From Streptomyces beigongshangae (GTDB lineage: Bacteria > Actinomycetota > Actinomycetes > Streptomycetales > Streptomycetaceae), in contig NZ_JAHKJW010000008.1 in assembly GCF_019710745.1 (NCBI RefSeq), positions 1-64,000 of the forward strand: DNA of 64,000 nt, read 5' to 3'. Made by a program: the position numbers and the translations under genes. Below the pieces are notes generated by a model. The model made no database searches, was not told where the DNA came from, and saw only the letters and a list, made by a program, of their open reading frames with translations. Shown here in pieces: positions 1-64,000 of this stretch; the first letter of the stretch is position 1; every line of letters begins with the position of its first letter.

Positions 1-289
1 GGGCCGGGGACCGCGCGGGCCCGGTTCGCCCGCAAGGGGCAGTCGGGAGGGGCCGTTCGGCCCCGTCGTCAGGTCCCCCCACGGGACCGGCCGCACCCGC
101 CGGCCGCCCGGGGGTGCCGGGCGGGCCGAAGCGGGTACGGCCGGGCAGGGCCGGGGAGGACGGCGACCCTGCGACTGTGCGGGGGCCGTGGTCCCCGGGG
201 GACCACGGCCCCCGGGGAGCCGCGGCCCTCGGGAGCCACGGCCTCCGGGGGAGCCACGACCCCTCACGGGCCGGAGCTCCCCCCGGGGA
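1..289. other. GC-rich non-coding end of window
   Basis: No convincing gene is seen here. A small hairpin (GGGGCC, four-base loop, GGCCCC) sits at 49-64 and could end transcription from a gene to the left. From 181 onward the DNA is made of repeated GCCACGG/CCGGGG blocks, including the perfect palindrome listed separately. The reverse-strand gene that follows ends at 290. Confidence 0.5.
181..213. terminator. Perfect 33-bp palindrome, likely terminator
   Basis: The 16-base arms at 181-196 and 198-213 are perfectly complementary around a single G at 197. It lies about 75 bp beyond the stop of the reverse-strand gene ending at 290, where a terminator would be expected. There is no U-tract, which is usual for Streptomyces terminators. 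Because it is symmetric it could act in both directions. Confidence 0.6.
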
Positions 290-2554
290 TCACAACTCCT
301 TGATCCGGACGTCCCGGTAGGACACCACGTCCGTCGTGCCGTGCACCTGGAGCCCGATGTAGCCGGAGGCGAACCGCCGCCCGTCCGTGCCCGGGTCGTC
401 CGAGCGGGGCGGGGTGAAGTCCTGGCCACCGGTGTTGTCGAACTCGTTGATCAGCACACCGTTGCGGTAGATCGAGTAGTGCTGGTCCACCACGCGGATC
501 TCGTAGTCGTTCCAGGTGCCCTTCTGGGTGACACCGGCACCGGCCAGGCCCACCCGGTCGAAGCCGTAGACCGAACCGGTCTTGTACATGTCGCCGGTGG
601 GACTGTCGAACTCCTGGATCTCGTGCCCGTACTTGATGGCGACCCACTCCGGCCGCGACTCCTCCGGGTGGCCGTGGACCTGCGGGAACCGCACGAACAC
701 ACCGGAGTTGGCGTTCGCCGTGCCCGGCGCGTCGTCGCGCCACTGGAGCTTCAGCGAGAAGTCCCCGTACTTGCGCTCCGGGAACCACAGCATGCCCAGA
801 CCGGCCCTGGAGGTGCCCGAGGTGATGGACCCGTCGCCGTTCAGGCCGAACGAACCGCCGCCCACGTGCTCCCACTTGTCGAAGGACGCCTGCGTACCGT
901 CGAGGATCGTCCGGTACCCCTCGGTCTGGCCCGGCTCACCGATGCCCGACTGCTTGGCCGCCTGGTTGATCAGCCTGTACTCGCGCTGGACGAGGACACC
1001 GTCGTCGAGGAGGGCGTCCAGGACCTTCTTCACGTGCTTGAGGAACAGCGCGTGGGACGTCCACTCCTTCTCGTCCTCGATCAGCTCGTTGATGCGGCAC
1101 CGGCTGTTGGTGATCCGGTTCGGCACACCCGAGTCGACCGTGCCGACGAAGACCGTCAGCCGCTCGTCGTACTCGGCGCAGTTCGGCGCCGGCACCCCGC
1201 CGCCCGGGGCGACGGTGAAGCTCACCGTCCGGGCGTCCGAGGTGTTGCCCGCCTTGTCGCGGGCCCGGTACGCCACCGTGTGCGCGCCCGCGCGGTCGAC
1301 CACCACGGGGGCGGTGTACGCGAGGTACGGGCCGCCGTCGAGCGAGTACTCGATCGCCGCCACGCCCGAACCGCCGTGCGCCTCGGTGGCGGTCACCGTC
1401 ACCTTGGCGCTGTTGATGTACGCCCCGGCCGCGTTCTTCGTGCCCTCGACGCTCACGCCGGTCACCGGGGGAGTGGTGTCCTCCACGGGCGGCGGCACGA
1501 CGGTGAACGACACGGACTTCTCGGCGGCCGCGTTGCCCGCCTTGTCCGTCGCCCGGAACCGCACCTTGTGCGCGCCCGTCTCGTGGACCATCACCGGGGC
1601 CGTGTACGGCTGCCAGGCACCGGAGTCGCCGAGCGCGTACTCGATGGTGTTGACGCCGGAGCCGGTGTCGGACGCCGTCACCGTGACGGTCGCCATGGAC
1701 ACGTACTCCCCCTGCGGGTTCCGCTCACCGCTCACCGCGGCCGACGTGTCCGGCGGTGTCCTGTCCTCCGTCGACGGGGCCGCCACCGAGAACTCCTCGG
1801 TCTTCTCCGCGGAGAGGTTGCCCGCCTTGTCGAGCGCCCGGTGGCGGACCTTGTGGGCGCCGACCTGGTCGACCACCACGGGCGTGGTGTACGGCTGCCA
1901 GGCACCCGCGTCGCCGATCGCGTACTCGACGCGCTCCACGCCCGAACCGGCGTCCGTCGCGCCGATCGTCACGGTCGCCGAACCGACGTACGCGCCCTCG
2001 GCGTTCTTCACCCCGCTGACCCGGGCGGAGGTCTCCGGCGCGGTGGTGTCCTCGCCGGTGCCCTCCGTGACCACGAGGATGCCCTGCATCTGACCGTGGC
2101 CGGGGATGGTGCAGTAGTAGCGGTACCGGCCCGGGGTGAGCGTCACCTCGGCCGTGTGCCGGCCGCCCTGGTCGTCGTTCGGGTTGGCCAGGATGTTCAG
2201 CGGGACGTCGTTCTGGTACTCCGGGTCGGACACGTCGAACGTCAGCGTGTGCGGCATGCCCGTCGTGTTGCCGGTCGCCTCGCTGTTCTCGAAGACGATC
2301 GTCGTCGGGCCCGCGACCGCCGTGGCGGGCGCGGACGCGTACTTGTCGATGTCGTTCCCGGCCGTCCAGGTGAGCGTCTGCGCGGCGGCGGCCCTCCCGG
2401 ACGGGGTGCTGTCGCTCTGGCCGGACGCCGAGGTGGCCGCGAGGCCCAGCACCATCAGCAGGGACGCCAGCAGCGCCGTCCACAGCCGGCCGGTTCTCCG
2501 GCTTCCCGGCCTTCCCGGCCTTCCCGGCCTTCCGGTGTTCGCCGTGCTCGTCAC
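290..2554 (-). CDS. Secreted cupredoxin / Ig-like repeat / DUF1080 multidomain protein
   Basis: About 754 aa. The GTG start at 2554 overlaps the upstream stop by 4 bp (GTGA), which fixes the start. Order of parts: arginine-rich signal peptide (1-45); plastocyanin-like cupredoxin domain (about 58-162) with plausible type I copper ligands H102, C148, H153 and M156; three near-identical OmpL47/Ig-like repeats (about 170-455), each beginning with a PxTSAxVSG-like strand and ending with an xDKAGN motif; a linker with several cysteines; and a C-terminal DUF1080 (3-keto-disaccharide hydrolase/LamG-like) domain (about 545-754). Exported, probably binding copper and a carbohydrate. It is co-transcribed with the sugar dehydrogenase-like gene upstream. 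The substrate is unknown. Confidence 0.85.
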   Translation of the reverse strand: MTSTANTGRPGRPGRPGSRRTGRLWTALLASLLMVLGLAATSASGQSDSTPSGRAAAAQTLTWTAGNDIDKYASAPATAVAGPTTIVFENSEATGNTTGMPHTLTFDVSDPEYQNDVPLNILANPNDDQGGRHTAEVTLTPGRYRYYCTIPGHGQMQGILVVTEGTGEDTTAPETSARVSGVKNAEGAYVGSATVTIGATDAGSGVERVEYAIGDAGAWQPYTTPVVVDQVGAHKVRHRALDKAGNLSAEKTEEFSVAAPSTEDRTPPDTSAAVSGERNPQGEYVSMATVTVTASDTGSGVNTIEYALGDSGAWQPYTAPVMVHETGAHKVRFRATDKAGNAAAEKSVSFTVVPPPVEDTTPPVTGVSVEGTKNAAGAYINSAKVTVTATEAHGGSGVAAIEYSLDGGPYLAYTAPVVVDRAGAHTVAYRARDKAGNTSDARTVSFTVAPGGGVPAPNCAEYDERLTVFVGTVDSGVPNRITNSRCRINELIEDEKEWTSHALFLKHVKKVLDALLDDGVLVQREYRLINQAAKQSGIGEPGQTEGYRTILDGTQASFDKWEHVGGGSFGLNGDGSITSGTSRAGLGMLWFPERKYGDFSLKLQWRDDAPGTANANSGVFVRFPQVHGHPEESRPEWVAIKYGHEIQEFDSPTGDMYKTGSVYGFDRVGLAGAGVTQKGTWNDYEIRVVDQHYSIYRNGVLINEFDNTGGQDFTPPRSDDPGTDGRRFASGYIGLQVHGTTDVVSYRDVRIKEL

Positions 2555-5058
2555 TGCGCCTCCCGGGCGAGCTGGTCGGCGGCGGGAGTGGGGCCGCCGC
2601 CCTTGTACGTCACCTGCCACAGCGCGGACCTGGAGTCCGAGGTGAAGAAGCCACGGCCGTAGTCGAGGACGTACAGCGTGCCGTCCGGGCCGAACTTCCA
2701 GTCCATGAGGTTCTTGATGCCGTCGTTGCCGATGGGCACGATCTTCTTCAGGGACTCGGCGTGCACCGGGATGCCGCCCTGTCCGGTCGTCTTCGGGTCC
2801 AGGAGCACGGCGTGGCGCGGCTGGTCGGCGTCGTAGAAGTCGCCGACGAACCACTTGCCGTCCCAGTACGCGGGCCACTTCGCGGCGCTCGCCGAGTTCT
2901 CGTCGTACCGGTAGACGGGCCCGTCCATGGCCGCCTGGCCGCCGCCCTTCAGCCACGGCAGCAGGAACTTCTGCTCCGCCGCCTTGTACGACGGGATGCC
3001 GTTCGCGTCACGCGGGAAGTCCGGGCCGCCGCCCTGGGGCGAGTACCAGATGGTGTTCGACGTGACCGGCGGCAGGTTCACGAGACCGTCGTTGTTCGGC
3101 GACTCGTTCTTCGGCGCGTTGCAGTCGTACCAGCCCAGCGGCTTCGTCGGGTCGGGCAGGTTGCGGTCCCGGTAGGGCTGCTTGTTGCCCATGCAGTACG
3201 GCCAGCCGTGGTTGCCCGGCTCGGTGATCGCGGCGAACGTGTCGTACTTCGCCGGGCCCCAGGTCGTCGAGGGCGACCCGGCGTCCGGGCCGACCCAGCC
3301 CGCGTACAGGGTGTCCGTCTTCTTGTCGACGGAGATGCGCGCCGGGTTCCTGACGCCCATCACGTAGATCTCGCCGCGCGTCTTGCCGCCGCCCTCGGCG
3401 GTCTCCTCGCCCGTGAAGAGGTTCCCCTCGGGCAGGGTGTAGGTGCCGTCCTGCTCCGGGTGGATGCGCAGGATCTTGCCGTTCAGGTTGTTGGTGTTGC
3501 CCGCCGTGCGGCGCGCGTCCGCGAAGGAGACGCCCTTGTAGTTCGGCTGCGGGTTGTTGCCCGAGTAGCCGTCGCTGAAGCCGCTGGAGTTGTTGTCACC
3601 GGTGGCGATGTACAGGTTGCCCTTGGAGTCCCAGGCCATCCCGCCGCCCGCGTGGCAGCAGCTGTGGATCTGCACCGGCCACTTCAGCAGGACCTTCTCG
3701 CTGTTCAGGTCCAGCCTGCTCGTCCGCGAGCTGTACGTGAAGCGGGAGACGTACCGCTCCGCCATCCGCTTGTCGCGGTCGATCCGGGAGTGCGGCGTGT
3801 AGTGCAGGTACACCCAGCCGTTCTCCGCGAACCGCGGGTCCAGCTCGATGCCGAGCAGGCCCTCCTCGACCTTGGTCAGCTCGTCGCCGCCGCCCTTGTT
3901 GCCGAAGACGTCGAGCGTGCCGGCCAGCGTGACCTTCCTGCTCTTCGGGTCGTAGACGTGGATCTCGCCCCTGCCCTTGCCGATGTCCGGGTCGTTCCAG
4001 TCCGTGACGACCGGCTGCGAGGAGTCGGCGCCGCCGCGGCCGATGTAGAACACCCGGCCGTCCGGGGCGGTGACCAGGCCGTGCGGCTCGCCGATCTGGT
4101 CGTTCTGTCCCGGCTGGTTGGGCTGGGTCAGCCGCTCCGCCTTGTAGTTCGAGTTGATGGTGGCCTTGCAGTCGGCCTGCGAGATCCGGGTCGTCCAGGC
4201 GAGCGCGCCGCGCAGGTGCGAGCGGAACTCCGTCTCGTCGTACGAGGACTCCGTGCCGCCCATGCCGGTGTAGAAGGACCGGCCTCCGTCGTAGTCGCGG
4301 CACCAGGAGACGGGGTGGTCGGCGCCGTTCGCGCCGGTGCCCGGCTGGTACGTCGACTCGCGGACCCGGGCCACGGTGTGCACGTCGCCGGACGGGTTCT
4401 TGGCCCAGTCCAGCCACCGGTCGGGCCGCTTCCACTGGAGCGGGAGGTCCTGGGTGGCCGGATGCCGCCGGTCCCCGACCTCGACGGTGGCCCGCTGCAC
4501 GTTCGTCGGGCCGCCGGCCGCGGGACGGGCGCCGACGAGCCCGGTGAACCAGTCCGAGTACGGCTCGGCGCGGGCCGCGTCATGGATGCCGAGGAAGCCG
4601 CCGCCCGCCTCCATGTACGCCTCCAGACCGGCCTCCTGCTCCGGTCCGAGGACGTCGCCGCCGCCGGTCAGGAAGACGACGGCGTTGAAGCGGCCGAGGC
4701 GCGTCCCGTTGGTGAAGACCGAGGCGTCGTCGGTGGCCGTCACCCTGAACCGTCCGGCCGCGGGACCCGTCTGGCCGATCTCCTCGATCGCCTCGATACC
4801 GGCGTTGACGACGGGCGACTCCTCGCCGTCCGCCGCGGACCCGTGGTAGATCAGCACCCGGACGTCGGAACTACCGGGGGGCGACGTGATCGACATCGTT
4901 GTCAGCGGTGGCTCGGGCGCCGGGCGCGCGCTGACGGCAGGACCCGACAGCACACCTGCGGCGACGACTCCGGCGGCCACCGCGGCCATCCGGCCTCTGC
5001 GTCTGTTTCTGGCCAACTTCCTTACGGGCAGTGGCGTTTGATGCGGTGTGGGCCGCAT
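2551..5058 (-). CDS. Secreted ThuA-like / glucose-sorbosone dehydrogenase-like protein
   Basis: 835 aa. A twin-arginine-like basic stretch (RNRRRGR) and hydrophobic segment near residues 15-45 indicate export. Residues about 65-275 match ThuA (a class I amidotransferase-fold domain found in sugar utilisation proteins). Residues about 300-810 match the GSDH six-bladed propeller family of PQQ-type sugar dehydrogenases, with motifs such as LLGIELDPRF and HSCCHAGGGMAWD. First gene of a two-gene operon; its TGA overlaps the next gene's GTG. A GAGGAGG ribosome site lies about 13 nt before the ATG, a little far. Likely oxidises an extracellular sugar; cofactor and substrate are not shown by the sequence. 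Confidence 0.85.
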   Translation of the reverse strand: MRPTPHQTPLPVRKLARNRRRGRMAAVAAGVVAAGVLSGPAVSARPAPEPPLTTMSITSPPGSSDVRVLIYHGSAADGEESPVVNAGIEAIEEIGQTGPAAGRFRVTATDDASVFTNGTRLGRFNAVVFLTGGGDVLGPEQEAGLEAYMEAGGGFLGIHDAARAEPYSDWFTGLVGARPAAGGPTNVQRATVEVGDRRHPATQDLPLQWKRPDRWLDWAKNPSGDVHTVARVRESTYQPGTGANGADHPVSWCRDYDGGRSFYTGMGGTESSYDETEFRSHLRGALAWTTRISQADCKATINSNYKAERLTQPNQPGQNDQIGEPHGLVTAPDGRVFYIGRGGADSSQPVVTDWNDPDIGKGRGEIHVYDPKSRKVTLAGTLDVFGNKGGGDELTKVEEGLLGIELDPRFAENGWVYLHYTPHSRIDRDKRMAERYVSRFTYSSRTSRLDLNSEKVLLKWPVQIHSCCHAGGGMAWDSKGNLYIATGDNNSSGFSDGYSGNNPQPNYKGVSFADARRTAGNTNNLNGKILRIHPEQDGTYTLPEGNLFTGEETAEGGGKTRGEIYVMGVRNPARISVDKKTDTLYAGWVGPDAGSPSTTWGPAKYDTFAAITEPGNHGWPYCMGNKQPYRDRNLPDPTKPLGWYDCNAPKNESPNNDGLVNLPPVTSNTIWYSPQGGGPDFPRDANGIPSYKAAEQKFLLPWLKGGGQAAMDGPVYRYDENSASAAKWPAYWDGKWFVGDFYDADQPRHAVLLDPKTTGQGGIPVHAESLKKIVPIGNDGIKNLMDWKFGPDGTLYVLDYGRGFFTSDSRSALWQVTYKGGGPTPAADQLAREAQ

Positions 5059-5100
5059 GTGGTCACCCCATCCTCCTCGGTCACAGCAACAGCGCCATGG

Positions 5101-5129
5101 AAGCTAGACCTTTTCGCGGAGGTCGCCAA
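5101..5129 (-). promoter_or_regulatory. Candidate promoter for the ThuA/cupredoxin operon
   Basis: On the reverse strand a TTGGCG hexamer (5129-5124) and a TAGCTT hexamer (5106-5101) are separated by 17 bp, about 45 bp upstream of the ATG at 5058. Similarity to a vegetative promoter is moderate. The region also has to drive the divergent laccase gene. Confidence 0.35.
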
Positions 5130-5276
5130 TAGCTATGACCGGGATCGCACGAACTTTGTCCTGAGTGTGGATAAACGAAGGCGATGCCACTACCGTCTCA
5201 CCAGTTCGTCTCCGCCACGCGGTTCCGCCAGATCCGTCAAGTCTGTTGATCGCATTGCAGGTTGGGAGAGTTCGGC

Positions 5277-6323
5277 ATGGGCACCACGGACGACATGGGC
5301 GCCACGGGCGCGAAGGGCATCACGGGTGCGGGCGCCGCGGACGCGACGGACCGGCGTGGCTTCAGCCGTCGGATGATGCTGGGCGGGGCTGCCGTGGCCA
5401 CGGTGGCGACATCGTTGTCACTCGTCGCCGCGAAGGACGCCACGTCCGCCGACAGCGCCGCCGGCGCCGACGGGGCGGCCCGTACCGCCCCCGCGGGCGG
5501 CGAGGTCAGGCACCTCAAACTCTACATGGAGAAACTCCCCGACGGCCAGATGGGCTACGGACTCCAGAAGGGCGCGGCCACGATCCCCGGCCCGCTGATC
5601 GAGCTCAACGAGGGCGACACGCTGCACATCGAGGTCGAGAACACGATGGACGTGGCGGCGAGCCTGCACGTGCACGGCCTGGACTACGAGGTGTCCAGCG
5701 ACGGCACGAAGCTCAGCGGGTCGCACGTCGAGCCGGGCGGCACCCACACGTACACCTGGCGCACCCACGCCCCGGGCCGCCGCAAGGACGGCACCTGGCG
5801 GGCGGGCAGCGCGGGCTACTGGCACTACCACGACCACGTCGTCGGCACCGAGCACGGCACGGGCGGCATCCGCAAGGGCCTCTACGGTCCGGTGATAGTC
5901 CGCCGCAAGGGCGACATCCTCCCCGACAGGACCCACACGATCGTCTTCAACGACATGACGATCAACAACAGACCCGGCCACGACAGCCCCGACTTCGAGG
6001 CGACCGTGGGGGACCGGGTCGAGTTCGTCTCGATCACGCACGGCGAGTACTACCACACCTTCCATGTGCACGGTCACCGCTGGGCCGACAACCGCACCGG
6101 CATGCTGACCGGCCCCGACGACCCGAGCCAGGTCATCGACAACAAGATCGTCGGACCCGCCGACTCGTTCGGCTTCCAGGTGATCGCGGGGGAGGGTGTC
6201 GGTCCCGGCGCGTGGATGTACCACTGCCACGTCCAGAGCCACTCCGACATGGGGATGGCGGGCCTGTTCCTGGTGAAGAAGGCGGACGGCACGATCCCGG
6301 GGTACGAGCCGCACGAACACTGA
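5277..6323 (+). CDS. Two-domain small laccase (multicopper oxidase)
   Basis: 348 aa from ATG 5277, which has GGGAGAG six bases upstream. A TTG at 5262 in the same frame is less likely because that ribosome site would lie inside it. Twin-arginine signal: [12 protein letters not shown] then a hydrophobic stretch (about residues 26-50). The four copper motifs are visible: [19 protein letters not shown] and [13 protein letters not shown]. Length and layout match the trimeric small laccase (SLAC/EpoA type) of Streptomyces, which oxidises phenolics with O2 outside the cell. Divergent from the ThuA/cupredoxin operon, so a shared extracellular redox role is possible but inferred. Confidence 0.95.
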
Positions 6324-6355
6324 GCCGCTCCACGGGGAACCGCGCCCCGCTTTTC

Positions 6356-6441
6356 AGGGGTGCGGGGAACGGCGCGCCCGGCCACGGCGCACCCGCACCC
6401 GACGTGCAGTCCGTTCCCAGGGGCGTGAGGAACCGCGCACC
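6356..6441 (+). repeat. Dispersed GC-rich repeat, two adjoining copies
   Basis: AGGGGTGCGGGGAAC at 6356 begins a copy of about 46 bp that aligns closely with the copy at 33003. A shorter, more diverged copy (AGGGGCGTGAGGAACCGCGC) begins at 6419. Both lie just after the laccase stop codon. Other copies in this window are at 13278-13301 (reverse), 33003 and 36959. Confidence 0.6.
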
Positions 6442-6457
6442 CCCCTTCCCGCCCGCT

Positions 6458-6471
6458 CGGGAGCGCTCTCA
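6458..6471. promoter_or_regulatory. LacI-type operator upstream of the LacI gene
   Basis: CGGGAGCGCTCTCA is a near-palindrome centred on GAGCGCTC. It matches the GGGAGCGCTCCC type of site recognised by Streptomyces LacI-family regulators such as CebR. It is centred about 65 bp before the start of the LacI-type gene, so autoregulation is likely. It could also influence readthrough from the laccase side. Confidence 0.6.
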
Positions 6472-6529
6472 ACGACCGGTCGAACGACGGCTATCCTGAT
6501 CGGCAACCGCCGCCCTGAGGAGCCCCGAG

Positions 6530-7582
6530 GTGACCGAGCAGTCGACAGAGCCCCGCCCGACGCTGGAGGCCGTGGCCGCCCGGGCCGGAGTCTCCCGGGC
6601 CACCGTGTCGCGCGTCGTCAACGGCGGCGACGGCGTGCGCGAACCCCTGGTCGAGCGGGTCAGGCGCGCGGTCGAGGAACTCGGTTACGTCCCGAACCAG
6701 GCAGCCCGCAGCCTCGTCACCCGCCGGCACGACGCGGTCGCCGTGGTGATCGCCGAACCGGAGACCCGGGTCTTCGCGGACCCCTTCTTCGCCCTGCAGC
6801 TGCGCGGCATCAGCAAGGAACTCACCGCCCACGACTCCCAGCTCGTACTGCTGCTCACCGAAGGGCGCGACGACCACGCCCGCGTGGCGCGCTACCTCGC
6901 CGGCGGCCACGTCGACGGCGCGCTCGTCTTCTCGCTGCACCTCGACGACCCGCTGCCGGGCCTGATCCGCGGGGTGCCCACCGTGTACGGGGGACGCCCC
7001 GGCTGGAGGGACGGGTCGCGCGGCGCGGTCTACGTCGACTCCGACAACAGGGGCGGCGCCCGGGAGGCCGTCCGGCACCTCGTCGGACTCGGACGCAGGC
7101 GCGTCGCCCACATCACCGGCGCCCTCGACCAGACCTCGGCGGTCGACCGACTCGACGGATACCGCGACGTCATGGTGGACGCCGACCCCGGGCTGACCGT
7201 GGAGAGCGACTTCACCCTGGGCGGCGGGGAGCGGGCCATGCGGGAGCTCCTGGACCGCTGCCCCGACCTGGACGCCGTGTTCGCCGCGAACGACCTCACC
7301 GCGGCGGGGGCCCTGCGGGTGCTGCGTGAGCGGGGGCGGCGGGTGCCGCAGGACGTCGCCGTGGTCGGCTTCGACGACATGCTGCCGTTCACCGAGCAGG
7401 CCGATCCGCCGCTCACGACGGTCCGGCAGGACATAGAGGAGATGGGGCGGCTCATGGCGAGGCTGCTGCTGCGCGGACTGGAGCGCACGGGGGCCGCGTC
7501 CGCGCGGGCGGGGGAGGACGTGGCGGAAGCACCTTCCAGCGTCGTGCTGCCCACGACGCTGGTCCGGCGGGCCTCCGCGTAG
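6530..7582 (+). CDS. LacI-family transcriptional regulator
   Basis: 350 aa from GTG 6530, preceded by GAGGAGCCCCGAGG. The N-terminal helix-turn-helix reads TLEAVAARAGVSRATVSRVV, followed by the hinge segment with PNQAARSLV. The rest is a periplasmic-binding-protein-like effector domain (about 65-340), ending in the family's PPLTTVRQ segment. Binds DNA as a dimer in response to a sugar or other small molecule. The effector is unknown. The GAGCGCTC palindrome just upstream is a likely target. Confidence 0.93.
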   Translation: MTEQSTEPRPTLEAVAARAGVSRATVSRVVNGGDGVREPLVERVRRAVEELGYVPNQAARSLVTRRHDAVAVVIAEPETRVFADPFFALQLRGISKELTAHDSQLVLLLTEGRDDHARVARYLAGGHVDGALVFSLHLDDPLPGLIRGVPTVYGGRPGWRDGSRGAVYVDSDNRGGAREAVRHLVGLGRRRVAHITGALDQTSAVDRLDGYRDVMVDADPGLTVESDFTLGGGERAMRELLDRCPDLDAVFAANDLTAAGALRVLRERGRRVPQDVAVVGFDDMLPFTEQADPPLTTVRQDIEEMGRLMARLLLRGLERTGAASARAGEDVAEAPSSVVLPTTLVRRASA

Positions 7583-7890
7583 CGCCCGCCCGGCAGGGAC
7601 CCGCACCCGGCGCGGGGCGCGGCGCTGCGCTGCGCGCCCACCGGGGCCGTGAAGCGACGGGGACTGCCGTCACGGGCCGCGCCGGAGACGCCGGGCCGGG
7701 CGTCGGGACGTACGTCGTCGCAGTCGTACGGGAAGGCGTACCCGACCGGGAAGGCGTACCCGACGGGCGGGGCGGCGTGCACGACACGCGCCCGGTGGTC
7801 GGTGGCCGGGTCCGTGCAGCAGGCGGACGTGGCCGTATGCCGACGCCGCAGGAGACGCCCCGCCGCCGGTGGCGGCAGCCCTGCGCAGGC
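7583..7890. other. 308-bp convergent intergenic region
   Basis: Lies between the ends of the LacI gene (+) and the MerR gene (-). No coding gene is convincing. It contains GC-rich inverted segments near 7610-7640 that may end transcription, and an exact 18-bp tandem duplication at 7729-7764. Confidence 0.5.
7729..7764. repeat. Exact 18-bp tandem duplication
   Basis: CGGGAAGGCGTACCCGAC occurs twice with no spacer (7729-7746 and 7747-7764). Each copy also contains a short inverted pair (CGGG...CCCG). Likely replication slippage. A role in termination between the convergent genes cannot be excluded. Confidence 0.85.
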
Positions 7891-8793
7891 TCAGCCCTCC
7901 ACCGTGCTCGTGGCCAGTGCCCCGCGCAGCCAGGAGTCCGCCCCGCCGAGGGTCAGGCCGGGCGCCGACTGCCCGGCCAGCTCCCAGTAGCGGGTCATCA
8001 CGGGGTGGTCCTCCACGGTGAGCCGGGCCGCGAGGTCGCGCCGGAAGGCGGGGCTGTCGTGGGTTCCGGCGGCACGGGCGTGGGCGGTGACGTAGCAGTC
8101 CAGCGCCTCACCCGGGCCGGGGGCGCCGCGACCGGCCCGCAGGGCGGCGTCCACCAGCCGGTACGCCTCGTGCAGACCGCCGTAGAGCAGGTCCGGGTGC
8201 GCGACGCCGGCGGGCCGGTGGGACACGAGGCAGTGGTCCGTGGCGGCCGTCGCGAGGGCGTGCAGGCGGGCGAAGGCGAGCACCTGGTCCGGAGTCGGGT
8301 CGGCCGGCGGCTGCGGGACGGCCGCCTCCGTGACGGCACCGCGCAGCCGGGCGGAGAGACGGACCGGCAGCAGGCGGCGCCAGTAGTGCGCGAGGGCGGA
8401 GGTGTCGGGCGGCACACTGACCGCCCCGATCAGTTCCAGGCGTTCCGCGAGCTGTTCCGGCGTGCTGTCCTGGACGGCACGCAGCGCGGCCTCGCGCCAG
8501 CGCATGGCGGCGAGTTCGGTCCCGAGACCGGCCAGCCGGCGTGCCACGACGGCCTCCAGGGTGTCCCCGCGGTCGAGGAGCCGCCCGATCTCGGGAACGG
8601 GCACGTCGAGCGAGCGCAGCGCGCGGATCATCCGCAGCCGGGCCGGCGCCTCGGGACCGTAACGGCGGTGGCCGCCGGCGCTGCGTGCGGCTTCGGGCAG
8701 CAGGCCCTGGTCGGAGTAGAAGCGGACGGTCTTGACCGTGGTCCGCGTCCGCGCCGCCAGTTCGCCGATGCTCAGGGTGCCGTCCGGGGCCAA
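7891..8793 (-). CDS. MerR-family transcriptional regulator
   Basis: About 300 aa from TTG 8793, with GAGGGAGG eight bases upstream. The N-terminus is a MerR winged helix (TLSIGELAARTRTTVKTVRFYS, then GLLPEA and GGHRRYGPEA), followed by a dimerisation helix to about residue 115. The C-terminal half is helical with no cysteine cluster, so a metal sensor is unlikely; a drug- or metabolite-binding domain is more plausible. It is divergent from the double hydrolase gene, whose promoter has the stretched 19-bp spacer typical of MerR targets. Confidence 0.9.
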   Translation of the reverse strand: MAPDGTLSIGELAARTRTTVKTVRFYSDQGLLPEAARSAGGHRRYGPEAPARLRMIRALRSLDVPVPEIGRLLDRGDTLEAVVARRLAGLGTELAAMRWREAALRAVQDSTPEQLAERLELIGAVSVPPDTSALAHYWRRLLPVRLSARLRGAVTEAAVPQPPADPTPDQVLAFARLHALATAATDHCLVSHRPAGVAHPDLLYGGLHEAYRLVDAALRAGRGAPGPGEALDCYVTAHARAAGTHDSPAFRRDLAARLTVEDHPVMTRYWELAGQSAPGLTLGGADSWLRGALATSTVEG

Positions 8794-8796
8794 GGG

Positions 8797-8827
8797 TTGA
8801 ACCTCCCTCAGGGGGAGTTCCTAGGTT
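8797..8827 (+). promoter_or_regulatory. MerR-type promoter/operator with 19-bp spacer
   Basis: TTGAAC (8797-8802) and TAGGTT (8822-8827) are separated by 19 bp. The spacer and its edges contain a dyad (ACCTCCCT and GGGGAGTT halves). Over-long spacers with a central dyad are the hallmark of promoters that MerR proteins activate by untwisting the DNA. It points toward the hydrolase gene at 8860 and overlaps the start of the MerR gene. Confidence 0.7.
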
Positions 8828-8859
8828 ACCCATGACGAACCCACCCCCTGGAGGTACCG

Positions 8860-10401
8860 ATGTCCGTGTTCATCCTGGTCTCCGGTCCGTTCACCGGCGG
8901 ACGGATCTGGAACGAGGTGACCGGGCGGTTGCGGGAGGCGGGCGCCGAGGCGCACCCGGTGACGCTGAGCAGGGAGGCCGGAGCCGATCTGGAGACGCAT
9001 GTCGAGGACGTGGTCCGGCTGATCGACTCCCTGGGGCCCTCGAAGTCGTCCGGGGAATTGGTGCTGGTCGGGCACGACTACGCCATCCATCCGGTACTGG
9101 GCGCCGCGGACCGCCGTCCGGAGCGGGTCGCGCGGATCGTCCACCTGGACGCGGGAATGCCGCAGGACGGTGAAGCGGCGCTGGCCCTGGTGCCGGACCC
9201 GGCGGTGCACGAACTGCTGCGTGCGGAGGGCGGTCCGGGGCCGGTCCCGCCGCCGGACCCGGCGCAGTGGCAGCGGTGGGGCAGCACGGAAGGCCTGTCG
9301 GCCCGGCAGCTGGAACTGCTGAGCCGGCAGGCAGCCCCGCAACCGCCGCGCACACTGACACAACCGCTGCGGCTGACCGGCGCCGCCAGTGCCGTCCCGG
9401 TCAGCGGCATCCTGTGCACGGCGGGAGGGACGACCCTGGAACTGGTCGAGGCGCTGGTACGCACCGGTCCGCCGCAGTTCCGGAAGCTGGCCGATCCACG
9501 AGTCGGTTTCTTCGAACTGGCCACGGGTCACTGGCCGATGCTGTCCCGCCCGGACGAACTGGGCGCACTGCTGCTGCGCGCGGCGGCGGGCGAAGGGCAC
9601 CGGCTGACCGCGCCCGAGGGCGAGTCCCCGCTCGCCCGGCCCTTCCTCTTCGACCCCCCGGAGCACCCGCGGGTGCGCACCGGACGCGTGGACCTGCACT
9701 TCCCCGAACCGGAACCCGAACCCGAACCCGGATCAGGACCAGGAGCAGCACCGGAAGCGCACGGGCCGTGGCCCGCGGTGCTGTTCGTGCACGGCGGTCC
9801 CGTGCCGCCCGACGCCGGTCCCGCGCCGCGCGACTCACCCTTCTACCTCGGTTACGCCCGCTGCACGGCGCAGCTGGGCGCGGTGGGAGCCGTCGTGGCG
9901 CACCGACTGCACGGCCTCACCGACTACGCGCGGGCCGCGGACGACGTGGCCGAGGCTCTCGAACTGCTGCGGGCCGACCCGCGCGTGGACGCCCGGCGCG
10001 TCGCCCTGTGGATCTTCTCCGGCGCGGGACTGCTCGCCGCGGACTGGATCACCGACCCGCCCCCGTGGCTGCGCTGCCTGGCCCTCACCTATCCGATCCT
10101 GGCCCCGCTCCCGGGCTGGGGCGCGGTAGGTCCCCGCTTCGACCCGGTCGGCGCGCTCCGGGCCGGCGCCGGGACGCCGCCACCGCTGGTGCTGACCCGG
10201 GCGGGCCTGGAGACACCGCAGATCGCCGCCACGGTGGAGGAGTTCATGACAGCGGCGGAGGAGACGAAGACCCCGGTCCGGACGATCGACGTCCCGCACG
10301 GCCGGCACGGCTTCGAGACGCACGGACCGACGGACGAGTCCCGCGAGGCCGTCTCCCGGGCTCTGCGTACGGTGCTGACGCAGCTGCGTCAGCCGCTGTG
10401 A
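8860..10401 (+). CDS. Tandem two-domain alpha/beta hydrolase
   Basis: 513 aa; GGAGG precedes ATG 8860. The first half (about 1-245) is an esterase-like alpha/beta hydrolase in which the usual GHSxGG nucleophile elbow reads GHDYAIHP, so serine is replaced by aspartate; a TGHWPM histidine segment is kept. A linker rich in Glu-Pro repeats (about 283-300) joins a second hydrolase domain (about 305-513) resembling dienelactone hydrolase-type enzymes, with FVHGG (oxyanion region), FSGAG (serine elbow) and HGRHGFE (histidine). Probably induced through the divergent MerR regulator. Whether the first domain is active as a dehalogenase/epoxide hydrolase type or is inactive is unknown. Confidence 0.8.
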   Translation: MSVFILVSGPFTGGRIWNEVTGRLREAGAEAHPVTLSREAGADLETHVEDVVRLIDSLGPSKSSGELVLVGHDYAIHPVLGAADRRPERVARIVHLDAGMPQDGEAALALVPDPAVHELLRAEGGPGPVPPPDPAQWQRWGSTEGLSARQLELLSRQAAPQPPRTLTQPLRLTGAASAVPVSGILCTAGGTTLELVEALVRTGPPQFRKLADPRVGFFELATGHWPMLSRPDELGALLLRAAAGEGHRLTAPEGESPLARPFLFDPPEHPRVRTGRVDLHFPEPEPEPEPGSGPGAAPEAHGPWPAVLFVHGGPVPPDAGPAPRDSPFYLGYARCTAQLGAVGAVVAHRLHGLTDYARAADDVAEALELLRADPRVDARRVALWIFSGAGLLAADWITDPPPWLRCLALTYPILAPLPGWGAVGPRFDPVGALRAGAGTPPPLVLTRAGLETPQIAATVEEFMTAAEETKTPVRTIDVPHGRHGFETHGPTDESREAVSRALRTVLTQLRQPL

Positions 10402-10739
10402 TCCGGTCCGCGTGGACGCCGAGTGGCGGACGGCGGACGGCGGCCGGTCGGTCGGGGGGCCGGCCGGTCGGGTGGCCGGTCGGCCGGACGGTCCGGAGCG
10501 ACGGCTGTGGATCCGCAGCGCATCACCGTGTGTCACGTCACCTCAGCGCACCTCACCGCACATCGCATCACGTCGCGGCGCGCCGCTGTGCGCCCGCCCG
10601 GCGCCGCGGGCATCATCGGGTCCGGTGGCACCCCGGACCGCGGACCGGCGCAGGCCCCGGCGTACGGGAGCCGGCGGGGCGGGCACGCGTTGATGCGGCG
10701 TTGATCGAACGTTTTTCGACACGCGGCACGATCGCCGGC
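10402..10739. other. 338-bp non-coding region before the WhiB-like gene
   Basis: No gene is convincing. 10441-10498 is a run of CCGGTCGG-like repeats that can fold into hairpins. Close to the WhiB-like gene there is an inverted pair TCGAA/TTCGA at 10705-10719, embedded in the only AT-containing stretch, a plausible promoter or operator position. Confidence 0.45.
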
Positions 10740-10985
10740 ATGCGCAATGACACCACCGCCGCAGCCGACCTCTCCTGGCAGGAACAGGCGCTGTGCGCCC
10801 AGACCGGATCCGAGTTCTTCTTCCCCGAGCCGGGCAGCTCGGTGCGGGAGGCGAAGCAGATCTGCGGAATGTGCGAGATGCGCTCCGCGTGTCTGGAGTA
10901 CGCGCTCAGCCATGACGAACGCTTCGGTGTCTGGGGCGGCCTGTCGGAGAAGGAGCGACTCGTGCTCCGGCGCGCCCAGCACTGA
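10740..10985 (+). CDS. wblH: WhiB-like iron-sulfur protein
   Basis: 81 aa. Four conserved cysteines (C19, C42, C45, C51; C...CxxCxxxxxC) would hold a 4Fe-4S cluster, followed by the family's GVWGG turn (63-67) and a basic C-terminus. Wbl proteins are actinobacterial regulators that usually work with a sigma factor and control development or stress responses. No clear ribosome site precedes the ATG, so leaderless translation is possible. The symbol is suggested by gene neighbourhood only (memory of S. coelicolor), so treat it as tentative. Confidence 0.88.
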   Translation: MRNDTTAAADLSWQEQALCAQTGSEFFFPEPGSSVREAKQICGMCEMRSACLEYALSHDERFGVWGGLSEKERLVLRRAQH

Positions 10986-11073
10986 GGCGCCGCCGGCCGG
11001 TGGCCGGTGTCGGTGACACGACGCGGGCCCGGATGACGGCGCACGAGGGACGCAGACGCCCTGCCCGGGCGCG

Positions 11074-11100
11074 CGGCATGCACGGCATGCACGGCATGCA
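11074..11100. repeat. Three exact 9-bp tandem repeats
   Basis: CGGCATGCA is repeated three times without spacing, just after the end of the desaturase gene. Each unit includes the palindrome GCATGC. No function is evident. Confidence 0.8.
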
Positions 11101-11133
11101 CGACACCGGGGCAGGGCGCGACGCGGAGCGGGG

Positions 11134-12114
11134 TTACATCGCGGCGGCGCGGGCCGCCATGCGGGCCTTGCGGGTCGCGAGCTTCTCGTCGAACTTGAGG
11201 GCCTCGGCGTCCAGGCCGTTCATGTAGAGGCCGAGCTCCTCCTGGGCCTTGAGTCCCTCGGGGCCCAGACCGTCGAACTCCAGGACCTTGAGGTGACGCA
11301 GCACCGGCATCAGCACGTCGTCGTGGTGGATGCGCATGTTGTAGACCTCGCCGATCGCCATCTGGGCGGCGGCGCGCTCGAAGCCGGGCATGCCGTGTCC
11401 GGGCATCCGGAAGTTGACGATGACGTCCCGCACGGCCTGCATGGTCAGGTCGGGGGCGAGCTCGAACGCGGCCTTGAGCAGGTTGCGGTAGAAGACCATG
11501 TGCAGGTTCTCGTCGGTCGCGATGCGCGCCAGCATGCGGTCGCAGACCGGGTCGCCCGACTGGTGCCCGGTGTTGCGGTGCGAGACGCGGGTCGCGAGCT
11601 CCTGGAAGGCGACGTACGCCACGGAGTGCAGCATCGAGTGGCGGTTGTCCGACTCGAAGCCCTCACTCATGTGCTGCATGCGGAAGGCTTCCAGCTGGTC
11701 CGGGTCCACGGCGCGCGACGCGAGCAGGTAGTCGCGCATCACGATGCCGTGCCGGCCCTCCTCGGCGGTCCAGCGGTGCACCCAGGTGCCCCAGGCGCCG
11801 TCGCGGCCGAACAGGGAAGCGATCTCGTGGTGGTAGCTGGGCAGGTTGTCCTCGGTCAGGAGGTTCACTACCAGCGCGATGCGGCCGAGCTCGGTGACCT
11901 TGGACTGCTCCTTGCCCCATGCCTCGCCGTCCTCGAAGAATCCGGGGAAGTTGCGACCGTCGGACCAGGGCACGTACTCGTGCGGCATCCAGTCCTTGGC
12001 GACCTTCAGATGACGGTTGAGTTCGGTCTCCACCACTTCTTCCAGCGCGTACAGCAGGCGGGCGTCGGTCCAGTCGGAGGACGGGCTGCCGAGATGGGGA
12101 GAAGTGATCGTCAC
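11134..12114 (-). CDS. Acyl-ACP desaturase (soluble di-iron type)
   Basis: 326 aa. It matches the ferritin-like stearoyl-ACP desaturase family (fatty acid desaturase type 2), with di-iron ligands in EEGRHG and DENLHMVF plus the N-terminal helix EEVVETELNRH. It introduces a double bond into acyl-ACP chains using O2 and reduced ferredoxin, changing membrane fluidity. It is monocistronic and has a 50-bp operator-like palindrome 40 bp upstream, so control by a dimeric (TetR-like) regulator is likely. That regulator is not in the window next to it. Confidence 0.93.
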   Translation of the reverse strand: MTITSPHLGSPSSDWTDARLLYALEEVVETELNRHLKVAKDWMPHEYVPWSDGRNFPGFFEDGEAWGKEQSKVTELGRIALVVNLLTEDNLPSYHHEIASLFGRDGAWGTWVHRWTAEEGRHGIVMRDYLLASRAVDPDQLEAFRMQHMSEGFESDNRHSMLHSVAYVAFQELATRVSHRNTGHQSGDPVCDRMLARIATDENLHMVFYRNLLKAAFELAPDLTMQAVRDVIVNFRMPGHGMPGFERAAAQMAIGEVYNMRIHHDDVLMPVLRHLKVLEFDGLGPEGLKAQEELGLYMNGLDAEALKFDEKLATRKARMAARAAAM

Positions 12115-12153
12115 GGTTGCTCCAGGGGGACGGAAATGCTGAGCGGCAATACA

Positions 12154-12203
12154 AACCTACGGCATCGTAGGCTACGTACCCGTAGGTTACGATGCCGTAG
12201 GTT
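12154..12203. promoter_or_regulatory. Long compound operator upstream of desaturase
   Basis: A 50-bp near-palindrome centred at 12178.5: 21 of the 25 base pairs across the centre are complementary. It holds four alternating CTACG/CGTAG boxes, such as CCTACGGCATCGTAGG at 12156-12171. Such tandem dyads are typical of two dimers of a TetR-like repressor. It ends about 40 bp upstream of the desaturase ATG and probably overlaps the promoter. Confidence 0.75.
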
Positions 12204-12326
12204 AAGCGCGCCGTAAGGAAGGCTGATCGGCAGAGATCTCTCCGCAAAGCCCCATGCCATGCATACGGGCCCGTTCCTCAGGCGGACGCGCAGGTCCCGG
12301 GGCCGTACGGGCGGTCCGCCGGGGTG

Positions 12327-13103
12327 TCAGTCGTACAGCTCCCGCAACCGTACCGAGAGGCATGTCACACAGCCTTCGAGCTTCTCGAACTCGCTGATGT
12401 CCACGAGGACGGGTTCGAGACCGAGGCCGGCGAACAGGTCGGCGGTCCTGGGCGCGCTCGCCGCCATCAGGAGCTTGCCGCCGCCCAGCAGGACGACGTG
12501 CGAGCCGGACTCCTCCGGCACCGCCAGGAAGCGCGGGAACAGCGAGGGCGTGTCCACCAGCGGCCCGTACCCGACGACCGTGCCGTCCGGCAGGGCGGTG
12601 ACGGCCGACTTCAGGTGCAGCACCCGGCTCACCGGCACGGCGACGACGCGGGCGCCGAGCGGTTCGAACGCGGCCCTCAGCTGCTGGATGCCGGCTCCGT
12701 TGGTGCGCCCGCCGAGACCCGCGTAGACCGTGTCGCCGACCTTGAGGACGTCGCCGCCCTCGAGGGTGCCCGGTTCCCACACCCAGTTCACCGAGCAGCC
12801 GAGCCGCGCGACCGCCTCCTCGACCCCGGCGGTCTCCTCGCGCCGGGACTCCGCGCCGGGGCGGCCGATCAGGGCCACGTTGCGGAAGACGACCACCGCG
12901 TCCTCGACGAACACGGAGTCGGGGAGGTCGTCGGCGGGCTCCACCTCGACGGTCTCCCAGCCGTGGGTGCGCAGCGCCTGCGCGTACGCCTCCCACTGCT
13001 CGGCCGCCAGGGCGGCGTCGACGGGAGTGCGCTCCAGGTGCGTGACGAGACCTTCGGCCAGGCGGGGACCGGGACGGCGGACGAGGGCTTTCCGGCTGGG
13101 CAC
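12327..13103 (-). CDS. ddaH: Dimethylarginine dimethylaminohydrolase (dimethylargininase)
   Basis: About 258 aa from GTG 13103 (GGAGA upstream). An in-frame ATG pair 40 bp further upstream is possible, but homologues begin at PSRKALVRRP. The guanidino-modifying fold is recognised by DSVFVEDA, the catalytic histidine in LHLKSAVT and the catalytic cysteine in LEGCVTCLS near the C-terminus. It hydrolyses N-omega-methylated arginines to citrulline and methylamines. No operon partner is seen; its neighbours are unrelated. Confidence 0.9.
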   Translation of the reverse strand: MPSRKALVRRPGPRLAEGLVTHLERTPVDAALAAEQWEAYAQALRTHGWETVEVEPADDLPDSVFVEDAVVVFRNVALIGRPGAESRREETAGVEEAVARLGCSVNWVWEPGTLEGGDVLKVGDTVYAGLGGRTNGAGIQQLRAAFEPLGARVVAVPVSRVLHLKSAVTALPDGTVVGYGPLVDTPSLFPRFLAVPEESGSHVVLLGGGKLLMAASAPRTADLFAGLGLEPVLVDISEFEKLEGCVTCLSVRLRELYD

Positions 13104-13277
13104 GTACGGGTCTCCGTCTCGGCAGGGTGTGTTCCCGCACATCATGCAGCCCGCGCCGGGTGGGCGACAGCCTTTCGCGGTGCGGGGGAGGAGAGGGGAT
13201 CGTGGCGGACGCGCCCGCATCCGCCCCGTGGTGGCGCCTGCGGGTGCGTGGCGGGAGGGTGAGGGTGCGCGCGGGCC

Positions 13278-13301
13278 GGCCGCGCGGTTCCCCGCGCCCC
13301 T
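13278..13301 (-). repeat. Dispersed GC-rich repeat, reverse-strand copy
   Basis: Read on the reverse strand this is AGGGGCGCGGGGAAC followed by CGCGCGGCC, identical over 24 bases to 36959-36982. It directly follows the stop codon of the UvrA-like remnant and forms a hairpin with the last codons (GGCGCCCC/AGGGGCGC). Confidence 0.7.
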
Positions 13302-13440
13302 TCAGGGGCGCCCCACGAACCGCCGCAGGTGCTCCGCCGTGAACGACCCCCGCGCCCCCAGCAGCTCCCGGGGCGTCCCCGCGAAGACGACCCGGCCTCC
13401 GGCCCGGCCCCCGGCCCCGTGCCGCTCCGGGGGGCGAGCG
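13302..13440 (-). pseudogene. C-terminal remnant of a UvrA-like excinuclease/ABC protein
   Basis: The reverse strand reads an open C-terminus of about 45 codons ending at TGA 13304-13302: GGRVVFAGTPRELLG, then SFTAEHLRRFV. This is the typical end of UvrA and UvrA-like (drug-resistance) excinuclease subunits, which read GGRVVFxGTPxEL...LTxxHL. No body of the gene exists; the ABC-F gene ends 10 bp upstream. The fragment therefore marks a deletion or replacement at this locus. Confidence 0.7.
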
Positions 13441-13449
13441 CCGCCTCGT

Positions 13450-15084
13450 TCAGCAGCCGGGATGCCCGACAGCCTCCGGCGTGATTTCCCGCAGTTCCCC
13501 CTCCAGCAGCAGCCAGCGCGTGATCCCGATCGACTCCAGGAACGGGATGTCGTGGCTGGCCACGATCAGCGCTCCCTCGTACGACTCCAGCGCCGTGGTC
13601 AGCTGCCGCACGCTCGCCATGTCGAGGTTGTTGGTCGGCTCGTCGAGCATGAGGAGCTGCGGCGCCGGCTCGGCGAGCATCAGCGCGGCCAGCGCCGCCC
13701 GGAAGCGTTCGCCGCCGGAGAGCGTCGCCGCGGGCCGGTCGGCCCGGGTGCCCCGGAACAGGAAGCGCGCGAGCCGCGCCCGGACCCGGTTGTTGGTGGC
13801 GCCCGGCGAGAACCGGGCCACGTTCTCGGCGACCGTCAGCCCGTCGTCGAGCACGTCGAGGCGCTGGGGCAGGAAGCGCATCGGCACATGGGTCCGCGCC
13901 TCCCCGGAAACGGGTTCCAGCTCCCCGGCGACCGTCCGCAGCAGCGTCGTCTTGCCCGCGCCGTTGCGGCCGACCAGCGCGACCCGCTCGGGCCCGCGCA
14001 GATCGAAGGAGCCCACCGCGCCCGCCCCGTACGCCAGTCGCAGGTCCAGGAGCGTGAGGACCGTACGACCCGGCGGCACGGCCGTGTACGGCAGGTCGAC
14101 GCGGATCTCGTCGTCGTCCCGCACGGCGTCCACGGCGTCGTCGAGCCGCTCCTTCGCCTCGGCGAGCTTCTCCTCGTGCATGATGCGGTGCTTGCCCGCG
14201 GACTCCTGGGCCGAACGTTTGCGGGCCCCCATCACGATCTTCGGCTCGCGCTTCTGCTCGAACATCTTCTGGCCGTACCGCTTGCGGCGGGCCAGCTTGA
14301 CCTGCGCGTCGGCCAGCTCGCGCTTCTGCTTGCGCAGATCGGACCCGGCGACGCGGACCATGCGCTCGGCCGCCTCCTGCTCGGTGGCGAGGGCCTCCTG
14401 GTACGCCGAGTAGTTGCCGCCGTACCAGGTGACCTCGCCGGAGCGCAGGTCGGCGACCTGATCGACCAGGTCCAGCAGTTCGCGGTCGTGGCTGACCACG
14501 ACCAGGACGCCGGGCCAGGCCTCGACGGCCGCGTACAGCCGCCGGCGCGCGTACAGGTCGAGGTTGTTGGTGGGTTCGTCGAGGAGCAGCACGTCGGGCC
14601 GGCGCAGCAGCAGCGCGGCCAGGCGCAGCAGGACCGACTCGCCGCCGGAGACCTCGCCGGTCGTGCGGTCCAGGCCGATGTGGCCCAGGCCCAGTTCGCC
14701 GAGCGTCGCCAGGGCGCGCTCCTCGACGTCCCAGTCGTCGCCCACGACGTCGAAGTGCTCCTCGGACACGTCACCCGCCTCGATGGCGTGCAGCGCGGCG
14801 CGCCTGGCGGCGATGCCGAGGACCTCGTCGACCCGGAGCCCGGTGTCGAGCGTGACGTTCTGCGGCAGCCGGCCCACCTCGCCCGTGACGCGGACGGTGC
14901 CGCCGGTGGGGGTGAGCTCCCCCGCGATCAGCTTCAGGAGGGTCGACTTCCCCGATCCGTTGACGCCGACGAGTCCGGTCCTGCCGGGACCGAACGCCAC
15001 CTGGAGGTCGTCGAGGACGGGAGTGCCGTCGGGCCAGGCGAAGGACAGGGAGGTGCAGGTGACGGAAGTGGGGGCACTAGACAT
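13450..15084 (-). CDS. ABC-F family ATPase (ribosome protection type)
   Basis: 544 aa from ATG 15084. Two ABC domains without membrane segments: Walker A GVNGSGKST with signature VSGGE and LLLDEPTNNLD in the first; GRNGAGKTT, LSGGE and LMLDEPTNNLD in the second. They are joined by a long charged coiled linker (about 245-340, KQKRELADAQ...), the P-site tRNA interaction motif. ABC-F proteins act on the ribosome, either for antibiotic resistance or translation factor roles; which applies here is not clear. A 53-codon upstream ORF and complementary leader segments precede it, suggesting inducible attenuation. Confidence 0.92.
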   Translation of the reverse strand: MSSAPTSVTCTSLSFAWPDGTPVLDDLQVAFGPGRTGLVGVNGSGKSTLLKLIAGELTPTGGTVRVTGEVGRLPQNVTLDTGLRVDEVLGIAARRAALHAIEAGDVSEEHFDVVGDDWDVEERALATLGELGLGHIGLDRTTGEVSGGESVLLRLAALLLRRPDVLLLDEPTNNLDLYARRRLYAAVEAWPGVLVVVSHDRELLDLVDQVADLRSGEVTWYGGNYSAYQEALATEQEAAERMVRVAGSDLRKQKRELADAQVKLARRKRYGQKMFEQKREPKIVMGARKRSAQESAGKHRIMHEEKLAEAKERLDDAVDAVRDDDEIRVDLPYTAVPPGRTVLTLLDLRLAYGAGAVGSFDLRGPERVALVGRNGAGKTTLLRTVAGELEPVSGEARTHVPMRFLPQRLDVLDDGLTVAENVARFSPGATNNRVRARLARFLFRGTRADRPAATLSGGERFRAALAALMLAEPAPQLLMLDEPTNNLDMASVRQLTTALESYEGALIVASHDIPFLESIGITRWLLLEGELREITPEAVGHPGC

Positions 15085-15109
15085 ACGGGCCTCGCAGTGC
15101 TGGATGCGG

Positions 15110-15271
15110 TCAGGACGACACGTATCGAGACACCGTGGGGCGGCGACGGCCGGAAGGACGGAGTCCTCCGGGGCTTTCGCGGGACGGGGAGAAGCCCTGT
15201 TCCGCGGGACGGCTCGGAGCCGAGGTCGCACGCTGCGCCCACACGGATACGTGTGCGACGCGGTGTCTCAT
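15110..15271 (-). CDS. Upstream ORF (53 aa) in the ABC-F leader
   Basis: ATG 15271 to TGA 15110 on the reverse strand, ending 25 bp before the ABC-F start. The product begins MRHRVAHVSVWAQR and is rich in Arg, Ser and Pro. Only a weak GAGG lies before the ATG. Leader peptides on which drug-stalled ribosomes control folding are known for antibiotic-resistance ABC-F genes; that this one is translated is inference. Confidence 0.45.
   Translation of the reverse strand: MRHRVAHVSVWAQRATSAPSRPAEQGFSPSRESPGGLRPSGRRRPTVSRYVSS
15118..15269 (-). promoter_or_regulatory. ABC-F leader with alternative pairing segments
   Basis: Two exact 9-base complementary pairs lie in the leader: 15261-15269 with 15127-15135 (GAGACACCG/CGGTGTCTC) and 15246-15254 with 15118-15126 (ACACGTATC/GATACGTGT). 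Their order makes the two helices non-nested, so they form a pseudoknot or exclude each other. Between them are hairpins such as CGGCTCGGAGCCG (15211-15223). The first segment overlaps the start codon of the upstream ORF. Confidence 0.5.
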
Positions 15272-15397
15272 GACCTCAGACGAGCAACGTCCTTCTCCAA
15301 TCGGCGGCGACAGGACCGCTCCAAACCGTAGGAGGGGGCCGTGTCGCTGTCAACGGATTAACCTGCCCCCCGATCCCGACCGCCCGAAGGAGACTCT

Positions 15398-16066
15398 GTG
15401 CTCAACGGTCCGCTCTCGCTGCCCGCCCGTCTCTACCTGCTGGCGTGGGACACGACGAAAGGCAAGGTCACCGCCGCTTCCCAGGTGCCGCACCTGGTAC
15501 GGGCCGGTGCCCTCACCGAGCTGGCGCAGCGCGGGCTGCTGGCCGACGCGGACGGCGTCGCCACGCCCACCACCCCCGACGGCCGGACCGGGGACCCGGC
15601 CCTCGACGGGCTCCTGGAACTCGTCGAGGAGTCCCGGCCGCACAAGTGGAAGACCTGGGTCACTCTGCGGGCCCGCATCACCCTGGACGCCGTGGAGGCG
15701 CAGCTCGCCGCCGACGGCTATCTGCGCGCGGAGAAGACACGGGTGCTCGGCGTCTTCCCGTCCGTGGACTACGAGATCGACCGCGTGGCCGTCGTGGAGG
15801 GGCTGCGCGAGGAGGCGCGCCTGGCGCTGACGGGACCGGTGCCGGTGGAGGAGGTGTCCGCGCGGGACGCGGCACTCGTCTCCCTGGCCGCCGCGGCCGA
15901 ACTCCGCACGCTCCTGTCGGCCGAGGAGCGGCGGCGGTACGAGGCCCGCGTCGCGGCCCTGGCCGAGCGCAGCGGACCGGCGGCCCCGACCCTGCACCAG
16001 GCGGTCCAGGAGGTCAGATCGGCGGTGGCGGCGGCGGTGACGATGACGGCGCCGCCGGGGGACTGA
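15398..16066 (+). CDS. GPP34-family phosphoprotein (GOLPH3-like)
   Basis: 222 aa from GTG 15398 with GAAGGAG nine bases upstream. The whole length matches the GPP34 fold (the Golgi phosphoprotein 3 family), including LSLPARLYLLAWD at the N-terminus and the ARLALTG segment near residue 142. Eukaryotic members bind phosphoinositides; bacterial members are abundant in Streptomyces and have no defined role. Divergent from the ABC-F gene. It appears to be transcribed alone. Confidence 0.85.
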   Translation: MLNGPLSLPARLYLLAWDTTKGKVTAASQVPHLVRAGALTELAQRGLLADADGVATPTTPDGRTGDPALDGLLELVEESRPHKWKTWVTLRARITLDAVEAQLAADGYLRAEKTRVLGVFPSVDYEIDRVAVVEGLREEARLALTGPVPVEEVSARDAALVSLAAAAELRTLLSAEERRRYEARVAALAERSGPAAPTLHQAVQEVRSAVAAAVTMTAPPGD

Positions 16067-16246
16067 CCGCCGCGGCGGCCGCGTCTCCGCGCCGGTCGAC
16101 CGCGCCGCTCCCCGTGCCGGACGGGAGCTGCCGGGCACGGGCACGTACGAGCCGCCGACCCGCGCAGACCCCCCGACCCGCGGCTTCGCCCGAGCCGATC
16201 GAGCCGACCGCGTAGGCCGCGTGGGTCGCTTCGGCCGCGTCGGACG

Positions 16247-16663
16247 TCAGCAGGGGTCGCGCAGCAGTTCGGCCAGGTCGTGGTCCAGGTCCTGGTGCAG
16301 GTGCTCCAGACCGACCGGCACCAGCTCCGTCGAGCTGTCCAGGAAGTGCCGCAGTTCACCGGCGCGCACATGGATCACCGCGGTGCCCTCCGGAGCGTGG
16401 AACTCCAGGACGATGCGGTCGTACCCGTACGGCCGCACCCGCACGTCCCCGTGTCCCACCTCCTCCTCCAGACCCGAGGCGAGCAGCTCGCGGGCGAAGG
16501 TCCAGCACACCTCCACGCCTTCGAGCGTGGACGGGGCCGGGAAGGACATGCGGACGGCGAAGGGATCGCGCGGGTCGTAGCCGAGTGTCGCGGGAATGCT
16601 CGGCATCCGCGGCGCGGCGGCGACGAGGCGGGCCTCAACGGGCTGCTCGATAACGGTGGACAA
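16247..16663 (-). CDS. ssgD: SsgA-like sporulation/cell division protein
   Basis: 138 aa from TTG 16663, which has GGGAG nine bases upstream; the reading frame stays open further but this start gives the family's usual 130-145 aa. SsgA-like signatures are seen: DPFAVRMSF, EVCWTFARELL, GHGDVRVRP and LDSSTELVP. SALPs are sporulating-actinomycete proteins that guide septation, wall deposition and spore separation. The SsgD assignment rests on remembered gene neighbourhood as well as sequence. It stands alone. Confidence 0.88.
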   Translation of the reverse strand: MSTVIEQPVEARLVAAAPRMPSIPATLGYDPRDPFAVRMSFPAPSTLEGVEVCWTFARELLASGLEEEVGHGDVRVRPYGYDRIVLEFHAPEGTAVIHVRAGELRHFLDSSTELVPVGLEHLHQDLDHDLAELLRDPC

Positions 16664-16885
16664 CGCCTTGCTCCCTTGTGACAGACGGACGAACTGCGGA
16701 CGGATGAGCCGGGCACTTGTAGAGACGCCGGAACGGGCCGATCCGTGCCTGCGAACGCGCATGAACTCCGAGTGACCTCTGTCACCGCCTTTCAATCACA
16801 GGAGTGATCGCTGATTTCCCGGTGACCACCGGAGTCCTCCGGGGCGTCCGGACGTCACCGGGGGAGTGGGCCAGCTTCGCCCGCC

Positions 16886-17271
16886 ATGAGGGGCACGGGG
16901 AAGACGCGACGCACGAAACGCAAGGAATTCATGTGCACGACCTTCCTCGGCCGGAGGCACGGCATCGCGGTGGGCGGTGACCACCGCGCCGGCCGGGCAT
17001 CGCCCCGGGCGGCCGCGACCAGCGGCGACGGCGGCCGCACCTGGACCGCGGCCGCCACCCCGTCGCCGGCCCACCGCTCCGGTGTCACCTGGCTCCCGCA
17101 CAGCCGCGCCGCCGCCCTCGCGGTCGGCCCCACCGGCACCGACCTCACCACGGACGGCGGCCGGACCTGGCGCACGCTGGACACCGGCTCGTACGACACC
17201 GTGGACTGCGCCCCGACCGGGCCTGCTGGGCCTCCGGCGAGAAGGGCCGGGTGGCACGCCTGAAGCGCTGA
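16886..17271 (+). pseudogene. C-terminal fragment of a BNR/Asp-box repeat protein
   Basis: The forward frame from about 16912 reads RRHGIAVGGD, then Asp-boxes SGDGGRTWT and TTDGGRTWR, typical of the C-terminal blades of secreted BNR/Ycf48-like proteins. Near 17215 the homology shifts to another frame (ACWASGEKGRVARLKR, ending TGA 17269-17271), so there is a frameshift. The N-terminal two thirds and signal peptide are missing. It is a decayed gene. Confidence 0.65.
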
Positions 17272-17340
17272 CACGGCCACGCCACCCGCGCCGCCTCGGT
17301 CGCCGGGCGTCCCGGCGGCCGGTCTAGGCTCGACGCCATC

Positions 17341-18030
17341 ATGACGACCGTACGCATCCCGGCGGGCTGGCCCGCCACCGAGGAACGGGCCCGGGCCGTG
17401 CAGGACGAGTTGCGGGGGAGGGTGGTCCTCGACGAGCCGGGACCGCCGCCGGGCACCGGCCGGGTGACCGGGGTCGACGTGGCGTACGACGACGAGCGCG
17501 ACGTCGTCGCGGCCGCGGCCGTCGTGCTCGACGCGGCGACCCTCGACGTGGTCGCCGGGTCGACGGCCGTCGGCCGGGTGCCCTTCCCGTACGTCCCCGG
17601 GCTCCTGGCGTTCCGGGAGATCCCGGCCGTCCTGGCCGCCCTCGAAGGGCTGCCGTGCGCACCGGGCCTGGTGGTCTGCGACGGCTACGGGCTCGCCCAC
17701 CCCCGCCGCTTCGGTCTGGCGAGCCACCTCGGCGTCCTCACCGGCCTCCCGACGATCGGGGTCGCCAAGACCCCGTTCGCCTTCGCGTACGAGGAGCCGG
17801 GCGCCCCGCGCGGTTCCTCCTCCCCGCTGCGCGCGGGCGAGGAGGAGGTCGGCCGGGCGCTGCGCACCCGGGCGGGGGTCAAGCCGGTCTTCGTCTCGGT
17901 CGGCCACCGGGTGACGCTGGACACCGCCTGCGCCCACACGCTCCGTCTCGCCCCGGACTTCCGTCTGCCGGAGACGACCCGGCACGCGGACGCGCTGTGC
18001 CGCCGGGCGCTGAAGGAGGCGGCGGCGTGA
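17341..18030 (+). CDS. nfi: Endonuclease V (deoxyinosine 3' endonuclease)
   Basis: 229 aa. Family motifs: GVDVAYDD (first metal-binding aspartate, about residue 43), PYVPGLLAFREIP (YIPG wedge), VCDGYGLAHPRRFGLASHLG (second metal site) and TIGVAKTP. It nicks DNA or RNA one base 3' of inosine, removing deaminated adenine. No strong ribosome site precedes the ATG. The flanking genes are unrelated. Confidence 0.93.
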   Translation: MTTVRIPAGWPATEERARAVQDELRGRVVLDEPGPPPGTGRVTGVDVAYDDERDVVAAAAVVLDAATLDVVAGSTAVGRVPFPYVPGLLAFREIPAVLAALEGLPCAPGLVVCDGYGLAHPRRFGLASHLGVLTGLPTIGVAKTPFAFAYEEPGAPRGSSSPLRAGEEEVGRALRTRAGVKPVFVSVGHRVTLDTACAHTLRLAPDFRLPETTRHADALCRRALKEAAA

Positions 18031-18151
18031 GCGGGTGCGGACCTGCGGCCGGCCCGTGCTCCGCTGCGGGCTCCCCGACCGCGTCGGAAGCCGGGCGGGA
18101 CCGCGTTCCGGGCCGGTGACCGCGTCCGGCGGTGTACCGGCCCGGTCCCCG

Positions 18152-18182
18152 CTGAGTAGGTGTCCTGAGTATCCGTACGGAT
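18152..18182. promoter_or_regulatory. Direct repeat plus 12-bp palindrome before small ORF
   Basis: CTGAGTA occurs at 18152 and 18165 (13 bp apart), followed immediately by the perfect palindrome ATCCGTACGGAT (18171-18182). The cluster lies 35-65 bp before the small membrane protein start, a typical promoter/operator position. The regulator or sigma factor is not known. Confidence 0.45.
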
Positions 18183-18216
18183 GCCGGACCCGGCCCCGAC
18201 CGGCAGGCTGGGCCGC

Positions 18217-18366
18217 ATGACGACGACACACCGTGCCCCGAAGCCCGCCGCCGGCCCCGGCCGGCCCGTCGGACGTGCCGTGACGGCCGGCCTGGTCCTC
18301 TCGGTGGTCACCGGGATCGCCTGGACGGCGGGGATGGTCCACACGGTCATCGGGTGGCGGCTCTGA
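18217..18366 (+). CDS. Small single-pass membrane protein
   Basis: 49 aa from ATG 18217. A hydrophilic Pro/Gly-rich N-terminus is followed by one hydrophobic helix (about residues 22-42, GLVLSVVTGIAWTAGMVH). Unrecognised. It converges with the saccharopine-dehydrogenase-like gene, ending 8 bp from that stop codon. The motif cluster just upstream supports it being a real transcription unit. Confidence 0.55.
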   Translation: MTTTHRAPKPAAGPGRPVGRAVTAGLVLSVVTGIAWTAGMVHTVIGWRL

Positions 18367-18373
18367 GCAGCCC

Positions 18374-19564
18374 CTACCGCTCCGCGGCGACCCGGAAACC
18401 GATCCCCGCCGACCGCAGCCGCCCGATCAGCGACTCGCCCATGGCGACGGCCGTCGTCACCTGCCCCGAGGCGGCGGGGAGGTCGTCGAGGGCGAGACAC
18501 AGCGCGGACTCGGCCAGCATCTTCGCCGTGTCGCCGTAGCCGGGGTCCCCGCCGGACACCTCGGTGAAGACCCGCTTGCCGCCCCCCTCGCCGACGAACC
18601 GCACCGAGAACCAGCTCCTCGCCCGCCTCTCCTCGTCCGGCCCGTCCCCGGGCCCGATCCGGTCCGACAGCCGGCGCCGCACGGGCGGCACCTGCGCCGC
18701 GGCGAGGAGCGCCCCGGTCGCGGCCGCCGCGCCGAGGGCCGAGGGCAGGGTCCGGACCGCCGCGTAGTGCCGGTAACGGAAGTCGGGTCCGTACCGTTCC
18801 AGCGCCCGCGCGGAACCCCGTACGATCCGCGCGTCGACGGTGGGCAGCGGCAGCGCCCACGCGCCGACCTCCCCGGCGTAGCGCGGAGCGCCCGGCGACG
18901 CGTGCACCCGGCGCCCCACCAGCCGCGGCTCGTGCCGCTCGCGGTCGCGTGCGGCGGCGAGCAGCCGCCGTCCGCGCGCGAACTGGTTGAGGGCGGAGGC
19001 GAAGGTGCCGCCCGAGAACATCGCCCCGACCCGCACGAACCCGTCCACGGTCAGCGGCACCCCTTCGGGGAGCTGCCGGACGGTGTAGTAGGCGCCCAGG
19101 TCGTGGGGGACGGAGTCGAAGCCGGCGGCGTGCACCAGCCGGGCACCGGTCTCCCGCGCGCGTGCGTCGTGGCGCACGTACATGAGGTCCACGAACTCGG
19201 GCTCGCCGCAGAGGTCCAGGTAGTCGGTGCCGGCGTCCGCGCAGGCGGCGACCAGTTCCTCGCCGTGCTCCAGGTAGGGGCCGACGGTCGTGGCCACCAC
19301 GCGTGTGCGGTCCGCGAGCTCCCGCAGGGAGGCCGGATCGGTGACGTCGGCCCGCAGGACGGGCAGCCCGGCGCAGGCGGGGTCGATCTCCGCCAGCCGC
19401 TCCCGCAGCCGTTCCAGCTTCGCGGTGTCGCGGGCCGCGACCGCCCAGCGGAGCCCCCGGGGGGCGTGGGCGGCGAGGTACTCCGCGGTGAGCGCTCCGA
19501 CGAACCCCGTGGCCCCGAAGAGCACGACGTCGTACGCGCGCTCCGTCCTGTACTGCCTGCTCAT
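18374..19564 (-). CDS. Saccharopine dehydrogenase-like / trans-acting enoyl reductase family protein
   Basis: 396 aa. The N-terminal Rossmann motif VVLFGATGFVGALTAEYL and the TVGPYLEHGEELVAACADAGTDYLDLCGE segment are diagnostic of the saccharopine dehydrogenase NADP-binding family, which includes mycobacterial trans-acting enoyl reductases. The C-terminal part has no enzyme-specific motif. A membrane-associated lipid-modifying reductase is plausible. It is divergent from the fatty-acid degradation operon and shares its operator region, which fits a lipid role. Confidence 0.8.
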   Translation of the reverse strand: MSRQYRTERAYDVVLFGATGFVGALTAEYLAAHAPRGLRWAVAARDTAKLERLRERLAEIDPACAGLPVLRADVTDPASLRELADRTRVVATTVGPYLEHGEELVAACADAGTDYLDLCGEPEFVDLMYVRHDARARETGARLVHAAGFDSVPHDLGAYYTVRQLPEGVPLTVDGFVRVGAMFSGGTFASALNQFARGRRLLAAARDRERHEPRLVGRRVHASPGAPRYAGEVGAWALPLPTVDARIVRGSARALERYGPDFRYRHYAAVRTLPSALGAAAATGALLAAAQVPPVRRRLSDRIGPGDGPDEERRARSWFSVRFVGEGGGKRVFTEVSGGDPGYGDTAKMLAESALCLALDDLPAASGQVTTAVAMGESLIGRLRSAGIGFRVAAER

Positions 19565-19700
19565 GGCACCTCTCAGCCGTCCGGCCCGCGCCGTTGCGGG
19601 TGGCCGAGGCTAGCGTGAGGCGGAAGGAGGGGGAGCGGGGGCCCCGCAATCGGCCGAGCGCCTGCCCGCCGAGGGCTTGTGCGGAGTGGAACACGTTCTT

Positions 19701-19723
19701 AACATCACTGATGTTACATCAGT
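19701..19723. promoter_or_regulatory. Overlapping operator palindromes before the beta-oxidation operon
   Basis: ACTGATGTTACATCAGT (19707-19723) is a perfect 17-bp palindrome, and AACATCACTGATGTT (19701-19715) is a second, overlapping perfect 15-bp palindrome. They lie 24-46 bp before the CoA-transferase ATG in the only AT-rich patch between the divergent genes. This is typical of a TetR- or GntR-type repressor site. Confidence 0.7.
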
Positions 19724-19746
19724 TGTGTCACAGTGCTGGGGGCTTG

Positions 19747-20936
19747 ATGGCAGCGGCGGAGACGGCGGGGCACGGCCCGCTGACCGGGGTGCGCGTGGTC
19801 GAGCTCGCGGGCATCGGGCCGGGCCCGTTCGCCGCCATGCTGCTGGCCGATCTGGGCGCGGACGTCGTCCGCGTGGACCGGCCGGGCGGCGCGGGACTCG
19901 CGATCGATCCCGCCCTCGACCTCACCAACCGCAACAAGCGCTCGGTGGTCGTCGACCTCAAGGCGCCCGGCGGTGCCGAGCGGGTCCTCGGCCTCGCCGA
20001 GCGCGCCGACGTCCTCGTCGAGGGCTACCGCCCCGGCGTCGCCGAGCGCCTGGGCGTCGGGCCCGCCGACTGCCACGCCCGCAATCCGGCGCTCGTCTAC
20101 GGCCGGATGACCGGCTGGGGCCAGGACGGGCCGCTCGCCCCGCGCGCCGGGCACGACATCGCCTACATCGCGCTGACCGGCACCCTCGGCATGATCGGCG
20201 CCCCCGACGGGCCGCCCGCCGTCCCCGCCAACCTCGTCGGGGACTACGCGGGCGGCTCGCTCTACCTCGTCGTCGGCGTCCTCGCCGCCCTCCACCACGC
20301 GCGCGCCACCGGCACCGGACAGGTCGTGGACGCGGCGATCGTGGACGGCACGGCCCACCTCGCCTCGATGATCCACGGCATGCTGGCCGCCGGCGGCTGG
20401 CAGGACCGGCGCGGCGCCAACCTCCTGGACGGCGGCTGCCCCTACTACGGGACGTACGAGGCGGCCGACGGCCGGTACCTGGCGGTCGGCGCGCTGGAGG
20501 AGCGGTTCTACGCGGAGTTCACCGAGCTCCTCGGCCTCGGGGGGTACGCCTCGGCGCACCGGGACCCCGCCCGCTGGGACGAGCTGCGCGAGGCGGTCGC
20601 GGCCCGCTTCAGGACCCGTACGCGCGACGAGTGGACCGCGCTCTTCGAGGGGTCCGACGCGTGCGTGGCACCCGTGCTGTCCCTGCGCGAGGCGCCGCAC
20701 CACCCGCACCTCGCGGCGCGCGGCACCTTCACCGAGCACGGCGGCGTCACCCAGCCCGCCCCCGCGCCGCGGTTCTCCGCCACCCCCACCGCCGTCCGCC
20801 GCGGGCCCGCCCTGCCGGGCACCGGCACCGCGGAGGTGGCCCGCGACTGGGACGTACCGGATCTCCTGAAGGGCGCCCCGGGGCCGGAGAACGCCTCCGG
20901 ACCGGAGGGCACCCGCGAACCGAAGGGCACCCCCGG

Positions 20937-20940
<4 letters not shown>
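19747..20940 (+). CDS. Family III CoA-transferase (CaiB/BaiF type)
   Basis: 397 aa from ATG 19747. N-terminal GVRVVELAGIGPGPFAAMLLADLGADV and the Asp-containing GHDIAYIALTG segment (catalytic aspartate position of family III enzymes) are present. Annotated relatives include alpha-methylacyl-CoA racemases and formyl-CoA transferases. It activates or isomerises acyl groups as CoA thioesters. Its stop overlaps the next ATG by 4 bp, so it is translationally coupled to the acyl-CoA dehydrogenase. First gene of the lipid degradation operon. Confidence 0.92.
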
Positions 20941-22079
<1,139 letters not shown>

Positions 22080-22120
22080 CCGCCCCGTTCCCCTCCGGGC
22101 CCCTCCCGAAAGGTTCACGA

Positions 22121-23335
22121 GTGACCACCGAAGCGTACGTGTACGACGCGATCCGCACCCCGCGTGGCCGCGGCAAGGCGAACGGCGCCCTGCACGGCAC
22201 CAAGCCCGTCGACCTGGTCGTCGGGCTGATCCACGAGCTCCGGGCCCGCTTCCCGGGGCTCGACCCGGCCGCGATCGACGACATCGTGCTCGGTGTCGTC
22301 GGACCGGTCGGCGACCAGGGCTCCGACATCGCCCGTATCGCGGCCATCGCCGCCGGACTGCCGGACACCGTGGCCGGCGTCCAGGAGAACCGCTTCTGTG
22401 CCTCGGGCCTGGAAGCCGTCAACCTGGCCGCGATGAAGGTCCGCTCGGGCTGGGAGGACCTCGTCCTCGCGGGCGGCGTCGAGTCGATGTCCCGGGTGCC
22501 GATGGCCTCCGACGGCGGCGCCTGGTTCGCCGACCCGATGACCAACCTCGCCACGGACTTCGTACCGCAGGGCATCGGCGCCGACCTCATCGCCACCGTC
22601 GAGGGCTTCTCCCGCCGCGACGTCGACGAGTACGCGGCGCTGTCCCAGGAGCGCGCCGCCGCGGCGCAGAAGGACGGCCGGTTCGCGAGGTCGGTCGTCC
22701 CCGTGCGCGACCGCAACGGCCTCGTCGTCCTCGACCACGACGAACACCCGCGCCCCGGCACCACGGCCGACTCCCTGGCCAGGCTCAAGCCGTCCTTCGC
22801 GGACATCGGCGACCTGGGCGGCTTCGACGCCGTGGCGCTGCAGAAGTACCACTGGGTGGAGCGGATCGACCACGTCCACCACGCCGGCAACTCCTCCGGG
22901 ATCGTGGACGGCGCCTCGCTCGTCGCCGTCGGCTCCCGGGAGGTCGGCGAGCGGTACGGGATCACCCCCCGCGCGCGGATCGTCTCCGCGGCCGTCTCCG
23001 GCTCCGAGCCCACCATCATGCTGACCGGCCCCGCCCCCGCCACCCGCAAGGCGCTCGCCAAGGCCGGGCTGACCATCGACGACATCGACCTCGTCGAGAT
23101 CAACGAGGCATTCGCGGCGGTCGTCCTGCGCTTCGCGAAGGACATGGGCCTGTCCCTGGACAAGGTCAACGTCAACGGCGGCGCCATCGCCCTCGGACAC
23201 CCGCTGGGTGCGACCGGCGCGATGATCCTCGGCACGCTCGTCGACGAACTGGAGCGCCAGGACAAGCGGTTCGGCCTCGCCACGCTGTGCGTGGGCGGCG
23301 GCATGGGCATCGCGACGATCATCGAACGTCTGTAA
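22121..23335 (+). CDS. Acetyl-CoA C-acyltransferase (thiolase, FadA type)
   Basis: 404 aa from GTG 22121. The acyl-enzyme cysteine is C93 in [13 protein letters not shown]. The C-terminal motifs [18 protein letters not shown] (His) and CVGGGMG (second Cys) are intact. Thiolytic cleavage of 3-ketoacyl-CoA, the last step of beta-oxidation. It is followed after 57 bp by the FadB-type gene, making the classical FadA-FadB pair. Confidence 0.95.
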
Positions 23336-23392
23336 CCCCCGGTGGAGCACCGGACTTCTGTGGACCCCCGGACCTCGACGGAGAAGAACCCC

Positions 23393-25594
23393 ATGACCGA
23401 GAGCACCACCATCCGCTGGGAGCAGGACGGGACCGGGGTCGTCACCCTGGTCCTCGACGACCCCGACCAGTCCGCGAACACCATGAACCAGGCGTTCAGG
23501 CGGTCGCTCACCGCGGTCGCCGACCGCCTGGAGGCAGCGGTCCGGGACGACCCGCGGTCCGTGCGCGGTGTCATCCTCACCTCCGCCAAGAAGACCTTCT
23601 TCGCGGGGGGCGACCTGCGCGACCTCATCAGGGTCACCCCGGAGACGGCACGGCAGCTCTTCGAGGGCGGCCTCGCCGTCAAGCGCGACCTGCGCCGCAT
23701 CGAGACCCTCGGCAAGCCCGTCGTCGCCGCCCTGAACGGCGCGGCCCTGGGCGGCGGGTACGAGCTCGCGCTGGCCTGCCACCACCGGATCGCCCTCGAC
23801 GCGCCCGGCTCGAAGATCGGCTGCCCCGAGGTCACCCTCGGCCTGCTGCCCGGAGGCGGCGGCGTCGTCAGGACCGTACGCCTCCTCGGCATCGCCGACG
23901 CCCTCCTCAAGGTGCTGCTCCAGGGCACCCAGTACAGCCCCAGGCGCGCACTGGAGAACGGCCTCGTGCACGAAGTGGCCGCCACCCGCGAGGAGATGCT
24001 GGAGCGGGCCCGCGCCTTCATCGACGCCCACCCCGAGTCGAGCCAGCCCTGGGACAGGCCCGGCTACCGCATCCCCGGCGGCACCCCCTCCAGCCCGAAG
24101 TTCGCGGCGAACCTGCCCTCCTTCCCGGCCAACCTGCGCAAGCAGACGGGCGGCGCGCCCTACCCGGCGCCGCGCAACATCCTCGCGGCGGCCGTGGAGG
24201 GCTCCCAGGTCGACTTCGAGACCGCGCAGGTCGTCGAGGCGCGCTACTTCGTGGAGCTGGCCGCCGGACAGACCGCCAAGAACATGATCCAGGCGTTCTT
24301 CTTCGACCTCCAGGCCGTCAACTCCGGGGCCAACCGCCCCCGGGGCGTCGAACCGCGCCAGGTCCGCAGGGTCGCCGTCCTGGGCGCCGGGATGATGGGC
24401 GCCGGCATCGCGTACGCGTGCGCCCGCGCCGGCCTCGACGTCGTCCTCAAGGACGTGTCCGCCGAGGCCGCCACCAAGGGCAAGGGCTACTCCGAGAAGC
24501 TCTGCGCCAAGGCCGTCTCCCGCGGCCGTACGAGCCGGGAGAAGGCCGACGCCCTGCTCGCCCGCATCACGCCCACCGCCGACCCGGACGACCTGGCGGG
24601 CTGCGACGCCGTCATCGAGGCCGTCTTCGAGGACCCGGAGCTCAAGCACAAGGTGTTCCAGGAGATCCAGCACGTCGTCGAGCCGGACGCGCTGCTGTGC
24701 TCCAACACCTCGACCCTGCCGATCACCGCGCTCGCCGAGGGCGTCGAGCGGCAGGCCGACTTCGTCGGACTGCACTTCTTCTCGCCCGTCGACAAGATGC
24801 CGCTCGTCGAGATCGTCAAGGGGGAGCGGACCGGCGACGAGGCCCTGGCGCGCGCCTTCGACCTCGTACGGCAGATCAGGAAGACCCCGATCGTCGTCAA
24901 CGACTCGCGGGGCTTCTTCACCTCCCGGGTCATCGGGCGCTTCCTCGACGAGGGCGTGGCGATGGTCGGGGAGGGCGTCGAGCCCGCCTCCGTCGAGCAG
25001 GCCGCCGCCCAGGCCGGTTACCCGGCCAAGGTGCTCTCGCTGATGGACGAGCTGACGCTCACCCTGCCCCGCAGGATCCGCGCCGAGTCGAGGCGGGCCG
25101 TCGAGGCGGCGGGCGGCACCTGGACGCCGCACCCCGCCGAGGCCGTCGTCGACCGCATGGTCGACGAGTTCGGCCGCACCGGCCGCAGCGGCGGCGCGGG
25201 CTTCTACGAGTACGGGGAGGACGGCGGCCGGGCCGGGCTGTGGCCCGGACTGCGGGAGCACTTCACCCGTCCGGGCGCGGAGATCCCGTTCCGGGACATG
25301 CAGGAACGCATGCTGTTCAGTGAGGCGCTGGACACCGTCCGGCTCCTGGAGGAGGGCGTCCTGACGTCGGTCGCCGACGCGAACATCGGGTCCCTCTTCG
25401 GGATCGGCTTCCCCGGCTGGACGGGCGGCGTCCTGCAGTACGTCAACGGGTACGAGGGGGGCGACGGGACGGTCGGGCCGGCTGCGTTCGTGGTCCGCGC
25501 GCGGGAGCTGGCCGAGCGCTACGGGGAGCGGTTCGCGCCGCCCGCGCTGCTCGTGGAGAAGGCGGAGAGGGGTGAGCGGTTCACCGACGGGTGA
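23393..25594 (+). CDS. Bifunctional enoyl-CoA hydratase / 3-hydroxyacyl-CoA dehydrogenase (FadB type)
   Basis: 733 aa from ATG 23393 (GGAGAAG upstream). Residues 1-290 form a crotonase domain with the oxyanion segment [13 protein letters not shown] and [12 protein letters not shown]. About 325-505 is the NAD-binding 3-hydroxyacyl-CoA dehydrogenase domain ([14 protein letters not shown]), and the C-terminal dehydrogenase domains follow ([29 protein letters not shown]). It hydrates enoyl-CoA and oxidises the 3-hydroxy product. Paired with the thiolase upstream to complete beta-oxidation. Confidence 0.95.
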
Positions 25595-25698
25595 CCCCGC
25601 CGGTGAACCGGGGTCCGGCTGCGGCGCCGCCGCAGCCGTTCCGGAGACCGGAAACGCCCCCTTGCCGCCCTTCCGCCGGTTCCGCACACTCTCACCCC

Positions 25699-26469
25699 AT
25701 GGAGACGCGCACCGCCCTGGTGACCGGCGCGGCACAGGGCCTCGGGCAGGAGTTCGCCGTCGCCCTCGCGGGGCGGGGCTACCGGGTCGCGGGACTCGAC
25801 CTGGTCCCGCAGCGGGAGACGGCCGGCCGCATCCTGGACTACGTGGAGCTGGTCGCCGACACCACGGACGAGGCGCAGATCCACGGGGCCCTGGAGCAGG
25901 TGCTGGAGCGGTTCGGCACCCTGCACGTCCTGGTCAACAACGTCAACAACGTCGGCGACGCGGGTGTCCGCTCCCCGTCGGCCTTCGAGGACATCACGCC
26001 CGAGGAGTGGCGGCGGATCATGCGCGTCAACCTGGAGGCACCGTTCCTGATGGTCCGTGCGGTGCTGCCGTACCTGAGGGCGGCGGGCTGGGGCCGCATC
26101 GTGAACATCGTCCCGGCCGCGGTCCGCACCGCCCCGCCCACGATGGTGGCGCGCACGGCCTCGGAGGCCGGACTGATCGGCTTCACCCGCTCGCTGGCCT
26201 CGGCGCTTGGTCCCTGCGGCATCACCGTCAACGCGATCGCGCCGGGCCTGGTCCGTACGGAGACCGCGGAGACCGCGGAGACCGGAGAGCGCACGGAGCA
26301 CACGGCCGGTGCGAACGGCGGTTCCGGGCAGGTCCGCGCGCGGCAGGCCGTTCCGGGAACCCAGGAGCCCGCCGATCTCGTCTCGACCCTCCTGTACGTG
26401 GTCGACGAGGGCAGCGGTTTCCTCACGGGCCAGACGCTCGACGTGGCGGGGGGTCCGGTCCGTGCGTAG
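25699..26469 (+). CDS. SDR-family protein with degenerate active site
   Basis: 256 aa from ATG 25699. The Rossmann nucleotide motif TGAAQGLGQ and the C-terminal GFLTGQTLDVAGG are clear short-chain dehydrogenase features. The catalytic Ser-Tyr-Lys is missing: the region that normally reads SS...YxxxK is IVPAAV then VARTASEAG, giving Arg for Tyr and Glu for Lys, and NNAG is changed to NNVN. It may bind NAD(P) without being a standard dehydrogenase. It follows the FadB gene by about 100 bp and may belong to the same transcript. Confidence 0.8.
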   Translation: METRTALVTGAAQGLGQEFAVALAGRGYRVAGLDLVPQRETAGRILDYVELVADTTDEAQIHGALEQVLERFGTLHVLVNNVNNVGDAGVRSPSAFEDITPEEWRRIMRVNLEAPFLMVRAVLPYLRAAGWGRIVNIVPAAVRTAPPTMVARTASEAGLIGFTRSLASALGPCGITVNAIAPGLVRTETAETAETGERTEHTAGANGGSGQVRARQAVPGTQEPADLVSTLLYVVDEGSGFLTGQTLDVAGGPVRA

Positions 26470-26497
26470 GCCGGCGGCCGGGTGGGCGGGCCCGCGT

Positions 26498-27232
26498 TCA
26501 GGGATTGCCCAGCCACTCCCGCAGCTCCTCGTTGAGACTGCGCTGGAAGGTCGTCAGCAGGGCCTGCACCACCAGTGGCTGCATGTGCGCGGAGAGGTTT
26601 TTCACGGCCTCGACCGAGTCGTGCCCGGACACCTCCTCCCGGAACAGCAGGGAGAGCTCGTGGGCCGCGGCGCGGGTGTGCTCCACCATGACCGTGCGCG
26701 CGGCGAGTATCGTCTCGTGCGCCATGGGCACGTCGAGCAGCTGGACGCCGAGCCGCAGCAGCCCCAGATCCACGCGGTACGCGTCCGGTCCGGTCGTCCC
26801 TCCTTCGGCCGTCCCTCCTCCCGCCGTCTCCCGCAGGACGCCCATCGCGGCGAGCCGGTCCAGGTCCTCCTCGCCGAGCGGACGCCCCGCCCTGCGCTCC
26901 AGCTCCGCCCGGTCCAGCACCTCGGCGGCGTCGGGCGCCCAGGAGGCCACCACGGCCCGGTGGATGGCCAGGTCGTGGGCGCTGAGCCCGTCCGGCAGCT
27001 GCCGCAGATAGCGCTCGATACCGGCCAGCGTCATCCCCTGCTGCTGCAACTCCTCGATGAGCGCGAGGCGGGACAGGTGCTCCTGCCCGTAGTGCCCCAC
27101 CCGGCGCGGCCCGATCACGGGGGGCGGCAGCAGCCCCCTGGTGCTGTAGAAGCGGACCGTCCGCACGGTGACGCCCGCCCGCGCGGCCAGCTCGTCGACG
27201 GTGAGTGCCGTTCCCCCGATGTCCGTCGCCAT
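26498..27232 (-). CDS. MerR-family transcriptional regulator
   Basis: 244 aa from ATG 27232 (GGAGCAGG upstream). N-terminal winged helix TVDELAARAGVTVRTVRFYSTRGLLPPP and the HYGQEHLSRL helix are MerR-like; the C-terminal 150 residues form an all-helical effector domain without cysteine or metal motif. It is convergent with the beta-oxidation operon, so it may regulate lipid degradation, but this is inference. Confidence 0.87.
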   Translation of the reverse strand: MATDIGGTALTVDELAARAGVTVRTVRFYSTRGLLPPPVIGPRRVGHYGQEHLSRLALIEELQQQGMTLAGIERYLRQLPDGLSAHDLAIHRAVVASWAPDAAEVLDRAELERRAGRPLGEEDLDRLAAMGVLRETAGGGTAEGGTTGPDAYRVDLGLLRLGVQLLDVPMAHETILAARTVMVEHTRAAAHELSLLFREEVSGHDSVEAVKNLSAHMQPLVVQALLTTFQRSLNEELREWLGNP

Positions 27233-27445
27233 GCCTGCTCCTCCGGGTACCGCGTCCACCGCCTGACGCCATCTGGTGCGGTGCAACAGTATTGCTGTCT
27301 CACCTGTCCTGTGAAAGATCTCCGGCCTCGTGGGGGATCTCCGGGGGGAGCACCGTACGCAAAGGGGCCGGGAGGCGGCCAGGATCTGCTTCCGGTCAAT
27401 GTCGGCGCATATGCGCGTTGCCGCATGCGGAGGAACGGGTAAGTA

Positions 27446-27700
27446 GTGTCCATGGACCTCATTCCTTACCCTGGCTCATCCCGCCCGGAGATCCCGGACC
27501 CCGCCCCCGCGGCGGGACGGGCCGAGGGCATCCGCGCACGGGACGCCATCCTGGCCGAGGGCCGGATCCGCAGGGAGGCCCACTGCGCCACGGCCGAGAC
27601 GGAACTCCGCATCGCGATCTCGGAACTGGCCTCGAACCTGGCGGGCAGGGCGCTGGAGGAGCACGCCCCGACCCCGCCCGGCGAACGCGCGCGGGAGTAG
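27446..27700 (+). CDS. Small hypothetical helical protein
   Basis: 84 aa from GTG 27446; an ATG at 27452 in the same frame is the alternative. GGAGGAA lies 12-16 bp upstream. A Pro-rich N-terminus is followed by an amphipathic helical stretch of Arg, Glu and Ala (about residues 26-70) with one cysteine. No family is recognised. Between 27233 and 27445 the upstream DNA contains GCAA/TTGC inverted bases near 27291 and otherwise nothing notable. Confidence 0.5.
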   Translation: MSMDLIPYPGSSRPEIPDPAPAAGRAEGIRARDAILAEGRIRREAHCATAETELRIAISELASNLAGRALEEHAPTPPGERARE

Positions 27701-27791
27701 GCCCCGTCCACCGCTCCCGCCCCGCACCACCCGTCCTCCGTTCCCGAAGGACCCCTGTCGCGCGGGCAGTTGACCGGAGTACCTTCCGCCC

Positions 27792-29783
27792 ATGCGGACA
27801 CCTGTGCGCCCTCTGCGCCCCCTCATCCGGAGATCGCTCGCGACGGCGGCCACCGCCGCCCTGGCGGCCGCTCTCCTGACCCCGGCCGCCTCGGCCGCCC
27901 CGCCCGCCCCGCCCGGCGCCCACAGCGCTCCGCGCGAGAGCACCCCGGTCCACTCGTACGACGACGCGATCCGTGAGTCCGTCTGGGTGGACACCCGGCT
28001 GGACAGCGACGCCGACGGAAGGACCGACCGCGTCGCCGTCGACATCGTGCGTCCCCGCGAACCCGCCCGGCAGGGCCGCAAGATCCCCGTGATCATGGAC
28101 GCCAGCCCGTACTACTCCTGCTGCGGACGCGGCAACGAGAGCCAGCGCAAGACCTACGACGCCGACGGCGACATCGTCCAGATGCCGCTGTACTACGACA
28201 ACTACTTCGTACCGCGCGGCTACGCCTTCGTGGCCGTGGACCTCGCCGGCACCAACCGCTCCGACGGCTGCGTGGACGTCGGCGGCCGCTCCGACGTCCG
28301 GTCCGCGAAGGCCGTCGTCGACTGGCTGAACGGCCGCGGCAAGGGCTACACCTCCCGTACGGGGAGCACGAAGGCCGCGGCCGGCTGGACCAACGGCAGA
28401 ACCGGCATGATCGGCAAGAGCTACGACGGCACGATCGCCAACGGCGTCGCCGCCACCGGCGTCGAGGGCCTGGAGACGATCGTCCCCATCGCCGCCATCT
28501 CCTCCTGGTACGACTACTACTTCGCCCAGGGCGCCCCCCTCTACGACTCCGGCCCGGAGTGGCTGTCGGACTACGTGGAGAGTCCCGAGGCCCGCGCCAG
28601 GTGCGCCGCCGTCCAGCGGGAGATCGTCGAGGGCGCCCCGCGCACCGGCGACCGGACGAAGTTCTGGACCGAGCGCGACTACGTGAAGGACGTCCACAAG
28701 GTCGACGCCAGCGTCTTCGTCATCCACGGCATGCAGGACCTCAACGTCCGCCCGAAACACTTCGGCCAGTGGTGGGACGGCCTCGCGGAGAACGGCGTCG
28801 ACCGCAAGATCTGGCTGTCCCAGACCGGCCACGTCGACCCCTTCGACTTCCGCCGCGCCGAGTGGGCCGACACCCTGCACCGCTGGTTCGACCACGAACT
28901 CCTCGGCTACGACAACGGCGTCGACGACGAACCCATGGCCGACATCGAGCGCGCCCCCGACCGGTGGGTCACCTCCGACGTCTGGCCGCCGCGCGCCACC
29001 GGTACCGTGACCCTGCGCCCGGACAAGGGCGGGCAGGCGGGCGTCGGCACCCTCGGACTGCGTACCGGATCGGGCACCGAGACCTTCACCGACGACCCGG
29101 GCCAGGACGAGGGCGACTGGGCGGCCGGGATCGACCGCCCCACGTCCGCCAAGGCCGGCTTCGTCACCCGGCCGCTCACCCGCGACGTCCGCCTGTCCGG
29201 CTCGTCCAGGGTGACCGTCACCGCCACGCCGACCACGTCGAGCGCGCACCTGTCCGCCGTCCTGGTCGACCTCGGCCCCGACACCATCAGGGACTACGCC
29301 GCCACCGGCGAGGGCATCACGACCCTCGCCGAGCGCACCTGCTGGGGACCGAGCACCCCCGGCGACAGCTCCTGCTTCAGGGAGACCGCCGCCAGGACCA
29401 CCGCCGTCGAGCACACGGTGTTCAGCCGCGGCTGGGCCGACCTGGGCAACCACGCGTCCGCCGGGAAGGGCGAACCGCTCACCCCGGGCAAGCGGTACAC
29501 CATCACCCTCGACCTGCACGCGAGCGACCACGTCGTCCCGAAGGGCCACCGGCTCGCGCTGATCGTCGCCGGCACCGACCAGGGTCTCATCGACCCGCCG
29601 TCGAGCACCCCGACCCTCACGCTCGACCTGTCCCGTACGTCGGCCCGTGTCCCGCTCGTCGGGGGCACCGCCGCCTTCGCCCGTGCCACCTCGGGATCCC
29701 CGCACATCACACCCGACGCGATCCTCGACGGAGTCGACGGACCCCGCGCCACCCACCGCGTCCCCGCAGGCGGCAGCCGATGA
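27792..29783 (+). CDS. Secreted X-Pro dipeptidyl-peptidase-type hydrolase (CocE/NonD)
   Basis: 663 aa. A twin-Arg-like signal peptide with an AxA cleavage region (about 1-36) is followed by an alpha/beta hydrolase with the S15/CocE nucleophile elbow GKSYDGT, acid GMQDLNV and histidine TGHVDPF. The C-terminal beta-jellyroll domain (about 430-620) is the family's X-Pro dipeptidyl-peptidase C-terminal domain. It probably removes Xaa-Pro dipeptides from peptides outside the cell. The TGA overlaps the ATG of the carboxypeptidase gene by 4 bp, so the two exopeptidases are made together. Confidence 0.9.
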
Positions 29784-31144
29784 CACCACGGACGACACGA
29801 CGGATGGCACAACGAATGGCACGACGGCCGGCACGACCCACCGCACGACCGGTGACACGGGCGGTGGCGGCAGGCCGTACCGCGGTCCTCGCCCTGACGG
29901 CGGCGGTGCTCGCCGCCCCCCTCCTGACCGCGCCCGCCCACGCGGCCGAACGCCCGCCGCGCACCGGGTTCGAGCGGACCGGCGGAGCACGCTGGACGAC
30001 CCAGGACGAGGAGCATGCCTTCCTCACCGCCGTGGACCGGGCGAGCGACAGGGTCTCGCTCAGCCGCATAGGCACCACGAAGCAGGACCGCCCCGTCCAG
30101 CTCGTACGCGTCGGCAGCCGGCACGCCGCCACCACCGTGCTGCTCGTCTGCAGCCAGCACGGCGACGAGCCGTCCGGGCGCGAGGCGTGCCTCTCCGCCG
30201 TCCGCGACCTCGCCCACGCGAAGGACCCGCGCACCCGCGGGTTCCTCGACCGCACCACGGTGCTCGTCGTGCCCACCGCCAACCCGGACGGCCGGGCCGC
30301 CGGTACCCGCGGCAACAGCGACGGCGTCGACATCAACCGCGACCATCTCGCGCTGCGGACGGCCGAGGGCCGCGCCCTGGCCGCCGTCGTCCGCGACCGC
30401 GGGCCCGACGTGGTCTACGACCTGCACGAGTACGGGGCCACACCCCCGTACTACGACAAGGACCTCTTCGACCTCTGGCCGCGCAACCTCAACACCCACC
30501 CCGCCGTGCACGACGAGGCGCGGAGACTGTCGGGGGCGTACGTACGGCCCGCGGCCCGCGCCGCCGGCCACTCGATCGGCACGTACGGCATCTGGACCGA
30601 CCCGGTGACCGGCGACCCGGTCCAGCAGGTGGCGGGCGACGGGCAGGAGCGGATCCTGCGGAACATGTCCGGCGTCAAACACGGCGTCGGGCTGCTGATC
30701 GAGAGCCGCGTCGACCCCCTGACCGAGGCGGAGAAGGCCGACGGGGCGTTCAACAACCGGCGCCGCGTCCACTCCCAACTGGCGGCGCTGAAGGGCCTGT
30801 TCGACTTCACGGCCGAGCGGCGCGGCCGGGTCGCGGCGGCCACCTCGGCGGCCCGCCTGGCCGGTCACCGGGACACCGGACCGGTCTACACGGGAGGCGC
30901 GGACAACGACCCGGCCGAGCCGTCCGAGACCATCGGCGACCCGCCCTGCGCCTACCGGCTGACGGCGGATCAATACGCGGACGTAGGGGACGAACTGACC
31001 CTGCACGGCGTCAGGGTGCGCCAGGAGGCGTCCGGCGGCGCGGTCGTCCCGCTGCGCCAGTCCCTGCGCTCTCTCGTCCCGCTGCTGCTCGACGAACGCG
31101 CCCCGTACCACCTGACGACCGCGGAGCCCGACACCCGCTGCTGA
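29780..31144 (+). CDS. Secreted M14-family zinc carboxypeptidase
   Basis: 454 aa from ATG 29780. The long, highly basic N-terminus ends in a hydrophobic signal segment with an APAHA cleavage site (about residue 55). Peptidase M14 zinc ligands are visible: HxxE in [10 protein letters not shown] and the third histidine in [14 protein letters not shown] supplies the likely catalytic glutamate. It would trim C-terminal residues from peptides. Translationally coupled to the dipeptidyl-peptidase-type gene. Confidence 0.87.
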
Positions 31145-31182
31145 GGCGGTTGCTATCGGCGGCACCTGTGGTAGGTCCTAGG

Positions 31183-31202
31183 CACACAAAAAGATATGTG
31201 TG
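31183..31202. promoter_or_regulatory. CACACA/TGTGTG inverted repeat before the BCCT gene
   Basis: CACACA (31183-31188) and TGTGTG (31197-31202) face each other across an A-rich 8-base loop, 31-50 bp before the transporter ATG. The AT-rich patch is likely promoter or operator. It could instead be a weak terminator of the peptidase operon. Confidence 0.35.
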
Positions 31203-31232
31203 GCCGAAAGCTTTCCAGGGAAGGTGGCGCCG

Positions 31233-32942
31233 ATGACCGAAGATCTCAAGGACAGGGGAGGCCGGGGCGATCCGTCGGGCGTTCCCGGCGGCCCCGGCCA
31301 CCCTCAAACCGACCGCGTGGTGTTCGGTGTCACAGCCGCGCTCACCGTGGCCTTCGTGATCTGGGGATCGGTGGCCACCGACTCCCTGGAGAGCGCCTCC
31401 TCGAAAATGCTCAACGGCCTGATCCACAACGGCGGATGGGCGTTCATGCTCGCCGCCTCGGGGTTCGTGGTCTTCGCCCTGTGGCTCGCGGTCAGCCGTT
31501 ACGGAAGGATCCACCTCGGCGCGGAGGGCGAGGAGCCCGAGTTCCGCACCGTCTCCTGGGTGGCGATGATGTTCAGCGCCGGCATGGGCATCGGTCTGAT
31601 GTTCTACGGCGTGAGCGAGCCCCTCTCGCACTACTCGACGCCCCCGCCGGGCACCGACCCCGCCGACTCCGCGGAACGCATGGAGACGGCGATGGCCACC
31701 ACCCTCTTCCACTGGACGCTGCACCCCTGGGCGATCTACGCGGTGGTCGGTCTCGCCATCGCCTACAGCGCCTACCGCAAACGGCGCCGCCAGACCATCA
31801 GCGCGGTCTTCACCCCGCTCATCGGCGAGAAGCACGCGAACGGCTCGGCGGGCCGGGCGATCGACATCCTCGCCATCATCGCCACGATCTTCGGGTCGGC
31901 CGCCTCACTGGGACTGGGCGCCCTGCAGATCGGCTCCGGCTTCACGGAGCTGGACTGGATGGACGAGGTCAGCGACGGTCTGCTCGTCGCCATCATCGCC
32001 GTGCTGACCGTGGCGTTCGTCGCCTCGGCCGTCTCCGGCATCGAGAGGGGCATCCAGTGGCTGTCCAACACCAACATGGTGCTGGCCCTGGTGCTCGCGC
32101 TGTTCGTGTTCGTCGCGGGTCCCACGATCATCGTCCTGGACCTGCTGCCGACCTCGTTCTTCTCCTACCTCGGTGACCTGCCCCAGCTGGCGGGGCGCAC
32201 CGAGGCCAGCGGCGGCGAGGGCGTCGCGGACTGGCTCGGCAGCTGGACCGTCTTCTACTGGGCGTGGTGGATCTCCTGGACGCCCTTCGTCGGCATGTTC
32301 ATCGCCCGCATCAGCCGCGGCCGCACCATCCGGCAGTTCGTCGGCGGTGTCATCCTGGTGCCCAGCACGGTCAGCCTCGTCTGGTTCGCGGTCTTCGGCG
32401 GTTCGGCGATGAAGCTGAAGGAGGGCGGCGCGCTCGGCGACGAGTCGACCGCCGAGGGACAGCTCTTCGGTGTCCTGCAGGAGTTCCCCATCGCGACCGC
32501 CACCAGCCTGCTCGTGATGATCCTCGTCGGCATCTTCTTCGTCTCGGGCGCCGACGCCGCGTCCATCGTGATGGGCACGCTCTCCCAGAAGGGCGCCCTC
32601 GAACCCGGCCGCCTCGTGGTGGTGTTCTGGGGCGTGGTGACCGGAGCGGTCGCCGCCATCATGCTGCTGGTCGGCACGGAGGGCAACGCGCTCACCGGCC
32701 TGCAGAACCTCACCATCCTGGCCGCCGCGCCCTTCGTCCTCGTGATGATCGGCATGTGTGTCGCCCTCATGCGCGACCTGCGCAGGGACCCGGTCATCGT
32801 CCGCAACGAGATGGGCTCCGAAGCGGTGGAACTGGCCGTGATCGAGGGCCACCGCAAGTACGACGGCGACTTCGAGATCAGGGTGGGCCCGGGAGCCGGC
32901 ACGGAGACGGAGGGCGACCCCCTGGGCCACGACCACACCTGA
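31233..32942 (+). CDS. BCCT-family betaine/choline/carnitine transporter
   Basis: 569 aa from ATG 31233 with GGGAAGG upstream. About 12 membrane helices. The family signatures GMGIGLMFYGVSEPL and the tryptophan-rich WTVFYWAWWISWTPFVGMFI are intact. Sodium- or proton-coupled uptake of quaternary ammonium compounds such as glycine betaine, usually for osmoprotection. The hydrophilic C-terminal tail may sense osmotic state, as in BetP. No catabolic genes are adjacent. Confidence 0.93.
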   Translation: MTEDLKDRGGRGDPSGVPGGPGHPQTDRVVFGVTAALTVAFVIWGSVATDSLESASSKMLNGLIHNGGWAFMLAASGFVVFALWLAVSRYGRIHLGAEGEEPEFRTVSWVAMMFSAGMGIGLMFYGVSEPLSHYSTPPPGTDPADSAERMETAMATTLFHWTLHPWAIYAVVGLAIAYSAYRKRRRQTISAVFTPLIGEKHANGSAGRAIDILAIIATIFGSAASLGLGALQIGSGFTELDWMDEVSDGLLVAIIAVLTVAFVASAVSGIERGIQWLSNTNMVLALVLALFVFVAGPTIIVLDLLPTSFFSYLGDLPQLAGRTEASGGEGVADWLGSWTVFYWAWWISWTPFVGMFIARISRGRTIRQFVGGVILVPSTVSLVWFAVFGGSAMKLKEGGALGDESTAEGQLFGVLQEFPIATATSLLVMILVGIFFVSGADAASIVMGTLSQKGALEPGRLVVVFWGVVTGAVAAIMLLVGTEGNALTGLQNLTILAAAPFVLVMIGMCVALMRDLRRDPVIVRNEMGSEAVELAVIEGHRKYDGDFEIRVGPGAGTETEGDPLGHDHT

Positions 32943-32960
32943 CCGCCCCGCGCCACGACA

Positions 32961-33050
32961 GGGGCGCCCCACCTTTCCAGGCACGGGGCGCCCCACACCC
33001 CCAGGGGCGCGGGGAACTGCGCGACCGGCCACGACGCACCCGCGCCCGGC
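32961..33050. repeat. Dispersed GC-rich repeat with self-complementary blocks
   Basis: GGGGCGCCCC occurs at 32961-32970 and 32985-32994, and an AGGGGCGCGGGGAAC copy begins at 33003, extending as a 46-bp match to 6356. It lies between the BCCT stop and the converging D-amino-acid oxidase stop, where it may end transcription from both sides. Confidence 0.65.
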
Positions 33051-33097
33051 ACACGACCGTACCCACCCCCCCCACCCTTCTCCGACCCTCCGCACCC

Positions 33098-34066
33098 TCA
33101 CCCGCCGACGAGCCCCAGAACGACCTCCGCACACCCCCACGCCACAGTGACCCCCGCCCCACCGTGCCCGTAGTTGTGCACCAGCACCCCGGCCCCGCCC
33201 CCGCCGTCCGGGGCTACCCGTTCGAGCCGCACGGCCCCCCGCACGGGCCGCAACCCCACCCGGTGACCCAGCACCCGCGCCCCCGCGACCTCCGGCCGCA
33301 GCGCCGCGCACCGCTCGACGATCCCCGCGGCCACCGAGGGGTCCGGGACCGAAGACCACTCGTCCGGGTCCGTGGTCCCGCCCAGCACCAGCCGCCCCGG
33401 CTGCGGGAACAGGTACGTCGTCGTCCCGGCGGACGCGTCGGTCGACACCAGCCACGTCCGGATCCCCGGGTTCTCCACGATCACCAACTGCCCCCGCACG
33501 GGCCGGACCGCCGGGTCCCCCACGAGCTCCCGGGCCCCGAGCCCGGTGCAGTTGACGACCACCCCCGCCCGCGCCGCCGGCTCGGCGAGGTCCGTCACGG
33601 TGCGGGCCTCGACCGTCCCGCCCGCCCGCAGGAACCGCGACCGCAGCCACCCCAGGTGCACCGGCATGTCGATCAGCGGCAGCCGCGCCCACAGCCCCGG
33701 GCCCGCGTACTCCTCGGCCGTGGACTCCCGCAGCCCCGGCAGCCGGGCGGCGGCCCACGCCCGCTGCTCGTCCAGCCGCTCCTCGCCCATGACGCCCTCG
33801 ACCAGGCGTACGCCCGTCTCCCCGGGGCGCGCCGCCAGCTCCTCGTACACGGACAGCGACCGCAGCGCCCACCGGCGCGCGAGCCCCGTCGGCTCGATGG
33901 CGTACGGCCACCACAGCGCGCCCGCGACCGCCGAGGTGGTCCGCTCGGCGGGATCCCGCGTCCAGATCCGGACGCGCCGGCCGCTCTCGGCGAGCACGAC
34001 GGCCGTCGTGAGTCCTATGACCCCGCTGCCGACCACGATCACGTCACCGCTTCGATCTTCCGCCAC
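33098..34066 (-). CDS. D-amino-acid oxidase-type FAD oxidoreductase
   Basis: 322 aa from GTG 34066 (no clear ribosome site; start uncertain by a few codons). FAD-binding DVIVVGSGVIGLTTAVVLAESG at the N-terminus, SAVAGALWWPY (DAAO substrate entry), VVNCTGLGARELV and C-terminal VHNYGHGGAGVTVAWG are all DAAO family signatures. It oxidatively deaminates D-amino acids, producing H2O2 and keto acids. The converging BCCT gene is unrelated in function. Confidence 0.88.
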   Translation of the reverse strand: MAEDRSGDVIVVGSGVIGLTTAVVLAESGRRVRIWTRDPAERTTSAVAGALWWPYAIEPTGLARRWALRSLSVYEELAARPGETGVRLVEGVMGEERLDEQRAWAAARLPGLRESTAEEYAGPGLWARLPLIDMPVHLGWLRSRFLRAGGTVEARTVTDLAEPAARAGVVVNCTGLGARELVGDPAVRPVRGQLVIVENPGIRTWLVSTDASAGTTTYLFPQPGRLVLGGTTDPDEWSSVPDPSVAAGIVERCAALRPEVAGARVLGHRVGLRPVRGAVRLERVAPDGGGGAGVLVHNYGHGGAGVTVAWGCAEVVLGLVGG

Positions 34067-34132
34067 GCGGGGACCGTAGCGGAATACGTCATGCCGTGCT
34101 CGGAGTCCGCCCGATCCGGGAATACTCACAGC

Positions 34133-35170
34133 ATGTCTGCCGAGTACACGACCTTCGGCCTGGCACCGGCGATGCGTGCCGGTGGAGTACTGCCCAACGG
34201 TGACTACCGGGCGCACCGGGACTTCGTGGACTTCATAGTCGACGGACGTCCGCTGCTGTACGAGCTCTCCGACCTCGACGCCGTCTCCCCCCTCGCCTCC
34301 GACGTACCACCCGCGATCTTCACCGCCCAGGTGCGCAGCCTGCTGCTGGAAGCGGACCCTCCGCTGCCGGGAGGCCGGTACGTCGTCTACGGCTGCCCGG
34401 AGTGCGAGGACCTCGCCTGCGGCGCCGTGACCGCCGTGATCGACCGGCACGGCGACGACTTCGTGTGGCGCGACTTCGCCTGGCAGACCGGTGAACTCCC
34501 GGACCTGGAACGGAACGGCTACCACGGCATCGGCCCCTTCCGCTTCCGCGGCGACGAGTACCGTGCCGCCCTCGGTCCCCTGCTCGCCGGTCCCGCGGGG
34601 CTGGGCGGTGCTGCGGGCGAACGCCGCCGGGTCCTGCTCATCGGCGCCCGGGCCGCCGTCCTGGCCAAGCTCGCCGCCGCCCTGCGCATCATCGGCATCG
34701 GCGCCGACATCACCCGGGACGCCACCGCGGTCCCCGCCGACGAACTGCGCACCTACGGCGCCGTCGCCTTCGGCCGCGCCGTCTCCGAGCAGGAACGTGC
34801 CGCCGTACGCCGGTCCTTCGACGACGCCGGGGCCGACGTGGTGTACGTCGAGGAGCTGGCCCCGATCGTCCCGCTCCTGGTGGCCCAGATAGAGAACGCC
34901 CTGGACCGCAGCCCCCGTGGCCGGCGCCGGCTGGTCCGGCTGGTCGCCGCCGACGGCGAGGCGGGCGTCGAGGTCACCTCGCCCTGCCGGGTCCAGCTGA
35001 CCGCGTACCGCCTGGACCGTCTCTACCGCACCCATGCGCACGAGGTCTTCGACGGCGTCCTGGAGGCGGGCCGTCACCGGCTCGCGCTGGACGGGAGGGC
35101 GACGAGGGGGGAGTCGTTCATCGTGGCGCGGACGTCCGGGAGCGTCCTGGTGGAGGCGATGGCCCGCTGA
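34133..35170 (+). CDS. Conserved hypothetical two-part protein
   Basis: 345 aa from ATG 34133; no function recognised. The N-terminal part (about 1-150) has an ordered YGCPECEDLACGAVTAVI stretch with three cysteines. The C-terminal part (about 160-270) resembles a Rossmann-like domain beginning RRVLLIGARAAVLAKLAAAL, and the end is beta-rich. No signal peptide and no membrane segment. It is divergent from the DAAO gene and sits alone. Confidence 0.6.
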   Translation: MSAEYTTFGLAPAMRAGGVLPNGDYRAHRDFVDFIVDGRPLLYELSDLDAVSPLASDVPPAIFTAQVRSLLLEADPPLPGGRYVVYGCPECEDLACGAVTAVIDRHGDDFVWRDFAWQTGELPDLERNGYHGIGPFRFRGDEYRAALGPLLAGPAGLGGAAGERRRVLLIGARAAVLAKLAAALRIIGIGADITRDATAVPADELRTYGAVAFGRAVSEQERAAVRRSFDDAGADVVYVEELAPIVPLLVAQIENALDRSPRGRRRLVRLVAADGEAGVEVTSPCRVQLTAYRLDRLYRTHAHEVFDGVLEAGRHRLALDGRATRGESFIVARTSGSVLVEAMAR

Positions 35171-35306
35171 CACCCGCCGGCATCCGCCGCCACCTGCTGG
35201 TACCCGCCGGCACCCGTGCGCCGGCGGGCGGCGGGGAGCCCTCCGGCGCACGGGACGGAAACCCCGGCGCGGGCGTGCGGGCCCGGCGATTAGGATCGGC
35301 CTCCTG

Positions 35307-36947
35307 ATGACTGCCACCCTCGTCGCCAAGAACCTCGCCGCCGGCCACGGCGACCGCACGCTCTTCGCCGAACTCGACCTCGTCGTCGCGCCCGGCGACG
35401 TGATCGGACTCGTCGGCGCCAACGGCGCGGGCAAGTCCACCCTGCTGCGCATGCTCGCCGGTCTGGTCAAGCCCGACGAGGGAGAGCTGCGGCTCTCCCC
35501 GCCCGCCGCGTCCGTCGGCCATCTGCCGCAGGAGCCGGAGCGGCGTCCGGGCGAGACCGTGGGGGAGTTCCTGGCGCGCCGCACCGGCGTGGCCGAGGCC
35601 CAGCGCCTGATGGACGAGGCCACGCAGGCACTCGTCGACGGGGCGCCGGGCGCGGACGACGCGTACGCGGACACCCTGGAGCGCTGGCTCGCGCTCGGCG
35701 GCGCCGACCTCGACGAGCGGGCCGAGGAGGTGGCCGGGCAGCTCGGCCTCGCCGTCGGCCTCGACCAGCCGATGACCTCGCTCTCCGGCGGCCAGGCGGC
35801 CCGCGCCGGACTCGCCTCGCTGCTCCTGTCCCGCTACGACGTGTTCCTGCTCGACGAGCCGACCAACGACCTCGACCTGGACGGCCTGGAGCGCCTCGAA
35901 CGCTTCGTCGCGGGCCTGCGCGCGGGCACGGTCGTCGTCAGCCACGACCGCGAGTTCCTCACCCGCACGGTCACCAAGGTCCTCGAACTCGACCTGGCCC
36001 AGCAGCAGATCACCCTGTACGGCGGCGGCTACGAGGCGTACCTGGAGGAGCGGGAGGTGGCCCGCCGGCACACCCGCGAGGGATACGAGGAGTACGCCGA
36101 CAAGCGGTCCGCCCTGAAGGGCCGCGCCCAGATGCAGCGCTCCTGGATGGACAAGGGCGTCAAGAACGCCCGGCGCAAGGCGAACAACGACAACGACAAG
36201 ATCGGCCGCAAGTTCCGCAGCGAGGCCAGCGAGAAGCAGGCCGCGAAGGCCCGGCAGACGCAGCGCATGATCGAGCGGCTCGACGTGGTGGAGGAGCCCC
36301 GCAAGGAGTGGGAGCTGCGGATGGAGATCGCGGCGGCCCCGCGGTCGGGTTCCGTGGTCGCCACCCTGCGCGACGCCGAGGTCCGGCGCGGCGACTTCAC
36401 CTTCGGCCCGGCCACGCTCCAGATCGACTGGGCCGACCGGGTGGCCGTCACCGGCGCGAACGGCGCGGGCAAGTCCACGCTGCTCGGCGCGCTGCTCGGC
36501 CGGGTGCCCCTGGACGCGGGCCACGCCTCGCTCGGCTCGGGCGTGGTCGTCGGCGAGGTCGACCAGGCGCGCAAGCTGTTCCACGGCACCGAGGCCCTGC
36601 TCGACGCGTTCTGCGCGGCCGTCCCCGACACCGAGCCGGCCGAGGTGCGCACGCTGCTGGCCAAGTTCGGCCTCAAGGCGGACCACGTGCTGCGCCCGGC
36701 CGCGAGCCTCTCCCCGGGCGAGCGCACCCGCTCGGCGCTGGCCCTCCTCCAGGGCCGCGGCGTCAACCTCCTGGTCCTCGACGAGCCGACCAACCACCTG
36801 GACCTCCCGGCGATCGAGCAGCTGGAATCGGCCCTCGACTCCTACGCGGGCACCCTGCTCCTGGTGACCCACGACCGCCGCATGCTGAACGCGGTCCGCA
36901 CGACCCGCCGCCTGGAGGTCACAGCAGGAGAGGTGACAGAACACTAG
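35307..36947 (+). CDS. ABC-F family ATPase (second copy in window)
   Basis: 546 aa from ATG 35307. Two ABC domains with Walker A GANGAGKST in each, signatures LSGGQ and LSPGE, and LLDEPTNDLD / LDEPTNHLD. The inter-domain linker (about 240-330) is highly basic with a long helical region (KNARRKANNDNDK), matching Uup/EttA-like translation factors more than antibiotic-resistance proteins. The ribosome site is weak and a TAGGAT hexamer lies only 9 bp upstream of the ATG, so leaderless expression is possible. Monocistronic. Confidence 0.92.
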   Translation: MTATLVAKNLAAGHGDRTLFAELDLVVAPGDVIGLVGANGAGKSTLLRMLAGLVKPDEGELRLSPPAASVGHLPQEPERRPGETVGEFLARRTGVAEAQRLMDEATQALVDGAPGADDAYADTLERWLALGGADLDERAEEVAGQLGLAVGLDQPMTSLSGGQAARAGLASLLLSRYDVFLLDEPTNDLDLDGLERLERFVAGLRAGTVVVSHDREFLTRTVTKVLELDLAQQQITLYGGGYEAYLEEREVARRHTREGYEEYADKRSALKGRAQMQRSWMDKGVKNARRKANNDNDKIGRKFRSEASEKQAAKARQTQRMIERLDVVEEPRKEWELRMEIAAAPRSGSVVATLRDAEVRRGDFTFGPATLQIDWADRVAVTGANGAGKSTLLGALLGRVPLDAGHASLGSGVVVGEVDQARKLFHGTEALLDAFCAAVPDTEPAEVRTLLAKFGLKADHVLRPAASLSPGERTRSALALLQGRGVNLLVLDEPTNHLDLPAIEQLESALDSYAGTLLLVTHDRRMLNAVRTTRRLEVTAGEVTEH

Positions 36948-36982
36948 GCGCCCCCGTCAGGGGCGCGGGGAACCGCGCGGCC
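36948..36982. terminator. Hairpin and dispersed repeat after the ABC-F gene
   Basis: GCGCCCC (36948-36954) and GGGGCGC (36960-36966) form a perfect 7-bp stem directly after the TAG stop, and the repeat core at 36959-36982 is identical over 24 bases to the reverse-strand copy at 13278-13301. Intrinsic terminator is the simplest reading. Confidence 0.6.
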
Positions 36983-37034
36983 GGCCCCCACCGGGCCCGC
37001 ACCCGACAACGGCCCGGACCCGGCAGGCCGAACG

Positions 37035-39440
37035 TCACCCCCGCCCCTTACGCCCCTTCGGATCGACGAGCCCCGCCCGCCGCAGGGCATCAGCCATCGC
37101 ACTGTTCCCGGGCGCGGGCACGGGCGCGGCACCCTTGCGTGCCGCCGGGCCCCCCGCCCCGCCGCCGGAACGGCCCCGCTGCCGAGGAGGTCGCCCGCCA
37201 CCGCGCTGGGGGCGCCCGGAGTCACCCTCCTGTCCCGCCGGCGACGCCTCGTCGTCCAGCCGCAGGCTCAAAGAGATCCGCTTGCGCGGAATGTCGACCT
37301 CCAGCACCTTCACCCGCACGATGTCCCCGGACTTCACCACGTCCCGGGGGTCCTTGACGAACGTCTTCGACATCGCCGACACGTGCACCAGACCGTCCTG
37401 GTGCACGCCGACGTCCACGAAGGCGCCGAAGGCGGCCACGTTCGTGACGACCCCTTCGAGGACCATCCCCGGCTCCAGGTCGGCGATCTTCTCGACGCCG
37501 TCCTTGAAGGTGGCGGTCTTGAAGGCGGGCCGCGGGTCGCGTCCCGGCTTCTCCAGCTCCCGCAGGATGTCCGTCACCGTCGGCAGACCGAACTTCTCGT
37601 CGACGAAATCGGCCGGCCGCAGCGAGCGCAGCACCGTCGTGTTGCCGATCAGCGAGCCGACCTCGCTCCCCGCGGTCTTCACCATCCGGCGCACCACGGG
37701 GTACGCCTCGGGGTGCACGGACGACGCGTCCAGCGGGTCGTCGCCGCCGCGGATCCGCAGGAAGCCCGCGCACTGCTCGTACGCCTTCGGGCCGAGCCGC
37801 GCCACCTTCTTCAGCGCCGTGCGCGACGTGAACGGGCCGTTCGCGTCGCGGTGCGCCACGATGTTCTCGGCGAGTCCGGAGGTGATGCCGGAGACCCGGG
37901 CGAGCAGGGGCGTCGACGCCGTGTTCACGTCCACGCCGACACCGTTCACACAGTCCTCGACGACCGCGTCCAGGGAGCGCGAGAGCTTGACCTCGGACAG
38001 GTCGTGCTGGTACTGGCCGACACCGATCGACTTGGGGTCGATCTTCACCAGCTCGGCGAGCGGGTCCTGCAGACGCCGGGCGATGGAGACGGCGCCGCGC
38101 AGCGACACGTCCATGCCGGGCAGTTCCTGCGACGCGAACGCCGACGCGGAGTACACGGACGCGCCCGCCTCGGACACCATCACCTTGGTGAGGTTCAGTT
38201 CCGGGTGCTTCGCGATCAGTTCGCCGGCGAGTCTGTCCGTCTCGCGGGACGCCGTGCCGTTGCCGATCGCGATCAGCTCGACCTTGTGCTCCTTCGCGAG
38301 GCGGGCGAGCTTCGCGACGGCCTCGTCCCACCTGTTCGCCGGGACATGCGGGTGGATGACGTCCGTGGCGACGGCCTTGCCGGTCGCGTCGACCACGGCC
38401 ACCTTCACCCCCGTGCGGAAGCCGGGGTCGAGGCCCAGCGTCGTGCGCGTGCCCGCCGGGGCGGCCAGCAGCAGGTCGCGCAGGTTCGCCGCGAAGACGT
38501 CGACGGCCTCGTCCTCGGCGGCCGTGCGCAGGCGCAGCCGCAGGTCGATGCCGAGGTGGACGAGCAGCCGGGTGCGCCAGGCCCAGCGGACCGTGTCCGT
38601 CAGCCACTTGTCGGCGGGGCGGCCGCGGTCGGCGATGCCGAAGCGCTGCGCGACGATTCCCTCGTACGAGGACGGGCCGGGCTGCTCCGAAGGCTCCTCG
38701 GGCTCCAGGACGAGGTCCAGGACCTCCTCCTTCTCGCCGCGCAGCATGGCGAGGACCCGGTGCGAGGGCAGGTCCTTGAAGGGCTCGGCGAAGTCGAAGT
38801 AGTCGGCGAACTTGGCGCCCGCCTCCTCCTTGCCCTCCTTCACCCTGGCGGCCAGCCGCCCGCGCGTCCACATGCGCTCGCGCAACTCGCCGATCAGGTC
38901 GGCGTCCTCCGAGAACCGCTCGGTGAGGATCGCGCGGGCGCCGTCCAGGGCGGCCTGCGGGTCGGCGACCCCCTTGCCGGCGTCGACGAAGGCCGCGGCC
39001 GCGGCGGCCGGATCGACGGACGGGTCCCCGAGGAGTCCTTCGGCGAGCGGCTCCAGGCCCGCCTCCCGCGCGATCTGCGCCTTCGTGCGCCGCTTCGGCT
39101 TGAACGGCAGGTAGATGTCCTCCAGCCGCGCCTTGGTCTCCGCGGCCCGGATCCGCGCCGCCAGTTCGTCGGTGAGCTTGCCCTGCTCGCGCACCGAGTC
39201 GAGGACCGCCGAGCGCCGCTCCTCCAGCTCCCGCAGGTAGCGCAGCCGCTCCTCGAGCGTGCGCAGCTGCGCGTCGTCGAGCATCTCGGTCGCTTCCTTG
39301 CGGTAGCGGGCGATGAAGGGCACCGTCGAACCGCCGTCGAGCAAGTCGACGGCCGCCTTGACCTGCCGCTCCCGTACGCCGAGCTCCTCGGCGATCCTGC
39401 CTTCGATGGACCCCGCGAGGGGTGGCAGCTCTGTGGTCAC
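37035..39440 (-). CDS. tex: Tex-family transcription/RNA-binding protein with S1 domain
   Basis: 801 aa from GTG 39440. Tex layout: N-terminal helical region ([18 protein letters not shown]), YqgF RNase-H-like domain (about 330-435, [16 protein letters not shown]), helix-hairpin-helix repeats, and a C-terminal S1 RNA-binding domain (about 650-730, [29 protein letters not shown]), followed by a Gly/Arg-rich tail. Tex-type proteins bind nucleic acids and influence transcription. The next gene upstream, enoyl-CoA hydratase, has its own start 850 bp away. Confidence 0.92.
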
Positions 39441-39527
39441 GATTCCCGTACCGCCTTCTTCACTGAGGTTGCGCGGCAATTGTGGCAGGTGGCACCGACA
39501 ACGGGGGATCAAGGGCCGCCGGCCCCC

Positions 39528-40289
39528 TCATCCCCTCCCGGCGGCCGGCGCCGTCCACGTGAAGGCGGCCGGCCGGCGCTCCAGGAAGGCGGCCACGCCC
39601 TCCGCGGTGTCGCCGGCGTCCCGCGCCTGCCGTGTCCAGTAGGCGTCGCGGTCGGTGCGGCCGTCGGCGAACTCCTTCGCCGCGGCCTGCGTCAGCTGCG
39701 AGCGGGACACCAGGATCCGCCCGAACTCCGCGACCCGCCCGTCCAGGTCGCCGACCGGCAGCACCTCGTCCGCCAGACCGGTGCGCAGCGCGCGTTCCGC
39801 GCCGATCAACTCGCCCGAGAACAGCAGGTACTTGGCGGTGGCCGGTCCGACCAGGGACACCAGCCGCCGGGTGGAGGAGGCCGCGTAGACGATCCCCAGC
39901 TTCGCCGGAGTGATCCCGAAGGACGCCCCCTCGTCCGCGAACCGCAGGTCGCACGCCGCCGCGAGCTGGCACCCGCCCCCCACGCAGTGGCCGCGTACGG
40001 CGGCCAGCGTCGGCTTCGGGAACGCGGCGAGCGCCTCCTCCGCCCCCACGGCGAGGCCCTGCGCCTCCACGGCCGAACCCCGCAGCGAGGAGATGTCGGC
40101 GCCGGCGCAGAACGTCCCGCCCTCCCCGGTCAGCACCAGCACCCGGACGGCCGGGTCGGCGGCCAGCGCGTCGAGCAGGGGAGGCAGCGCCCGCCACATG
40201 TCCGCCGTCATGGCGTTGCGCTTCGCCGGGTGGTGGATGACGACGGTGGCGACCCCGTCGGCGACGCTGTGCAGCAGCTGCGGCTCCAT
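39528..40289 (-). CDS. Enoyl-CoA hydratase/isomerase (crotonase fold)
   Basis: 253 aa. Crotonase signature: GTFCAGADISSLRG (oxyanion hole) and VRGHCVGGGCQLAAACDLRFA. The usual hydratase glutamates are not obvious: the equivalent segment reads FGITPAKLGIVYAAS, so an isomerase-like or other activity is possible. Same strand as tex, ending 87 bp upstream of the tex start, so the two may share a transcript. Confidence 0.88.
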   Translation of the reverse strand: MEPQLLHSVADGVATVVIHHPAKRNAMTADMWRALPPLLDALAADPAVRVLVLTGEGGTFCAGADISSLRGSAVEAQGLAVGAEEALAAFPKPTLAAVRGHCVGGGCQLAAACDLRFADEGASFGITPAKLGIVYAASSTRRLVSLVGPATAKYLLFSGELIGAERALRTGLADEVLPVGDLDGRVAEFGRILVSRSQLTQAAAKEFADGRTDRDAYWTRQARDAGDTAEGVAAFLERRPAAFTWTAPAAGRG

Positions 40290-40387
40290 GGCCGGATGCT
40301 ATCCGTCCCGCGCGAACGTACGATCAAGAAGGGGGCGGGTAGGCGTGAGGGCACCGGGGGCAGGCACGCAGGTCCGAGGAGGCGCTG

Positions 40388-41074
40388 ATGGCCAGGTTCA
40401 GGCTCAGATCCGCAGACAGGTCCGTGGACGGGTCCGCAGAGAAGTCCGCACCGGCCACGCCCGAGGACGAGGCCGCGAAGCTCAGCCGCGGCTTCGGCTG
40501 GCTCGCCGCGCTCGGGGTGGTCCTGGTGCTCGCCGGCCTGGTGGGTCTCCTCTACACGGGATTCGCCACCCTGACCTCGATGCTGCTGTTCGGCTGGCTG
40601 CTGCTGATCGGCGGCGTGGTCGGCCTGCTGCACGCGGTGCAGGCCCGCGCCTCCAATTTCTTCTGGCTCGGGGTCGTGGTGGCGGCCCTGAACATCGCGG
40701 CCGGCATCGTGATCGTCACCAAGCCCGGGGCGGCAGCCGAGGCACTGACCATGTTCGCCGCGCTGCTCTTCCTGACCGGTGGCGTCTTCCGGCTGGTGGG
40801 CAGCATGGTGGTGCGCGGCCCGCAGTTCGGCTGGTCCCTCGTCCAAGGGGCCTTCGGCCTGCTGCTGGGCATCCTCGTGCTCGCGTCCTGGCCGAGCAGC
40901 AGCAAGTACGCCATCGGCACGTTCTTCTCGCTCGCGCTGCTCTTCGACGGGCTGGGCCTGGTGGCGACCGGGTACGGCGGCCGGCGCATCGTGAGTCTCG
41001 TCTCGGACCAAACCCGTACAACCGGAAGAGTTCCGGAATCGACACAAGACGGACATGGTTCGCCGCCCAGTTGA
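40388..41074 (+). CDS. HdeD-like membrane protein (DUF308)
   Basis: 228 aa. Six hydrophobic segments between residues 36 and 200 (LAALGVVLVLAGLVGLLYTG, MLLFGWLLLIGGVVGLLHA and others) match the HdeD/DUF308 acid-resistance membrane family. The hydrophilic N- and C-terminal tails are charged. Function in actinobacteria is undefined. The first 40 residues repeat Asp/Ser/Ala. Divergent from the enoyl-CoA hydratase gene. Confidence 0.82.
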   Translation: MARFRLRSADRSVDGSAEKSAPATPEDEAAKLSRGFGWLAALGVVLVLAGLVGLLYTGFATLTSMLLFGWLLLIGGVVGLLHAVQARASNFFWLGVVVAALNIAAGIVIVTKPGAAAEALTMFAALLFLTGGVFRLVGSMVVRGPQFGWSLVQGAFGLLLGILVLASWPSSSKYAIGTFFSLALLFDGLGLVATGYGGRRIVSLVSDQTRTTGRVPESTQDGHGSPPS

Positions 41075-41137
41075 CGATGTCTTTCGTGGGCGATCAAAAA
41101 CCGGCGATATCCGCTGACTTCTGCTCAGTTATCCGGT

Positions 41138-41713
41138 ATGGACCAGCGCGTTGCCAACACTCGACGTGTGGTGACAATCGAGCGCAAGGGCGGCGACCGG
41201 ACGATGGACGACCAGGGGCGGGGGCCGGGCCCCCGTCCGGAGGACGGCGGGGGGCCGCCCCCCGAGGGGAGACCACCAGGCCCACTGCCGTACGAGGGGG
41301 TCTGGCGGTTCACCGCCCCCGCCGTCGACGCCTCGGTGCCGCAGGCCCGGCACGCGGTCCGTGACCTGCTGGCCCGCCAGGGCGTACCCGTCCCGGAGGA
41401 CATCGTGCAGGGACTGCTGCTGATCGTCTCCGAGCTGGTGACCAACGCGGTGCGGCACGCGGCGGTGCTCTCCCCGACGCTCGCCGTCGAGGTCGCCGTC
41501 GGCGCCGAGTGGGTACGGGTCTCCGTCGAGGACGACCACCCCTACCGCCCGACGGCCCTGGAGACCGATCACGGCCGGACCGGCGGACGCGGCCTCCTCC
41601 TGGTCCGGGAGATCACGCACGAGGCGGGCGGGGTGTGCGACGTGGAGCACACGGCGTCGGGCGGCAAGGTGATCTGGTCGGCCCTGCCCCTCACCGCCGC
41701 GCGGGTGCGCTGA
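41138..41713 (+). CDS. ATP-binding anti-sigma/regulator kinase-like protein (HATPase_c_2)
   Basis: 191 aa from ATG 41138; an alternative ATG at 41204 has a better ribosome site. The Gly/Pro-rich N-terminus (1-50) precedes a single GHKL ATPase domain with the N-box SELVTNAVRHA and glycine motif GRGLLLVREI. No histidine kinase dimerisation domain is present. Such RsbW-like proteins are common regulators in Streptomyces; the target sigma or anti-sigma partner is not visible nearby. Confidence 0.85.
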   Translation: MDQRVANTRRVVTIERKGGDRTMDDQGRGPGPRPEDGGGPPPEGRPPGPLPYEGVWRFTAPAVDASVPQARHAVRDLLARQGVPVPEDIVQGLLLIVSELVTNAVRHAAVLSPTLAVEVAVGAEWVRVSVEDDHPYRPTALETDHGRTGGRGLLLVREITHEAGGVCDVEHTASGGKVIWSALPLTAARVR

Positions 41714-41794
41714 ACCGCCGCGCGGGTGCGCTGAGGACCGGCGGAGGACGAGCCGCGCCCCGCCGCGACGGATCCGCGGCTCACGGACGGGCCC

Positions 41795-42388
41795 TCACCA
41801 GCCCGCGGCGTCCCCGGTCAGCTCCCGGATCGCCGGGCGGGCCGCGTCCAGCACGGTCATGAACCACGCGGAGAACGGCTCCCGCGCATGCCGCTCCGCC
41901 AGCTCGGCCGCGGACACGAAGGCCGTCGACCCGACCTCTTCGGGGTCCGGCCGCAGGACCGACTGCACCATCCCGACGAAGAGGTGGTTGAACTCCTGCT
42001 CCACCAGTCCCGACTCCGGGTCCGGGTGGTTGTAGCGGACCGTGCCCGCCTCGGCGAGGAGCGTCGGCGAGACGCCCAGCTCCTCGGACGTCCGGCGCGC
42101 GGCCGCCGCGAAGGGCGCCTCGCCGGGGTACGGGTGCCCGCAGCAGGTGTTGGACCACACGCCGGGGGAGTGGTACTTGCCCAGCGCCCGCCGCTGGAGC
42201 AGCAGCCGGCCCCGCTCGTCGAAGAGGAAGACGGAGAACGCCCGGTGCAGCTGCCCGGGCGGCTGGTGGGCCGTGAGCTTCTCCGCCGTGCCGATCGTGG
42301 CGCCGTCCTCGTCGACCAGTTCGAGCAAGATGGCTTCGGCGGCGCCGTTCGGCGAACTGTGCGTCGCGGTGGCAGGAGTGATCGGCAT
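41795..42388 (-). CDS. idi: Isopentenyl-diphosphate delta-isomerase, type I
   Basis: 197 aa from ATG 42388, with AAGGA eight bases upstream; an upstream in-frame ATG pair is less likely. Type I Idi Nudix-fold: WSNTCCGHPYPGE contains the catalytic cysteine and histidine, and FNHLFVG and EEVG supply metal-binding glutamates. Interconverts IPP and DMAPP, the starting units for all isoprenoids, including the hopanoids encoded 10 kb downstream. Transcribed alone. Confidence 0.96.
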   Translation of the reverse strand: MPITPATATHSSPNGAAEAILLELVDEDGATIGTAEKLTAHQPPGQLHRAFSVFLFDERGRLLLQRRALGKYHSPGVWSNTCCGHPYPGEAPFAAAARRTSEELGVSPTLLAEAGTVRYNHPDPESGLVEQEFNHLFVGMVQSVLRPDPEEVGSTAFVSAAELAERHAREPFSAWFMTVLDAARPAIRELTGDAAGW

Positions 42389-42744
42389 ACCCATCCTTCG
42401 CATCGGTCTTCGAGCCCCAAGTCTGCCGTACCGGGCCGGCACTCCCGGCATCACGTGGAGCCCCGCCCGCCCGGTTCCGCCGAGCGGCCGAGCCGGGCAT
42501 CACGTCCCTCACCGGCCGGACACCGGAAGGGCCCGGACACCTCATCGTTCCCGCCGCTACCGGTAGGGAACCCCCCAGAACGGGATCGATCGCCCTTTCG
42601 AGTGCCGTGGGGGCCGGGCCGTACGCCGTGGCCCGCAGGCGGTGCCCGGACCCGGCGGACCGGCCCGCACCCGCACGGGACCCCTCCGCCACCGGGCGTA
42701 CGCCGGCCCCGTCCGCGGGCCCGCGGGGCTCCCGCCGGGCCGGC
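42389..42744. other. 356-bp region upstream of idi
   Basis: Lies between the stop of galE and the start of idi, both on the reverse strand, so it must hold the idi promoter and the galE terminator. A palindrome CTACCGGTAG at 42557-42566 is nested in a wider pair GTTCCC/GGGAAC (42547-42571), a candidate operator or hairpin about 170 bp upstream of idi. Nothing else stands out. Confidence 0.4.
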
Positions 42745-43713
42745 TCACCCGCGGTGCAGCAGCCAGCCCCGCCACGCGGACTCGACCATCTCGCGCACCC
42801 CGCGCCGCGCGCTCCAGTCCAGTTCCCGTGCGGCGCGTGCGGCCGAGGCGACCGCGCGCGGGGCGTCGCCGGGACGGCGCGGCCCGACGAGCGCCGGGCG
42901 GGCGTCACCGGTGACCTCGCCGATGAGCGTCACGAGCTCACGCACCGAGACCCCCTCGCCGCGGCCGATGTTCACCGTCAGGTCACCCGGCGCGTCCGCC
43001 GGGGCCAGCCGCCGGGCCGCCGCGAGATGAGCCTCGGCGAGGTCGGCGACATGGATGTAGTCGCGCACGCACGTGCCGTCCGGCGTCGGGTGGTCGTCGC
43101 CGAAGATCCGCGGGGACTCCCCGCGGGTGAGCCGGTCGAAGACCATGGGGACGACGTTGAAGACGCCGGTGTCCGCGAGTTCCGGCGCGGCGGCGCCCGC
43201 CACGTTGAAGTACCGCAGGCACACCGTCCCGATGCCGTGCGCGCGGCCCGCGGCCCGCACCAGCCACTCGCCCGCCAGCTTCGTCTCGCCGTAGGGGCTC
43301 AGCGGCGCGCACGGGGTGTCCTCGGTGATGAGGTCCACGTCCGGGTTGCCGTAGACGGCCGCGGACGAGGAGAAGACGAAACGCCGCACACCCGCCCCGG
43401 CCACCGCGTCCAGGAGCGTGGCGAGCCCGCCGACGTTCTCCTGGTAGTAGCGCGCGGGCTGGGACACGGACTCGCCGACCTGCTTGCGGGCGGCCAGGTG
43501 CACCACGCCCGTCACCGCGTGTTCGGCGAGGACCCGCTTCAGCAACTCCCCGTCCAGGGACGACCCCTGGACGAGCGGGATGCCCTCGGGCAGCCGCGCC
43601 GGAACGCCGGCCGAGAGGTCGTCGAGCGCGAGCACGCGCTCCCCGGCCCCGGCCATGGTCCGCGCCACATGTGCCCCGATGTACCCGGCCCCGCCGGTGA
43701 TCAGCCATGTCAT
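42745..43713 (-). CDS. galE: UDP-glucose 4-epimerase
   Basis: 322 aa. Extended SDR with Rossmann motif WLITGGAGYIGAHVAR, VVHLAARKQVGES, catalytic serine/tyrosine in FSSSAAVYGN and SPYGETKLAGEW, and the GalE segment RYFNVAGA. Interconverts UDP-glucose and UDP-galactose using bound NAD. It is divergent from the phospho-polyol operon that begins at 44048, and could supply UDP-sugar to that operon's glycosyltransferase; this link is inferred from position only. Confidence 0.93.
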   Translation of the reverse strand: MTWLITGGAGYIGAHVARTMAGAGERVLALDDLSAGVPARLPEGIPLVQGSSLDGELLKRVLAEHAVTGVVHLAARKQVGESVSQPARYYQENVGGLATLLDAVAGAGVRRFVFSSSAAVYGNPDVDLITEDTPCAPLSPYGETKLAGEWLVRAAGRAHGIGTVCLRYFNVAGAAAPELADTGVFNVVPMVFDRLTRGESPRIFGDDHPTPDGTCVRDYIHVADLAEAHLAAARRLAPADAPGDLTVNIGRGEGVSVRELVTLIGEVTGDARPALVGPRRPGDAPRAVASAARAARELDWSARRGVREMVESAWRGWLLHRG

Positions 43714-44047
43714 GGAGGCACACCTTATGCCGGTCCGGTCACGGCCCGGCCCGGGTCCGCCTTCGGCCCGTCCCGGCCCGGCTCCTCCGCGGCCCGGGTG
43801 GCTATGCCGGTAATTGCGCCGGAATGGTCCGTGGTTTGTGGGCCGGGCCCGGGATCCACGATGATGATCTCGGCGGACGCGCCGATCAGAACCTGTTGAT
43901 CGGACCGTGAACGGGCGGTGAACGGCCGCTTCCCATCATCCGATAGCCTCTGCCGACATGCCGCCCGGCCGTCCCAGGCCCGGGGCGCACCCCCACCACG
44001 CACCCGCCCGGCGTCCCGCACGCCGGAACCCAGAGGAGTGAGTTCGT
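43714..44047. promoter_or_regulatory. Divergent promoter region of galE and the phospho-polyol operon
   Basis: 334 bp. CCGATCA (43882-43888) and TGATCGG (43897-43903) form a 7-bp inverted repeat with an 8-base centre, followed by direct GTGAACGG copies near 43906-43922. GAGGAG at 44033-44038 is the ribosome site of the downstream gene. The rest is GC-rich with no gene. Confidence 0.5.
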
Positions 44048-45889
44048 CTGCCGACCGCCATCCTCACCGGACAGCCGGTACCCGGATCGTCGCTGGAGGG
44101 CGATCTGCGGTCGCTCGGCTTCGACGTGCGGGCCGCCGTCGACGCGGCCGACGCCGAGACCCTCCTCGCCGCCGTCCCCGCGGACCAGCGGGTCGCCGTG
44201 GTCGACGCCCGCTTCGTGGGACACGTCCACGCGCTGCGGCTCGGCCTGACGGACCCCCGCTTCGAGGCCGCCGCGATCCCCGGCGCCGTCACCGCCCGGC
44301 CCGCGGCGCGTCCGGCGCTGGCCGGGGCGCTGCGCACCGCCTCCTCGGACGCGTCGAACGGCTCCGTGGTGGTCGGCATCGTCACCGACCGCGTCGCCGA
44401 ACTCCTCGGCACCGGTCTGCACCGCCCCGAGCTGGGCGAGCTCGTCGCCGCGGTCCCCAGGGACCCCCAGGCCCGCAACGAGGCCCGGCAGGCCGTCGAC
44501 GCCGTGGACGACGAGGCGATCCGGCTGCGTACGGCCGTGAAGTCCCGCGACGGCTTCTTCACCACGTACTGCGTCAGCCCCTACTCCCGCCACCTGGCCC
44601 GCTGGTGCGCCCGCCGGGGCCTGACCCCGAACCAGGTCACCACGGCCTCGCTGGTCACCGCGCTGATCGCGGCCGGCTGCGCGGCGACCGGCACCCGGGG
44701 CGGCTTCGTCGCCGCGGGGCTGCTGCTCCTCCTCTCCTTCGTCCTCGACTGCGCGGACGGCCAGCTCGCCCGCTACTCCCTGCAGTACTCCACGCTCGGC
44801 GCCTGGCTCGACGCGACCTTCGACCGCGCCAAGGAGTACGCCTACTACGCCGGCCTCGCCCTCGGCGCGGCCCGTGGCGGGGACGACGTGTGGGCGCTGG
44901 CCCTCGGCGCGATGGTCCTGCAGACCTGCCGGCACGTCGTCGACTTCTCCTTCAACGAGGCGAACGCCGGCAGCGCGGCCGCCGCCACCGGTCCCACCGC
45001 CGCCCTTTCGGGCAAGCTCGACAGCGTCGGCTGGACGGTCTGGCTGCGCCGCATGATCGTCCTGCCGATCGGCGAGCGCTGGGCGATGATCGCCGTGCTC
45101 ACCGCCCTCACCACGCCCCGCACCACCTTCTGCGTGCTGCTGATCGGCTGCGCCTTCGCCGCGTGCTACACCACCGCCGGCCGGGTGCTGAGGTCGGTGA
45201 CCCGCAGGGCGGTGGGGGTCCCCCCGGGCGTTCAGCGCCGGGGGCGGAGCGACCGGGCCGTCCGGGCACTGGCGGACCTCACCGACTCGGGCCCCCTCGC
45301 GCGGGCCTGCGCGGCGCTGCTCGGCCGGCTCCCGGCCAGGCCGCCGTTCGGTTCGCGCCTGCTGATCGCGCTGCCGGGCGCCGTGCTCCTCGTCGTCGCG
45401 GCCCGGACCTCCGGCCATGGCAGCTGGTGGCCCGTCCTCGCCGCGGCGCTGTACGTCCTCACCTCCGGCGCCGCCGTCGCGCGGCCCCTCGGGGGAGCGC
45501 TCGACTGGCTCGTCCCGCCGGTACTGCGCGCCGCCGAGTACGGCACCGTGCTGATCCTGGCGGCCGAAGCGGAGGTGAACGGCGCCCTTCCGGCGGCTTT
45601 CGGGCTGGTGGCCGCCGTCGCCTACCATCACTACGACACGGTGTACCGCATCCGCGGCGACGCCGGCGCGCCGCCGCACTGGCTGGTGCGGGCGATCGGC
45701 GGGCACGAAGGCAGGACACTGCTGGTCACCGTCCTGGCCGCGCTGCTCGCCGCCGAAGATTTCACGGTCGCGCTCACGGCTCTCGCCGTGGCCGTGGCAC
45801 TGCTGGTGCTCTTCGAGAGCATCCGCTTCTGGGTGACCGCCCACAGGCGCGGCGCACCCGCCGTACACGATGAAGGAGAACCCGCATGA
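44048..45889 (+). CDS. DUF5941-like / CDP-alcohol phosphotransferase fusion, probable CTG start
   Basis: 613 aa if translation begins at CTG 44048; GAGGAG lies nine bases before it and the next in-frame upstream codons include a stop. GTG 44126 is the nearest conventional start but cuts into sequence that continues smoothly (TAILTGQPVPGSSLEGDL). The N-terminal half has no named fold; the centre holds the CDP-alcohol phosphotransferase motif in DCADGQLARY...GAWLDATFD (D-x2-DG-x2-AR-x8-G-x3-D-x3-D). Multiple membrane helices follow. It probably joins a CDP-activated alcohol to an acceptor at the membrane. First gene of the operon to 51134; the stop overlaps the next ATG by 4 bp. Confidence 0.85.
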   Translation: MPTAILTGQPVPGSSLEGDLRSLGFDVRAAVDAADAETLLAAVPADQRVAVVDARFVGHVHALRLGLTDPRFEAAAIPGAVTARPAARPALAGALRTASSDASNGSVVVGIVTDRVAELLGTGLHRPELGELVAAVPRDPQARNEARQAVDAVDDEAIRLRTAVKSRDGFFTTYCVSPYSRHLARWCARRGLTPNQVTTASLVTALIAAGCAATGTRGGFVAAGLLLLLSFVLDCADGQLARYSLQYSTLGAWLDATFDRAKEYAYYAGLALGAARGGDDVWALALGAMVLQTCRHVVDFSFNEANAGSAAAATGPTAALSGKLDSVGWTVWLRRMIVLPIGERWAMIAVLTALTTPRTTFCVLLIGCAFAACYTTAGRVLRSVTRRAVGVPPGVQRRGRSDRAVRALADLTDSGPLARACAALLGRLPARPPFGSRLLIALPGAVLLVVAARTSGHGSWWPVLAAALYVLTSGAAVARPLGGALDWLVPPVLRAAEYGTVLILAAEAEVNGALPAAFGLVAAVAYHHYDTVYRIRGDAGAPPHWLVRAIGGHEGRTLLVTVLAALLAAEDFTVALTALAVAVALLVLFESIRFWVTAHRRGAPAVHDEGEPA

Positions 45890-46638
45890 TCGGCCTCGTG
45901 CTGGCTGCCGGCGCCGGACGGCGTCTGCGCCCCTACACCGACACGCTGCCCAAGGCCCTGGTGCCGGTCGGACCCGAAGGCGAGGAGGACGGCATCACCG
46001 TGCTCGACCTCACCCTCGGCAACTTCGCCGAGATCGGCCTGACCGAGGTCGCGATCATCGTCGGGTACCGCAAGGAAGCCGTCTACGAGCGGCGCGAGGC
46101 GCTGGAGCGGAAGTACGGCGTCAAGATCACGCTGATCGACAACGACAAGGCCGAGGAGTGGAACAACGCCTACTCCCTGTGGTGCGGCCGTGACGCCATC
46201 AAGCACTCGGTGATCCTCGCCAACGGCGACACCGTGCACCCGGTCTCCGTCGAGAAGACCCTGCTCGCCGCCCGCGGCGACGGCAGGAAGATCATCCTGG
46301 CCCTCGACACGGTGAAGTCCCTCGCCGACGAGGAGATGAAGGTCGTCGTCGGCCCCGAGGGCTCCATGACGAAGATCACCAAGCTGATGGACCCCGCGGA
46401 GGCGACCGGTGAGTACATCGGTGTGACCCTCATCGAGGGCGACGCCGCCGACGAGCTGGCCGACGCGCTGAAGACGGTCTTCGAGACGGACCCGCAGCAG
46501 TTCTACGAGCACGGCTACCAGGAGCTCGTGAACCGCGGCTTCCGGATCGACGTGGCCCCCATCGGCGACGTCAAGTGGGTCGAGATCGACAACCACGACG
46601 ACCTCGCCAAGGGACGTGAGATCGCGTGCCAGTACTGA
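45886..46638 (+). CDS. LicC/IPCT-like nucleotidyltransferase
   Basis: 250 aa. N-terminal LVLAAGAGRRLRPYTDTLPKALVPVG is the nucleotidyltransferase signature; IIVGYRKEAV...KYGVKI and EWNNAYSLWCG resemble choline-phosphate (LicC) and inositol-phosphate (IPCT) cytidylyltransferases. It most likely makes a CDP-activated alcohol for the flanking CDP-alcohol phosphotransferases. Start overlaps the preceding stop by 4 bp; the next gene's GTG overlaps this gene by 13 bp. The alcohol phosphate used cannot be read from the sequence. Confidence 0.88.
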   Translation: MIGLVLAAGAGRRLRPYTDTLPKALVPVGPEGEEDGITVLDLTLGNFAEIGLTEVAIIVGYRKEAVYERREALERKYGVKITLIDNDKAEEWNNAYSLWCGRDAIKHSVILANGDTVHPVSVEKTLLAARGDGRKIILALDTVKSLADEEMKVVVGPEGSMTKITKLMDPAEATGEYIGVTLIEGDAADELADALKTVFETDPQQFYEHGYQELVNRGFRIDVAPIGDVKWVEIDNHDDLAKGREIACQY

Positions 46639-47687
46639 CGAGGCTCATCCCCTCGCCGGTCGTCGTCGACATCCGTCCGGGCGCCCTGGACGACCTGGCG
46701 GCGGTCCTCGCCGACCAGCGCATCTCGCACTCCGGCAAGCTGGCCGTCGCGATCAGCGGCGGCTCGGGCGCCGTGCTGCGCGACCGGCTGGCCCCGGCGA
46801 TGCCGGGCGCCGACTGGTTCGAGGTCGGGGGCGGCACCCTGGACGACGCGATCAAGCTCGGCGACGCCATGAAGAGGGGGCGCTACGACGCGGTCGTGGG
46901 CCTCGGCGGCGGCAAGATCATCGACTGCGCGAAGTTCGCCGCGGCCCGGATCGGCCTCCCGCTGGTCGCCGTCGCCACGAACCTCTCGCACGACGGCCTG
47001 TGCTCCCCGGTCGCGACCCTCGACAACGACGCGGGCCGCGGCTCCTACGGTGTGCCGAACCCGATCGCCGTGGTCATCGACCTCGACGTGATCCGGGAGG
47101 CCCCGGTCCGCTTCGTCCGCTCCGGTATCGGCGACGCCCTGTCCAACATCTCCGCGGTCGCGGACTGGGAGCTGGCCAACCGTGAGAAGGGCGAGCAGAT
47201 CGACGGCCTCGCCGCCGCGATGGCCCGCCAGGCCGGCGAGGCCGTGCTGCGGCACCCGGGCGGCGTCGGCGACGACGGCTTCCTCCAGGTGCTGGCCGAG
47301 GGCCTGGTCCTCACCGGCATCTCGATGTCGGTGGCGGGCGACTCCCGCCCGGCGTCCGGCGCCTGCCACGAGATCAACCACGCCTTCGACCTGCTCTTCC
47401 CCAAGCGCGCCGCCAGCCACGGCGAGCAGTGCGGCCTGGGCGCCGCCTTCGCGATGCACCTGCGCGGTGCCCGCGAGGAGTCGGCGTACATGGCGGAGGT
47501 CCTGCGGCGCCACGGACTGCCCGTGCTGCCCGAGGAGATCGGCTTCACCCCGAACGAGTTCGTCCAGGTCGTGGAGTTCGCCCCGACGACCCGGCCGGGC
47601 CGCTTCACGATCCTCGAACACCTCGACCTGTCCACCGACCAGATCAGGGACGCATACGCCGACTATGCAAAAGCCATCGGTAGCTGA
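46626..47687 (+). CDS. Glycerol-1-phosphate dehydrogenase-like enzyme (AraM/EgsA family)
   Basis: 353 aa from GTG 46626. The iron/zinc-containing dehydrogenase fold of sn-glycerol-1-phosphate dehydrogenases: NAD segment VVGLGGGKIIDCAK, NLSHDGLCSP, metal-ligand histidines in ACHEINHAFD and ASHGEQCGLG. Archaea use this enzyme for lipid backbones and Bacillus AraM for a glyceryl lipid; it reduces dihydroxyacetone phosphate. A related polyol-phosphate substrate is possible. Set between a nucleotidyltransferase and a CDP-alcohol transferase, which suggests its product is activated as a CDP-polyol. Confidence 0.85.
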   Translation: MPVLTRLIPSPVVVDIRPGALDDLAAVLADQRISHSGKLAVAISGGSGAVLRDRLAPAMPGADWFEVGGGTLDDAIKLGDAMKRGRYDAVVGLGGGKIIDCAKFAAARIGLPLVAVATNLSHDGLCSPVATLDNDAGRGSYGVPNPIAVVIDLDVIREAPVRFVRSGIGDALSNISAVADWELANREKGEQIDGLAAAMARQAGEAVLRHPGGVGDDGFLQVLAEGLVLTGISMSVAGDSRPASGACHEINHAFDLLFPKRAASHGEQCGLGAAFAMHLRGAREESAYMAEVLRRHGLPVLPEEIGFTPNEFVQVVEFAPTTRPGRFTILEHLDLSTDQIRDAYADYAKAIGS

Positions 47688-48444
47688 GCTCCGCCCGGTC
47701 GTCCACCCCCCGGGGGTCAAGGACCGGCGCAGCGGTGAGCACTGGGGAGGCCGGCTCTACATGCGCGAGATCTCGCTGCGCATCGACCGCCACTTGGTGA
47801 ACACCCGGGTCACGCCCAACCAGCTGACCTACGTGATGACCGTCTTCGGCGTGCTCGCCGCCCCGGCCCTGCTGGTGCCGGGCATCCCGGGCGCCCTGCT
47901 CGGCGTGCTGATGGTCCAGCTGTACCTGCTGTTCGACTGCGTGGACGGCGAGATCGCCCGCTGGCGCAAGCAGTACTCGATGACCGGGGTGTACGTCGAC
48001 CGCGTCGCCGCCTACCTGTGCGACGCCGCGGTCCTGGTCGGCTTCGGCCTGCGCGCCGCGGACCTGTGGGGCACCGGGCGGATCGACTGGCTGTGGGCGT
48101 TCCTCGGCACCCTGGCCGCCCTCGGCGCCGTCCTGATCAAGTCCGAGACCGACCTCGTCGGGGTCGCCCGCCACCAGACCGGGAAGGCACCGGTCCAGGA
48201 GTCGGCGTCCGAGCCGCGCTCCTCCGGCATGGCGCTGGCCCGCCGGGCCGCCGCCGCGCTGAAGTTCCACCGGCTCGTCCTGGGCATAGAGGCATCCCTG
48301 CTGATCCTGGTCCTCGCCGTCCTGGACACGGTCCGGGACGACCTGTTCTTCTCGCGGCTCGGCGTCGCGGTCCTGGCCGGCATCGCGCTGCTGCAGACCG
48401 TGCTGCACCTGGTGTCGATCCTCGCCTCCAGCAGGCTGAAGTGA
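47665..48444 (+). CDS. CDP-alcohol phosphotransferase
   Basis: 259 aa from ATG 47665, overlapping the preceding gene by 23 bp. The signature DCVDGEIARW...GVYVDRVAAYLCD fits D-x2-DG-x2-AR-x8-G-x3-D-x3-D exactly, with several transmembrane helices around it. It moves an alcohol phosphate from a CDP carrier to an acceptor, as in phospholipid or inositol-phosphate synthesis. This is the second enzyme of this type in the operon. Its stop overlaps the GTG of the glycosyltransferase gene. Confidence 0.88.
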   Translation: MQKPSVAELRPVVHPPGVKDRRSGEHWGGRLYMREISLRIDRHLVNTRVTPNQLTYVMTVFGVLAAPALLVPGIPGALLGVLMVQLYLLFDCVDGEIARWRKQYSMTGVYVDRVAAYLCDAAVLVGFGLRAADLWGTGRIDWLWAFLGTLAALGAVLIKSETDLVGVARHQTGKAPVQESASEPRSSGMALARRAAAALKFHRLVLGIEASLLILVLAVLDTVRDDLFFSRLGVAVLAGIALLQTVLHLVSILASSRLK

Positions 48445-49334
48445 GCACCGCCATGAAGGTCGGCGCGGTGATCATCACCATGGGCAACCGCCCCGACGAA
48501 CTCCGCGCCCTCCTCGACTCGGTCGCCAAGCAGGACGGCGACCCGGTCGAGGTGGTCGTGGTCGGCAACGGCTCGCCCGTCCCCGACGTCACCGGGGCGA
48601 TACCGAACGTCCGTACGGTCGAGCTGCCGGAGAACCTCGGCATCCCCGGCGGCCGCAACGTCGGCATCGAGGCGTTCGGCCCCGGCGGCACCGACGTGGA
48701 CGTCCTGCTCTTCCTCGACGACGACGGCCTCCTCGCGCGCCACGACACCGCCGAGCTCTGCCGGCGGGCCTTCGCGGCCGACCCGGAGCTCGGCATCATC
48801 AGCTTCCGCATCGCCGACCCAGAGACCGGGATCACCCAGCGCCGCCACGTGCCGCGGCTGCGCGCCTCCGACCCGATGCGCGACTCCCGCGTCACCACCT
48901 TCCTCGGCGGCGCCAATGCGGTCCGCACGAAGGTGCTCGCCGAGGTCGGCGGGCTGCCCGACGAGTTCTTCTACGCCCACGAGGAGACCGACCTCGCCTG
49001 GCGGGCCCTGGACGCGGGCTGGATGATCGACTACCGCTCGGACATGGTGCTGAACCACCCCACGACCGCGCCCTCCCGGCACGCGGTCTACCACCGGATG
49101 GTCGCCCGCAACCGCGTCTGGCTGGCCCGCCGGAACCTGCCTGCCCCGCTGGTCCCCGTGTACCTCGGCGTGTGGATGCTGCTCACCCTCGCCCGCCGCC
49201 CCTCGGGGCCGGCCCTGAAGGCATGGTTCGGCGGTTTCAAGGAGGGCTGGACCAGCCCTTGCGGCCCCCGGCGGCCGATGAAGTGGCGTACGGTATGGCG
49301 CCTGACCCGTCTGGGCCGGCCACCGGTCATCTGA
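48441..49334 (+). CDS. GT2-family glycosyltransferase
   Basis: 297 aa from GTG 48441 (GTGA overlap with the preceding stop); ATG 48453 is the alternative. GT-A fold features: VGAVIITMGNRPDELRALLDS, LGIPGGRNVGI (nucleotide-sugar binding), DxD-like LFLDDDG and the catalytic-base region HEETDLAWRALDAG. A short C-terminal amphipathic stretch may attach to membrane. Donor sugar unknown. It presumably glycosylates the product made by the upstream enzymes before export. Confidence 0.9.
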   Translation: MSTAMKVGAVIITMGNRPDELRALLDSVAKQDGDPVEVVVVGNGSPVPDVTGAIPNVRTVELPENLGIPGGRNVGIEAFGPGGTDVDVLLFLDDDGLLARHDTAELCRRAFAADPELGIISFRIADPETGITQRRHVPRLRASDPMRDSRVTTFLGGANAVRTKVLAEVGGLPDEFFYAHEETDLAWRALDAGWMIDYRSDMVLNHPTTAPSRHAVYHRMVARNRVWLARRNLPAPLVPVYLGVWMLLTLARRPSGPALKAWFGGFKEGWTSPCGPRRPMKWRTVWRLTRLGRPPVI

Positions 49335-49432
49335 CATGCTCGATGTCTGAGAGCATTCGGGCCGTACCCCGGTCCCTGTCTTTGGTCTGTGCCCCACCAG
49401 GCCGCGCATCTTGAGGACGAAAGTTTCCACTT

Positions 49433-50362
49433 GTGAGTGAGACAACGCATGACGGCGGCGTCGCGGTGAGCGCCCCCCCGTCCCCCGACGACGGGCTCTC
49501 CGCGGCGGACCTCGCCGCCAAGTACGGGCTGGCCGTGAGCGGTGCCCGGCCCGGGCTCGTCGACTACGTCCGCCAGCTCTGGGGACGGCGTCACTTCATC
49601 CTCGCCTTCTCGCAGGCGAAGCTCACCGCCCAGTACAGCCAGGCCAAGCTCGGCCAGCTGTGGCAGGTGGCCACACCGCTGCTGAACGCGGCCGTGTACT
49701 TCCTGATCTTCGGCCTGATCCTGAAGGCCGACCGCGGCATGGAGCGGGAGGTCTACATCCCGTTCCTGGTGACGGGTGTCTTCGTCTTCACCTTCACCCA
49801 GAGCTCGGTGATGGCGGGCGTGCGCGCGATCTCCGGCAACCTCGGCCTGGTCCGGGCACTGCACTTCCCGCGCGCCGCGCTGCCGATCTCGTTCTCGCTG
49901 CAGCAGCTCCAGCAGCTGCTCTTCTCGATGATCGTCCTGTTCGTCGTGGCGGTCGGCTTCGGCAGCTACCCGAGGCCGTCCTGGCTGCTGATCGTGCCGG
50001 TGCTGGTCCTGCAGTTCCTCTTCAACACCGGCCTGGCCATGATCATGGCCAGGATGGGCTCCAAGACCCCGGACCTGGCCCAGCTCATGCCGTTCGTGAT
50101 GCGCACGTGGATGTACGCGTCCGGCGTCATGTTCTCGATCCCCGTGATGCTCGACGAGCACCCCGACTGGATCGCCGACATCCTCCAGTGGAACCCGGCC
50201 GCCATCTACATGGACCTGATGCGCTTCGCGCTCATCGACGGCTACGGCTCCGAGAACCTGCCGCCGCACGTGTGGGCGGTCGCGGGCGGCTGGGCCCTCC
50301 TCGTCGCCCTCGGCGGCTTCGTGTATTTCTGGAAGGCTGAGGAGCGCTACGGCCGTGGCTGA
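49433..50362 (+). CDS. ABC-2 exporter permease (Wzm/TagG-like)
   Basis: 309 aa from GTG 49433 (GAGGACGAA lies about 14 nt upstream). A charged N-terminal segment (about 1-65) precedes six membrane helices, with the ABC-2 polysaccharide export signature near LRQLWGRRHF and QWNPAAIYMDLMRFAL. TagG/Wzm proteins move finished polymers or glycolipids across the membrane. Paired with the ATPase that overlaps its end by 8 bp. Confidence 0.9.
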   Translation: MSETTHDGGVAVSAPPSPDDGLSAADLAAKYGLAVSGARPGLVDYVRQLWGRRHFILAFSQAKLTAQYSQAKLGQLWQVATPLLNAAVYFLIFGLILKADRGMEREVYIPFLVTGVFVFTFTQSSVMAGVRAISGNLGLVRALHFPRAALPISFSLQQLQQLLFSMIVLFVVAVGFGSYPRPSWLLIVPVLVLQFLFNTGLAMIMARMGSKTPDLAQLMPFVMRTWMYASGVMFSIPVMLDEHPDWIADILQWNPAAIYMDLMRFALIDGYGSENLPPHVWAVAGGWALLVALGGFVYFWKAEERYGRG

Positions 50363-51134
50363 GCAGAACACCGGGAGCCCGATCCCGACCGTCATCGCGG
50401 ACGAGCTGCACATCGTCTACCGGGTCAACGGCGCCAGGACCGGCAAGGGCAGCGCCACCGCAGCCCTCAGCCGCATAATCAAGCGCGGCGAGGAGCGGGG
50501 CGTGCGCAAGGTGCACGCCGTCCGCGGTGTCTCCTTCACGGCCTACCGCGGTGAGGCCATCGGCCTGATCGGTTCCAACGGCTCGGGCAAGTCCACCCTG
50601 CTGCGGGCCATCGCCGGACTGCTCCCCGCCGAGAGGGGCCACGTCTACACCGACGGCCAGCCCTCGCTCCTCGGCGTCAACGCGGCCCTGATGAACGACC
50701 TGACCGGCGAGCGCAACGTCATCCTCGGCGGACTGGCCATGGGCATGTCCCGGGAACAGATCAAGGAGCGCTACCAGGACATCGTCGAGTTCTCGGGCAT
50801 CAACGAGAAGGGCGACTTCATCACCCTGCCGATGCGCACCTACTCCTCCGGCATGGCCGCCCGGCTGCGCTTCTCCATCGCGGCGGCCAAGGACCACGAC
50901 GTCCTGATGATCGACGAGGCCCTCGCCACCGGCGACCGCAATTTCCAGAAGCGCTCCGAGGCCCGGATCCGGGAGCTGCGCAAGGAGGCCGGCACGGTCT
51001 TCCTCGTCAGCCACAACAACAAGTCGATCCGTGACACGTGCGACCGCGTCCTGTGGCTGGAACGCGGCGAGCTCCGCCTGGACGGCCCGACCGACGAGGT
51101 CATCAAGGAGTACGAGAAGTTCACGGGCAGGTAA
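50355..51134 (+). CDS. ABC exporter ATPase (Wzt/TagH-like)
   Basis: 259 aa from GTG 50355. Complete ABC domain: Walker A GSNGSGKST, the polysaccharide-export LLGVNAALMNDLTGERN segment, signature YSSGMAARLRF, Walker B VLMIDEALATGD, and H-loop VSHNN. An N-terminal extension (about 1-60) without the long C-terminal carbohydrate-binding domain of Wzt is TagH-like. It powers the permease encoded upstream. Last gene of the operon, followed by a strong terminator. Confidence 0.93.
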   Translation: MAEQNTGSPIPTVIADELHIVYRVNGARTGKGSATAALSRIIKRGEERGVRKVHAVRGVSFTAYRGEAIGLIGSNGSGKSTLLRAIAGLLPAERGHVYTDGQPSLLGVNAALMNDLTGERNVILGGLAMGMSREQIKERYQDIVEFSGINEKGDFITLPMRTYSSGMAARLRFSIAAAKDHDVLMIDEALATGDRNFQKRSEARIRELRKEAGTVFLVSHNNKSIRDTCDRVLWLERGELRLDGPTDEVIKEYEKFTGR

Positions 51135-51152
51135 CCCGTGCCGCCGAGCAGG

Positions 51153-51194
51153 ACGCAGGGCCCCGCCGGAACGGTTCGGCGGGGCCCTGCGTCT
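51153..51194. terminator. Strong hairpin terminator after the phospho-polyol operon
   Basis: CGCAGGGCCCCGCCG (51155-51169) and its exact complement (51178-51192) enclose an 8-base loop; two further pairs extend the stem to 17 bp. It lies 19 bp after the ATPase stop, with no opposing gene close by. This is the clearest terminator in the window. Confidence 0.9.
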
Positions 51195-51440
51195 GCCAAG
51201 AAAACGTCAACTCCCCACGCCCGTAGGAATCTTGACGCCAATCGGTGTGTTCTTGTGATGTGCGGGACACCCCGGCGGAGCGTGGTGGGTTGTACAACGT
51301 AAGCTGTACCGGTGCTGATTCGCGGCAAGTGGGGCGATAGCGCACGACACCCGGCATAGGGCCCGCCGTGCGAACAGCCGGGTGGCCGGGCGGCGTGTCC
51401 GAAAGAGGCACCAATGGGTCAGCAGTGTAGAACGGGAGAT
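51195..51440. other. Promoter region of the hopanoid operon
   Basis: After the terminator this AT-richer stretch must hold the hopanoid promoter. It contains an inverted pair GTACA (51293-51297) / TGTAC (51306-51310), a TTGACG hexamer at 51233 with no good partner at the usual spacing, and no credible gene before the leader ORF at 51441. Confidence 0.4.
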
Positions 51441-51530
51441 ATGACGGCAATGGCTACGGAAGGTCTCCGGCTCCGCCGTGCGTGTGCCGTCTGCGGGTGT
51501 GCCGCCCCCGGCCCGGGCGGCGGACGGTGA
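51441..51530 (+). CDS. Leader ORF (29 aa) coupled to hpnC
   Basis: ATG 51441, with GGGAG six bases upstream, opens 29 codons (MTAMATEGLRLRRACAVCGC...) whose TGA overlaps the GTG of hpnC by 4 bp. The clean ribosome site and the overlap suggest translational coupling: the leader may set hpnC expression. The peptide has three cysteines and a basic stretch. No family is known to me. Confidence 0.45.
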   Translation: MTAMATEGLRLRRACAVCGCAAPGPGGGR

Positions 51531-52429
51531 CGCCAGTCGGGACGGTGCGCACGGGCGACCCGGAGCGCAGCACCCTCGACAAGGCCGCGGACGAGAACTT
51601 TCCCGTGGCGCCGTTCTTCCTGCCCAGGGCCTGGCGCGCCGACCTCGTGGCGGTCTACGGCTTCGCCCGGCTCGTCGACGACATCGGCGACGGGGACCTG
51701 GCCCCCGGCGGCGCGGACGCCCGCCTCCTCGGTGTGCCGCCCGAGGAGGCCGGGGACCGGGTCGTGCTGCTCGACGCCTTCGAGGCGGACCTGCGCAGGG
51801 TCTTCGACTCGACACCCGGCCACCCGCTCCTGCGCCGCCTCCAGCCGACGGTCCGCCGCGCCGGCCTGACCCCCGAGCCCTTCCTCGCCCTGATCGCGGC
51901 CAACCGCCAGGACCAGCTCGTCCGGCGGTACGCGACCTACGGCGACCTCCTCGCCTACTGCGAGCTGTCCGCCAACCCGGTCGGCCGTCTCGTCCTGTCC
52001 GTCACCGGCGCCTCGACCCCCGAACGGGTCCGCCGCTCCGACGCGATCTGCACGGCCCTGCAGATCGTCGAGCACCTCCAGGACGTCGCCGAGGACCTCG
52101 GCCGCGACCGCGTCTACCTCCCCGCCGAGGACATGGAGCGCTTCCACGTCCGGGAGGCGGACCTCGCCGCACCCACGGCAGGCGCATCGGTGCGCGCGCT
52201 GGTCGCGTACGAAGCAGAACGCGCCCGCGGTCTCCTGAATGAAGGCACCCCCCTCGTGGGTAGCGTCCACGGCAGGCTGAGGCTGCTGCTCGCGGGGTTC
52301 GTGGCAGGGGGCGGGGCGGCGATCCGGGCGATCACCGCCGCCGAGTTCGACGTACTTCCCGGCCCGCCGAAGCCCGGCAAGCTCCAGTTGCTGCGCGAGG
52401 TGGGAGTGACCCTGCGAGGAAAGGGGTGA
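51527..52429 (+). CDS. hpnC: Squalene synthase component HpnC
   Basis: 300 aa from GTG 51527, the start favoured by the overlapping leader ORF. trans-isoprenyl diphosphate synthase (squalene/phytoene synthase) fold with the first Asp-rich motif LVDDIGD (about residue 53) and the second VAEDLGRDRVYLP. In the HpnCDE route, HpnC converts presqualene diphosphate to hydroxysqualene. Its TGA overlaps the GTG of hpnD by 4 bp. Confidence 0.93.
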   Translation: MTPVGTVRTGDPERSTLDKAADENFPVAPFFLPRAWRADLVAVYGFARLVDDIGDGDLAPGGADARLLGVPPEEAGDRVVLLDAFEADLRRVFDSTPGHPLLRRLQPTVRRAGLTPEPFLALIAANRQDQLVRRYATYGDLLAYCELSANPVGRLVLSVTGASTPERVRRSDAICTALQIVEHLQDVAEDLGRDRVYLPAEDMERFHVREADLAAPTAGASVRALVAYEAERARGLLNEGTPLVGSVHGRLRLLLAGFVAGGGAAIRAITAAEFDVLPGPPKPGKLQLLREVGVTLRGKG

Positions 52430-53376
52430 TCCGGACCGTGGAGCCGCAACCGCACCTGTCCGCACCGGTACTCGCCGCATACGGCTACTGCGAGGCGATC
52501 ACCGGGCGGCAGGCCCGCAACTTCGCGTACGGCATCCGGCTGCTGCCGGCGCCCAAGCGCCGTGCCATGTCCGCGCTGTACGCGTTCTCACGGCGCGTCG
52601 ACGACATCGGCGACGGCACGCTCGCACCCGACGTCAAGGCCAAGCGGCTGGAGGAGACCCGGACCCTGCTCACCCGGGTCCGCGAACGGTCGGTGGACGA
52701 CGACGACACCGACCCGGTCGCCGTCGCGCTGCGGCACACGGCGGACCACTTCCCGGTGCCGCTCGACGGCCTCGACGAACTCATCGACGGCGTCCTGATG
52801 GACGTCCGCGGCGAGACGTACGAGACCTGGGACGACCTCAGGGTCTACTGCCGCTGCGTCGCCGGGGCCATCGGCCGGCTCTCGCTCGGCGTCTTCGGCA
52901 CGGAACCGGGGGCGCGCGGGGCCGAGCGGGCCCCCGAGTACGCGGACACGCTCGGCCTTGCCCTGCAGCTCACCAACATCCTCAGGGACGTCCGGGAGGA
53001 CGCCGGGGACGGCCGGACCTATCTGCCCGCGGACGACCTCGCGAAGTTCGGCTGCTCGGCCGGGTTCGGCGGGCCGCGCCCGCCGGAGGGCTCCGACTTC
53101 GCGGGCCTCGTGCACTTCGAGGTGCGGCGGGCCCGCGCGCTGTTCGCGGAGGGCTACCGGCTGCTGCCGATGCTGGACCGGCGCAGCGGCGCCTGCGTGG
53201 CCGCGATGGCCGGCATCTACCGCCGCCTCCTGGACCGCATCGAGCGCGAACCGGAGGCCGTCCTGCGCGGCCGGGTCTCGCTGCCCGGCCGTGAGAAGGC
53301 GTACGTCGCCGTGCGGGGCCTGTCCGGTCTCGACGCCCGGCACGTCTCGCGCCGGACCGTCAGGAGGCGGGCCTGA
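52426..53376 (+). CDS. hpnD: Presqualene diphosphate synthase HpnD
   Basis: 316 aa from GTG 52426. Squalene/phytoene synthase family with the Asp-rich motifs RRVDDIGD (about residue 60) and ILRDVREDAGDGRTYLP, plus the YCRCVAGAIG helix. It condenses two farnesyl diphosphates to presqualene diphosphate, the first step of the hopanoid pathway. Overlaps hpnC by 4 bp; its stop codon overlaps the next small ORF (TGATG). Confidence 0.95.
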   Translation: MIRTVEPQPHLSAPVLAAYGYCEAITGRQARNFAYGIRLLPAPKRRAMSALYAFSRRVDDIGDGTLAPDVKAKRLEETRTLLTRVRERSVDDDDTDPVAVALRHTADHFPVPLDGLDELIDGVLMDVRGETYETWDDLRVYCRCVAGAIGRLSLGVFGTEPGARGAERAPEYADTLGLALQLTNILRDVREDAGDGRTYLPADDLAKFGCSAGFGGPRPPEGSDFAGLVHFEVRRARALFAEGYRLLPMLDRRSGACVAAMAGIYRRLLDRIEREPEAVLRGRVSLPGREKAYVAVRGLSGLDARHVSRRTVRRRA

Positions 53377-53516
53377 TGGACACTCCGTCCCAGGACGACG
53401 CAAGTCCCTGGAAACGGGACGCAACCCTCCGGTCGCGGACGGCGTCCCTGACTGCGACGGCCGGCCGCGCCCCGTTCCACCGGCACGGCGGAGCCGCGGG
53501 GGAAGGTGCGCGATGA
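53376..53516 (+). CDS. Small coupled ORF between hpnD and hpnE (46 aa)
   Basis: 46 aa, ATG 53376 with AGGAGG upstream; the start shares one base with the hpnD stop (TGATG) and the stop overlaps the hpnE start (ATGA). The peptide (MDTPSQDDASPWKRDATLRS, then ASLTATAGRAPFHRHG) resembles small DUF6380-type Streptomyces proteins as I remember them. No signal or membrane segment. Its place inside a fully overlapping operon argues that it is translated. Confidence 0.7.
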   Translation: MDTPSQDDASPWKRDATLRSRTASLTATAGRAPFHRHGGAAGEGAR

Positions 53517-54937
53517 ACGACACCACGCAGGACGAAGGGCCCGCCGCCGGCGCGTCGGACCGCCCCGCGACGGCCGTGGTGGTCGGCGGGGGGCTCGCGG
53601 GAACGACCTCGGCCCTCGCGCTGGCCGACGCGGGAGTCCGGGTGACGCTGCTCGAAGGCCGGCCCCGCCTCGGCGGACTCGCCTTCTCCTTCCGGCGCGG
53701 CGACCTCACGGTGGACAACGGCCAGCACGTCTACCTGCGCTGCTGCACGGCCTACCGCTGGTTCCTCGACCGCGTCGGGGCGGCGGACCTCGCGCCGCTG
53801 CAGGAACGTCTCGACGTCCCCGTCCTCGACGCCGGGGCGCGGCCGGGGCGCCGGCTCGGCAGGATCGGCCGCACGGCGCTGCCCGTGCCGCTGCATCTCG
53901 CGCGCAGCCTCGCGGCCTACCCGCATCTGTCGCTCGCCGAGCGTGCCCGGGTGGGCCGTGCCGCCTGGGCGCTCAGGAAGCTCGATCCCGCCGACCCCGC
54001 GCTCGACACGCGCAGCTTCGGCAGCTGGCTGGCCGCGCACGGCCAGTCGGACCGGGCCGTCGAGGCACTGTGGGACCTCGTGGGGGTCGCCACCCTCAAC
54101 GCGGTGGCCGGCGACGCCTCGCTCGGGCTCGCCGCGATGGTGTTCAGGACCGGGCTGCTCTCCGCCCCGGGCGCCGCCGACATCGGCTGGGCACACGTCC
54201 CGCTGGGAGAACTGCACGACCGGCTGGCCCGCAAGGCGCTCGACTCCGCGGGCGTCCGTACCGAAGTCCGTACCCGTGTCACCTCCGTCTCCCGCCAGGA
54301 GAACGGCCGCTGGCGCGTCCGGGTGCCCGGCGGGACGCTGGAGACCGACGCCGTCGTGCTCGCCGTACCGCAGCGCGAGGCCCACGACCTGCTGCCGCAG
54401 GGCGCGCTCGACGCCCCGGGGCGGCTGCTGGAGATCGGCACGGCGCCGATCCTCAACATCCACGTCGTGTACGACCGCACGGTGCTCGCCCGGCCGTTCT
54501 TCGCCGCGCTCGGCTCCCCGGTGCAGTGGGTCTTCGACCGGACCGCGGCCTCCGGGCTGCGGGAGGGCCAGTACCTCGCGCTGTCGCAGTCGGCCGCGCA
54601 GGACGAGATCGACACACCCGTCGCGACGCTGCGCGAGCGCTACCTGCCCGAGCTGGAGCGGCTGCTGCCCCGCACCCGGGACGCCCGGGTCCGGGACTTC
54701 TTCGTGACCAGGGAGCGGACGGCGACGTTCGCCCCGGCCCCCGGCGTCGGCCGGCTGCGGCCCGGCGCCCGCACCGGGGTCCCCGGCCTGTACCTGGCCG
54801 GCGCGTGGACCGCCACGGGGTGGCCCGCGACCATGGAGGGCGCGGTCCGCAGCGGGGTGAGCGCGGCCGACGCCGCGCTGAGCGCCCTGGGCCGGCCCCG
54901 CGACCACCTCGCCGAGCTGTTCGAGGAGGCGGCATGA
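53513..54937 (+). CDS. hpnE: Hydroxysqualene dehydroxylase HpnE
   Basis: 474 aa. FAD-dependent phytoene-desaturase-like protein: N-terminal dinucleotide motif AVVVGGGLAGTTSALALADAG, the LLEGRPRLGG segment, and C-terminal GLYLAGAWTATGWPATMEGAVRSG. It reduces hydroxysqualene to squalene, completing the HpnCDE route. Its start overlaps the small ORF and its stop overlaps the next ATG by 4 bp. Confidence 0.94.
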   Translation: MNDTTQDEGPAAGASDRPATAVVVGGGLAGTTSALALADAGVRVTLLEGRPRLGGLAFSFRRGDLTVDNGQHVYLRCCTAYRWFLDRVGAADLAPLQERLDVPVLDAGARPGRRLGRIGRTALPVPLHLARSLAAYPHLSLAERARVGRAAWALRKLDPADPALDTRSFGSWLAAHGQSDRAVEALWDLVGVATLNAVAGDASLGLAAMVFRTGLLSAPGAADIGWAHVPLGELHDRLARKALDSAGVRTEVRTRVTSVSRQENGRWRVRVPGGTLETDAVVLAVPQREAHDLLPQGALDAPGRLLEIGTAPILNIHVVYDRTVLARPFFAALGSPVQWVFDRTAASGLREGQYLALSQSAAQDEIDTPVATLRERYLPELERLLPRTRDARVRDFFVTRERTATFAPAPGVGRLRPGARTGVPGLYLAGAWTATGWPATMEGAVRSGVSAADAALSALGRPRDHLAELFEEAA

Positions 54938-56070
54938 CGCCCGGCCGGAGCGCGGCCGCCACCGGCTCCCGCAGCCCCAGTACCGCCAATGGAGGAGAGA
55001 CTGTGCCCACTGTGCCCCCGGCATCGAAGACTGCCGACGCGGTGGACGTGACCGCGCTCCTGGAGCGCGGCCGGACCCTGGCCTCACCGGTGCTGCGGGC
55101 GGCCATCGACCGCCTCGCCCCGCCCATGGACACGGTCGCCGCCTACCACTTCGGCTGGATCGACGCCGCCGGCAACCCCGCCGAGGGCGACGGGGGCAAG
55201 GCCGTCCGGCCCGCCCTGGCCGTGCTGTCCGCCGAGGCCGCCGGCGCCGCCCCCGAGGTGGGCGTGCCGGGCGCGGTCGCCGTGGAACTGGTGCACAACT
55301 TCTCGCTCCTGCACGACGACCTGATGGACGGCGACGAGCAGCGCCGCCACCGTGACACCGTCTGGAAGGTGCACGGCCCCGCCCAGGCGATCCTCGTGGG
55401 CGACGCGCTGTTCGCGCTGGCCAACGAACTGCTCCTCGAACTCGGCACGGTCGAGGCGGGCCGCGCCACCCGCCGGCTGACCACCGCCACGCGCGCGCTG
55501 ATCGACGGCCAGGCGCAGGACATCTCCTACGAGCACCGCGACCGGGTCAGCGTCGAGGAGTGCCTGGAGATGGAGGGCAACAAGACCGGCGCCCTGCTCG
55601 CCTGCGCCTGCTCCATCGGTGCGGTCCTCGGCGGCGCCGACGACCGCACGGCCGACACCCTGGAGAAGTACGGCTACCACCTCGGCCTCGCCTTCCAGGC
55701 CGTCGACGACCTGCTCGGCATCTGGGGCGACCCGGTGGCCACCGGCAAGCAGACCTGGAGCGACCTGCGCCAGCGCAAGAAGTCCCTGCCGGTCGTGGCC
55801 GCGCTCGCGGCGGGCGGCCCGGCCTCCGTGCGACTCGGCGAACTGCTCGCCGCGGACGCCGGCCGGAGCGACTTCGAGAACTTCTCCGAGGAGGAGTTCG
55901 CCGCGCGCGCCGCGCTCATCGAGGAGGCCGGCGGCCGCGAGTGGACCGCCCAGGAGGCGCGCCGCCAGCACACCGTCGCCGTCGAGGCGCTCGACACGAT
56001 CCGCATGCCGGACCGGGTGCGGGCCCAGTTCGTGGAGCTGGCCGACTTCGTCGTCGTACGGAAGAGATGA
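54934..56070 (+). CDS. Polyprenyl diphosphate synthase
   Basis: 378 aa from ATG 54934 (GAGGAGG upstream); GTG 55003 with its own GGAGGAG site is an alternative start, so the first 23 residues may not be in the main product. Class I trans-prenyl synthase with first Asp-rich motif LLHDDLMDGD and second region AVDDLLGIWGD, where DDLLG replaces the usual DDxxD. Likely provides farnesyl diphosphate for squalene synthesis. The stop of hpnE overlaps the start. Confidence 0.92.
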   Translation: MTPGRSAAATGSRSPSTANGGETVPTVPPASKTADAVDVTALLERGRTLASPVLRAAIDRLAPPMDTVAAYHFGWIDAAGNPAEGDGGKAVRPALAVLSAEAAGAAPEVGVPGAVAVELVHNFSLLHDDLMDGDEQRRHRDTVWKVHGPAQAILVGDALFALANELLLELGTVEAGRATRRLTTATRALIDGQAQDISYEHRDRVSVEECLEMEGNKTGALLACACSIGAVLGGADDRTADTLEKYGYHLGLAFQAVDDLLGIWGDPVATGKQTWSDLRQRKKSLPVVAALAAGGPASVRLGELLAADAGRSDFENFSEEEFAARAALIEEAGGREWTAQEARRQHTVAVEALDTIRMPDRVRAQFVELADFVVVRKR

Positions 56071-56180
56071 GCCCCATCGGTCGGACAGCCCTCGCGTAGT
56101 CGCCGGCCGGTGCCGCGGAACCACACGTACCGGCCGACGGCGGACCCACAGCAGAGACACCACTGCACGAAGGGGAAGCC

Positions 56181-58199
56181 ATGACAGCGACGACCGACGG
56201 AAGCCCCGGGGCCCTGCCGCCCCGTGCAACCTCGGCCAGCGACATCCGGACGGAACCGACCCCCGCGGCGGCCGGGCCGGCCGGTGTGCGGGACGCCGCC
56301 GCGCACGCGATGCGGCGCGCCACCGAATTCCTGCTCGCCGCACAGGACGCCCAGGGCTGGTGGAAGGGCGACCTGGAGACCAACGTCACGATGGACGCGG
56401 AGGACCTGCTGCTCCGCCGGTTCCTGGGCATCGAGGACCACGGGACCACGCAGGCCGCCGCCCTGTTCATCCGCGGTGAACAGCGCGAGGACGGCACCTG
56501 GGCCTCCTTCTACGGCGGACCGGGCGAACTCTCCACGACCATCGAGGCGTACGTCGCCCTGCGGCTGGCCGGTGACGCACCGGAGGACCCGCACATGGCG
56601 CGGGCGGCCGCGTGGATCCGCGGACAGGGGGGCATCGCCGCCGCCCGTGTCTTCACCCGGATCTGGCTGGCCCTGTTCGGCTGGTGGAAGTGGGACGACC
56701 TCCCCGAACTCCCGCCGGAGCTCATCTGGTTCCCCAGGTGGGCACCGCTCAACATCTACGACTTCGGCTGCTGGGCCCGGCAGACCATAGTGCCGCTCAC
56801 CGTCGTCTCGGCCAAGCGCCCGGTGCGTCCCGCGCCCTTCGCCCTGGACGAGCTGCACACCGACCCCCGTCGTCCCCGCCCGGCCCGGCCGCGGGCCGGA
56901 CTGGCCAGCTGGGACGGGGTGTTCCAGCGGCTCGACCGGGCCCTGCACGCCTACCGCAGGGTCGCCCCGCGCCGGCTGCGCGGGGCCGCGATGAACAGCG
57001 CCGCCCGCTGGATCATCGAGCGCCAGGAGAACGACGGGTGCTGGGGAGGCATCCAGCCGCCCGCCGTCTACTCGGTCATCGCCCTGTACCTGCTCGGCTA
57101 CGACCTCGACCACCCCGTGATGCGCGAGGGACTCGCCTCCCTGGACCGCTTCGCCGTGTGGCGCGAGGACGGGGCCCGCATGATCGAGGCATGCCAGTCA
57201 CCGGTGTGGGACACCTGCCTGGCGACCATCGCGCTCGCCGACGCGGGCGTGCCCGCCGACCATCCGCAGCTGGTGCGGGCGGCGGACTGGATGCTCGGCG
57301 AGGAGATCGTCCGTCCCGGCGACTGGGCGGTCAAACGGCCCGGACTCCCGCCCGGCGGCTGGGCCTTCGAGTTCCACAACGACAACTACCCCGACATCGA
57401 CGACACCGCCGAGGTGGTCCTCGCGCTGCGCCGCGTCGAGCACCACGACCCGGAGCGCGTGGAGAAGGCCATCGGGCGCGGGGTGCGCTGGAACCTCGGC
57501 ATGCAGTCGAGGAACGGCGCGTGGGGCGCCTTCGACGTCGACAACACCAGTCCCTTACCCAACCGGCTGCCGTTCTGCGACTTCGGCGAGGTCATCGACC
57601 CGCCGTCCGCCGACGTCACCGCGCACGTCGTGGAGATGCTCGCGGTCGAGGGCCTCGCCCACGACCCGCGCACCCGCCGGGGCATCGAGTGGCTGCTCGC
57701 CGAACAGGAGGAGAACGGCTCCTGGTTCGGCCGCTGGGGCGTCAACTACGTGTACGGGACCGGGTCGGTGGTGCCCGCGCTGGCCGCCGCCGGGCTGCCC
57801 GGCTCGCACCCCGCGATCCGCCGGGCGGTGACCTGGCTGGAGACCGTGCAGAACGACGACGGCGGGTGGGGCGAGGACCTGCGCTCCTACCGGGACGCCG
57901 CCGGGTGGGGCGGACGGGGCGTCTCGACCGCCTCCCAGACCGCGTGGGCGCTGCTGGCGCTGCTCGCGGCGGGGGAGCGGGACTCCAGGGCCGTCGAGCG
58001 CGGCATCGCCTGGCTCGCCCGGACCCAGCTGGCGGACGGCTCCTGGGACGAGCCGTACTTCACCGGCACCGGGTTCCCGTGGGACTTCTCCATCAACTAC
58101 CACCTCTACCGGCAGGTCTTCCCGCTGACCGCGCTCGGCCGGTACGTCAACGGCGAACCGTTCGCCGCCCCGCGGCACTCCTCGCGCAGGGCGCACTGA
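56181..58199 (+). CDS. shc: Squalene-hopene cyclase (contains a TTA codon)
   Basis: 672 aa. Squalene cyclase with QW repeats along the length (for example QENDGCWGGIQ), the protonating DIDDTAE motif (DxDD, around residue 405), and the C-terminal WDFSINYHLYRQVFPLTALGRY. It cyclises squalene to hopene. An in-frame TTA leucine codon lies at 57555-57557 (residue 459), decoded only by the bldA tRNA; it is the only one I found by eye. The stop overlaps the hpnG start (TGATG). Confidence 0.97.
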   Translation: MTATTDGSPGALPPRATSASDIRTEPTPAAAGPAGVRDAAAHAMRRATEFLLAAQDAQGWWKGDLETNVTMDAEDLLLRRFLGIEDHGTTQAAALFIRGEQREDGTWASFYGGPGELSTTIEAYVALRLAGDAPEDPHMARAAAWIRGQGGIAAARVFTRIWLALFGWWKWDDLPELPPELIWFPRWAPLNIYDFGCWARQTIVPLTVVSAKRPVRPAPFALDELHTDPRRPRPARPRAGLASWDGVFQRLDRALHAYRRVAPRRLRGAAMNSAARWIIERQENDGCWGGIQPPAVYSVIALYLLGYDLDHPVMREGLASLDRFAVWREDGARMIEACQSPVWDTCLATIALADAGVPADHPQLVRAADWMLGEEIVRPGDWAVKRPGLPPGGWAFEFHNDNYPDIDDTAEVVLALRRVEHHDPERVEKAIGRGVRWNLGMQSRNGAWGAFDVDNTSPLPNRLPFCDFGEVIDPPSADVTAHVVEMLAVEGLAHDPRTRRGIEWLLAEQEENGSWFGRWGVNYVYGTGSVVPALAAAGLPGSHPAIRRAVTWLETVQNDDGGWGEDLRSYRDAAGWGGRGVSTASQTAWALLALLAAGERDSRAVERGIAWLARTQLADGSWDEPYFTGTGFPWDFSINYHLYRQVFPLTALGRYVNGEPFAAPRHSSRRAH

Positions 58200-58843
58200 T
58201 GGGCGGGGCACCGCGCGCCGCCCCGCTGCTGATCGCCTGCGCACTGGGCATCGAGCGGCTCGCCCTGCGCACCGGCGGCGACCGCGGCGGCGCCGCGGGA
58301 CCGGTCACCGTGGTGCGCACCGGCATGGGGGCGCCGGCCGCCCGGCGGGCGGTCGGCAGGGCGCTGGCCGGACCCGCGATGAGCGGGGCGGCCGTCCTGG
58401 CCACGGGCTTCTGCGCCGGTCTCGCCCCCGGTATGCGTCCGGGAGACCTGGTCGTCGCCGAGGAGACCCGGGACCCGCACGGAGTCACCCCGTGCGTGGG
58501 CACCGGCCTGCTCGTCGGGGAACTGAAGCGCGCCGTTCCCGGGCGCGCCGTCCACACGGGACCGCTCACCGGTTCCGATCACATCGTCCGCGGCCACGAA
58601 CGGCCGCGGCTGCTCGCGACCGGGGCGATCGCGGTCGACATGGAGTCGGCTGCCACGCTCCACACGGCCGTCGGCACGGGAGAGCGTCCGGTTGCCGCCG
58701 TACGGGTGGTCGTGGACGCTCCCGCATATGAACTCGTCCGGATCGGCACGCTGCGCGGTGGAATATCGGCTTTCCGCGTCCTCCGTGCCATCCTTCCCGT
58801 TTTTCATGAATGGCACCGTTCTCCGCTGCTCCCCAGGAGGTGA
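58199..58843 (+). CDS. hpnG: Adenosylhopane nucleosidase/phosphorylase HpnG
   Basis: 214 aa from ATG 58199, sharing one base with the shc stop. Purine nucleoside phosphorylase/MTAN fold, with TGMGAPAARRAV and the substrate-binding AVDMESAATL. HpnG removes adenine from adenosylhopane to give the ribosyl hopane. It sits just before hpnH, whose product it uses. Confidence 0.87.
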   Translation: MGGAPRAAPLLIACALGIERLALRTGGDRGGAAGPVTVVRTGMGAPAARRAVGRALAGPAMSGAAVLATGFCAGLAPGMRPGDLVVAEETRDPHGVTPCVGTGLLVGELKRAVPGRAVHTGPLTGSDHIVRGHERPRLLATGAIAVDMESAATLHTAVGTGERPVAAVRVVVDAPAYELVRIGTLRGGISAFRVLRAILPVFHEWHRSPLLPRR

Positions 58844-58848
58844 GCCAG

Positions 58849-59871
58849 ATGGCCATGCCGCTCCGCCAGACCATCAAGGTCGCGACGTATCTCCTCGAAC
58901 AGAAACTGCGCGGGCGGGACAAGTTCCCGCTGATCGTCGAACTGGAACCGCTGTACGCCTGCAACCTGAAGTGCGAGGGCTGCGGCAAGATCCAGCACCC
59001 GGCCGGAGTCCTCAAGCAGCGCATGCCGGTGGCGCAGGCCGTGGGGGCGGTGCTCGAATCGGGCGCGCCGATGGTGTCCATCGCCGGCGGCGAACCCCTG
59101 ATGCACCCGCACATCGACGAGATCGTCCGGCAGCTGGTGGCCCGGAGGAAGTACGTCTTCCTGTGCACCAACGCGGTGCTGCTGCGCAAGAAACTGGACA
59201 GGTTCACCCCCTCGCCGTACTTCGCGTTCACCGTGCACATCGACGGCCTGCGGGAGCGGCACGACGCGTCCGTCGCCAAGGAGGGGGTGTTCGACGAGGC
59301 GGTCGAGGCCATCAAGGAGGCCAAGAGGCGCGGCTTCCGGGTGACCACCAACTCGACCTTCTTCAACACCGACACCCCCCAGACCATCGTCGAGGTGCTC
59401 GACTTCCTCAACGACGACCTGGCCGTGGACGAGATGATGATCTCGCCCGCCTACGCCTACGAGAAGGCGCCCGACCAGGAGCACTTCCTCGGGGTGGAGC
59501 AGACCCGCGAGCTGTTCAGGAAGGCATTCGCGGGCGGCAACCGGCTGCGCTGGCGCCTCAACCACTCCCCGCTCTTCCTGGACTTCCTGGAGGGCCGGGC
59601 CGACTTCCCCTGCACGGCCTGGGCGATCCCCAACTACTCGCTCTTCGGCTGGCAGCGGCCCTGCTACCTGATGAGCGACGGGTACGTCACGACGTACAAG
59701 GAGCTGATCGAGGAGACCGACTGGGACGCCTACGGCCGCGGCAAGGACCCGCGGTGCGCCAACTGCATGGCGCACTGCGGCTACGAGCCGACCGCGGTCA
59801 TGGCCACCATGGGCTCCCTCAGGGAGTCCCTGCGGGCCGCCCGCGAGACCGTCTCGGCGAACCGCGGGTGA
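58849..59871 (+). CDS. hpnH: Adenosyl-hopene transferase HpnH (radical SAM)
   Basis: 340 aa from ATG 58849 with GGAGGTG 9 bases upstream. Radical SAM motif CNLKCEGC (CxxxCxxC, about residues 40-47), [11 protein letters not shown], and a C-terminal [12 protein letters not shown] cysteine cluster. It joins the 5'-deoxyadenosyl group of SAM to hopene, making adenosylhopane, the first step of the C35 side chain. Starts 5 bp after hpnG. Confidence 0.95.
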
Positions 59872-59875
59872 CGAC

Positions 59876-60175
59876 ATGACCGCCGTCTCCCTGGGCCTCC
59901 CCGAGGTGCCGGTCCGGCCGGTCGCGCAGCGCCGTGCCTCACGGCGCCTCCAGGTCGGACCGGTGGCGGTCGGGGGCGGGGCGCCCGTCTCGGTGCAGTC
60001 GATGACGACGACCCGTACGTCGGACGTCGGTGCCACGCTCCAGCAGATCGCCGAGCTGACCGCGGCCGGCTGCGAGGAGGCGACGGGGCTCGCCGAGCGG
60101 ATGCGGGCCGACGGCGTCGCGCCGGGCGCGCCGGAGGTCACGGCGGCGGGGGCACCCGTCGGCACGGTGGGGTAG
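59876..60175 (+). pseudogene. ispG: Internally deleted ispG (GcpE) remnant
   Basis: 99 codons from ATG 59876 to TAG. Residues 1-66 are the IspG start ([39 protein letters not shown]). They join directly to [15 protein letters not shown], which is the IspG C-terminus; the usual family length is about 385 residues, so roughly 285 are missing, in frame. The iron-sulfur cysteines and active site lie in the missing part, so the product cannot do the MEP step (MEcPP to HMBPP). A full ispG must exist elsewhere in the genome. Confidence 0.85.
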
Positions 60176-60204
60176 CTGCAGCACGGACCGAGAGGGGGCC
60201 CGAC

Positions 60205-62493
60205 GTGACGATTCTGGAGACCATCCGGGGACCGCGCGACCTGAAGGCGCTGTCCGAGGCCGGGACCGGCCGGGTGGCCGAGGAGATCCGGGAGTTCCTG
60301 GTGCACGCCGTCGCCAGGACCGGGGGACATCTGGGACCCAATCTGGGGGTGGTGGAACTGTCCATCGCGCTCCACCGGGTCTTCGAGTCACCCGTCGACC
60401 GCATCCTGTGGGACACCGGCCACCAGAGCTATGTGCACAAGTTGCTGACCGGGCGTCAGGACTTCTCCAAGCTGCGCGGCAAGGGCGGCCTGTCCGGCTA
60501 CCCCTCGCGCGAGGAGTCCGAGCACGACGTCATCGAGAACAGCCACGCGTCCACCGCGCTCGGCTGGGCCGACGGGCTCGCCAAGGCCCGTCAGGTGCGG
60601 GGGGAGAAGGGGCACGTCGTCGCGGTCGTCGGCGACGGCGCGCTCACCGGCGGCATGGCCTGGGAGGCGCTCAACAACATCGCCGCCGCCAAGGACCGGC
60701 CGTTGATCATCGTCGTCAACGACAACGAGCGCTCGTACGCGCCCACCATCGGCGGCCTCGCCGACCACCTGGCGGCCCTGCGCACCACCGACGGCTACGA
60801 GAAGGCACTGGCATGGGGCAAGGACGTCCTGCTGCGCACCCCCGTCGTCGGCGGCACGCTCTACGAGTCGCTGCACGGCGCCAAGAAGGGGTTCAAGGAC
60901 GCGTTCGCCCCGCAGGGCATGTTCGAGGACCTCGGGCTGAAGTACGTCGGGCCGATCGACGGGCACGACACGGGCGCGGTCGAGTCGGCCCTGCGGCGCG
61001 CGAAACGCTTCCACGGGCCCGTGCTCGTCCACTGCCTGACGGAGAAGGGACGCGGTTACGAGCCCGCGCTGGCGCACGAGGAGGACCACTTCCACACGGT
61101 CGGTGCGATGGACCCGCTCACCTGCGAGCCGCTCGCACCCCCCGGCGGTCCGTCCTGGACCTCCGTGTTCGGCGACGAGATCGTGCGCATCGGGGAGGAG
61201 CGCGACGACGTCGTGGCGATCACGGCGGCCATGCTGCACCCGGTGGGGCTCACGAAGTTCGCCGAGAGGTTCCCCGGACGGGTGTGGGACGTCGGTATCG
61301 CCGAGCAGCACGCGGCGGTGTCCGCGGCGGGGCTCGCGACCGGCGGGCTGCACCCGGTCGTCGCCGTGTACGCGACCTTCCTCAACCGCGCCTTCGACCA
61401 GCTCCTCATGGACGTCGCCCTGCACCGCTGCGGGGTGACGTTCGTGCTGGACCGGGCCGGTGTGACGGGCGCCGACGGGGCGTCGCACAACGGCATGTGG
61501 GACCTGTCGGTCCTCCAGGTCGTGCCGGGGCTCAGGATCGCCGCGCCGCGGGACGCCGGCCAGCTCCGTGCCCAGCTGCGCGAGGCGGTCGCCGTGGACG
61601 ACGCCCCCACGCTGCTCCGCTTCCCCAAGGAGTCGGTGGGCCCGGACGTCCCGGCGGTCGACCGGGTGGGCGGCGTCGACGTCCTGCACCGCGGTGAGCG
61701 GGCCGACGTGCTCCTGGTCGCCGTCGGCGTGATGGCACCGGTGTGCCTGCGCGCGGCCGGACTGCTGGAGGCCCGGGGGATCGGCTGCACGGTCGTGGAC
61801 CCCCGCTGGGTCAAACCCGTCGACCCCGCGCTGCCCCCGCTGGCCGCCGGTCACCGCATGGTCGCGGTCGTCGAGGACAACAGCCGGGCCGCCGGTGTGG
61901 GCGCGGCGGTCGCGCTCGCGCTGGGGGACGCCGAGGTCGACGTACCCGTACGGCGGTTCGGCATCCCCGAGCAGTTCCTCGCGCACGCCAAGCGGAGCGA
62001 GGTGCTCGCCGACATCGGGCTGACGCCCGTCGAGATCGCGGGCCGGATCAGCGCGAGCCTGGCCCTGCGGGACGCAGCCGGGTCTCCCCGGCGGCGGCCG
62101 GCCACGAAGCGCGCCCGGCCGGCGCCGGCCGGGCGGGGGGCTCCCGGGGCGCGGGAGACCGACCCCGCGGCCGGGACACCGACCCCCGGCGAGCGGGCGG
62201 TCACGGAACGGGCGCCCCGGAAGGCCCCGCCCGCCCGGAGGCACACCGCCGGGCGGGCGGCCACCGGCGAACAGGCGGCCACCGAGGCGCGGGAGGGCGC
62301 CGGGGCGCCGACGGGCGCCGGGAAACCGGCAACCGCCGGAGAACGGACGGTCGCCGGGAAACGGGCGGCGGCCGGGGAACGGACGGCCGACGGGGAACAG
62401 GCGGTCGACGGACCACCGGCGGCCGCCGGGGAGCGGCGGGTCGCCGGTGGGCCCGTCGCCAAGACGCACGTGTCCGAGGAGAAGCAGGGATGA
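60205..62493 (+). CDS. dxs: 1-deoxy-D-xylulose-5-phosphate synthase with long C-terminal extension
   Basis: 762 aa from GTG 60205. Complete Dxs: [13 protein letters not shown], thiamine diphosphate motif [16 protein letters not shown], and [15 protein letters not shown] in the transketolase half. It makes DXP from pyruvate and glyceraldehyde 3-phosphate, the committed MEP step. Core Dxs ends near residue 621; the last ~140 residues are a low-complexity Ala/Gly/Arg/Pro/Glu tail of degenerate repeats (AGERT/AGKRA). Dxs proteins normally stop near 630-660. The stop overlaps hpnO by 4 bp. Confidence 0.96.
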
Positions 62494-63887
62494 CCACCAG
62501 CGGACCCCAGGAGTTCGACCTCGCCGGCCTCCTCGCCGAGCGCGGGGCCGAGCGCTACGAGCTGCACGCCAAGTACCTGAACCACCAGCTGCCGCGCATG
62601 CTGCACACCATCGGCTTCGACAAGGTCTACGAACGGGCCGAGGGCGCCCACTTCTGGGACGCGGACGGCAACGACCACCTGGACATGCTCGCCGGGTTCG
62701 GGGTGATGGGCCTGGGCCGCCACCACCCCGTCGTCCGCAAGGCCCTGCACGACGTCCTGGACGCCGGGCTCGCCGACCTGACCCGCTTCGACTGCCAGCC
62801 GCTGCCCGGACTGCTGGCGGAGAGGCTGCTCGCCCACAGCCCGCACCTGGACCGGGTGTTCTTCGGCAACAGCGGTACGGAGGCCGTGGAGACCGCGCTG
62901 AAGTTCGCCCGGTACGCCACCGGGAAGCCGCGCGTGCTGTACTGCGCGCACTCCTTCCACGGCCTGACCACCGGCTCCCTGTCCGTGAACGGCGAGGACG
63001 CCTTCCGGGACGGTTTCGCCCCGCTGCTGCCCGACACGGCGGTCCCGCTCGGCGACCTCGACGTCCTGGCGGCGGAGCTGCGGAAGGGCGACGTCGCCGC
63101 GCTGATCGTCGAGCCGATCCAGGGCAAGGGCGTGCACGAGTCGCCGCCCGGCTACCTGCGCGCCGCCCAGGAGGTGCTGCACCGGAACGGCGCGCTGCTC
63201 ATCGCGGACGAGGTCCAGACCGGGCTCGGCCGGACCGGGGACTTCTACGCCTACCAGCACGAGGACGGGGTCGAGCCGGACCTGGTCTGCGTGGCGAAGG
63301 CGCTGTCGGGCGGTTATGTGCCCGTGAGCGCGACCCTCGGCAAGGACTGGATCTTCAAGAAGGTCTACTCGTCCATGGACCGCGTCCTCGTGCACTCCGC
63401 GAGTTTCGGGGCCAACGCGCAGGCCATGGCGGCCGGGCTCGCAGTCCTGTCGGTCATGGAGAACGAGCAGGTCGTGGCCAACGCCCGTGCCACGGGCGAG
63501 CTGCTGAAGTCCCGGCTCACGGCGCTCGTCGACACGTACGAGCTGCTGAGCGACGTACGCGGCCGGGGACTGATGATCGGCATCGAGTTCGGCCGGCCGA
63601 GGTCGCTGAAGCTGCGCGGCCGCTGGACCATGCTCCAGACCGCGCGCAAGGGGCTCTTCGCGCAGATGGTGGTCGTGCCGCTGCTCCAGCGCCACCGGAT
63701 CCTCACCCAGGTCTCCGGCGACCACCTGGAGGTGATCAAGCTGATCCCGCCGCTGGTGATCGGCGAACAGGACGTGGACCGGTTCGTGGACGCGTTCACC
63801 GCCGTGATGGACGACGCGCACAGCGGGGGCGGGCTGATGTGGGACTTCGGGAAGACCCTGGTCAAACAGGCGGTCGCCAACAGGTAG
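62490..63887 (+). CDS. hpnO: Hopanoid aminotransferase HpnO
   Basis: 465 aa from ATG 62490 (GAGGAGAAGCAGG upstream). Class III PLP aminotransferase: [30 protein letters not shown], and the PLP lysine in [16 protein letters not shown]. It converts the aldehyde of the ribosylhopane-derived intermediate to aminobacteriohopanetriol. Start overlaps the dxs stop by 4 bp. It ends the hopanoid operon. Confidence 0.93.
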
Positions 63888-63927
63888 GGCACCCGCCACG
63901 GACGGGAACTGCGGGCACGGGCTCTTT

Positions 63928-63962
63928 TTGCCTCTGTGGCAATGAATTTGCCTCGGAGGCAA
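63928..63962. promoter_or_regulatory. Two tandem palindromic operators 20 bp apart
   Basis: TTGCCTCTGTGGCAA (63928-63942, one mismatch) and TTGCCTCGGAGGCAA (63948-63962, perfect around G) have start points exactly 20 bp apart, about two helical turns, on the same DNA face. They lie 21-55 bp before the next start codon. The arrangement fits cooperative binding by a dimeric regulator, probably the product of the gene that follows. Confidence 0.75.
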
Positions 63963-63982
63963 GCCTGCGGCTCAATGGACCC

Positions 63983-64000
63983 ATGAACCCCGCCAAGGGT
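63983..64000 (+). CDS. Start of a gene cut by the window edge (possible regulator)
   Basis: ATG 63983 opens a frame reading MNPAKG, then the window ends. Its position behind two operator-like palindromes suggests an autoregulated DNA-binding protein, but six codons cannot show the family. Confidence 0.3.

Follow-up and report, generated by a model that had tools for sequence, protein, structure and literature searches.

A conserved seven-gene Streptomyces operon that may make and export a teichoic-acid-type glycerol-phosphate glycoconjugate

Introduction

What does a relative of glycerol-1-phosphate dehydrogenase (G1PDH) do in a Streptomyces operon of transferase and transporter genes? Bacterial G1PDH figures in arguments on the lipid divide and on the membrane of the last common ancestor (passages in PMC5059525 and PMC6431249). 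The window, that is, the whole 64,000-nucleotide stretch of Streptomyces beigongshangae DNA that was analysed, holds such a gene. A sequence-only reading described the operon as uncharacterised and proposed that a ketose phosphate is reduced to a polyol phosphate, activated as a CDP-polyol, transferred twice, glycosylated and exported as a cell-envelope glycoconjugate. However, what is apparently the same block is already in print: a passage of a 2026 synteny paper (PMC13118837) lists the Streptomyces block crtB-tagH-tagG-araM, with clusters 14531, 14532 and 14538, as teichoic-acid-associated. "Uncharacterised" holds in that no experiments on the operon were found in the open-licence PMC literature. 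SCO6752-SCO6757, presumably its locus tags, appeared there in a single paper, on network inference.

Results

Layout and conservation of the operon

The seven genes lie at 44048-51134 in one + strand run, where the first reading placed them, overlapping or nearly abutting apart from a 98-nt gap before g6 (Table 1). The start codon of g1 is CTG; among the 34 Streptomycetaceae-type loci with the start-site pattern, window included, TTG is used in 18 and CTG in 16, in each case preceded by an AGGAG/GGGAG-like stretch. The hairpin downstream of g7 (-48.3 kcal/mol, z -5.91, equalled in stability by 0 of 200 shuffles) separates the operon from the hopanoid genes hpnC/hpnD and is the probable end of the transcription unit. 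The g5-g6 gap contains a weak terminator-like site (49359-49375; four such sites were found in 8 kb vs 1.8 +/- 1.3 expected) and is a possible break in the unit. Because of this site, and because no sigma-70-like promoter was found in a scan of 43700-51700, a single g1-g7 transcript is rated as likely and no more.

Table 1 Features of the operon and its 3' flank
Feature	Position	Strand	Description
g1	44048-45889	+	Three-part protein: nucleotidyltransferase fold without motifs, CDP-alcohol phosphotransferase, DUF5941
g2	45886-46638	+	LicC/IPCT-like nucleotidyltransferase; 4-nt overlap with g1
g3	46626-47687	+	Glycerol-1-phosphate-dehydrogenase-like (EgsA/AraM-like); 13-nt overlap with g2
g4	47665-48444	+	6-TM CDP-alcohol phosphotransferase homologue; 23-nt overlap with g3
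g5	48453-49334	+	GT2 glycosyltransferase; 8 nt downstream of g4
g6	49433-50362	+	ABC-2 permease, Wzm/TagG/KpsM-like; 98-nt gap after g5
g7	50355-51134	+	ABC ATPase, TagH/Wzt-like; 8-nt overlap with g6
Hairpin	51148-51196	+	GC-rich, 22 pairs, no U-run, 3' of g7

The complete set was present in all eight further genomes fetched from the genus, which excludes a chance grouping, and in 24 of the 26 Streptomycetaceae-type loci, the other two ending at contig ends. These 26, grouped by hand, belong to the named loci, which are the best 80 matches ranked by identity to one query from a non-Streptomyces genome and thus no census; some loci with G handles duplicate named ones (L160/L124). Two of the 26, L114 (Wenjunlia) and L129 (Streptosporangium nondiastaticum), have operons of the Streptomyces type despite their names.

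Could the operon be part of hopanoid metabolism, like its Streptomyces neighbours? hpnC/hpnD come next in 25 of the 26 Streptomycetaceae-type loci (best 80 matches; the 26th ends early) and in 8 of 8 fetched genomes, but the operon is a separate unit ahead of a strong hairpin, and hpnC/hpnD were detected in 0 of the 54 other loci. Hopanoid decoration was rejected on this restriction of the adjacency to Streptomycetaceae-type loci, and we hold it to be very improbable.

Among 197 genomes of the class, g2 was found in 47, 46 of which also have g3; both genes are present in 46 of the 48 genomes having either, and in the exceptions, G365 and G375, the pair is located at a contig end. Within the best 80 matches they are adjacent in 78 loci. 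That g2 and g3 are nearly inseparable is a new result. Many Actinomycetota carry the pair, and beyond the Streptomycetaceae the pair or the operon core is often found in the company of teichoic-acid (TA) genes. The G1P-type dehydrogenase, at first thought unusual in such a setting, is therefore not an isolated case.

The g2-g3 pair and the likely precursor

The g3 protein has an Fe-ADH_2 domain (PF13685, 98.5 bits), and in alignments to 4rgq, 4rfl, 5fb3 and 9h4x it carries the DG..SP, SRPxSGxxH and HGE blocks. Its PDB matches include the G1PDH 4rgq (E 1.9e-40) and 3ce9, which is called a glycerol dehydrogenase (E 5.5e-41). The score against the curated G1PDH family PRK00843, 231.4 bits, lies below the cut-off of 413, and glycerol-1-phosphate is for that reason a likely rather than an established product. 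By alignment, the residue before the conserved His is Cys in 72 and Asp in 39 of 111 matches and Glu in none, whereas archaeal enzymes have Glu, as do six of six more distant relatives and the five PDB relatives shown. Together with the low score, this replacement means that the substrate of g3 may differ.

The g2 protein (PF00483, 42.7 bits) is closest among solved structures to LicC (1jyk, E 1.9e-12), PntC (6pd1) and 4jd0, and by inspection R13, K23 and D115 stand at the motif positions. We propose that it is a CTP:glycerol-1-phosphate cytidylyltransferase. CpgD, a related cytidylyltransferase, makes CDP-glycerate and gave no product with glycerol-1-phosphate in the experiments described in the relevant part of PMC12275187.

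It is conceivable, though unlikely, that g3 reduces another ketose phosphate and that g2 supplies an actinobacterial TA with another CDP-polyol, for instance one derived from a tetritol or a pentitol. Actinobacterial TAs contain several polyols, g2 weakly matches several substrate classes, and both the cut-off and the altered residue of g3 fit this account. Against it, the best matches of g3 are glycerol and G1P dehydrogenases, and AF2299, the enzyme closest to g1 and g4, takes CDP-glycerol (PMC4634129, in the part on its substrate).

No PcrB was found in the window genome, and none scored over cut-off in the 197 class genomes, 47 of which have g3; 14 partial matches below threshold all came from genomes without g3. 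This bears out the expectation that a PcrB-type prenyltransferase is missing. Archaeal-type ether lipids, made by a G1PDH with PcrB as by AraM in Bacillus subtilis, have been raised as a possibility for Streptomyces on the strength of its genes (a passage of PMC6431249), and the family resemblance of g3 agrees. The pathway was rejected on the missing PcrB/GGGP synthase in the window genome and, over cut-off, in the 197 class genomes, and its chance is in our estimate close to nil.

Association with TagF

TagF was matched in 45 of the 47 genomes with g3 vs 29 of the 150 without it, and by genus in 19/20 vs 18/70 (Fisher p 1.9e-8, uncorrected for phylogeny; G375 was counted as without g3 in the Fisher tests). 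The two g3 genomes without a TagF match are G376 and G430, the latter 68% complete. TagD was found in 0 of the 47 g3 genomes (p 0.025 by genome), an exclusion that is not significant by genus (0/20 vs 5/70, p 0.58). Neither g3 nor TagD was found in 22 of the 74 TagF genomes, among them G375, which has g2; other sources of CDP-polyol therefore exist. The g3-TagF co-occurrence and the lack of PcrB over cut-off alongside g3 are both new, as are the absence of TagD from the g3 genomes and the make-up of g1 and g4 described below.

The scheme of the sequence-only reading had no polymerase, but the window genome encodes four TagF (PF04464) matches on contig C175, away from the operon, and the CDP-polyol probably has a TagF-type polymerase among its main users. 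The same genome gave no TagD match, one strong IspD match adjoining what is by eye an IspF-like frame, and two weak IspD matches, L159 (27 bits) and L158, by eye GlmU.

In the 54 other loci of the best 80 matches, IspD/TarI-like genes were found in 23, LCP in 21, GDPD in 13 and TagF in 7. The TA marker queries came from L085, L086 and L113, which match themselves, and from the window's own genome (L155), and marker genes were assigned by Pfam. None lies within the fetched flanks of the 26 Streptomycetaceae-type loci, so that the TagF link there is one of co-occurrence only. Locus L161 holds TagF-like genes, GDPD and LCP alongside g2-g3-g6-g7, and a CDP-alcohol phosphotransferase signature is absent within its 20 kb.

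As to substrate, a section of PMC8262930 reports that the TagF-like polymerase Cps7D polymerises CDP-1-glycerol in vitro, that Cps3D, a second TagF-like capsule polymerase, was inactive when given pure CDP-1-glycerol, and that its authors consider CDP-1-glycerol likely absent in bacteria.

The two phosphotransferase homologues

The protein first read as a fused CDP-alcohol phosphotransferase, g1, does contain that domain (residues ~165-388; PF01066, 37.8 bits) but has three parts. Residues 1-153 have a predicted nucleotidyltransferase fold in which the catalytic motifs are absent, and the C-terminal part (45251-45886) is DUF5941 (PF19365, 312 bits), for which a search of the open-licence PMC literature gave no paper. 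The signature DCADGQLAR...GAWLDATFD agrees with D1xxD2GxxAR...GxxxD3xxxD4, keeping all four Asp, and D4 is present in 51 of 51 g1-type motifs read. Outside the Streptomycetaceae, the membrane parts are split into separate frames in 16 of the 18 loci checked, the exceptions being L071 and L124.

The AlphaFold2 model of g1 (pLDDT 89.8, alignment of 24 rows) matches AF2299 (Z 20.2), CHPT1/CEPT1 (Z 18.6-19.9) and IspD (Z ~12) in VIA-align. Residues 165-605, DUF5941 included, superpose on CHPT1/CEPT1 over 307-318 residues at 3.7-3.9 A, whereas PgsA1/PgsA, which have no extra module, align over 157-190 residues. The predicted model thus has the CHPT1/CEPT1-like layout of a catalytic TM domain followed by an extra C-terminal TM module. 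Lipid-acceptor enzymes of this family typically carry three to four extra C-terminal TM helices (PMC4634129, in the passage on architecture), and DUF5941 would supply helices of this kind. Since both parts superpose on the eukaryotic cholinephosphotransferase, the model suggests that g1 uses a lipid acceptor.

The second homologue, g4, belongs to the family (PF01066, 37.4 bits; DCVDGEIAR...GVYVDRVAA) and has its fold (AF2299, Z 16.9), and an N-terminal EHWxGxxYMR motif is conserved. Its Foldseek and VIA lists gave the expected fold first and then weak, unrelated helical proteins. One of eight signature residues is missing, however, the fourth Asp, which is the catalytic base. The position is Ala in 30, His in 47 and Asp in none of the 77 g4-type motifs read (the G108 motif entered twice from two overlapping fetched stretches): the window and the majority of Streptomyces loci have Ala, whereas His is found elsewhere and in L114, L125, L129 and L137. 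One more g4-like motif, with His, was classed as "other" outside the 77; once it is included, the motifs read account for all 55 named loci that have a g4 match. In PIP synthase, a D-to-N change at the catalytic base nearly abolishes activity, according to the relevant part of PMC4634129. The second transfer is therefore doubtful, and g4, a diverged homologue, may either work together with g1 or be an enzyme that relies on another residue as its base.

The likeness of g1 to lipid-acceptor enzymes, over the superposed length given above, also fits a product that is a lipid rather than a polymer. Here g1/g4 would use CDP-1-glycerol to form a glycolipid with phosphoglycerol, either an LTA-like anchor or a phosphoglycolipid, g5 would glycosylate it and g6/g7 would flip it, with TagF fed by another route. 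That none of the 26 Streptomycetaceae-type loci (best 80 matches) has a TagF near the operon points the same way; moreover, a passage of PMC3196553 reports polyglycerolphosphate LTA in Streptomyces hygroscopicus and states that actinobacteria lack clear LtaS orthologues. However, L161 has the pair beside TagF-like genes without the phosphotransferase signature in its 20 kb, and the window genome shows no other CDP-glycerol source in the two families searched, TagD and IspD. We give this account a minor share of the probability.

Glycosyltransferase and exporter

g5 is a PF00535 protein (49 bits) whose NCBIfam matches (MftF, EpsD, rhamnosyltransferase, GlfT1 and others) all fall under cut-off. 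The Pfam ABC2_membrane (PF01061, 49 bits) and ABC_tran domains of g6 and g7 are over cut-off. The best of 184 NCBIfam matches of g7, TagH (PRK13546), scores 183.5 bits against an equivalog cut-off of 320, and all those of g6 are below theirs (galactan export permease, 52.6 vs 380). For this reason, g6/g7 can be called a putative ABC-2 exporter pair of polysaccharide/teichoic-acid type at family level only.

Discussion

The best explanation, to which we assign a probability of about one half, is that the operon makes and exports a TA-type glycerol-phosphate glycoconjugate from a precursor of archaeal handedness. The computations show which genes are present and conserved, their coupling and context, the predicted folds and the missing residues; we infer all the substrates, their stereochemistry, the step order and the link of g2/g3 to TagF as follows. 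g3 would reduce DHAP to sn-glycerol-1-phosphate, which g2 would convert with CTP to CDP-1-glycerol in place of the TagD route. g1 would place glycerol phosphate on a lipid acceptor as a priming or anchor step, and g5 would add a sugar. The chain would be extended from the same CDP-1-glycerol by TagF-type polymerases, whose genes lie away from the operon in Streptomyces but close to the pair in certain other actinobacteria, and the TagGH-like g6/g7 would carry the lipid-linked product across the membrane. The flow from ketose phosphate to export and the cell-envelope destination that were first proposed are both supported.

More tentatively, and with the odds somewhat against it, many Actinomycetes including Streptomyces may derive CDP-1-glycerol de novo from DHAP. 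From it, TagF-type polymerases would build TAs of the mirror-image (sn-glycerol-1-phosphate) kind, with priming by a bacterial equivalent of the eukaryotic cholinephosphotransferase; bacterial G1PDH would there be a cell-wall enzyme. If so, this could explain why an "archaeal" lipid enzyme occurs in many actinobacteria while its usual partner does not, and it would provide a CDP-glycerol source for Streptomyces, where the genomes searched gave no TagD, predict a wall polymer of mirror-image form, and give DUF5941 a role as a lipid-acceptor module. If the actinobacterial G1PDH branch feeds wall polymers, its evidence on the lipid divide changes meaning.

Comparison with known systems

The Firmicute glycerol TA pathway (TagD-TagB-TagF-TagGH, LCP ligases) resembles the proposed route in CDP-polyol activation, a TagGH-like exporter, TagF in the genome and, in many loci outside the Streptomycetaceae, LCP/GDPD/TarI-like neighbours. 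It starts from glycerol-3-phosphate and TagD, whereas the operon would use DHAP, a G1PDH-like enzyme and a LicC-like nucleotidyltransferase; the operon also has CDP-alcohol phosphotransferases, and mirror-image handedness is expected. With the Bacillus AraM-PcrB route to heptaprenylglyceryl lipid it shares the G1PDH-type dehydrogenase, but here that enzyme is coupled to a nucleotidyltransferase and found in genomes with TagF, and PcrB is absent. The passage of the synteny paper on the Streptomyces block contains no mechanism, distribution outside Streptomyces, TagF/TagD link or structural analysis. Among solved structures, g1 and g4 are most closely related to Archaeoglobus AF2299 and IPCT-DIPPS, CDP-glycerol/CDP-inositol phosphotransferases which join a nucleotidyltransferase fold (a cytidylyltransferase-like domain) to a CDP-alcohol phosphotransferase; g1 differs in its added DUF5941 and motif-less N-terminal domain, and g4 in having neither the N-terminal domain nor the fourth Asp. 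Finally, g1 aligns with eukaryotic CHPT1/CEPT1 through both the catalytic part and DUF5941, although it is bacterial, only 10-12% identical, and has CDP-glycerol as its proposed donor rather than CDP-choline/ethanolamine.

Conservation of the operon and its g2–g3 core

The seven genes g1–g7 lie on contig C191 of a 9.13 Mb genome in 212 contigs, assigned to Streptomyces because the operon is identical in type to named Streptomyces loci. Five of their six joints overlap or are at most 8 nt apart, and the sixth, g5–g6, is a 98-nt gap holding a weak terminator-like site. The g1 start site could be located in 34 loci, the window among them; 18 of these read TTG there and 16 read CTG, and a Shine-Dalgarno-like stretch precedes the site in all 34. 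Downstream of the hairpin that follows g7, hpnC and hpnD score above the NCBIfam equivalog cut-offs. Farther away, the window contains an Rfam ASdes match antisense within a desaturase-like reading frame, which may merely reflect conserved coding sequence.

Features of the operon, its surroundings and related loci
Feature	Location	Strand	Remarks
Seven-gene unit g1–g7	window 44048–51134	+	one strand throughout
g1 start codon	window 44048	+	CTG; aligned codon across loci
Hairpin	3' of g7		22 pairs; then hpnC, hpnD
Hopanoid biosynthesis genes	window 51524–60000		directly downstream; HpnC, HpnD (NCBIfam), next squalene-hopene cyclase- and HpnH-like (by eye)
UDP-glucose 4-epimerase-like gene	window 42745–43713	-	by eye; divergent to g1
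Gene similar to the epimerase-like gene	L155 16598–17587		same genome, near TagF cluster
Large TagF-type frames	L155 5305–12266		same genome; GT2-like start (by eye), TagF-type domains
ASdes sRNA match	window 11693–11760	+	Rfam, 66.1 bits
Desaturase-like frame	window 11134–12114	-	by eye
Extra g3 copy	L163 16379–17506		same-genus genome G403
Extra g2–g3 copy	L164 8802–10603		same-genus genome G433

Taken as a set of seven, as the sequence-only reading had it, the genes are conserved across Streptomycetaceae-type loci. The operon with hpnC and hpnD is complete in all eight further same-genus genomes fetched. Among the best 80 loci listed, all seven genes occur in 24 of the 26 named Streptomycetaceae-type loci, and a contig end interrupts each of the other two (L115 and L143). 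Among the 54 other named loci of these 80, g2 and g3 are adjacent in 52, g3 and g4 in 28, and g4 and g5 in 27, and both ABC genes were detected in six. In 20 of the 54, whose names all place them in Micromonosporaceae genera, a different, short CDP-alcohol phosphotransferase with all four signature aspartates follows g3 instead. Of 18 non-Streptomycetaceae loci checked, 16 encode the two membrane parts of g1 in different reading frames, and L071 and L124 encode them in a single frame; thus, split and joined forms both exist. The extra copies in two same-genus genomes adjoin ribosomal L21/L27- and Obg-like genes (by eye), with TagF or GalE-like genes near. A more distant version of the dehydrogenase and phosphotransferase theme is family f9 (L063–L066), in which a dehydrogenase with some 41% identity to g3 shares a stretch with a four-aspartate CDP-alcohol phosphotransferase.

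Association with teichoic acid genes

Across a sample of 197 genomes of the class, g2 and g3 were each found in 47 and together in 46, and the two genomes with only one of them have the pair at the edge of a contig. The polymerase TagF occurs in 74 genomes, namely 45 of the 47 that carry g3 and 29 of the 150 that lack it (Fisher p = 3.5e-22). Counted by genus, the proportions are 19/20 with g3 versus 18/70 without (p = 1.9e-8, not corrected for phylogeny). Matches resembling the glycerol-3-P cytidylyltransferase TagD appeared in 14 genomes, none over the cut-off, and in none of the 47 g3 genomes (p = 0.025 by genome, 0.58 by genus). As 22 TagF genomes lack both g3 and TagD, including one that carries g2 (G375), the g3 route is not the sole alternative. 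The ether-lipid prenyltransferase PcrB exceeded its cut-off in 0 of 197 genomes. The earlier claim that no PcrB-type enzyme is present was borne out: all 16 same-genus genomes of the sample, window genome included, have g3, and none has a PcrB match. Archaeal-like lipids have been considered possible in Streptomyces, as inferred from gene content (PMC6431249, in part).

The window genome encodes four TagF genes, on contig C175, and a TagD search of it gave no match. It has three IspD matches: a strong one, next to a frame that looks IspF-like by eye, and two weak ones, one of which looks like GlmU by eye. The TagF-type frames of L155 are possible consumers of a CDP-polyol; no cytidylyltransferase was noticed near them.

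Outside Streptomycetaceae, teichoic acid genes are frequent neighbors. Using tblastn marker queries from L085, L086, L113, and L155 (the first three thus match themselves), we detected IspD-like genes in 23, LCP in 21, GDPD in 13, and TagF in 7 of the 54 other loci among the best 80 listed, and none of the four in the fetched flanks of the 26 Streptomycetaceae-type loci. At least one marker accompanies 23 of the 29 g4-bearing loci among those 54. Pfam scans of ten neighbor genes identified TagF-type Glyphos_transf (1), IspD (2), GDPD (2), LytR_cpsA_psr (1), UDP-GlcNAc 2-epimerase (1), and glycosyltransferase (2) domains, with no domain found in the tenth; one IspD is fused to a short-chain dehydrogenase, resembling a TarI–TarJ pair. 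Locus L161 has g2-g3-g6-g7 alongside TagF-like genes, GDPD, and LCP, and no CDP-alcohol phosphotransferase signature was found within 20 kb.

Predicted structure of g1 and the missing aspartate of g4

The predicted model of g1 (24 aligned rows, pLDDT 89.8) has a nucleotidyltransferase fold at residues 1–153 (IspD, Z about 12), although by eye the nucleotidyltransferase motifs are gone from the alignment of this domain. AF2299 matches residues 1–381 (Z = 20.2). Unexpectedly, residues 165–605 match the choline(/ethanolamine) phosphotransferases 8ul9, 8ero, 9uet, and 8gyw over 307–318 residues (3.7–3.9 Å, Z = 18.6–19.9), whereas PgsA1 and PgsA align over only 157–190 residues; the general caution about helical bundles holds for such matches, but these Z values are well above the range it concerns. 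Because of this difference in span, DUF5941 is likely, on the model, the counterpart of the extra C-terminal helices that PMC4634129, in part, ties to lipid acceptors; according to the same 2015 source, every characterized prokaryotic enzyme has six helices.

In g4, D1–D3 are kept and D4 is replaced by Ala (30/77) or His (47/77), with Asp in 0/77, a total that counts one g4 (G108) twice and includes some repeated loci. In g1-type motifs, D4 is Asp in 51/51, and the other seven of the eight family members in the window genome have all four aspartates. D4 probably acts as the catalytic base; its change to Asn nearly abolishes PIP synthase activity (PMC4634129, in part). An EHW motif ahead of the first helix is invariant in g4 and is a candidate replacement for D4; g4 itself is a putative enzyme.

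Proposed pathway and comparison with known systems

The g3 protein aligns with solved G1P dehydrogenases and glycerol dehydrogenases, but it does not reach the curated G1PDH cut-off, and the residue before a conserved His is Cys or Asp instead of Glu; g2 is LicC/IPCT-like. In the proposed pathway, g3 would reduce DHAP to sn-glycerol-1-P, g2 would convert this to CDP-1-glycerol, and g1 would transfer from it onto a lipid. Glycosylation by g5 and chain growth by TagF would follow, with g6/g7 exporting the product.

No experiment on the operon was found in the open-licence literature searched. What appears to be the same block of Streptomyces genes is listed in PMC13118837 (in part) and linked there to teichoic acid; the g2–g3 coupling, TagF link, PcrB lack, DUF5941 fold, and g4 lesion were not found described in that literature. 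According to partial texts, the sn-glycerol-1-P polymer of Bacillus subtilis is lipoteichoic acid and the sn-glycerol-3-P polymer is the wall polymer, GlpQ is a phosphodiesterase stereospecific for sn-glycerol-3-P (both PMC7086022), the lipoteichoic acid and the wall polymer of Streptomyces hygroscopicus are very similar in structure, and actinobacteria are without clear LtaS orthologues (both PMC3196553). Among solved proteins, AF2299 is the closest to both g1 and g4; it binds CDP-glycerol (PMC4634129, in part). A cytidylyltransferase activity from Archaeoglobus has a preference for glycerol-1-P, and pure CDP-1-glycerol is accepted by one TagF-like capsule polymerase, Cps7D, and not by the other one tried, Cps3D (PMC8262930, in part). 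The authors of that work consider CDP-1-glycerol likely absent in bacteria; the g2–g3 locus type is a candidate counterexample.
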